Below, piece after piece: positions 1 to 28,404 of a stretch of DNA of 28,404 nucleotides. The translations under genes and the position numbers were made by a program. Numbering within the stretch: the first letter of the stretch is position 1; each line of letters begins with the position of its first letter. Source of the stretch: an uncultured Desulfuromonadales bacterium (GTDB lineage: Bacteria; Desulfobacterota; Desulfuromonadia; Desulfuromonadales; Geopsychrobacteraceae); assembly GCA_947259685.1 (NCBI GenBank), contig CAMYNC010000085.1, positions 1 through 28,404 of the forward strand, given 5' to 3'. The notes under the pieces were generated by a model, which worked only from the letters and a program-made list of their open reading frames with translations, ran no database searches and had not been told where the DNA came from.

Positions 1-189
1 ACAGTTGAAGGCAACGGCAAAGCACTCGGATTGGACGAAAAATGGGCCTATAACATCATCAATCAGGTCGGCAACTATGGGGAAGTCTTTGAGCGCAACG
101 TCGGTGTCAACACCACCCTCGGCATCGAGCGCGGTCTCAATGCCCTCTGGACCGACGGTGGGCTGATGTATTCACCGCCGTTCAAGTAA
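1..189 (+). CDS. aapJ: Amino-acid ABC transporter substrate-binding protein, C-terminal end (partial)
   Basis: An open frame enters from the left edge and ends at TAA 187-189, giving the last 62 residues of a periplasmic binding protein. The visible end (…GLDEKWAYNIINQVGNYGE, then NVGVNTTLGIERGLNALW and GGLMYSPPFK) matches the C-terminus of AapJ/BztA-type general L-amino-acid binding proteins, as I know the family. The two permeases and the ATPase that follow on the same strand belong to the same transporter type, so this is the ligand-capture component. The N-terminus and signal peptide lie outside the window. A hairpin follows directly. Confidence 0.85.
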   Translation, partial: TVEGNGKALGLDEKWAYNIINQVGNYGEVFERNVGVNTTLGIERGLNALWTDGGLMYSPPFK

Positions 190-200
190 AAGGTCATTGC

Positions 201-240
201 TCCGCCGGCACTTCGGTGCTGGCGGACACTTATATTTTTT
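201..240 (+). terminator. UUCG-capped attenuator hairpin between aapJ and aapQ
   Basis: An 11-bp stem (201-211 with 216-226, one G-U pair) closed by a UUCG tetraloop is followed by a T-rich run at 232-240. It lies 12 bases after the aapJ stop and before the aapQ start. In amino-acid importers such intercistronic hairpins usually stabilise or partly terminate the message, so that the binding protein is made in excess over the permeases. That role is inferred here. Confidence 0.75.
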
Positions 241-258
241 TGCTACGGATGGGTTGAT

Positions 259-1455
259 TTGAGCCAGAAAAGCCTCTTGCAAACGTCACAGACAGCACCT
301 GCCGCCGTTCCTTTCTGGCGTGATGCCGCAAAACGAGCCCTGGTTTTCCAGGCGGTTGCGTTGTTGTTGGTTGCTGCAGCCAGCTACTACCTGTTCAGTA
401 ACACCCAGGCCAACCTGGCCCGGCAGAACATCGCCACCGGCTTCGGTTTTTTGAGCAACGAAGCCTCCTTTGAGGTCGGTGAATCGCTGATCGAATACAG
501 CGCTGCCGACAGCTACGCCCGCGCGCTGTTGGTCGGTGCCCTGAACACTCTGAAAGTCTCCTTTCTCGGCATCGTGCTGACAACCATCCTCGGCACCATC
601 ATCGGTATCGCCCGGCTATCGAGCAACTGGCTGATCTCAAAGCTAGCCGGCGGGTTCATCGAGGTGATGCAGAATATTCCGGTGCTGCTGCAACTGTTTT
701 TCTGGTACGCCCTGTTTTATGAGGCCTTCCCCTCGCCACGCCAGGCGCTCAATCCGTTTAGCGGGGTGTTTCTCTGCAATCGCGGGCTGATCTTTGCCGT
801 TCCGGAAACCCACGCCGCCCACAGCGCAATGGGCTGGACCCTGCTGCTGGTGCTGGTGGCCGGCTGGTTCCTGAACCGCTGGGCGCGCAAGCGTCAGGCG
901 CTCACCGGTCGGCCCTTTCCGGCGCTGCGGCTGACGCTGGGATTAGCGATCGGCCTGCCGCTACTCATTTGGGCGCTGTTCGGTGCACCGACGGCGATGG
1001 ACATCCCGGAACTGCGCGGCTTCAATTTCACCGGCGGCGTCACTGTCAGCCCGGAGTTCAGTGCCTTGCTGCTGGGATTGGTCCTTTACACTTCAGCCTT
1101 TGTCGCCGAGATCGTCCGCGCTGGCATACAGTCGATCGGTCGTGGCCAGATTGAGGCGGCGATGGCGGTCGGGCTGCGCCCCGGTCAGGTGCTGCACCTG
1201 GTGATTCTGCCGCAGGCACTGCGGGTGATCATTCCGCCGCTGACCAGCCAGATGCTCAACCTGACCAAAAACAGTTCCCTGGCGATCGCTATCGGTTACG
1301 CCGATTTCGTCGCCGTCACCAATACTACCATCAATCAGACCGGCCAGGCGATCGAAGGGGTGGCGCTGATCATGCTGGTCTACCTGTTCTTCAGCCTGTC
1401 GACTTCGCTGTTCATGAACTGGTACAACAAAAAAATGGCCCTGGTGGAGAGGTGA
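259..1455 (+). CDS. aapQ: General L-amino-acid ABC transporter permease AapQ
   Basis: Inner-membrane permease of a polar amino-acid uptake ABC transporter (HisM/GlnP type), 398 aa. An N-terminal membrane anchor near residues 28-47 is followed by a periplasmic stretch, then the membrane domain from about residue 95. The cytoplasmic EAA loop that contacts the ATPase is visible near residues 297-325 (EAAMAVGLRPGQ, then LPQALRVIIPP). The long insertion between the first and later membrane helices is typical of the AapQ/AapM pair compared with short HisM-type permeases. The start is TTG at 259, preceded by a weak GGATGGG; no better in-frame start is close. It forms one operon with aapM (4-base gap) and aapP. 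Confidence 0.9.
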   Translation: MSQKSLLQTSQTAPAAVPFWRDAAKRALVFQAVALLLVAAASYYLFSNTQANLARQNIATGFGFLSNEASFEVGESLIEYSAADSYARALLVGALNTLKVSFLGIVLTTILGTIIGIARLSSNWLISKLAGGFIEVMQNIPVLLQLFFWYALFYEAFPSPRQALNPFSGVFLCNRGLIFAVPETHAAHSAMGWTLLLVLVAGWFLNRWARKRQALTGRPFPALRLTLGLAIGLPLLIWALFGAPTAMDIPELRGFNFTGGVTVSPEFSALLLGLVLYTSAFVAEIVRAGIQSIGRGQIEAAMAVGLRPGQVLHLVILPQALRVIIPPLTSQMLNLTKNSSLAIAIGYADFVAVTNTTINQTGQAIEGVALIMLVYLFFSLSTSLFMNWYNKKMALVER

Positions 1456-1459
1456 CAAG

Positions 1460-2551
1460 ATGAGCGAACCGACCATGGCCAAACGTGAGTACCTTAAAGC
1501 ACCGCTCCGGAAAATAGGTGCCATTGCCTGGCTGCGCGAGAACCTGTTCAACACCTGGTACAACTCGCTGCTAACCCTGCTGACCCTGGCGGTTCTCTGG
1601 ATGCTGGTGCCACCACTCTTCCAGTGGGCCTTCGTCGACAGCCTCTGGAACAGCTCCTCCGAGGCCTGCCGCGATATCGATGGTGCCTGCTGGTCGATCA
1701 TCCCGCGGAACATCCAGTTCATCCTGTTCGGTTTCTTCCCGGAAGGGCAGATCTGGCGCCCGGCAACCGCCATGGCGCTGCTATTGGGACTGGTTATTTA
1801 TTCCAAAGAACGCCATCGCTGGAACAAAGCGCTTATCTGGTACTGGACGATCGGCCTGCTGCTGATGGGCACCCTGATGTACGGTGGAATCTTCGGCATG
1901 CCGGTAGTCGAAACCGCCCAGTGGAGCGGCCTGCCGCTGACCATGATGCTCTCTTTCTTCGGCATGGTCGCAGCTTACCCACTGGGGATCCTGCTCGCTT
2001 TGGGGCGCCGCTCACAGATGCCAGCGATCAAATCGCTCTGCGTCATCTATATCGAGATGATCCGTGGCGTACCGCTGATCAGCCTGTTGTTCATGTCGTC
2101 GGTGATGTTCCCGCTGTTTCTCCCCGAAGGGGTGACCATCGATAAGGTGTTGCGCGCCCAAGCCGCAATCATTCTGTTTACCGCAGCTTACATCGCCGAG
2201 GTGGTCCGTGGCGGCCTCCAAGCGATGCCACGCGGCCAGTACGAAGCGGCCGACTCGATGGGACTGACCTACAACCAGACTATGCGGCTGATTATCCTGC
2301 CGCAGGCGTTGAAGATCGTCATTCCACCCTCGGTGGGGATTCTGCTCTCCGCCTTTAAAGACACCTCGCTAGTGGTCATCATCGCCCTTTACGACGTGCT
2401 GAAAACCACCAAGGTCACCCTCTCCAATCCCAAGTGGACCGGCTATTCGACCGAGGCTTATATCTTTCTGGCGGTGCTGTACTTTGTCTGCTGCTACGCC
2501 ATGTCGAGCTACAGCCGCCGGCTGGAAAAAGAGTTGCACACTGGCCGCTGA
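1460..2551 (+). CDS. aapM: General L-amino-acid ABC transporter permease AapM
   Basis: Second inner-membrane permease, 363 aa, partner of AapQ. Membrane helices are visible around residues 35-60, 100-120, 130-150 and throughout the C-terminal half. The EAA loop sits near residues 260-290 (YEAADSMGLTYNQTMRL, then LPQALKIVIPPS). The ATG lies four bases after the aapQ stop with a GGAGAGG Shine-Dalgarno inside the end of aapQ, so the two are translationally linked. AapQ and AapM are expected to form a heterodimer served by the single ATPase encoded next. The length is close to the usual AapM length of about 380. Confidence 0.9.
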   Translation: MSEPTMAKREYLKAPLRKIGAIAWLRENLFNTWYNSLLTLLTLAVLWMLVPPLFQWAFVDSLWNSSSEACRDIDGACWSIIPRNIQFILFGFFPEGQIWRPATAMALLLGLVIYSKERHRWNKALIWYWTIGLLLMGTLMYGGIFGMPVVETAQWSGLPLTMMLSFFGMVAAYPLGILLALGRRSQMPAIKSLCVIYIEMIRGVPLISLLFMSSVMFPLFLPEGVTIDKVLRAQAAIILFTAAYIAEVVRGGLQAMPRGQYEAADSMGLTYNQTMRLIILPQALKIVIPPSVGILLSAFKDTSLVVIIALYDVLKTTKVTLSNPKWTGYSTEAYIFLAVLYFVCCYAMSSYSRRLEKELHTGR

Positions 2552-2580
2552 AATAATGCCTTCCTACATGTGAGATTGTT

Positions 2581-3348
2581 ATGAACGAAACCCAGAAAAA
2601 CCATTCTGAGACCGCCGAGAAGCCGATCATCGAAATCCGCGAGATGCACAAATGGTACGGCGATTTCCATGTCTTGAGCGATATCAACCTACAGGTGCAG
2701 CCGAAAGAACGGATCGTTATCTGCGGCCCCTCCGGCTCCGGAAAATCGACCCTGATCCGCTGTATCAACCGCCTCGAGGAACACCAGCAGGGGCAGATTA
2801 TTGTCAACGGCACCGAACTGTGCAACGACATCAAGAATATCGAAAAAGTCCGCGCCGAGGTGGGGATGGTCTTCCAGCACTTCAACCTGTTCCCGCATCT
2901 GAGCATCCTCGACAACCTGACCCTGGGGCCGATCTGGGTACGCAAAACACCGAAAAAGGACGCCGAAGAGGCGGCAATGATGTATCTGGAAAAGGTCCAC
3001 ATTGCCGAGCAGGCAAAGAAGTTCCCCGGCCAGCTCTCCGGTGGCCAGCAGCAGCGCGTCGCTATCGCCCGCAGCCTCTGCATGGCTCCGGAAGTCATGT
3101 TGTTCGACGAACCGACCTCCGCGCTTGATCCGGAGATGATCAAGGAGGTCCTCGACGTTATGATCGATCTGGCCGAAGAAGGGATGACCATGCTGGTGGT
3201 CACTCACGAGATGGGCTTTGCCAAGAGTGTCGCCGACCGGGTGATGTTCATGGATGAGGGGCAGATCGTCGAGCAGAACAACCCACACGAGTTCTTCGAC
3301 AACCCGCAGCACGAACGGACCAAACTGTTCTTGAGCCAGATTTTGTAA
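2581..3348 (+). CDS. aapP: General L-amino-acid ABC transporter ATP-binding protein AapP
   Basis: ABC ATPase of 255 aa that powers amino-acid uptake. All motifs are intact: Walker [10 protein letters not shown] at 49-57, Q-loop glutamine at 99, signature LSGGQQQR at 152-159, Walker B VMLFDEP at 172-178 followed by the D-loop SALD, and H-loop histidine at 209. The family is the polar-amino-acid (GlnQ/HisP) group. It is the last gene of the operon, 29 bases after aapM, and a strong terminator follows. Confidence 0.95.
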
Positions 3349-3369
3349 ATTCGAATAAAAATGCACAGC

Positions 3370-3407
3370 AAAAATCGGGAAGCTGGCATCAGCTCCCCGA
3401 TTTTTTC
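3370..3407 (+). terminator. Rho-independent terminator of the aap operon
   Basis: A stem of AAAATCGGG and AGCT pairs with AGCT and CCCGATTTT around the loop GGCATC, and ends in TTTTTTC. It lies 21 bases after the aapP stop. The A-rich left arm also makes it usable from the minus strand, where the metallopeptidase pseudogene ends at 3412. Confidence 0.85.
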
Positions 3408-3411
3408 TTCT

Positions 3412-4184
3412 TCACAGACGCTGCGCGTCGAAGGTATTGCAACTGTTCATGTTTCCAGCATCGAACCCGGTTCGGAACCAACGTACCCGCTGCTGGGAAC
3501 TGCCGTGGGTAAATGAATCGGGAGTCACATAACCGCGCGATTGCTGCTGCAAGCGATCATCGCCGATCTGGCTGGCGGCATTCAAGGCTTCGTCGATATC
3601 CCCCGGTTCGACCACCTGCCGGGCCCGATCGGCGTGGTTGGCCCAGACCCCGGACAGGCAATCGGCCTGCAGTTCAAGCCGCACCGACAATTGATTGTAC
3701 TCCGTCTGCGAAACCCGTCCTTTGGCTGTATGCACCTTGTCGCTGATACCGAGCAGGTTCTGGATGTGATGACCAACCTCGTGGGGTCGCCCGGACAGTA
3801 AAACGGCCCCATGGCGGCCTGGGCAAAACCACAGGCCGACTTCACTGCACCGGAGAATAATACCAGTTTCGGTTCGCGATAGGTTCCGCCCTGTTTGCTG
3901 AACTCCTGCCGCCAGGTATCTTCGGTGTCACCGAGCACCACCGCGACAAAATCGGCCAACTGATTCTCATCAGCTGTCGGCTGGTAACTGCTTGTGGTGG
4001 TAGGGGCCTGCCCGCCACCGAGCTGGTTGCCAATATTTAACACCACCGAAGGATCGATTCCGAAATACATCCCGACCAGCGCCAGCAGCATAATCCCAAT
4101 GCCGCCCCCTTTGGCCTTGCGTGAAATCCGTCGACCGCGTTGATCTTCGATATTGCTGCTGCGCCTGCCACTACGCCAACGCAT
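3412..4184 (-). pseudogene. Neutral zinc metallopeptidase (YpfJ-type), broken by an internal deletion
   Basis: The N-terminal frame (from ATG 4184, strong AAGGAGGTGACC upstream) reads as the family's start: MRWRSGRRSSNIEDQRG, one membrane helix near residues 28-45 ending in YFGIDPSVVLN, then the domain up to FYCPGD. The next intact family motif, the zinc-binding HEVGHH, is encoded at 3766-3783 but in another frame, joined to CPGD by only two bases (3784-3785). In family members about 30 residues separate these motifs, so roughly 90 bases, not a multiple of three, have been lost. The C-terminal frame then continues with [20 protein letters not shown] and [14 protein letters not shown] to the stop at 3412. 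The protein cannot be active. Confidence 0.85.
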
Positions 4185-4361
4185 AGGTCACCTCCTTGGC
4201 TGAGGGATGGTCAAAAAATAAAGGTCTACTGATTACTATAAACTGCTTTGGCGGGCTGTCAAAAAGGTGGCCATTGGAAATAAAGAAAGCCTTGCAGGGC
4301 AGGCCTCATTGTAGAAAGATGATGAACCTTCCCAGAGAACCTGAAAAGGTGTCGAAGAATT

Positions 4362-4466
4362 CTATCCGGCTGAATAATTAGCCATTAGGTAAAGGCCGCC
4401 AAACACTATAAAGACCAGCAACATCAGTCCGAAGCAAACGGCAATTCCAATGTAGAGATATTTCAT
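4362..4466 (-). CDS. Small single-pass membrane peptide, 34 aa
   Basis: ATG at 4466 opens a 34-codon frame ending at TAG 4362-4364. It begins MKYLYIGIAVCFGLMLLVF and ends GLYLMANYSAG. An AGGGA Shine-Dalgarno lies about six bases upstream. Nearly all residues 4-28 are hydrophobic, so one membrane helix is predicted. It lies 90 bases downstream of the CDGSH gene on the same strand and could be its last operon member. I do not recognise the family. A chance reading frame is possible because it is so short. Confidence 0.45.
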   Translation of the reverse strand: MKYLYIGIAVCFGLMLLVFIVFGGLYLMANYSAG

Positions 4467-4556
4467 TGCATTCCCTGCCTGAATGATCGGGCACGGTTTT
4501 CCAAAGAGTGCATTTGTATCTATCCGTAACCGGCCGCAAATTTCAATGACAGTCTC

Positions 4557-4802
4557 TCAACCCTCGATCTTTACCCCGCAACTACCGTCACAGTACGGCT
4601 GCTTGCCGGTCTTACCGCAGCTGCAGAGATAGACCTTCTGCCGCTCGACGATGTTGAATTCAATCGGCATGTGCTCCGCCGACTGGTGCGAGCCGTCACA
4701 AAACGGCAGATTCTGCGATTGCCCGCAGGCGCAGCGGTAGTAGGTCCCCGGCTCCAGAGTCAGTGCGATCGGCATCCCGGCATCAGTATTGAATTTACTC
4801 AT
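4557..4802 (-). CDS. CDGSH iron-sulfur domain protein with two motifs, the second ending in Cys
   Basis: Small (81 aa) cytoplasmic protein with two CDGSH modules that each would bind a 2Fe-2S cluster. The first, CACGQSQNLPFCDGSH (residues 24-39), has the normal three cysteines and one histidine. The second, CSCGKTGKQPYCDGSC (residues 60-75), has cysteine in place of the histidine ligand, which would give four-cysteine coordination. The frame ends six codons later, so no nearby histidine can replace it. Family members act in electron transfer or cluster handling; the specific role here is unknown. It lies downstream of the asparaginase-like gene on the same strand. Confidence 0.85.
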   Translation of the reverse strand: MSKFNTDAGMPIALTLEPGTYYRCACGQSQNLPFCDGSHQSAEHMPIEFNIVERQKVYLCSCGKTGKQPYCDGSCGVKIEG

Positions 4803-4869
4803 CAGTCTTTCTCACTTATCGCAGCTCAATTTGTCGATGAAAAAGCTTTCAGACGAAATGGTGCGCGGC

Positions 4870-5352
4870 TCAGAGGTTTTCGAAACAGTTGAGGGTAACA
4901 TTTTTTCGCGCTTTTGCCGGATCAAAAATCTGCCCGTTCATGGCGATATAAACTCCAGGCGGCAGAATCTGGACTGCAGTAATAGCGCTGGCAACGTTGT
5001 AGATGGCGTCAGTAAAACGAAACCGGGCTGGCTGCATGGCCCCGGTCAACACAATGGTCTTGTCAGCGACTGTCTGTAGGTATTTTCCGGTATCGATCAT
5101 GGTATCGGTGCCGTGGGTGATGACGATCCGCTCCACCGGGCTTTCGGTAACCGCCTGGCGAATCAGTCCTCGGTCAACCTCGGTCAGCTCCAGACTGTCT
5201 TTGCGCAGCAGCGGAATCACCCGATATTCAAGGGTCAGGTTGGCATCGCGCAGCAGTTCGACAATCTGCGGGTCACCGATCTCATAATTGTTTTTGGCAT
5301 CATAATAGATTTTGTCGATGGTCCCACCGGTGGTGAAAATGTCAATCAGCAA
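4870..5352 (-). CDS. Asparaginase-like protein, single N-terminal domain
   Basis: 160 aa covering only the N-terminal domain of the type I/II L-asparaginase fold. TGGTID near the start carries the nucleophilic threonine region, and THGTDT (about residues 79-84) with VLTGAMQP (about 100-107) are the second threonine motif and its neighbour. Full asparaginases are about 330 aa with a C-terminal domain that completes the active site between subunits. Stand-alone versions of this length occur as a recognised short family, so this is probably not a truncation. Start TTG at 5352 is chosen because GGGAGG lies five bases upstream. It follows the DUF547 gene by 18 bases. The substrate is unknown. Confidence 0.8.
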   Translation of the reverse strand: MLIDIFTTGGTIDKIYYDAKNNYEIGDPQIVELLRDANLTLEYRVIPLLRKDSLELTEVDRGLIRQAVTESPVERIVITHGTDTMIDTGKYLQTVADKTIVLTGAMQPARFRFTDAIYNVASAITAVQILPPGVYIAMNGQIFDPAKARKNVTLNCFENL

Positions 5353-5370
5353 ACCAGCCTCCCGCAGGGT

Positions 5371-6177
5371 TTAGGGACGATAATCGTTCAAGGCCCAATC
5401 GTATTCGAGAAATTTCAGCGGCGTATCGCCAGCTTTCAGGCGCAGTTGGTGTGCCGAGTTATCAGTGAACAGCTCCGCATAACCGCCCAGGAAAGCCGCG
5501 ACCGAGGTATGCCCGTGATAACCGACAAAATCTTTGCCGTACCAGTCGAAGATTTTCGAAATTTCCAACCGGTCGGCTTTGGCGTCATAGCGATTGCGGC
5601 TGCGATCAGACAAAAATCGCCGCAAACTGTCTTCCAGTTGTTCATCAAGTCGTTCGGCAATAAAGGCTTCATTTCGAATCCCCGGGCAACCGATCGAAGC
5701 ACAAACCACCGCTGCATGGATGCGCGGATCGTCAAAGACACCCGGCTGGCGGATCATGTCATGCTCGATTTCATCCAGAGAGCGCTGCTGGTTGAGCAGA
5801 GTGAAAAACTTTTTCTTCCAAGGAGAGGAGAAAAACGAGCCGAGCTCCTTGATCGATGTGAGATCAGGATATTTGGAGAGAATCAGCTCAACGGTGAAGG
5901 CATTGTAGGCGTTGATCAGGAAGCTGAGCTGCTGCGGTTTCGTCCAGTCCCGATACTCCTTGGGTGTTACCGTGGAGAGTGTCGAGAGGTAAGTTTTCAA
6001 TTGCTCGTGCTGTTGCTGGATGGCGGCGTAATCGACCGTGGAGGCCACCCCCAGCTTATCCCAGTGAACATGCTCTTGCAGCAGCGCATTCCAGCTGGCA
6101 TGGCTATGCTCAAATGCAAAGCTCGGCGTGGTGCAGAACAACACAAAGCCAATAATCAGAAAGACGAGCCTGCTCAT
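5371..6177 (-). CDS. DUF547 secreted protein
   Basis: 268 aa with a clear Sec signal peptide (MSRLVFLIIGFVLFCTTPSF, cleavage after SFA). The mature part has the DUF547 signature: FLINAYNAFTVELIL at about residues 85-99, then IHAAVVCASIGCPGIRNEAF near 153-172 and RFLSDRSRNRYD. The family is found as secreted or periplasmic proteins with a cysteine-protease-like fold suggested in the literature; the reaction is unknown. It starts 28 bases after the DUF134 regulator gene and precedes the asparaginase-like gene by 18 bases, so it is very likely in one transcript with both. Confidence 0.85.
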   Translation of the reverse strand: MSRLVFLIIGFVLFCTTPSFAFEHSHASWNALLQEHVHWDKLGVASTVDYAAIQQQHEQLKTYLSTLSTVTPKEYRDWTKPQQLSFLINAYNAFTVELILSKYPDLTSIKELGSFFSSPWKKKFFTLLNQQRSLDEIEHDMIRQPGVFDDPRIHAAVVCASIGCPGIRNEAFIAERLDEQLEDSLRRFLSDRSRNRYDAKADRLEISKIFDWYGKDFVGYHGHTSVAAFLGGYAELFTDNSAHQLRLKAGDTPLKFLEYDWALNDYRP

Positions 6178-6205
6178 GGTATCTCCGTTACGCTAAAAAG
6201 GGTTG

Positions 6206-6496
6206 CTACTGATCTGATTTTATCATCAGCGCGCGACCCAGCAACAGAGATTCGACCAGCTTTTTGCGACCACTGGTCACCAGCCGCTGTACCGTCCCGC
6301 GCGAAACACCCATCTGCTCACCGGCTTGGGTTTGGGTCAGGCCATCCAGATCACACAGGCGGATCGCTTCCAGTTCGTCGGCCAGCAGCTCGATCTTTTC
6401 CAGATCTGGCAAGGGGGTTCCAGCCGGCTTGAAAACCAGGTCTTCCGGCCGGCGATGAGAACAACAGTGACGCGGTTTTTTCGGTCGTGGGGACAT
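6206..6496 (-). CDS. DUF134 (UPF0251) DNA-binding protein
   Basis: 96-aa predicted regulator. It begins MSPRPKKPRHCCSHRRPEDL, has the linker FKPAGTPLPDLEKI, and a sigma-70 region-4-like helix-turn-helix at about residues 43-75 (ELEAIRLCDLDGLTQTQAG, then MGVSRGTVQRLV). The start at 6496 is chosen over an upstream in-frame ATG because family members begin at MSPRP and AAAGG precedes it. DUF134 genes often sit beside NifX-like cluster-binding genes, as here (6845-7279). A control link to the palindrome at 7299-7312 is my inference. Confidence 0.85.
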   Translation of the reverse strand: MSPRPKKPRHCCSHRRPEDLVFKPAGTPLPDLEKIELLADELEAIRLCDLDGLTQTQAGEQMGVSRGTVQRLVTSGRKKLVESLLLGRALMIKSDQ

Positions 6497-6844
6497 GTGG
6501 CCTTTTTCTTTAGCTGCCACTGACCGCTTGGCCTGATGGGCCGAATAAGCGGTCAATCAAATGGACATACCAGGCGGAAGATTGAACCTGGATGATCTAC
6601 GCCAGCGCGATCACCAGGGCAATAGCGTCACCACGCGGCAGGAAATTTTCCTCAACCAGAGTACTCAATAAATAATTGCAGGCATAGAGCAAAAACGATA
6701 AGCGAGCAGACGGCAAGGTTATTAGCCTTGGGCAGTTTTTGTTTCACCAGATGAATGCTGCAGCGCAGAGAGCTAGAATTTTAGCGACAGTTGTATGTTC
6801 TAGCGTCTCTGCACCTCAGTATTCCAGCTTTGGCTAAAAAGCCA
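6497..6844. other. Intergenic stretch with a possible minus-strand gene tail
   Basis: No convincing gene. On the minus strand a frame running from about 6730 down to a TAG at 6598-6600 ends in LVEENFLPRGDAIALVIALA, which looks like a protein C-terminus but has no start or recognisable family. It may be the remnant of a gene lost between the NifX-like and DUF134 genes. No clear promoter or terminator was found. Confidence 0.3.
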
Positions 6845-7279
6845 TCAATGCTGACAACCATGCCCATGGCCTTGGCCTTGGCCTTGGCCTTGGCCTTGGC
6901 CTTGGCCGGCTCCATGCTGATGTTGATGCCCGCTACAGGCATCTTCGGCACTCAGCTTCTGCAACCGATTATCCGCCAGACAGAGAAGGTTGTCTGACAC
7001 GGTCTTGCCTGCGGCCTGATAAATATCCAGCCCGGCACTTTGCAACTTGGCCAGGGCACCTCGACCGATGCCGCTTAACACCAGCCCATCGATCTGCTGC
7101 CCAACCAGCGCCTTAGCCTGGCCACAAGCGCCATGCCCCTTCCCCTGCTGACGGTTCGGCAGCTCGGCCAGCTGCTGGGTTTCGGTATCGACCAACAGCA
7201 ACAGCGGAGCAGAGCCGAAATGGTTGAAAATCTTGCTTTCGAGCCCCTGATTCTTTTCGATCGGAAAACAAAGTTTCAT
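6845..7279 (-). CDS. NifX/NifB-type iron-molybdenum cluster-binding protein with Gly-Gln/His tail
   Basis: 144 aa. Residues 1-105 form the dinitrogenase iron-molybdenum cofactor domain (PF02579 type; MKLCFPIEKNQGLESKIFNH, then GACGQAKALVGQQIDGLVLS and GIGRGALAKLQSAGLDIY). Such proteins bind or carry Fe-Mo clusters; stand-alone ones near DUF134 genes are not necessarily tied to nitrogenase. After about residue 112 the tail is SGHQHQHGAG, then six Gly-Gln pairs, then HGHGCQH. It is His- and Cys-rich and suited to metal binding. The Gly-Gln run is encoded by a perfect six-base tandem repeat. No other nif genes are in the window. AGGAGAAAG precedes the ATG. Confidence 0.85.
   Translation of the reverse strand: MKLCFPIEKNQGLESKIFNHFGSAPLLLLVDTETQQLAELPNRQQGKGHGACGQAKALVGQQIDGLVLSGIGRGALAKLQSAGLDIYQAAGKTVSDNLLCLADNRLQKLSAEDACSGHQHQHGAGQGQGQGQGQGQGHGHGCQH
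6868..6903. repeat. (GGCCTT)6 tandem repeat inside the NifX-like gene
   Basis: Six perfect copies of a six-base unit, plus a partial seventh, encode (Gly-Gln)6 on the minus strand. Because the unit is a multiple of three, slippage would change tail length without breaking the frame. Confidence 0.95.
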
Positions 7280-7298
7280 AATCTTTCTCCTTTTGTTG

Positions 7299-7312
7299 TG
7301 TGCATATGCACA
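7299..7312. promoter_or_regulatory. Palindromic operator candidate upstream of the NifX-like gene
   Basis: TGTGCATATGCACA is a perfect 14-bp palindrome, extended by TT/AA beyond one mismatch. It lies 20-33 bases upstream of the minus-strand start at 7279, overlapping where a promoter or leader would be. It is the size of a dimeric repressor site. The neighbouring DUF134 protein is the obvious candidate to bind it (inference). Confidence 0.5.
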
Positions 7313-7789
7313 AAACTATCGCTAAAACATTCACCTGTCAATAAATAAAAATCGCTCTACGGAATTCAGTGCTAAAAAATGCTTTATCGCACAGCTATCG
7401 ACTCCAATTAAAAAACGCATCACTGTTGAAACTCTTTTGGCAAAAGAGCTGATCCTGTCAATCGGCATTGAAGACCCACCACCGGCGTCCAATTTCGACA
7501 ATCATATGCTCAAGGCTTTTGGCTCCGGCTGAGAGATTTTTATTGAAATTGAAACCTGGGCCCGGAATCGTGTTTTTTCAAAAGACCCGGGCTTATGGCA
7601 GAAATTTCCCGCTTTGCTAAGTGGCCAGATACTTGTTGAGATAGACTGTTACTAAGGCCACGAAATCTTTGAACCCGATCTTTATTTGATTTAGCGGACC
7701 TTTTCCTTTCAATAAATAATGGTTATGCTCCAATCGGTGAGCATGGAAAATGAGTTGCGATTTTCCAGTTCGAGTTGCGAGGTGACGTT
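7313..7789. other. Intergenic region, no confident gene
   Basis: A plus-strand open frame without a start codon runs to a TGA at 7531-7533 (KKRITVETLLAKELILSIGI, then EDPPPASNF), about 60 codons. It may be a gene remnant. A GCCCGG/CCGGGC pair around 7558-7594 could form a long-looped hairpin. Nothing else is supportable. Confidence 0.3.
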
Positions 7790-9106
7790 GTGGAACAATA
7801 TGAAAAGGGCGAGACTATCCGCCAAAAGGCCAGGGAACTGAATCTCGACCCTCTGATTTATGGAACCTTTGCTGAGATCGGCGCCGGACAAGAGGTGGCC
7901 CGGCAGTTCTTTCGGGCAGGCAAAGCGTCTGGAACAGTTGCCAAGACGGTTTCCGCCTACGACATGCAGATGAGCGACGCCATGTACGGGGTTGAACAAT
8001 CAGGACGATATGTGACGCGAACCCGGCTTGAAAACATGCTTGATGCCGAGTTCGCAGATCTCATTAAGAGGATTTCAAAGGGTAGATCTCCAAACTGTAC
8101 TTTTTTTGCTTTTGCCGACACTGTGGCTGCGAAGACTCTTGACTCCGACAAGGATTGCCATGGTTGGATGGGGATTCGCTATCAACACAATCCCGGCGCC
8201 GCGCCAAGTCAGGTGGTCCTGCACGTGCGTATGAGGGATGCGTCCAATCACGATCAGCAAGAATGTCTTGGCATTCTCGGGGTAAATCTAATTTACGGGG
8301 CGTTTAAGACTGAGTCGGGCCCGGACGATCTCGTTGACGGATTGATACAAGGTCTGTCCTGGGGGCGCGTGGAGGTTGATTTCATTGATTTTTCAGGACC
8401 CGCGTTTGCAGCAATAGACAATAGAAAGATGAACCTGCGCTTGGTGACCTCCAGTCTGAGTCCGGTTGTACTGTTCACTCCGAATGGAGAAGCGTCTGTG
8501 CCAACAGATCTTATCTACAAAAAAGATGTCTTGATACTGCGAGGCGTGTTTCGCCCGTTCACAGACGTGCAAAAGGACATGGTGCGATGTGGTATTGAAA
8601 CGTTCACAGAGGATTTGGCAACATCCGACAAGAACGTGATTTGTTTTTGCGAAATGAACGTCGCGAAATACCTGTCGGAGGGACTGGATGAAGTGTCGGA
8701 TTTAGAAGCCCGTGTCATTGATGTGACGGAGAAGGGGTTTCACGTCATGGTGACCTCCCATTTTCGCTACTTCCGTCTCAGCGAGTATTTCACCAGGCAC
8801 GATAAGAGAAGAATTGGTTTCATATTGTCAGCCGAAAATCTGCAAATGATTTTTGATGATCGATACTACGAGGGCATGGAGGGCGGCATCCTCGAGGCCA
8901 TGGGCAGGCTGTTCATATCCGATTCAAAGTTGCTCGTATACCCAACACTAATGCCTGGTGAACGAGAAATGGTGACCGCCAAAAACATCAGCGTCCCACA
9001 GCACCAAAAGTACCTCTACCAGCACCTCTTACAAAACGGCCGCATCCTATCCCTTTCCCCGGATCCGGACACTGTGGTTCCGTTCAAACCGCGCGTTGGG
9101 GGTTGA
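7790..9106 (+). CDS. Conserved ~440-aa protein of unknown function
   Basis: 438 aa from GTG 7790, chosen because GAGGTGAC lies just upstream; an in-frame TTG at 7775 is the alternative. Near the N-terminus is the strongly patterned stretch YGTFAEIGAGQEVARQFFRA, then GKASGTVAKTVSAYDMQMSD and AMYG, followed by RYVTRTRLENML. From memory this belongs to a widespread family of 450-490 aa that databases often carry under unreliable names such as TonB-dependent receptor or nicotinate-nucleotide adenylyltransferase. I see no signal peptide, membrane segment or beta-barrel, so a cytoplasmic protein is expected and those names are not supported. It stands alone. Confidence 0.75.
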   Translation: MEQYEKGETIRQKARELNLDPLIYGTFAEIGAGQEVARQFFRAGKASGTVAKTVSAYDMQMSDAMYGVEQSGRYVTRTRLENMLDAEFADLIKRISKGRSPNCTFFAFADTVAAKTLDSDKDCHGWMGIRYQHNPGAAPSQVVLHVRMRDASNHDQQECLGILGVNLIYGAFKTESGPDDLVDGLIQGLSWGRVEVDFIDFSGPAFAAIDNRKMNLRLVTSSLSPVVLFTPNGEASVPTDLIYKKDVLILRGVFRPFTDVQKDMVRCGIETFTEDLATSDKNVICFCEMNVAKYLSEGLDEVSDLEARVIDVTEKGFHVMVTSHFRYFRLSEYFTRHDKRRIGFILSAENLQMIFDDRYYEGMEGGILEAMGRLFISDSKLLVYPTLMPGEREMVTAKNISVPQHQKYLYQHLLQNGRILSLSPDPDTVVPFKPRVGG

Positions 9107-9128
9107 AAGCCTGACACCGGAAGGTCGG

Positions 9129-9309
9129 TCAAGAGCGTCCCGGAACCTCTTTCCTGTCCTCCACTAAGTGCAAAATGCTAAGCCCCAAAACAGCATCAAA
9201 AGATTCATCTTCCACATGGAAACCTTCCAGTGACTCCGCGCTAAAGGTCAAATTATCAATCTTTTTATGTGTCAGTTTGCGCTTTGCGATTGCTATCATC
9301 TTTGGTGCT
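9129..9309 (-). pseudogene. Class I SAM-dependent methyltransferase fragment fused to tnpA debris
   Basis: About 57 codons survive: [40 protein letters not shown] and [14 protein letters not shown]. This is the middle of a methyltransferase domain (SPxMIAxAK after motif II, then the acidic FDAVL motif and LHLVED). The SAM-binding glycine motif that should precede it is missing. Its place is taken, in the same frame, by Tn3 transposase sequence (…[11 protein letters not shown]). Downstream the frame ends in an unrelated PGRS at 9129, so both ends are lost. Confidence 0.7.
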
Positions 9310-9733
9310 GAAGAATAAGTTTCATCCCGGATATGCCAAGTCTGCAACCACGACAACTTTGCATAACTTGAACCAGGGCAAGATTCCGCCATCTTTGTCA
9401 GGCCCAGGTTGATTGCATCTGCCAGGACCGTAGACGTGTCTCCTCGCGTTTGCCGTAGCTCTCTCAAACTGCGGCATCGACCTGGAGCTGTTGCGAAACC
9501 CACTGAATATCTTGTGCCGCGACTTCTGTATCCTTCCCCAAAGAAAAACCAGGGTATCGGAGCAGACATAGCTGAACCGCAAAACCCAATCTATTCGTTT
9601 CGCCCCGGCGTTGTTGAATCAAGGAAAAGTCAGGGTCGTTGAAACTGTAATAACGGATTAGTTTATCTTGCTCTACAGGCAGTGCCAGCAGGCTGGCCTG
9701 ATCAGTGGCAGAAAGTATTGAGCGGAGAGGCAT
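9310..9733 (-). pseudogene. tnpA: Tn3-family transposase, internally deleted with a nonsense codon
   Basis: The N-terminus from ATG 9733 is typical of TnpA ([20 protein letters not shown], then [18 protein letters not shown] and [16 protein letters not shown]). After QQLQVDAAV a TGA (9464-9466) stands where tryptophan is expected, because the same frame resumes as [10 protein letters not shown]. At about 9440 the sequence jumps into the C-terminal catalytic half, one base out of frame ([20 protein letters not shown], then [18 protein letters not shown]). TnpA is normally near 1000 aa, so about 1.5 kb is missing. The start lies two bases after the tnpR stop, the usual arrangement. Confidence 0.85.
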
Positions 9734-9735
9734 AG

Positions 9736-10302
9736 TCAGGCATCCGCGCGGGAGCGCAAATATTGATAGAGGGTTTCTCGGCTGATTCCGAATTCACGGG
9801 CGAGCTTGGTTTTTTGTTCACCATCGGCAACTCGCCGGCAAAGTTCATCTACCTGACTGGCTGAAAGTGCCTTCTTGCGGCCTCGGTATGCACCCCGTTG
9901 CCTTGCAAGAGCAATTCCTTCACGTTGACGCTCCCGAATCAAGGCACGTTCGAACTCGGCAAATGCCCCCATCACTGAGAGCATAAAATTCGCCATCGGC
10001 GAGTCCTCCCCGGTAAAGGTCAAACTCTCTTTAGCGAACTCAATTCGAACTTTTCGCTTGGTAAGGGTTTGCACTATTCGACGTAGATCGTCTAAGTTGC
10101 GGGCCAGCCGGTCCATGCTATGGACGACCACCGTATCTCCTTCACGGACGAATGATAAAAGAGCGTCCAGCTCCGGGCGATGGACATCTTTGCCAGAGGC
10201 TCTATCGACAAACACTTTATCAAGGTCGATCTCCTCAAGCTGACGTTCAGGGTTTTGGTCGTAGCTGCTGACGCGCACATATCCGATTCGATGGCCTATC
10301 AT
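9736..10302 (-). CDS. tnpR: Tn3-family resolvase (serine recombinase)
   Basis: 188 aa from ATG 10302. The N-terminal catalytic domain carries the nucleophile Ser12 in IGYVRVSS, the arginine motif [14 protein letters not shown], and the long E helix ([20 protein letters not shown]). The C-terminal helix-turn-helix ends the protein ([18 protein letters not shown]). An upstream in-frame ATG at 10362 was not used because resolvases begin right before IGYVRVSS. It resolves cointegrates at the res site upstream. It appears intact although its transposase is dead. Confidence 0.93.
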
Positions 10303-10411
10303 TTTGTCCTCTCGCACTGATGTGTCAGGTTGAACTCTTTGACCCACAGGGCAATGTGTCAACTATTTCCCTGACATCAGGTTAGGGTACAGTCTATTCT
10401 GACGGCCATGT
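10303..10411. other. Probable res site of the Tn3 element
   Basis: Between tnpR and the antitoxin gene lie inverted TGTCA/TGACA pairs typical of resolvase subsites. The clearest is TGTCA at 10357 with TGACA ending at 10376 (20 bp); others start near 10323 and end near 10405. Position between divergent tnpR and cargo is as expected for res. Subsite borders cannot be set by eye. Confidence 0.55.
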
Positions 10412-10442
10412 TTGACATAATCATATTTAATCACTATGATTA
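10412..10442 (+). promoter_or_regulatory. Toxin-antitoxin promoter with overlapping operator
   Basis: TTGACA (10412-10417), a 17-base spacer and TATGAT (10435-10440) form a near-consensus sigma-70 promoter. An 8-bp inverted repeat, TAATCATA (10419-10426) and TATGATTA (10435-10442), covers the spacer and the -10. A ribbon-helix-helix antitoxin would be expected to repress its own operon there. Confidence 0.75.
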
Positions 10443-10488
10443 ATTAAAAATCGACATGATTGACAACGAAGCTATTCAGGAGAAGGCA

Positions 10489-10779
10489 ATGGCGCAAGTG
10501 AAAACAAAAGTGCTGACAGCACACGTTCCATTACAGATGGCAGAAAAAGTTGATCAGATGGCTTCGCGGCTTGAGCGATCTCGTGGCTGGATTATGAAAC
10601 AAGCCCTATCGGCATGGATCGACCAGGAGGAAGAGCGTAGCCGCTTAACCAGAGAGGCGCTAGCCGATGTTGATGCTGGTCGCGTCATTGATCACCAGGC
10701 TATTCAGGCATGGGCCGATAGTCTTGATACTAACAATCCCCTGGATGTGCACGCTGATGGAATTGAAATGGACAAGTAA
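10489..10779 (+). CDS. CopG/ribbon-helix-helix antitoxin
   Basis: 96 aa. The N-terminal ribbon-helix-helix region is KTKVLTAHVPLQMAEKVDQM followed by RLERSRGWIMKQALSAWID (residues about 4-48). The acidic C-terminus (LADVDAGRVIDHQAIQAWAD) is the part expected to wrap the toxin. ATG 10489 is chosen because AGGAG lies seven bases upstream; an in-frame ATG at 10456 lacks one. It overlaps the toxin gene by 23 bases. Such modules beside the res site are known passengers of Tn3-family transposons. Confidence 0.88.
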   Translation: MAQVKTKVLTAHVPLQMAEKVDQMASRLERSRGWIMKQALSAWIDQEEERSRLTREALADVDAGRVIDHQAIQAWADSLDTNNPLDVHADGIEMDK

Positions 10780-11032
10780 GGCGCTATCCGATCTGGCGCG
10801 ACTCCATGAGTTTTTGTCACCAGTAGACAAACGTGCTGCAGCTCGCAGCGTCCAGATGCTGACCGCAGCCCCTACCAAGCTGTTGACGAACCCACGCATT
10901 GGAGAAAGGGTCGAAGAATTTGATCCGCGTGAAGTCCGTCGCATCCTTGTAGGTCACTATGAAATGCGCTACGAAATCCAGCAATCGACAATCTACCTGC
11001 TCAGGCTATGGCATACTCGCGAGGAACGATAA
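10757..11032 (+). CDS. RelE/ParE-family toxin
   Basis: 91 aa from ATG 10757, inside the end of the antitoxin gene, which signals translational coupling. The RelE/ParE fold is recognisable from MELKWTSKALSDLARLHEFL at the start and the end RRILVGHYEMRYEIQQ, YLLRLWHTREER. ParE members inhibit gyrase and RelE members cleave mRNA; the sequence by eye does not decide between them. The C-terminal HTREER is typical of ParE-like proteins. It appears intact. Confidence 0.88.
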   Translation: MELKWTSKALSDLARLHEFLSPVDKRAAARSVQMLTAAPTKLLTNPRIGERVEEFDPREVRRILVGHYEMRYEIQQSTIYLLRLWHTREER

Positions 11033-11300
11033 TCGTTGAAGGCAGTGACCCGGTTCGTGCGATAAGTGCCAACTCTTCGAGTGCGCCAACCTGATGACCT
11101 GGTAGCTGCAAACTTTGGCCGTCCAAAAGTTCAAAGGACTTTTGAAATTCTTTTTGAGGCAACTTTTGCGAAGCATAGAACAGCGAAAACGTCTCTGCTG
11201 AGGTGGCGTTAAAAAGTCCATACATTCGAGACAGTTTTTTCAGTAGTCCATATGGATCTTTGCGACGGCCAGATAGCAAGTATTTATTCGTAAAATTGAG
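11033..11300 (-). other. Unrecognised open frame, probable gene remnant
   Basis: On the minus strand a frame is open from about 11325 to 11001, overlapping the 3' end of the toxin gene. It contains REGLLNFTNKYLLSGRRKDP, YGLLKKLSRMYGLF and FYASQKLPQKEFQKSFELLD. The composition looks protein-like, but there is no start with a Shine-Dalgarno (an in-frame start at 11279 has none) and the overlap with the toxin is implausible for a working gene. It may be host DNA cut by the transposon. I do not recognise a family. Confidence 0.35.
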
Positions 11301-11383
11301 CAGACCCTCCCTCTGGTGTTTTCAGCGATTATGCTTGTTTGCTTTAGTGGCTCGGGATACGATTATTTCTTGTAGGAGGCCAC

Positions 11384-12127
11384 ATGAAAAAAGCACTTTT
11401 CCTTATTATTAGTTTTATTGCAATTTCCTGTACGGCTCAAGCTGATACAACACGACTCCATATTGGCATTAGCACAGGTTATCCACCTTTTTATTATTTT
11501 GACGAGAACAAGCAACCTACCGGAATCTGCGTCGATATTATCAGGCAGGTCGCCGATGCTATGAACATCACCGTTCAGTACGACAGTTATCCATGGAAAC
11601 GGATGCTCAGTTACGGAAAAAAAGGCCGGGTTGATGCCGTTATGCCTTTATTTAAGACGGCAGAACGGGAACAATTTCTGCTCTTTCCTGAAGTCGGGCT
11701 GATTGATGAAGATAACACTTTCTTTACCACCCGCTCATCTGCGATCAAATATTCAGGAAAGCTCACCGATATTGTCGACCTTAAGCTTGGAGTCATAGAT
11801 AAATACAGCTATGGCAGTGAGTTTGACAGTGTTGGATTCAAGAATAAAATGATTGCCAACGACACAGAACAGCTCATTCTGCTCGTTCAGAAAAAACGGA
11901 TTGACTTGGGCATTGGCAACTCGAAAGTCATTATCCATGCCGCAAAAAAAATGGGTGCGGCAGATAGGATTCGCTTCCTTTCTCCTCCGGTTACCGTCAG
12001 CCCACTGTTTATCGGCTTCTCTAAAAAGACGGTCGATCCGGGTTTCGTCAAGCGGTTTAACGAGCAGTTGCAAAAGTTTAAAACCAGCAAAGCATATGCT
12101 GAGATCATCCGGGCTTACGATCGCTGA
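11384..12127 (+). CDS. Periplasmic solute-binding protein (SBP family 3)
   Basis: 247 aa with a signal peptide (MKKALFLIISFIAISCTAQA, cleaved before DTTRL; the Cys could also suggest a lipoprotein but the lipobox is imperfect). The mature part opens with LHIGISTGYPPFYYFDENKQ and GICVDIIRQVADAMN, typical of amino-acid-type binding proteins. TAGGAGG lies five bases before the ATG. No permease genes are near; a hybrid histidine kinase follows 54 bases later. It is therefore more likely a sensory ligand receptor for the kinase than a transporter part. Confidence 0.85.
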   Translation: MKKALFLIISFIAISCTAQADTTRLHIGISTGYPPFYYFDENKQPTGICVDIIRQVADAMNITVQYDSYPWKRMLSYGKKGRVDAVMPLFKTAEREQFLLFPEVGLIDEDNTFFTTRSSAIKYSGKLTDIVDLKLGVIDKYSYGSEFDSVGFKNKMIANDTEQLILLVQKKRIDLGIGNSKVIIHAAKKMGAADRIRFLSPPVTVSPLFIGFSKKTVDPGFVKRFNEQLQKFKTSKAYAEIIRAYDR

Positions 12128-12181
12128 CAAATGTCATAGTTGAGACTTTATTTTCATGACGCCTTTTCAGAACGAAGAGAA

Positions 12182-14449
12182 ATGCTGAAATCACTTAGCT
12201 TTAGAATCAACTTTACAATACTGGTCGTGGTAACCGTTATCGTTACCGTTTTCGGTTGGTATGACTATTCACGCGACAACAATAACCGAATTGCTCAGTT
12301 GCACGGGGACCTATCTTCTGCGGTCGGTCGTTTGAGCACCTCATTGGCAACTCCGCTCTGGAGTTTTAACGATGCAGAGCTTGAGTCGATAGCCCGTGGC
12401 GAGATGTTAAACGATGATATCATCGCCATCGTGATTCAAGAACGAGACTCGGAGGACGTGCTCATTGAACTCGCGAGAAACCGCGAGTGGCATATTCAGA
12501 GGGCACCAGCAGCCTCTCTTCCTCAACAAACCTTCGAGGCTCTGGAAGCAGAAATAAAACATGAGGGGGAAACGATCGGTCGCGTTCGGGTGGCTGTGAC
12601 CGATCGTTTCTTTCGCGCAGAGAGTCGTGCTCAAGCCATAGCCTTTTTATACCGTGTAAGTGCGATTTTCCTCGTTATCGTTATCAGTCTGATGACCATA
12701 ATCCAGAGATATGTGGTGAAACCTATCAGGCTTCTGGAGATGGCCTTTTCGGATACGGAAACCGGAACGCCGTTAGCCGCACCTAACTCGGAACGCACAG
12801 ATGAGATCGGCCAACTGACCAGATCCTTCATCTCGATGCGTAACAATCTGACATCTCTCTTCTCGGAACGGGACAACCGAATTGCTGAGCTCGAAACGGC
12901 ACGGAAAGAACTGCTGAACAGCGAGGAGCGCCTCCGCGTGCTGATCGAGCAGTCCCCCATCGGGCTCTGCCTGTGCACCCTGGACGGTTCGCTGGTGACG
13001 GTAAATTCCGCCTATGCGAAGATCATCGGTTACAGCGCCGATGAAGCTCTGCAACTCAGCTACTGGGATATAACCCCGGAGAAATATGCCCCGGATGAAA
13101 CCCGACAGCTGGAGCATTTGGAATCCAGCGGGCGCTACGGGCCTTACGAAAAGGAGTATCGGCACAAAGACGGGCATTTAGTGCCAGTCCGCCTTAACGG
13201 CATGATTGTCGAAAGAGACGGCGAGAGCTATATCTGGTCGAGCGTCGAAGATATCATCGCGTTAAAAGAGGCTGAAGTCGAAAAGAATTTATTGACGGAG
13301 CAATTGCGGCAATCGCAGAAAATGGAGGCGATCGGGACTCTGGCCGGCGGCGTTGCCCACGATTTCAACAATATCCTTTCGGCGGTGATCGGTTATACGG
13401 AGCTGACCCGACGTAATCCGAACTGCGATGCAAAAAGCAGTGAGAACCTTGGCCATGTTCTCACTGCCGCAGACCGGGCAAGAGATCTGGTCAAACAGAT
13501 TCTCATGTTCAGCAGGAAGGGTGCTGAGAACCGGAAGCCGATCCAACTCCATCTGGTTATCGAAGAGGCGGTCAAGCTACTGAGAAAAACCATCCCCTCG
13601 ACAATTACCATCAACCTTGACATTGATGAAAATACCGGCTCGATACTGGCCGATAGGACCCAGATTCACCAGGTTGTCATGAATTTGTGTACCAACGCAT
13701 ATCACTCCATGCAGGAACAGGGCGGTGATATTGATATTGTTCTAAAGCCGGTGGCTATCGATACGGTTGGTGCGGCGAAATACCCGAATCTTCGCCAGGG
13801 AAAGTATGGGCAGTTCACTGTCTCTGATTCCGGGACAGGAATGGACCCGAAGACCATATTGCGCATATTCGATCCATTCTTTACGACCAAGAGACAGGGT
13901 GAGGGAACCGGAATGGGGCTTGCCGTCGTTCACGGTATTATCCAGAATCACGATGGCGCGATTGGTGTAGAGAGTGAAATCGGAGCAGGGACAACATTCA
14001 AGGTGTTTTTCCCCTTGTCTTGTGAGGCAGCAGGTGAAAAAGAAAAATCAACCGATACGGCCACTATCAAGCGGGGAACCGAGCACATCCTGTGGGTCGA
14101 TGACGAACCTACGTTAGTGGAGTTGGGTAAGGAGACCCTTGAATCTTTTGGGTATAGAGTGACGGCGACCACCTCTGCCCTGGAAGCACTCAACATTTTC
14201 CAAGCCGACCCGAATGGCTGTGACCTGATTGTTACGGATCAGACGATGCCGGAGATGACCGGAGACGTTTTAGCTAAGGAAGCAATGCTGGTTCGTTCCG
14301 ATATCCCAGTTATTATTTGCACCGGCCACAGTGCCACGTTAAATGCAGAGAAGGTTCGGGCGATCGGTGTGAACAGCTTGCTGATGAAGCCGCTCAATAG
14401 CGACACGCTGACTGCAGAAATTCGTAAGGTTTTAGATGCCTCGGTTTGA
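12182..14449 (+). CDS. Hybrid sensor histidine kinase (TM-sensor-TM-HAMP-PAS-HisKA-HATPase-REC)
   Basis: 755 aa from ATG 12182 (GAAGAGAA upstream; an in-frame TTG at 12140 is less likely). A membrane helix at about 9-27, a periplasmic sensor domain, and a second helix at about 150-172 lead to a HAMP segment (YVVKPIRLLE). A PAS domain follows near 240-365. The HisKA phosphoacceptor is His393 in GGVAHDFNNIL. The ATPase domain shows N-box VMNLCTNAYHSM, DSGTGM, and GTGMGLAVVHGI. The C-terminal receiver has the acidic pair DDE near residue 641 and phosphoacceptor Asp686 in VTDQTMP. No DNA-binding output is encoded nearby, so its partner is unknown. Confidence 0.93.
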   Translation: MLKSLSFRINFTILVVVTVIVTVFGWYDYSRDNNNRIAQLHGDLSSAVGRLSTSLATPLWSFNDAELESIARGEMLNDDIIAIVIQERDSEDVLIELARNREWHIQRAPAASLPQQTFEALEAEIKHEGETIGRVRVAVTDRFFRAESRAQAIAFLYRVSAIFLVIVISLMTIIQRYVVKPIRLLEMAFSDTETGTPLAAPNSERTDEIGQLTRSFISMRNNLTSLFSERDNRIAELETARKELLNSEERLRVLIEQSPIGLCLCTLDGSLVTVNSAYAKIIGYSADEALQLSYWDITPEKYAPDETRQLEHLESSGRYGPYEKEYRHKDGHLVPVRLNGMIVERDGESYIWSSVEDIIALKEAEVEKNLLTEQLRQSQKMEAIGTLAGGVAHDFNNILSAVIGYTELTRRNPNCDAKSSENLGHVLTAADRARDLVKQILMFSRKGAENRKPIQLHLVIEEAVKLLRKTIPSTITINLDIDENTGSILADRTQIHQVVMNLCTNAYHSMQEQGGDIDIVLKPVAIDTVGAAKYPNLRQGKYGQFTVSDSGTGMDPKTILRIFDPFFTTKRQGEGTGMGLAVVHGIIQNHDGAIGVESEIGAGTTFKVFFPLSCEAAGEKEKSTDTATIKRGTEHILWVDDEPTLVELGKETLESFGYRVTATTSALEALNIFQADPNGCDLIVTDQTMPEMTGDVLAKEAMLVRSDIPVIICTGHSATLNAEKVRAIGVNSLLMKPLNSDTLTAEIRKVLDASV

Positions 14450-14551
14450 AGGACCGGACTGCTCATTTTTGAACAGAGAAGTGATTTGCTTGCGTTCTGA
14501 AATCTGCAAGACTCTGTTCTTTAGGGCTAGTGCCTGAGAGGAAAACTGACG

Positions 14552-15415
14552 ATGAGAATTACTGCCCTCATATTTCTTTTGCTGTTCAGCATTTTCAGCA
14601 GCAGTGTTTTTTCAATGGATGAAGTCAGGGTCGTGTTGGGCCAATCGGATAAAGACAGTCGTCATGACTATCCGCACAGGATTTTAAAAGCCGCACTTGA
14701 TGCCACCGTTGCGAGTGATGGTCCATATAGATTTGTTTATGCTCCAGTCAGAATGTCCCGAAATCGTGCCCTTGCCGAGTTGAAAACAGGGACGATGATA
14801 AACGTTCATGAAGCGCCGACCCGGGACGAGTGGGAACAGGCGGTCGTTCCGATACGGATTCCGATTCGAAAGGGTTTGTTGGGTTACCGTTTGTTTTTGA
14901 TCAAGAGCAGTGATGCAGACAAGTTCAGAGATTTAAAAACAATTGAAGACCTAAAAAAGCTCAGAGCCGGGCTTGGAGCTCAATGGTCTATTACTCTTAT
15001 GCTGAAGGCGCTTAATTTTTCTATCGTCACCGGTTCCGACTATGAAGGTCTTTTCGAGATGCTCAATGCCGGTCGTTTTGATTATTTTCCACGTGGCATG
15101 AATGAAATTTATAAGGAATTTGCGGCACGAAAAGCACTCTATCCGGAAATGATCATCGAACCAACCAAGGCATTATTCTTAAATATCCCGTCATACCTTT
15201 TTGTTTCGCCGCAGTATCCTGAATTAGCCGATCGCATCAAAAAAGGGCTGTTGAGCATTGTTGAAAATGGAACCCTCGATGAAGAGTTTAATAAAGAATT
15301 CGGAGCCTTTATTGAAGCAGCAAAGCTTGGAGAACGATCGATCTTGAAGGTGGAAAATAAACTGCTTTCGCACGAAATTCCGTTGGGTGAGCCTGGTTTC
15401 TGGTTTACTCCATGA
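14552..15415 (+). CDS. Periplasmic substrate-binding-like protein
   Basis: 287 aa with a signal peptide (MRITALIFLLLFSIFSSSVF, cleavage near VFS-MDE). The mature protein resembles family-3 binding proteins but is divergent, with LRAGLGAQWSITLMLKALNF and FEMLNAGRFDYFPRGMNEIY near the middle. The second motif resembles the hinge segment of such proteins used as sensors. GAGAGG precedes the ATG at 14552. It follows the kinase by about 100 bases on the same strand, so the two binding proteins bracket the kinase. The ligand is unknown. Confidence 0.75.
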   Translation: MRITALIFLLLFSIFSSSVFSMDEVRVVLGQSDKDSRHDYPHRILKAALDATVASDGPYRFVYAPVRMSRNRALAELKTGTMINVHEAPTRDEWEQAVVPIRIPIRKGLLGYRLFLIKSSDADKFRDLKTIEDLKKLRAGLGAQWSITLMLKALNFSIVTGSDYEGLFEMLNAGRFDYFPRGMNEIYKEFAARKALYPEMIIEPTKALFLNIPSYLFVSPQYPELADRIKKGLLSIVENGTLDEEFNKEFGAFIEAAKLGERSILKVENKLLSHEIPLGEPGFWFTP

Positions 15416-15487
15416 AGGTAAAATGGGGACAGGTTTTCTTTTCACAGTTGGCCAGTCGATGTCTTAAATATTGTAAGTTTCAAGATG

Positions 15488-15517
15488 AATGCCTCTGGAT
15501 TTCCAGGGGCATTTTTT
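15488..15517 (+). terminator. Rho-independent terminator after the sensory cluster
   Basis: AATGCC and CTGGA pair with TCCAG and GGCATT around a short loop, followed by TTTTTT. It lies 73 bases after the second binding-protein gene and just before the IS element. Confidence 0.85.
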
Positions 15518-15592
15518 GTCAAAACTTAGCTGTAGTAGTCGCGACTTGATCTGACAGTTGCCGGTTTTGCGGAGGTGTCTGTCAGGTCAAGT

Positions 15593-16627
15593 TCAAGCTA
15601 CAAGCTTTTCCTGCCAGATGCTTTTTCCGTCTTCGAGCGTTTCCATTGGCGTCCTGCCGCAGCACTTCTTCCCCTGATGGGTTCGCTCATTATTGTAGTA
15701 ATCGATCCACACGTCCAGATCTTCCTGTAACTCCTCCAGGCTGGTGTAGAGCTTTTTCCTGAAGGTGATTTGGTAAAACTCCTGCAAAATCGTCTTATGG
15801 AATCGCTCGCAAATCCCGTTAGTTTGCGGCGTTCTGGCCTTGGTTTTGGTGTGGTCGATATCATTGACGGCCAGGTAGAGTTGGTAGTCATGACTTTCGA
15901 CCTTGCCGCAATACTCGGTGCCCCGATCCGTCAGAATTCGCAGCATCGGTAATTCCTGCTCTACGAAGAACGGCAAGACCTTGTCGTTTAGCATGTCGGC
16001 GGCCGTAATCGGCGTCTTGGTAGTATAGAGCTTCGCAAAGGCAACCTTGGCGTAGGTATCAACAAAGGTTTGCTGATAGATTCGGCCGACGCCTTTCATC
16101 GTCCCCACATAGAACGTATCTTGCGAACCCAGATATCCTGGATGGTGAGTCTCGATCTCACCGGAAACCTCATCATCCAGCTTTTTTCGTTCAAGAGCCT
16201 GAACTTGGGCTTCCGTCAAGACAATCCCTTCCTCTGCGACCTTCTTTTCGAGAGCCTTAAGCCGATCTTTGAAGCATGACAGTTCATGGCGTAACCAGAC
16301 ACTGCGAACCCCGCTGGGGGAAATAAAAATGCCCTTTTTGCGCAGTTCGTTGCTGGCTCGAACTTGACCATGCGCAGGAAAATCAACTGCGTATTTTACG
16401 ACGGCATCTTCGGTTTGCTCGTCAACGCGGTTTCTCAGGTTTGGTTGGCGGCGGTCCTTTTCGATCAATGCCTCGAAACCGCCATCATCCACCGCATCCT
16501 TATAGCGATAGAAGGTGTCTCTTGAAACGCCCATAATCTGGCAGGCTTTGGACACATTCCCCAGTTCCTCGGCCAGAGTCAATAAACCTACTTTGTGCTT
16601 GATGATTCTTCCGTTACCATTGAGCAT
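15593..16627 (-). CDS. IS481-family DDE transposase
   Basis: 344 aa from ATG 16627. An N-terminal helix-turn-helix (LAEELGNVSKACQIMGVSRD, then TFYRYKDAV) precedes an integrase-type core. The three catalytic acids are visible in the order DTYAKVAFAKLY, LTDRGTEYCG, and NGICERFHKTI, so the DDE triad is complete. The end YYNNERTHQGKKCCGRTPME is typical of the family. The frame extends upstream to 16690, but that part overlaps a hairpin and AAAGG lies correctly before 16627. The enzyme appears intact. Confidence 0.92.
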   Translation of the reverse strand: MLNGNGRIIKHKVGLLTLAEELGNVSKACQIMGVSRDTFYRYKDAVDDGGFEALIEKDRRQPNLRNRVDEQTEDAVVKYAVDFPAHGQVRASNELRKKGIFISPSGVRSVWLRHELSCFKDRLKALEKKVAEEGIVLTEAQVQALERKKLDDEVSGEIETHHPGYLGSQDTFYVGTMKGVGRIYQQTFVDTYAKVAFAKLYTTKTPITAADMLNDKVLPFFVEQELPMLRILTDRGTEYCGKVESHDYQLYLAVNDIDHTKTKARTPQTNGICERFHKTILQEFYQITFRKKLYTSLEELQEDLDVWIDYYNNERTHQGKKCCGRTPMETLEDGKSIWQEKLVA

Positions 16628-16628
16628 G

Positions 16629-16687
16629 AGGGTTACCTTTCTTGTTTTGATGGTTTGGGTCGCACCTCCATCAAAACCGGTAACCCT
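16629..16687 (-). promoter_or_regulatory. Long hairpin covering the transposase ribosome-binding site
   Basis: On the transcript, AGGGTTACC near 16687 pairs with GGTAACCCT right before the ATG (9 bp), and GTTTTGATGG pairs with CCATCAAAAC inside it (10 bp). The Shine-Dalgarno AAAGG lies at the base of the 3' arm. Such hairpins in IS leaders block translation of read-through transcripts from neighbouring genes; that role is inferred. Confidence 0.65.
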
Positions 16688-16783
16688 CACTTTTTCAAGC
16701 TCGGTGTCCGATCAAGTCTGAACTACTGCACATAATACCGTTTCCTGCTTGACCATCTCCTGTCTCGTCGTTATCTTTCCCGC

Positions 16784-17428
16784 ATGGCCCGTTTATCCTG
16801 ACTCGTCATTTCTGGTTGTCCCCATCACGTCACCCAGCGAGGTGTTCGTTCCATCGACATTTTTTCCAGCGACGAAGACCGCCATGCCTATCTGAATTTC
16901 ATGGCGGAAGAGTCCGAACGTTTCGGATTGTCCTTTCTGGCGTGGTGCCTGATGGACAACCATGTTCATTTGATCGTTGTGCCGGAAAAAGAAACTTCCC
17001 TCGCCCGCGCCGTCGGCGAAGCCCACCGCCGCTACACCCGAATGAAAAATTTCGCAGAAGGGGTGCGGGGCTATTTGTTTCAGGGGCGTTTCGGCTCCTG
17101 CGTGCTCGACGAGTCTCATCTGCTTTCAGCGGCGCGATATATTGAACTGGACCCCCTCAAGGCAGGCCTGATAAAGCAAGCTTGGGACTATCCGTAAGCG
17201 AGCTGTCGATTTCATTGCTGCCAAGCTGAAACTGACCCCCTGGTGCGAGAAAGGACCTTGCCGGGGATGGTTGATGACTGGAGGAGCTTTCTCCATCAAG
17301 AGAATCCAGGGGCACAAGAACGTGTGCTGAAAGGAACGCGAACAGGTCGACCGGTCGGCAGTAACGATTTTGTCTCTCAGCTGGAGGCGATGTCGGGACG
17401 AATTCTGCACCCGGGTTTGCCGGGGTGA
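16784..17428 (+). pseudogene. REP-associated tyrosine (IS200-like, HUH) transposase with two nonsense codons
   Basis: One continuous frame from ATG 16784 encodes a full-length RAYT of about 214 codons, interrupted twice. MARLS is followed by TGA at 16799-16801 (arginine expected), then LVISGCPHHVTQRGVRSIDI. The HUH motif is intact in MDNHVHLIVVP, and the catalytic tyrosine is in AHRRYTRMKNF. After LIKQAWDYP a TAA (17195-17197) stands where the family has tryptophan (WSSA). The same frame then resumes with the C-terminal domain (LPGMVDDWRSFLHQE, GTRTGRPVGSNDFVSQLEAM). The loss seems recent, since the rest of the protein is well conserved. Confidence 0.85.
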
Positions 17429-17539
17429 CCTCGAAAAGAGAAATAGGTATTGTGTCCCCAGAATGGCCTCTACGGACGTTGTTCGTTTCGTCTCAGCATC
17501 GACGACACTGTTAGCTTCTGTGCTGGAGGGGCCTTTATA

Positions 17540-17640
17540 GCGAGCTTTCCAGATCGATAACCTGGCAGTTTTGATCGCGCGGGCTTCAAGTTGGGCTGAT
17601 TTGGCAGATCTGCCGTCTATCAGGTTCAGATTACCTCTAA
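17540..17640 (-). repeat. Dispersed repeat, copy A
   Basis: Read on the minus strand it encodes NLNLIDGRSAKSAQLEA then RAIKTA. A second copy at about 22360-22430, also on the minus strand, encodes LLNLIDRKSVKFAWLEA then HSTKTA. About two thirds to three quarters of the bases match across 65 positions (GAACCTGATAGAC, CTTGAAGC and AAAACTGCCAG shared). Whether it is a decayed coding family or a non-coding repeat is unclear. Confidence 0.6.
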
Positions 17641-17671
17641 AGCAAAACCGGATTACATAACTGATCATAAT

Positions 17672-17714
17672 ACAAGAAAGCCTCAGCCTGTTTATGCAGA
17701 CTGAGGCTTTCTTG
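17672..17714. terminator. Bidirectional terminator hairpin
   Basis: A perfect 15-bp stem, ACAAGAAAGCCTCAG with CTGAGGCTTTCTTGT, plus an inner CTG/CAG. It lies about 75 bases beyond the second stop of the minus-strand gene above it and probably ends that transcript. Confidence 0.7.
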
Positions 17715-17853
17715 TTCAGTATTTGGAACCCTCCCCTCTCCGAAAAGCTTGACAATTCTAGGTATAGAGGAAGGTTGAATCTTTCCTTTAGTTTCGCTTG
17801 GACTTTGGATTTTTAGCCTTACTTTTCTTGGCCTTCTTCTTTTTATCTGTCGT

Positions 17854-18915
17854 CTACTTGTTGCTCTTTGGGTTCAGCGATTTAAGTGGAAAACCAGGCC
17901 GCCGCCCCTGGGGGGTGAGCAATAGTTTCTTTATTTCAGCTAGCTGACCTTGTACCTGAACCAGTAGGGCTTTGACCTCTTGGTCGTGAGTCGCAAGAGC
18001 CGCGTTTATCTTAAGGTCATGCTCGGCAAGAGCCATATTGACGACCTGATCATGTGCAGCTAGCGCGGCCTTTATCTCATCATCATGTTTGTAAACAGTG
18101 TTTTTCATTTCAGTGTCGTGTAGGACTAACATTTCGGCAATATTTTCATCCTCGTCGATGCCGACGGACAGCTTTGTCCATTTAGCCGACACAGTGACTT
18201 CTGCTCCACTGATTAGGGGTGTTGTTGCAAAAGCTCCGGCGGTGAACCAGATACGGTAGGATTTTCCGCGCTGCAGTTTCACCTGAAAGCGTGCCGTTTC
18301 GCCTTTAAGACTAACCTGGGTGGCCCCCATCGCCACATCTGTGAGTCCCTGATCGCCGGAACGGTCCTTTTTGAACAATTCCATGGTTCCGATAGGGAGC
18401 GGTTTGTCAGGATCGGTAATATCTTCAATGCTTAACGTCAGCGACATTTCAGCGTCGTAGCCAAACCCGCCGAGGATTCCACCGAACAAGTCATAGGCGA
18501 CAGAAACCTGAGCATCGACAAAATTATCGGTATTCCCAATATTGTCGATCTTGAAATCGTTGTAGATGGCACTAGATGCGTAGTGCGCAGGGCTTAATGC
18601 ATTGGTGGGGTCCGGCACATAAGCATTGCTATAAGCCGCTGATACACGGTTTTTTTTGAGATTGTAGCTGGTATTTGTATATGGAGGTAGGTTTGCTATC
18701 CAGGGAGGTGTTAAATATCCAAGACAATTCTTAACAGGTACGTCAACCGATGCCGAAGAATAAAGGCATTCTCTTTTGCCATTCTCGGCCTGGCTGAAAA
18801 ATACCATGTTACCTGGAGCCACTGTTTTTACCTCAGCCAGCGCTGGCGAGGTGGCGAGGAAAAAAAATAAAACCCCTAGTGCGAGAACACCTTGTCTCCA
18901 AACATTCTGCTTCAT
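17854..18915 (-). CDS. Secreted protein with hendecad (HD) coiled-coil repeats, C-terminus cut by an amber codon
   Basis: 353 aa. A Sec signal peptide (residues 1-27, cleaved after SPALA) is followed by an uncharacterised domain of about 230 residues, rich in beta-type sequence. From about residue 263 come five consecutive 11-residue repeats built on xxxHDxx[IVM]xxA (LHDTEMKNT, KHDDEIKAA, AHDQVVNMA, EHDLKINAA, THDQEVKAL), then a helix (QGQLAEIKKLLL). This suggests an oligomeric coiled-coil stalk. The TAG stop (17854-17856) is followed in frame by 21 more codons, mostly lysine, to a TAA at 17788-17790. AGGAGG precedes the ATG. I do not recognise the N-terminal domain. Confidence 0.8.
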   Translation of the reverse strand: MKQNVWRQGVLALGVLFFFLATSPALAEVKTVAPGNMVFFSQAENGKRECLYSSASVDVPVKNCLGYLTPPWIANLPPYTNTSYNLKKNRVSAAYSNAYVPDPTNALSPAHYASSAIYNDFKIDNIGNTDNFVDAQVSVAYDLFGGILGGFGYDAEMSLTLSIEDITDPDKPLPIGTMELFKKDRSGDQGLTDVAMGATQVSLKGETARFQVKLQRGKSYRIWFTAGAFATTPLISGAEVTVSAKWTKLSVGIDEDENIAEMLVLHDTEMKNTVYKHDDEIKAALAAHDQVVNMALAEHDLKINAALATHDQEVKALLVQVQGQLAEIKKLLLTPQGRRPGFPLKSLNPKSNK

Positions 18916-19454
18916 ACAAAACCTCCTTTTTCAATTATAGGGTTAATGATGATATGAGCCGACCGATAAGTGATTATGTTTTTCCTGGAATCGTGGCTAA
19001 AGGCTTGAAAGGCGAAAGAAGTTGTTATTTGACAGCTTTCTGTGCATAGCTATTATCCATTCACCTGTGGAGAAAAATTTATGTGATTTCAAGCAATTAT
19101 TGCGCCATCATTAAAAGGCTCACAGTTTCAGTAGGTTATGCTTTTATAAAAAATTACATCGAATATCTGTAAAGAAAGCCAACAGTGGATTTCTTGGGAA
19201 GCCAATTGTCAATTTCTTACATCTAAAGTTTTAAAAGGTGAATCTTGTGGCTGTCGTTCAAGATATTTTAACTAGATAAACTGCATCTAGTATCTGGGGC
19301 ACTCCCCCAATCTTGTCAAAACTTAGTAAACTCAGTTTTGGTAGGATCTTTGCTGTCTGATCAGTCAATTATCAAATATGTAATAATGCTAGCTCGACTG
19401 AGTAGGTCAAATCTCGAATCTTGTTCCAAGATGTTCCCACGTTGCGAACTGTTA
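18916..19454. other. Non-coding AT-rich stretch upstream of the hendecad-repeat gene
   Basis: No open frame of note on either strand. TATAAT at 18935-18940 on the minus strand, just before the AGGAGG of the gene at 18915, could be its -10, but no good -35 is visible. Nothing else is supportable before the RNA-like element at 19455. Confidence 0.4.
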
Positions 19455-19580
19455 CCTAAATCGATCAAACCCAATAATTGATCTCAAAAGTAGTGATTTA
19501 AGGACTTACGCCCAGACATTTGAAGCATAATTTGGCCCTCTTCCCTCGACGTGATTTCGGGTGGTTAGAGGGTCTTTTTG
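19455..19580 (+). ncRNA. Candidate structured RNA, copy 3 of a new family
   Basis: Outer stem CCTAAATC (19455-19462) with GATTTAAGG (19495-19503, one bulge). Inner stem GATCAA with TTGATC (19463-19468, 19478-19483). Then TCAAAAGTAGT, then GCCCAGACA. The terminator hairpin GGCCCTC (19534-19540) pairs with GAGGGTC (19568-19574) and is followed by TTTTT. The same order of elements with different stem sequences occurs at 21231 and 26431. No plus-strand gene follows, so it may be an independent small RNA. Confidence 0.5.
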
Positions 19581-19789
19581 CTTGCTCCTCATTTTGGAGC
19601 AACATATGAGAAGATCCGGCTGAAATACTTCTGCAATTTCGAGCAGGTAGGAAATTGATGAGAGCGGCCTAGCTAAAATTGTTTGGGGTGGGCTTAAAAA
19701 AGTCCGATTCCTTAGGCTTTCCCGATTATCCGTTGTTCAGATCCCCATAGTTTTGATGAAATGTAGTGACATAACTTAAATTTAAACCA

Positions 19790-19828
19790 AAGCGCCCCAA
19801 TCGTTTTCAACGAGCGATTGGGGCGCTT
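19790..19828. terminator. Strong bidirectional terminator
   Basis: A perfect 14-bp GC-rich stem, AAGCGCCCCAATCG with CGATTGGGGCGCTT, and an 11-base loop. It sits 40 bases beyond the stop of the minus-strand gene at 19869 and should end its transcript. Confidence 0.85.
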
Positions 19829-19868
19829 CTATTTGTGAACCAACGAGAATTCAAGCAGGAACTTATCT

Positions 19869-20255
19869 CTACTGTCCGTCCCCCCAGAATTTCCACCATT
19901 TTTTTCGTTGTTGACGCGACTCCTGTCCTTTTTCAGAGCCCTTGGCCAGTTCTTTTTGTTCTTGGAGAGATTTTTTCTCTCTTTGTTTTTCAATCCCTTT
20001 GAGTTTATCGTCCTGTTCCTCGTCTTGCTTTTGAGCTTTTTGTTTAACTTTCGGCTGCTTGCTTTTTTCCTTTTCCTCTTTGAGTTCCCGATCATCGTCG
20101 GAGTCATCTGAATCTTTGTTTTTCATTTCTTCTTTATGCAATTCCTTCTGTTCTTGGGTCGGTTTTCCTTTTCCTGCCCATGATGGTTTGTCAGCAAGGA
20201 CCGGGTTGGAAAAACAGAAAAATAAAAGAGCAATCAGCGCAAACGTCTTTTTCAC
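19869..20255 (-). CDS. Small secreted, highly charged protein with WWKFW tail
   Basis: 128 aa. A signal peptide (residues 1-21, cleaved after VLA) precedes DKPSWAGKGKPTQEQKELHK. Then comes a low-complexity stretch of Lys, Glu, Asp and Gln (about 37-115) predicted to be helical or disordered. It ends with the aromatic motif KKWWKFWGDGQ. The opening and closing motifs recur together in small deltaproteobacterial and gammaproteobacterial hypothetical proteins, as far as I recall. The function is unknown; the aromatic tail could contact membrane or envelope. Start is GTG with AGGAGG ten bases upstream. Confidence 0.75.
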   Translation of the reverse strand: MKKTFALIALLFFCFSNPVLADKPSWAGKGKPTQEQKELHKEEMKNKDSDDSDDDRELKEEKEKSKQPKVKQKAQKQDEEQDDKLKGIEKQREKKSLQEQKELAKGSEKGQESRQQRKKWWKFWGDGQ

Positions 20256-20368
20256 GAAAATAACCTCCTGAATTTATAAGATATTCGTTTTGTTGTGCCT
20301 ACGGGGTTGTTAAAAAATGAATTTAACAAGAAATTCTTCGCTTGGAAATATTAGTTTCAAACTTGTGA

Positions 20369-21064
20369 CTATCGAAGTCCGAGGCGTGACAATAATTTTC
20401 CGAGTTCTCGGTTGAGGGAATGGTCCCGGTGGAGGAATGAAAATACCGGTGGCTTACGCATTTCGAACTTTCGCAATTCCTGCATCAACTGCGGGTGAGG
20501 ACCAAGCTTTATCCCCTTTTTGAACGTCTCTAAGGCTGTTCCCCTCTTATTTCTCAGCAGGTAGATACGTCCCAGATTGTAGTAGTGATCAGCGATTGTC
20601 GGCTCTTCTTTAATGGCCCCTATGCACATATTAATGGCGTTGCTATATTCTTGATTCACTTTTGCACAGCAATAAGCAAGGTGTGAACGAACTTTCGGGG
20701 TACTGTTGAGTTTTTCGGCCTCCTCAAGTAAAAGCATTGCTTCAAGAACATTTTCTTTTTCGAGCAAAGCAATGCCTTTACCGACGAGTTCAAAATATCT
20801 GCTTGATGACTTAGATTCTTCTTCTACTGTTGTTTTTTCTGCTGCTTTTTCAGAGGTACTCAATTGAATATTTTCGAAACAATCTTCTATCGTCTGGTCT
20901 ATGGATCTCGAAACTGTTGATTCAGGTTTCCTGATTGCGTCTGATAGCGGGAGTAGCTCTTCGCAATTAGGGCATTTGCACTGAGTTGCCGTTTGGGGAA
21001 TCTCATTTTCAGAGATAGTCGTATTGAATGCGCATTTTGGGCAGCAAAACTGAATTATTGTCAT
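20369..21064 (-). CDS. Zinc-ribbon and TPR protein
   Basis: 231 aa. The N-terminus is an MJ0042-type zinc ribbon with four cysteines (CPKC at about 8-11, CPNC at about 31-34). An acidic Ser-rich linker follows, then a TPR region from about residue 88, with a clear repeat at about 160-192 (ADHYYNLGRIYLLRNKRGTA). The end, RKPPVFSFLHRDHSLNRELG followed by KLLSRLGLR, is conserved in Geobacter-type TPR proteins, from memory. No signal peptide is present, so it is cytoplasmic and probably a scaffold. The 18-bp palindrome at 21106-21123 lies just upstream. Confidence 0.8.
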   Translation of the reverse strand: MTIIQFCCPKCAFNTTISENEIPQTATQCKCPNCEELLPLSDAIRKPESTVSRSIDQTIEDCFENIQLSTSEKAAEKTTVEEESKSSSRYFELVGKGIALLEKENVLEAMLLLEEAEKLNSTPKVRSHLAYCCAKVNQEYSNAINMCIGAIKEEPTIADHYYNLGRIYLLRNKRGTALETFKKGIKLGPHPQLMQELRKFEMRKPPVFSFLHRDHSLNRELGKLLSRLGLR

Positions 21065-21105
21065 TTGAAAACCTTGAAAACAACATGATTTTTACCAGTT
21101 AAAAT

Positions 21106-21123
21106 CAATATGCTAGCATATTG
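21106..21123. promoter_or_regulatory. 18-bp perfect palindrome, operator candidate
   Basis: CAATATGCTAGCATATTG reads the same on both strands. It lies 42-59 bases upstream of the minus-strand TPR gene, in the expected promoter region. Such a length fits a dimeric regulator site. Confidence 0.5.
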
Positions 21124-21230
21124 GCACTCTTTAACTCAAAGAATTCCTCCGAATCGCCGGGGCAACCCCCTGCGCCCAAACCAGAATGTTATTCTGATGT
21201 GTGTTCTTTTTAGGCGGTCTCATATATCGT

Positions 21231-21355
21231 GACAAAAGTAAGCCCCGGTACCAGCCAGGGCTTCTCTGTTTCAGGATCTCGAAAGTAGTTACTTTTGCCC
21301 CGTTGACAGTGATTTTAGATGCCCCAGATCTTCATCGATCCGGGGCATTATACTT
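21231..21355 (+). ncRNA. Candidate structured RNA, copy 1 of a new family
   Basis: Outer stem CAAAAGTAA (21233-21241) with TTACTTTTG (21289-21297), nine perfect pairs. Inner hairpin GCCCCGG…GGGC at 21242-21261. Then TCTCGAAAGTAGT (21277-21289), then GCCCCGTTGACA. The terminator stem ATGCCCC…GGGGCAT spans 21319-21348 and includes a GATC/GATC inner part. No plus-strand gene follows for more than 1 kb, favouring an independent RNA over a leader. Confidence 0.55.
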
Positions 21356-21434
21356 TCAAATGTCCCGACAATAACCGCCCCATTTAGGGCGAAGGCTGCA
21401 ATCACCCCATAAAAATATTTCTGAGCATAAATTC

Positions 21435-21932
21435 CTATTCCCTGACGTATGTATCGATGTCTGTCTCATGCGGCATCCCCATCCGGCGGGCATACTCCGA
21501 CTCGATAATTTGATAATGGTTGCGGGTCTCTTTCGCCATCTGAGTAAAAACTGTACGAACCCCCGGGTCGATGATCTGCCGGGCAGTATTGAGCAGCGAC
21601 TTCTCCAGCTTTAGTTCTTTTTCCATAGCTATTTCCCGTGCCCGCCGCTCCTTGAAACTGATATCTTCTATCCCGTTCAACTCTTTGAGCACCGCCGCAT
21701 TAAAGGTGCAGGGTTGATTGATGAAATCTTCGAAGGTGCCGAAGTTGTCACCGTTATAATGACGGAAAAAATTATGGGCATGCTCTTCCTTGTCTTTAGC
21801 TAGGCGGTTAAAAACAGATTTAGCGCCTTCGTCAGTTGCCATCTCAGCCGCACGGCGATAGAAACAGATCAGTCCTTTTTCGGTTTCGACAGCAATTTTA
21901 AGAGCTTCTTGATGCTTCATTTCTTGTGGCAT
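21435..21932 (-). CDS. Ferritin-like/rubrerythrin-domain protein
   Basis: 165 aa from ATG 21932, chosen because GGGAGG lies six bases upstream. A four-helix ferritin-like fold is indicated by carboxylate motifs at regular spacing: ETEKGLICFYRRAAE near 15-29, DKEEHAHNFFRHY (ExxH) near 44-56, EKELKLEKSLL, and ETRNHYQIIESEY near 139-151. The rubredoxin-like Cys tail of true rubrerythrins is absent. Such proteins handle iron or peroxide with a di-iron site. It stands alone in the cell's cytoplasm, with no operon partner. Confidence 0.8.
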   Translation of the reverse strand: MPQEMKHQEALKIAVETEKGLICFYRRAAEMATDEGAKSVFNRLAKDKEEHAHNFFRHYNGDNFGTFEDFINQPCTFNAAVLKELNGIEDISFKERRAREIAMEKELKLEKSLLNTARQIIDPGVRTVFTQMAKETRNHYQIIESEYARRMGMPHETDIDTYVRE

Positions 21933-22111
21933 AGGAGCCTCCCTTAGAACGGTGTTATACAAAAAGGCTATCGTCATAAGATAGCCGAGAAGAGCCACTT
22001 GTCAAATGTGTAAGTCGCCCCCGTTTTGTGCTTTCGTTTAGCGGGTCGAGACTTTCTTGTTAGTTGCCCGATAATGTAATCCTGCTTTACCTTCAGGCAT
22101 AATATATATTT

Positions 22112-22140
22112 GGCCTGTGAAAAATCAGGATTTTACTTAT
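22112..22140. repeat. Short dispersed repeat, copy A (GGCCTGTSAAAAATCAG)
   Basis: A 27-29-base sequence that recurs at 26664-26692 with four mismatches and, more loosely, at 26364-26393. All three are in the same orientation in non-coding DNA. Confidence 0.55.
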
Positions 22141-22224
22141 GTGAACGATCTTCAAGGCCTAAATGCCTATTTTCAAAACTTGTGATTTGAATCTCACTTC
22201 TCCATTTTGACACACCAAAATCGA

Positions 22225-22270
22225 CCCTTCCGCTTTGCTGTGATTTCAGCAACTTAGCGGAAGGGCTATT
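22225..22270. terminator. Terminator hairpin with stacked stems
   Basis: CCCTTCCGCT pairs with AGCGGAAGGG and TTGCTG pairs with CAGCAA inside, followed on the plus strand by CTATTTTTG. It also lies at the 3' end of the minus-strand repeat frame that stops at 22266, so it may serve both strands. Confidence 0.7.
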
Positions 22271-22469
22271 TTTGATACGGATTTTTGAGATATTTCAGCA
22301 GGAATAGTTCAATGATTGCAGCCTGTTGGAAGATCGGGTGGGTCGGCCTGCTGGCAGTTTTGGTTGAGTGAGCTTCAAGCCAGGCAAATTTTACCGATTT
22401 CCGGTCTATCAGGTTCAAAAGATTTGAGATTTTCCGGCAATCGGACAACAGCTTCAACCAATCTGCCAC
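22266..22469 (-). repeat. Dispersed repeat, copy B, with 67-codon open frame
   Basis: The minus-strand frame starts MADWLKLLSDCRKISNLLN and includes LIDRKSVKFAWLEAHSTKTA, matching copy A at 17540-17640. It continues to LKYLKNPYQK and stops at 22266, directly before a terminator. The frame may be translated, but there is no Shine-Dalgarno and the repeat could be non-coding. I do not recognise a family. Confidence 0.45.
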
Positions 22470-22649
22470 AACTTGCTGGACAGATTGGTTACTTCATGGA
22501 GCGCACTTATTGGAATCTCATTAAACCAAAACCCTATAACCATAAAGGTAATGTTTCTAGGGAGTTAAGCTTAATTGAATATAATATCTAACGTCCTTGC
22601 CTCCCCTTAAAAAGGTGGTAAATCTTTAGAGGAATAGTCAACAATAACA

Positions 22650-22773
22650 AAATCCCGACAAAGCCAACGCTTCTGTGAAGAGGTGGGCGGAAAGCGGCGG
22701 GTCTTTGTTTGCAAAGATGGCCGAGCTACCGATGGATGTTGATCCTTATGGTGTGCTCGGCCTTTGTTATTTG
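22650..22773 (+). ncRNA. GEMM-I riboswitch (cGAMP/c-di-GMP type) with overlapping terminator
   Basis: The aptamer core GGGCGGAAAGCGGCGGGTCT (22685-22704), a paired CTTTG/CAAAG arm, and GATGGCCGAGCTACCGATGG match the Geobacter cGAMP-responsive GEMM-I RNA as I remember it. CTTC-TGTG-GAAG forms the P2 arm. GGCCGAGC (22719-22726), part of the aptamer, also pairs with GCTCGGCC (22755-22762) before TTTGTTATTT, forming a terminator. Ligand binding would hold GGCCGAGC in the aptamer and let transcription continue, an ON switch. The secreted beta-helix gene follows at 22969. TATAAT at 22580-22585 may be the -10. Confidence 0.85.
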
Positions 22774-22968
22774 CAGGTGATGTCATATATGGAAGGCAAT
22801 GTAATCAGGCACTAGTGCTTTGCAAAGAGAAGGCAAGTCAAGTTGCTAATTTAATAAATTGTTTTTTTCGACTTACCCTCGGCTGGTTGTGGGTTGTCTG
22901 CCAGGTGGACAGGCGCAAAGTGGCCAAAGAGTCTGAATCGACAAGAAACAACAGAAAGGGAGGATTCC

Positions 22969-23856
22969 ATGAAAAAGAATTGGTTATATCTCTTAATCGC
23001 TATGCTTGCTTGGGCCTTATCTGCACAGGCAGCCCCAACACCTGTCTCTAGTTGCAACACGGTTCTTGATGAACGTGGGGCTTACTTCTTAACCACCGAC
23101 TTAACCTGTCCGGAAACAGGTGTAACCATCACAGCTAAGAATGTGCATCTTGACCTTAAGGGACACACCATTGCATTTGATGTTAATGGTGGTGGTCTTT
23201 GGGCAGGTATCCTCATTTTAGCAGACAACGCCAGCATCAACGGCAATGGTGGGACACTGGAGGGATTCAATTATGGAGCTCTAATTGGACTGCCTCCATT
23301 TGGCCCTGATTTAACTGAGCGGTCCGCAAAAAATTGCAAGATACAAGGGGTGAAAGTTACCGATAATACGAATGCGGGGATCGCCGCAGGCTGGGGGTCT
23401 TCAAATAACCACATCATTGGCAACACTGCTATGGGTAATCTAAGAGGGATTCTACTGTTTGAAAAATCGCCAGGCAATTTAATAAAGGACAACATCGCGT
23501 CACAAAACTTCATCGGAATCCTCATCCACGATTCAAATATGAACCAGATTCTGCACAACACGACAAATAATAATGTTGGAGAGACTGATCTGGGCATTAT
23601 TACTGGTTTCGGAATCTCATTGCGAAATGGGGCCAGCCGAAATGTCGTTCAAGGCAACACTGCGAATGACAATGGGCGATGGGGAATCGCATCGACCGGG
23701 AATGAACTCTCACCGTTCCCAACGAACAACAACATTCTGGTCAACACGGCGCAGGGCAATGTTTGGGACCTTGCCGACTACGATTCTACTTGCACCAACA
23801 ATTGGGTAAACAACACGTTTGATCAAGAGATATCGATTGCCTGCATGATTAAGTGA
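22969..23856 (+). CDS. Secreted right-handed beta-helix repeat protein
   Basis: 295 aa from ATG 22969 (GGGAGGA five bases upstream). The signal peptide MKKNWLYLLIAMLAWALSAQ ends in AQA-A. From about residue 45 the sequence has parallel-beta-helix (NosD/PbH1-type) coils rich in Asn and Gly: VTITAKNVHLDLKGHTI, then SSNNHIIGNTAMGNLRGILL, SPGNLIKDNIASQNFIGILI, and NQILHNTTNNNVG. Such proteins bind or modify surface polysaccharide, but no catalytic residues can be named. The upstream GEMM-I riboswitch puts it under cyclic-dinucleotide control, which fits a surface or attachment role. Confidence 0.85.
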   Translation: MKKNWLYLLIAMLAWALSAQAAPTPVSSCNTVLDERGAYFLTTDLTCPETGVTITAKNVHLDLKGHTIAFDVNGGGLWAGILILADNASINGNGGTLEGFNYGALIGLPPFGPDLTERSAKNCKIQGVKVTDNTNAGIAAGWGSSNNHIIGNTAMGNLRGILLFEKSPGNLIKDNIASQNFIGILIHDSNMNQILHNTTNNNVGETDLGIITGFGISLRNGASRNVVQGNTANDNGRWGIASTGNELSPFPTNNNILVNTAQGNVWDLADYDSTCTNNWVNNTFDQEISIACMIK

Positions 23857-23870
23857 TCAGGAATATTAAG

Positions 23871-23900
23871 GGGGATCGGCGTATGTCAGTGCCGATCCCC
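23871..23900. terminator. Hairpin after the beta-helix gene
   Basis: A 10-bp perfect stem, GGGGATCGGC with GCCGATCCCC, and a 10-base loop, 15 bases after the stop. It has no T run, so it may protect the 3' end rather than terminate by itself. Confidence 0.6.
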
Positions 23901-24019
23901 TGTAGCCAAGATGGCCCGGACCGAGCTAATGCAGATGGTTGATAAAGAATTGGTTTCCAGGCAGGGGAAAGCTAATCTTAAATTAAATATAGTGATTTAG
24001 GTGGAAGGCTGCTGCCGAA

Positions 24020-24165
24020 CTGAGCACAGCCTCCGCTTGTCAGTCTTTCTGAGTCTGCTCGACAGATTTCTTGTCCAGCTTCGCCGCCAGCCTGCAAAAC
24101 CGTCGCCCTTGAAACATTGAGATGGCGAGCAAAATCCTCTTTGCTGGGAATGTCTACGAAGCTAG
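24020..24165 (-). pseudogene. Helix-turn-helix regulator fragment
   Basis: On the minus strand the frame reads DIPSKEDFARHLNVSRATVL, a good helix-turn-helix. One base out of frame it continues LAAKLDKKSVEQTQKD to a stop near 24042. There is no start codon upstream with a Shine-Dalgarno. It looks like a frameshifted remnant of a small DNA-binding protein; the family cannot be named. Confidence 0.35.
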
Positions 24166-24218
24166 AATCGATTTATCCGCGAAGAAAAGGTTCAGTCATG
24201 TGTGGTGAGAGGTAATCG

Positions 24219-24392
24219 ATGGCGACGGGAAAAACAATTCTTGTGATATATCATTCCCAGGGCGGTACTATGGAGGAAATGGCCAAACGGTTTGCCGCTG
24301 GTGCCGCACGGGAGGAAAGTATAACCGTTGACCTGAAACCGGCTGGGGAAGCGACCCTTGATGAAAGTTCGCTGCCCCGCCGATTATCATGA
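24219..24392 (+). pseudogene. Flavodoxin-like NAD(P)H-dependent oxidoreductase, N-terminal fragment
   Basis: 57 codons from ATG 24219 (GAGAGG six bases upstream). TILVIYHSQGGTMEEMAKRF is the first strand and the phosphate-binding loop of flavodoxin-fold proteins, which bind FMN. The frame then has AAREESITVDLKPAGEATLD and ends at TGA 24390-24392. One base shifted, ADYH follows, as if a base change moved the frame before the next family motif. The rest of the domain is absent, so this is a non-functional stub. Confidence 0.6.
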
Positions 24393-24686
24393 ACGTTATA
24401 TGTCTGAGTTACGGATAAACTGCTCAGAGCCTTAAAGATGTGGCCAGAATGCGCATATGTGACCAGCCTCTTTAATCATGGCTCTCTCCATTACCCGTGC
24501 CCCTGACTTGGTCGACAGTGATTTTTAGCTGGAACAGTCTGTGCCACTATTCATGCTCGCGCTTCGATTGATGTCGGAGTAATTATGAAACAACTAGTTA
24601 TGATGATTCATTACTATATGAACTCTACGAATCCACTGCTTTTAGGTACAATCAGCGAATAAATTTTCGTTAGGAGAATGAATAAT

Positions 24687-26204
24687 ATGAAAAAGTTTCT
24701 TATCAATATGAAGTGGTCGATGTGGATAACATTAGCGCTCGTCATGATGTCGTGCAACACTTTTGCTGCAGATTGCCCGACCGATATAAAAGCGATGACA
24801 AATGAAGATGCAAAGGTGCCCTTAGATGTGCTGAGGCATCGCGTCAAGCCGCTGACGAAATGCGAGCTAGAAGTTGAAGCGCAGGCCTGGCTTGTATTGT
24901 TAAAGGGAAAAGTCTCTCAAATCAGTGACGCTGAAGTAGCGGCGATCTACAAGAAGGAAGAGATAAAAAAAGCGAAGGAAGTGGAATCGATACTGAAGGA
25001 TGTAAAAGAAGCAAAAAACGGTGATGATCGTGAAGGGAGAATAGAAACCACTCAGGAAGCAAAGGCCGCCCTGAAAGAAGTAGAAAGAAAATCCGCACAG
25101 GATGTTTCGGTGCAAAAAGCCATTAAGGCTGCGACTGCAAAAGCCAAAGAAGAGGACAAGCCCGTTTCCGTTAGCGACACGACAAAGGAAGCTAAAGCGG
25201 AGATAAAAACTGCGTTAATCAAGCATGTCACGGATCTGAGGGCGGAAAGAACCTCACTTATCGATCTCTTTAATGTTGTGCTTGCTGAGCTGGAATCGAA
25301 AGGTGGTGAGATCAAAGAATACGATAGCTATATCAAAGCAGTCTCCGGCATCAAGGTTGATGTGACGGACGCGAGCGCAACATGGACTACGATTACCGGT
25401 TGGTTGTTGTCCCCTGAAGGCGGCTTTCGCTGGGCCGTAAACCTGATTCAGTTCATTGTAATTGTCGTGGCATTCTACTTCCTTTCTATTCTTGCCGGAA
25501 AAGCCGCTAAAAAAGCATTTTCGAAGTCGACGCATTTCACAACATTATTGCGCGAATTCTTGGTGTTGGCAGCACGTCGGCTTGTTCTGTTCATCGGTTT
25601 TTTTGTCGGTCTGTCTGCGATGGAGGTAAACATCGGGCCGGTGCTGGCTATCATCGGCGCGGCCGGCTTTGTTATTGCTTTTGCTTTGCAGAATTCACTG
25701 AGCAATTTTGCCAGTGGCATTCTTATGCTGGTCTATAGGCCATTTGACATAGCCGATATGATCAATGTGGCGGGTGTTCTGGGCAAAGTTGAATCGATGA
25801 ATCTGTTGTCTACTCAGCTAAGAACCCCCGATAACCAGCTTGTAGTTGTTCCCAATAACTCAGTCTGGGGTGATGTCATTATCAATGTCACTGGTATCAC
25901 GAGGCGTCGTGTAGATCTGGTATTCGGTATCGGCTATGGCGACGATATCGATGTGGCGCAGAAAATTCTGGAAAATATCGTAAACGAGCACGAACTTGTT
26001 TTGAAGGAACCAGAATTTATTGTGAAACTGCACGAACTCGGGGATTCATCGGTTAACTTTATCTGCCGACCCTGGGTTAAACCGGAGGATTACTGGAACG
26101 TTTACTGGGATATCACCCGTGAGGTTAAGCGCCGGTTTGATGCTGATGGTGTTTCAATACCCTTTCCGCAGCGTGATGTTCATATATATCAGGAAACAAC
26201 ATAA
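24687..26204 (+). CDS. MscS-type mechanosensitive channel with a large N-terminal periplasmic helical domain
   Basis: 505 aa from ATG 24687; an in-frame ATG at 24678 is only one base from the GGAG, so the later one is preferred. A signal peptide (through SCNTFAA) is followed by a long charged, helical region (about 30-220) rich in Lys, Glu and Ala. Membrane helices follow near 255-272, 300-320 and 325-345. The pore helix and vestibule are typical of MscS: GAAGFVIAFALQNSLSNFAS, GILMLVYRPFDIAD, then NSVWGDVIINVT. The C-terminal domain (VDLVFGIGYGDDIDVAQKIL) is complete. The channel releases solutes on osmotic downshift; the periplasmic extension may modulate gating. It is monocistronic. Confidence 0.9.
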   Translation: MKKFLINMKWSMWITLALVMMSCNTFAADCPTDIKAMTNEDAKVPLDVLRHRVKPLTKCELEVEAQAWLVLLKGKVSQISDAEVAAIYKKEEIKKAKEVESILKDVKEAKNGDDREGRIETTQEAKAALKEVERKSAQDVSVQKAIKAATAKAKEEDKPVSVSDTTKEAKAEIKTALIKHVTDLRAERTSLIDLFNVVLAELESKGGEIKEYDSYIKAVSGIKVDVTDASATWTTITGWLLSPEGGFRWAVNLIQFIVIVVAFYFLSILAGKAAKKAFSKSTHFTTLLREFLVLAARRLVLFIGFFVGLSAMEVNIGPVLAIIGAAGFVIAFALQNSLSNFASGILMLVYRPFDIADMINVAGVLGKVESMNLLSTQLRTPDNQLVVVPNNSVWGDVIINVTGITRRRVDLVFGIGYGDDIDVAQKILENIVNEHELVLKEPEFIVKLHELGDSSVNFICRPWVKPEDYWNVYWDITREVKRRFDADGVSIPFPQRDVHIYQETT

Positions 26205-26219
26205 GGGTGTCGATGGGTT

Positions 26220-26267
26220 GATAAGCAAGCAGCGCTTTAATATGATAAGCAAGCAGCGCTTTAATAG
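26220..26267. repeat. Two-copy 24-bp tandem repeat
   Basis: GATAAGCAAGCAGCGCTTTA followed by ATAT (26220-26243) is repeated at 26244-26267 with one final mismatch. It lies right after the MscS-type gene. It is probably a slippage duplication. Confidence 0.9.
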
Positions 26268-26363
26268 TATTCTATTGTAAAGACTTGGATAGCACTCTTT
26301 TAAAAAATTAAAGGTTCTGCTGATTCTGTAATATAGCTAAAAACCTTCAGCAATGTAGAATCG

Positions 26364-26434
26364 TTTTTTCAAAAATCAGAGATTCACTTTTGAAAGAGAA
26401 TTTTTCTATGATCTCGTCAATTCTCAGAAGTTGT
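26364..26434. repeat. Short dispersed repeat, copy B
   Basis: TCAAAAATCAG, then ATTCACTTTTGA and CAGAAGTTGTA; the same blocks recur in order at 26664-26725. It runs directly into the candidate RNA at 26431. Confidence 0.5.
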
Positions 26435-26556
26435 AACAAAATGGAGCCCCGGTCATAGCTGGGGCTTCTTCGATTCTGTGTCTCGAAAGTAGTAAGTTGT
26501 GACTGCCCGACAGTCAGTTTTCGATGCCCCAGGTCGGTCAGATCTGGGGCTTTTTA
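26431..26556 (+). ncRNA. Candidate structured RNA, copy 2 of a new family
   Basis: Outer stem GTAACAA (26433-26439) with TTGTGAC (26497-26503, one mismatch). Inner hairpin AGCCCC with GGGGCT (26445-26450, 26461-26466). Then TCTCGAAAGTAGT (26481-26493), then GCCCGACAGT. The terminator GCCCCAG (26526-26532) pairs with CTGGGGC (26544-26550) and runs into TTTTTAT. The inner hairpin sequence resembles copy 1, the outer stem does not, yet pairing is kept. Confidence 0.55.
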
Positions 26557-26663
26557 TCTTCCAAAAATCGGAAAATCAAATTCGATAATTGTTCTGTCGG
26601 AGCCGCTCCTGGATGAAATCGGGAGTTATGGGAGGACTTTTGAAAGGAAAATCATGGGGGATC

Positions 26664-26725
26664 GGCCTGTCAAAAATCAGCATTTCACTTTTGATAGGGC
26701 AAAATCGGTCGTTTTCAGAAGTTCT
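26664..26725. repeat. Short dispersed repeat, copy C
   Basis: GGCCTGTCAAAAATCAGCAT and TTCACTTTTGATAG, then CAGAAGTTCTA. It matches copy A at 22112 in its first part and copy B at 26364 throughout. Confidence 0.5.
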
Positions 26726-26829
26726 ATTTTTAATGCATAGATTTAAGACGGAAAATCTATAATTTCCCAGCAGTGGGCTTGACCTCTCATTAAGTTCTGA
26801 TAGAAGTAAAATACAAATCACAAAAATAT

Positions 26830-26952
26830 CGACAATCCCGAAAAAGCCAGTCCTTCTGTGAGGGGGGGACGGAAAGCGACGGGTCTTTGTAGGTAAAAGA
26901 TGGCCGAGCTGCCGAAGGATATTCATCCTTATGGTGTGCTCGGCCTTTTTAT
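26830..26952 (+). ncRNA. GEMM-I riboswitch, second copy, no obvious target gene
   Basis: GGGACGGAAAGCGACGGGTC (26867-26884), GATGGCCGAGCTGCCGAAGG (26900-26919) and the CTTC/GAGG P2 arm parallel the riboswitch at 22650. GGCCGAGC (26902-26909) also pairs with GCTCGGCC (26938-26945), followed by TTTTTATT, forming a terminator. Downstream there is no native-looking gene, only an 18-codon frame at 27008 and then very AT-rich foreign-looking DNA. The gene it once controlled may have been displaced. TTGACC at 26779-26784 is a possible -35. Confidence 0.8.
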
Positions 26953-27112
26953 TGCTGGCGACTTGCTTAGCCTGAAAGGGAAAGATATTAAAGGATGTAT
27001 TGGAGGCATGCATGACAAGCTGAGAGTTATCCAGAACAAGATAATAACTCGACATGTATCCTAAGAAAATATAGTAATAAATAACAGTAACTAAAAGTTA
27101 AAGGTTGAATTT

Positions 27113-27232
27113 ATGTCAGACCTTATGGAGGAAATTCGAAAAAACAAAGATGTGTTAACAGTTATTTTTACTGCTGCTAGTGTAGTGATGGCAGCTCTTG
27201 CCTTAATTGTAAGTTTAATAGTAAACATTTAG
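27113..27232 (+). CDS. 39-aa membrane peptide, probably the N-terminus of an amber-split gene
   Basis: ATG 27113 (AAAGG upstream) encodes MSDLMEEIRKNKDV followed by a hydrophobic helix (TVIFTAASVVMAALALIVSL) and stops at TAG 27230-27232. The same frame stays open after the TAG and joins the ORF at 27314, so this is probably the membrane anchor of a 207-codon gene cut by one nonsense codon. Codon use and base content are extremely AT-rich, unlike the rest of the window. I do not recognise the family. Confidence 0.55.
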   Translation: MSDLMEEIRKNKDVLTVIFTAASVVMAALALIVSLIVNI

Positions 27233-27313
27233 TTATTTAAAAAAACAGAGCAATTTAATAAATCAAACAAACTTACTGATATACATATTTACATACAACA
27301 CGGTAGAGATTCA

Positions 27314-27736
27314 ATGTACGAAATATTTAATTCATGGAAAAAAGATAAAAAAGATACTGAAGATAATGAAATTAAAAAAGAATTTATTATAAAAAATAAT
27401 AAGTTAAAGAAGGAATTTATGCAATATTACAACGAAAACTACCATGAAAAGGAATGGAAAACGGATGAAAAGAAAATGAGCAAGAATATACATATGTATT
27501 TACATGAATTGGACTACACATGGAAAAGAATTGAAAAATATAAAGAATTCAAAAAAACAGATGTTATGGAGCAATTAGGGGAAGGGATTGAAATGGATAA
27601 AGAGTTAATAATGATATATCTTGTGGCACATTGGATTGAACACTACGGAGAAGAGTATAACGAAATAGAAAATAAATTTTGGAAAGATGTTCCAAACATT
27701 GTAAACGCAGCTTCAGAATGGAAAAAGAAATTTTAG
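27314..27736 (+). CDS. AT-rich hypothetical protein, probably the C-terminal part of an amber-split gene
   Basis: 140 aa from ATG 27314, which has no good Shine-Dalgarno. It is Lys- and Glu-rich and helical (MYEIFNSWKKDKKDTEDNEI at the start, AASEWKKKF at the end). The frame is open upstream without a stop to the TAG at 27230-27232, through LFKKTEQFNKSNKLTDIHIY, a sequence that fits directly after a membrane helix. I infer one gene, 27113-27736, with a membrane anchor and a cytoplasmic helical domain. The low GC content marks it as acquired. The function is unknown. An attC-like site follows. Confidence 0.6.
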   Translation: MYEIFNSWKKDKKDTEDNEIKKEFIIKNNKLKKEFMQYYNENYHEKEWKTDEKKMSKNIHMYLHELDYTWKRIEKYKEFKKTDVMEQLGEGIEMDKELIMIYLVAHWIEHYGEEYNEIENKFWKDVPNIVNAASEWKKKF

Positions 27737-27744
27737 GCAAAAAA

Positions 27745-27831
27745 CATAAACAATCAGTGAAGGCGACGGGAAGAAGCGCTGAGGCGTTACGCGGAAAACT
27801 ACTCGACCCGCGCCTTACTTTTTCGTTAGGC
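27745..27831 (+). other. attC-like recombination site (integron cassette end)
   Basis: A 12-bp stem joins 27757-27770 to 27807-27818 and leaves two single bases (G27759, A27766) bulged on the 5' arm. Six bases after the 3' arm is GTTAGGC (27825-27831), a perfect R' core (GTTRRRY). Five bases before the 5' arm is CATAAAC, which keeps only the AAC of the R'' core. The spacing, the bulged bases on one arm, and the start of a new gene 28 bases later all fit attC. The poor R'' box keeps this tentative. Confidence 0.5.
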
Positions 27832-27859
27832 GTTGGCAACGTCACTTCAGGAGATCGTT

Positions 27860-28404
27860 ATGGACAGAGACATCGTCAACTCCGTGCACTTCCTCTACCT
27901 GAACGGAGCAAGCGAGATACAGAAGATACTCGCGCCGCTATGGTGTGGCCCGGACACCGAGGAGGCGGTAAAGGACCTGACCGAGGAGATCGATGACAAG
28001 CGCCGCCTGAATCCGTACCTGTACAAGTTTCTAAAGGAGCTTGAGTGGCAATTGATGTCCCTGCCGAGGTCGGAATATGTCCTGGGCTACCCTCTTGGCG
28101 CCCCGCAGCGCAAGCCGGGCGAAGCTCGAGCTGCGTTTGTGGCAATGCCATATGGTCCGTTGTGGTTCAAGCTTATTTGCGACACCATAGTTGACACTGC
28201 GTCGGGCTTGGGTTTCGCTGCCGAAGTCTCCAAGGACATCTCGGTCCCAGGCACGATCCGGAACCAGATATGGGTCGGTATACGTCGATCTGAGGCAGTA
28301 GTCGCAGACATAACCGGCCACAACCCGAACGTCCTGTACGAAGTTGGCTTGGCGCACGCGCTGGGCAAGCACACCATCCTCATAGCCCAAGAAGAAACAC
28401 TGTT
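27860..28404 (+). CDS. TIR/nucleoside-deoxyribosyltransferase-like protein (partial, runs off the window)
   Basis: At least 181 codons from ATG 27860 (AGGAG seven bases upstream) with no stop before the edge. The first 95 residues are a helical region I do not recognise (MDRDIVNSVHFLYLNGASEI at the start). From about residue 96 a Rossmann-like domain begins (AAFVAMPYGPLWFKLICDTI). It continues with a segment typical of TIR-like and 2-deoxyribosyltransferase-like domains: RRSEAVVADITGHNPNVLYE, then VGLAHALGKHTILIAQEE. The conserved Asp in ADITGHN and the Glu in LYEVGLAHA are the likely catalytic and binding residues. Such domains act on NAD or nucleosides and are frequent in anti-phage systems. 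The gene is GC-rich, unlike its neighbour. Confidence 0.7.
   Translation, partial: MDRDIVNSVHFLYLNGASEIQKILAPLWCGPDTEEAVKDLTEEIDDKRRLNPYLYKFLKELEWQLMSLPRSEYVLGYPLGAPQRKPGEARAAFVAMPYGPLWFKLICDTIVDTASGLGFAAEVSKDISVPGTIRNQIWVGIRRSEAVVADITGHNPNVLYEVGLAHALGKHTILIAQEETL

What the first reader, a model, noticed from the sequence alone, without database searches (positions are those of the whole stretch)
19455..26556. Three copies of a candidate new structured RNA family (CUCRAAAGUAGU RNA)
Plus-strand segments at 19455-19580, 21231-21355 and 26431-26556 share one order: outer stem, inner hairpin, TCTCGAAAGTAGT (TCAAAAGTAGT in copy 3), closing strand of the outer stem, GCCC-n-GACA, then a terminator with a T run. 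The outer stems are CAAAAGTAA/TTACTTTTG, GTAACAA/TTGTGAC and CCTAAATC/GATTTAAGG. The letters change while pairing is kept, which is covariation. All three are intergenic, and no plus-strand gene follows closely. I know no Rfam class with this pattern. They could be small RNAs or orphan riboswitches.
Basis: partly seen in the sequence, partly recalled or inferred. Interest (0 to 1): 0.78.

Follow-up and report, generated by a model that had tools for sequence, protein, structure and literature searches.

The report
Paired small-RNA-like intergenic repeat
A stretch of about 140 bases between genes occurs twice in this bacterial DNA with the same two hairpins and the same 13-letter core, and looks like a duplicated small-RNA gene; the proposed third copy and the proposed paired outer stem are not well supported.

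Summary
Two of the three copies are real relatives. Segments 21218-21360 and 26422-26565 align end to end (score 56; the best of 500 dinucleotide shuffles is 18). They share an AGCCCCGGT hairpin, the exact 13-mer TCTCGAAAGTAGT, GACAGT, and a GCCCC/GGGGC terminator-like hairpin. The third (19455-19580) has the core with one mismatch and a similar layout, but a covariance model of the first two scores it at noise (5.8 bits, E 4.3). The 'outer stem with covariation' is not supported: its register differs between copies, forcing it costs about 8 kcal/mol and its pairing probability in copies 1 and 2 is about zero. The local hairpins keep 18 of 18 pairs, with no two-sided change. Differences do not follow codon phase. 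Rfam has no match above chance. One exact pattern finds no copy in about 85,000 species genomes; no relative turned up in the plasmid, phage and viral searches made. Best reading: a paralogous pair of stand-alone small-RNA genes in an uncultured Desulfuromonadales-like bacterium. Main rival: an intergenic repeat or two-way terminator module. Transcription is untested, and genomes of the right order were otherwise out of reach.

The parts
21218..21360 (+). copy c1 of the repeated element (extent of similarity to c2)
   Evidence: local alignment score 56, 0 of 500 shuffles reach it
21240..21263 (+). c1 hairpin 1 (AAGCCC...GGGCTT); also terminator-like on the minus strand
21277..21289 (+). c1 core TCTCGAAAGTAGT
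21321..21346 (+). c1 hairpin 2 (GCCCC...GGGGC), weak T-rich tail
26422..26565 (+). copy c2 of the repeated element
26443..26468 (+). c2 hairpin 1 (GGAGCCCCGGU...GCUGGGGCUUC, 11 pairs)
26481..26493 (+). c2 core TCTCGAAAGTAGT
26526..26550 (+). c2 intrinsic-terminator-like hairpin, tail TTTTTATCTT
26383..26412 (+). possible sigma-70 promoter upstream of c2 (TTCACT-18-TATGAT, 9 of 12); weak: 16 such sites found in the region against a shuffle mean of 12.8

Best explanation
The element is a pair of paralogous small-RNA genes of about 120-140 nt. Shown: two diverged (70% identical) copies with the same order of parts, namely a 5' G+C-rich hairpin, a variable linker, the invariant UCUCGAAAGUAGU, a variable stretch, GACAGU, a U-rich stretch and a 3' terminator-like hairpin. 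Inferred: each is transcribed on the plus strand from its own promoter, ends at the 3' hairpin, and acts in trans, the invariant core serving as the pairing (seed) region for target mRNAs, as in sibling-sRNA families. c3 may be a separate small RNA that carries the same core.
For: Homology of c1 and c2 far above shuffles. Folding energy z -4.6 and -5.2, no shuffle of 200 as good. All 18 pairs of the two hairpins kept, and the 3 changes in them keep pairing by G-U (its shuffle control says nothing with two sequences, and the structure was derived from these two). Invariant core between variable linkers. Changes spread evenly over codon phases, 8/9/8. Strong terminator in c2. c1 lies on the strand opposite to both neighbouring genes, so a plus-strand transcript there would be stand-alone.
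Against: No promoter at the scan's threshold before c1, and no c1 plus-strand terminator listed. In the minimum-energy folds 7 of 13 core bases are paired in c1 and 8 of 13 in c2, mean unpaired probability 0.47 and 0.39, so an open seed is not shown. Core complementarity to 24 translation-start regions of the window is no better than for shuffled cores (239 of 300 shuffles as good or better). c3 folds no better than chance (z -1.4, 18 of 200 shuffles as good). No homologue found. No transcript data.
Confidence: 0.43

Rival explanations
1. A DNA-level or termination repeat: a duplicated intergenic module bracketed by a minus-strand terminator at its left end and a plus-strand terminator at its right end (or a small non-autonomous mobile repeat), with no trans-acting RNA.
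For: Hairpin 1 of c1 reads as a terminator on the minus strand (21263-21240, tail ACTTTTGTCA) and hairpin 2 of c2 as one on the plus strand. In c1 the two ends are near inverted repeats (AAAGTA-A-GCCCCGG / CCGGGGC-ATTA-TACTTT, by eye; 5' and 3' ends pair in the c1 fold). c1 and c2 have opposite orientation relative to their neighbouring genes. A transposase gene of the IS481 kind and an IS200-like one lie in the same window.
Against: Does not explain why the 13-nt core and GACAGT between the hairpins are conserved; no target-site duplication was seen by eye around either copy; only two secure copies in 28 kb.
Confidence: 0.32
2. One reading: three members with a covarying outer stem enclosing hairpin and core.
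For: The core occurs 3 times against 0.01 expected, with a similar layout; segment-only c3 alignments are reached by only 3 (c1) and 6 (c2) of 500 shuffles; c2 can form a contiguous 9-pair outer stem with G-U pairs.
Against: The outer stem costs 8.4 and 7.8 kcal/mol in c1 and c2 with pairing probability about 0, and the registers differ; c3 is not recovered by the c1+c2 model.
Confidence: 0.12
3. Cis-acting leader or riboswitch with an attenuator.
For: Hairpin 1 and the terminator carry alternative complementarity (GCCCCGG with CCGGGGC in c1, by eye); two riboswitch matches with terminators lie nearby.
Against: No plus-strand ORF of 60 aa or more starts within 900 bases after c1; the two such ORFs that start soon after c3 are antisense to a minus-strand gene; c2 is followed by another riboswitch match before the next ORF of that size.
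Confidence: 0.07
4. Remnant of a coding repeat (in both copies a frame is open up to TCT CGA AAG TAG).
For: 15 of 27 identical positions in that frame over the ungapped block.
Against: Changes by codon position are 8/9/8 of 25; 12 of 14 changed codons in that frame are non-synonymous; by eye the c2 frame has no ATG, GTG or TTG before its last five codons.
Confidence: 0.02

Closest known systems
Trans-encoded base-pairing small RNAs with several paralogous copies (Qrr, LhrC and similar sibling sRNAs; named from recall, not compared here one by one)
   Same: Stand-alone intergenic genes of about 100-140 nt, hairpin, invariant short core, 3' intrinsic terminator, several diverged copies (features of the known families are recalled)
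   Different: No match above chance to any Rfam family; no transcript, chaperone or target evidence
Rfam sRNA families that came up below threshold (Spot 42, isrJ, BSnc120, NsiR1)
   Same: Only short hairpin or terminator stretches
   Different: E 0.18 to 7.5 and far below the gathering scores: chance level
c-di-GMP-I-GGC (GEMM-I) riboswitch, matched twice in the same window
   Same: Two copies about 4.2 kb apart, each with a plus-strand terminator by eye
   Different: Separate loci (22654-22734, 26837-26917) that model R1 does not match

Membership tests
trans-encoded small RNA gene | intergenic, non-coding | tested here: met
   ORFs; phase 8/9/8
trans-encoded small RNA gene | own promoter | tested here: inconclusive
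   9-of-12 site before c2, none before c1; overall number near expectation
trans-encoded small RNA gene | 3' intrinsic terminator | tested here: inconclusive
   met for c2, not listed for c1 on the plus strand
trans-encoded small RNA gene | accessible conserved seed that pairs with target starts | tested here: inconclusive
   core conserved but 7 and 8 of 13 bases paired in the folds; no excess over shuffles in 24 start regions of this window only
trans-encoded small RNA gene | expressed transcript, Hfq or other chaperone | not testable with these tools
   no RNA-seq; no genome held for the window
any Rfam 15 family | score above gathering threshold | tested here: not met
structured RNA class supported by covariation (as claimed) | compensatory changes in the outer stem | tested here: not met
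   one two-sided change, three broken pairs in c2, differing registers; 259 of 500 shuffles reach the same values
structured RNA class supported by covariation (as claimed) | homologues in other genomes | tested here: inconclusive
   0 hits for one exact pattern in genome contigs; 274 genomes of a gammaproteobacterial class gave no convincing relative; Desulfuromonadales genomes not otherwise reachable
riboswitch / leader | regulated gene directly downstream on the same strand | tested here: not met
   c2 is followed by a separate riboswitch match
small mobile repeat (MITE-like) | terminal inverted repeats and target-site duplication | tested here: inconclusive
   inverted ends in c1 by eye, no duplication seen by eye

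The most novel reading that the evidence does not exclude
A lineage-restricted, multi-copy family of regulatory RNAs defined by the core UCUCRAAAGUAGU, not in Rfam 15, with c3 a true but rearranged member (it has a second core-like site, TCTCGAATCTTGT at 19412-19424 with 3 mismatches, preceded by a possible small hairpin by eye).
Probability: 0.15. Interest if true: 0.5.

Novelty: new member of a known kind. Interest (0 to 1): 0.3.

Why it matters
If it is a small-RNA family, it would be a sibling-sRNA set in the Desulfuromonadales. My few paper searches (listings and abstract openings only) showed no such family there, which is not proof that none is in print. The identical core would predict shared targets that could be looked up in any related genome. 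If it is only a repeat, it is an ordinary intergenic duplication.

Tried and rejected
Coding repeat: rejected by codon-phase count. Known RNA family: rejected. Further copies in the window: R1 lists 28 matches at E up to 10; of the six shown as alignments two are c1 and c2 and four are hairpin-type. The third-best (15418-15525, minus, 20.2 bits, E 0.00027) is by eye the reverse complement of a plus-strand terminator just after the gene ending at 15415, which also shows that R1's E-values are too kind to G+C-rich hairpins; the other 22 were not inspected one by one.

Homologues: one exact pattern in genome contigs, 0 places. Two viral contigs patterns gave 6 and 5 stretches whose contexts look unrelated by eye. 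c1 in plasmids gave one chance match (Klebsiella, E 0.03, 30% covered), c2 in plasmids and in phages none; c1 was not run on phages and c3 was run on neither. Megablast of window 15000-28404 on plasmids: none. MscS protein loci: 17, of which 15 are titled as gammaproteobacterial groups and 2 as alphaproteobacterial, best 78% identity; none holds a copy (R1; nucleotide comparison). In the 8 genomes behind L007-L014, TCTCRAAAGTAGT with up to one mismatch has 16 matches in 7 of 8, all one off, fewer than the reversed control in total, with unrelated contexts by eye. The AapQ permease matches in only 3 of these 8 (best 46-54%), so I think that the MscS gene was exchanged and these are not close relatives. 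The nearest named relatives of AapM are Deltaproteobacteria, Desulfuromonas, Malonomonas, Desulfuromonadales (82-85%), my basis for the lineage; the 7775-9106 protein was no help, its named hits being mixed (Eisenbacteria, Planctomycetota, Gemmatimonadota, Deltaproteobacteria and others) and its closest (86-92%) unnamed.

R1 in 274 genomes of the class of G008 (behind a record titled Gammaproteobacteria): 16 with E <= 0.01, best 28.8 bits. Ten of the 18 places listed there were asked about as loci L049-L058; each was seen as an alignment and none has the intact core. The two that span the whole model with both halves aligned and score best of that kind, L049 (28.8 bits, 8 of 13 core letters by eye) and L051, run into protein-coding starts (MSEPYIIKMPQL..., MRILHTMLRVADL...), so I count them as chance. 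The remaining places were not looked at, save one that fell in L054. Three protein queries in viral contigs found no relative. A Pelobacter propionicus plasmid gave one 17.6-bit hairpin match. psRNA2 in 21 genomes: 1 weak match. A rubrerythrin-like neighbour had no plasmid match. CsrA-sponge idea dropped: one GGA per copy by eye.

Papers: searches found 0, one, fifteen (12 listed), two; I saw listings and the openings of abstracts only and opened no paper.
Full report
What is there. The window encodes, among others, an amino-acid ABC transporter, a sensor kinase, transposases and a mechanosensitive channel. Its AapM-like permease is closest to proteins named Deltaproteobacteria, Desulfuromonas, Malonomonas and Desulfuromonadales (82-85%), so I take the source to be an uncultured relative of that order; another protein gave mixed names. 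No genome is held for the window.

Check of the copies. c1 (around 21.3 kb) and c2 (around 26.5 kb) are homologous over about 140 nt (21218-21360 and 26422-26565): local alignment score 56 against a dinucleotide-shuffle mean of 11.0, maximum 18 in 500. 88 of 125 gapless columns are identical. Identical blocks include arms of the first hairpin, the 13-mer core, GACAGT, and arms of the second hairpin. The pattern TCTCRAAAGTAGT occurs three times where 0.01 is expected, so the core in c3 is unlikely to be chance. Beyond the core, c3 is borderline: 49 of 500 shuffles match c1-c3 over the whole intergenic regions, 3 of 500 (c1) and 6 of 500 (c2) for the candidate segments alone. A model built from c1 and c2 without c3 scores the c3 area 5.8 bits, E 4.3. 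A separate similarity (score 21; 1 of 500 shuffles as good, that one reaching 29) joins sequence upstream of c2 with 19312-19386 upstream of c3; it may be a shared promoter region or an AT-rich repeat.

Structure. Both hairpins keep 18 of 18 pairs between c1 and c2, with 3 one-sided changes to G-U and no two-sided change. Two sequences cannot show more; the shuffle control of that call is empty (500 of 500), and the structure was derived from these same sequences. The folds of c1 and c2 are far more stable than shuffles (z -4.6, -5.2), that of c3 is not (z -1.4, 18 of 200 as good). The outer stem is the weak point of the finding. In c1 and c2 its pairs have probability about 0 and forcing it costs 8.4 and 7.8 kcal/mol. 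The c1 stem columns give 6 of 9 pairs in c2, with one two-sided change and three breaks, and shuffles reach the same values in 259 of 500. c2 can form a contiguous 9-pair stem with G-U pairs in another register. Beside random points, contiguous stems of eight or more pairs occurred at 189 of 2000 and of nine or more at 74 of 2000. So covariation is not supported for c1 and c2; c3's stem does fold (0.54 over five pairs) but is not alignable to the others.

Function. The element is not coding (8/9/8 changes by phase) and has no match above chance in Rfam. c1 and c3 are poor candidates for leaders of a plus-strand gene: no plus-strand ORF of 60 aa or more starts within 900 bases of c1, and the two that start soon after c3 are antisense to a minus-strand gene; c2 is followed by a GEMM-I riboswitch match before the next such ORF. 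The best reading is a duplicated small-RNA gene whose invariant core is the working part. Against it stand the lack of a promoter or listed plus-strand terminator for c1, the core being half paired in the folds (7 and 8 of 13 bases), no excess of complementarity to 24 start regions, and no homologue. The strongest rival is a repeat or two-way terminator module: hairpin 1 of c1 reads as a terminator on the minus strand and hairpin 2 of c2 as one on the plus strand, and c1 has inverted ends. The core count made me lower the best explanation from 0.45 to 0.43 and raise the rival from 0.30 to 0.32 on checking.

Relatives. An exact pattern covering hairpin arm, core and GACA found 0 places in genome contigs; it would miss copies with another hairpin sequence, so it argues only that close copies are absent from those species. 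Model R1 over 274 genomes of a gammaproteobacterial class found 16 genomes at E <= 0.01; the ten loci seen (of 18 places listed) lack the intact core, and two full-length ones run into protein-coding starts. The 17 loci hold no match at E <= 1.

Noticed in passing
22654-22734 and 26837-26917: Two c-di-GMP-I-GGC (GEMM-I) riboswitch matches (44.5 and 59.9 bits; only the second passes the gathering score of 59) with terminator stretches 92% identical over 53 nt; the first lies ahead of a beta-helix/NosD-like gene.
   Followed up: partly
16630-16802: psRNA2-like match (53.5 bits, gathering 65) between an IS481-family transposase gene and an IS200-like (Y1) transposase ORF; the Rfam 'sRNA' may be a transposon-linked structure.
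   Followed up: partly
26353-26396, 26654-26697, 22102-22145, and weakly 19312-19340: A 44-nt AT-rich repeat around TCAAAAATCAG..TTCACTTTTGA; one copy lies just upstream of c2.
   Followed up: partly
17562-17628 and 22351-22417: 67-nt repeat (76% identical) whose minus-strand frames read alike (NLIDGRSAKSAQLEA / NLIDRKSVKFAWLEA).
   Followed up: no
24678-26204: MscS-type channel up to 78% identical to gammaproteobacterial MAG proteins although the AapM permease points to Desulfuromonadales: possible horizontal exchange.
   Followed up: partly
19412-19424: Second core-like site TCTCGAATCTTGT (3 mismatches) upstream of c3; 9 sites at up to 3 mismatches in the window against 7 expected, so it may be chance.
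   Followed up: no
22225-22276: Plus-strand terminator-like hairpin (CCCTTCCGCT...AGCGGAAGGG, tail CTATTTTTGAT, by eye; not listed by the scan) with no plus-strand gene seen before it; another possible small RNA.
   Followed up: no
10456-11032: RHH-type antitoxin and ParE-type toxin pair beside a resolvase.
   Followed up: partly
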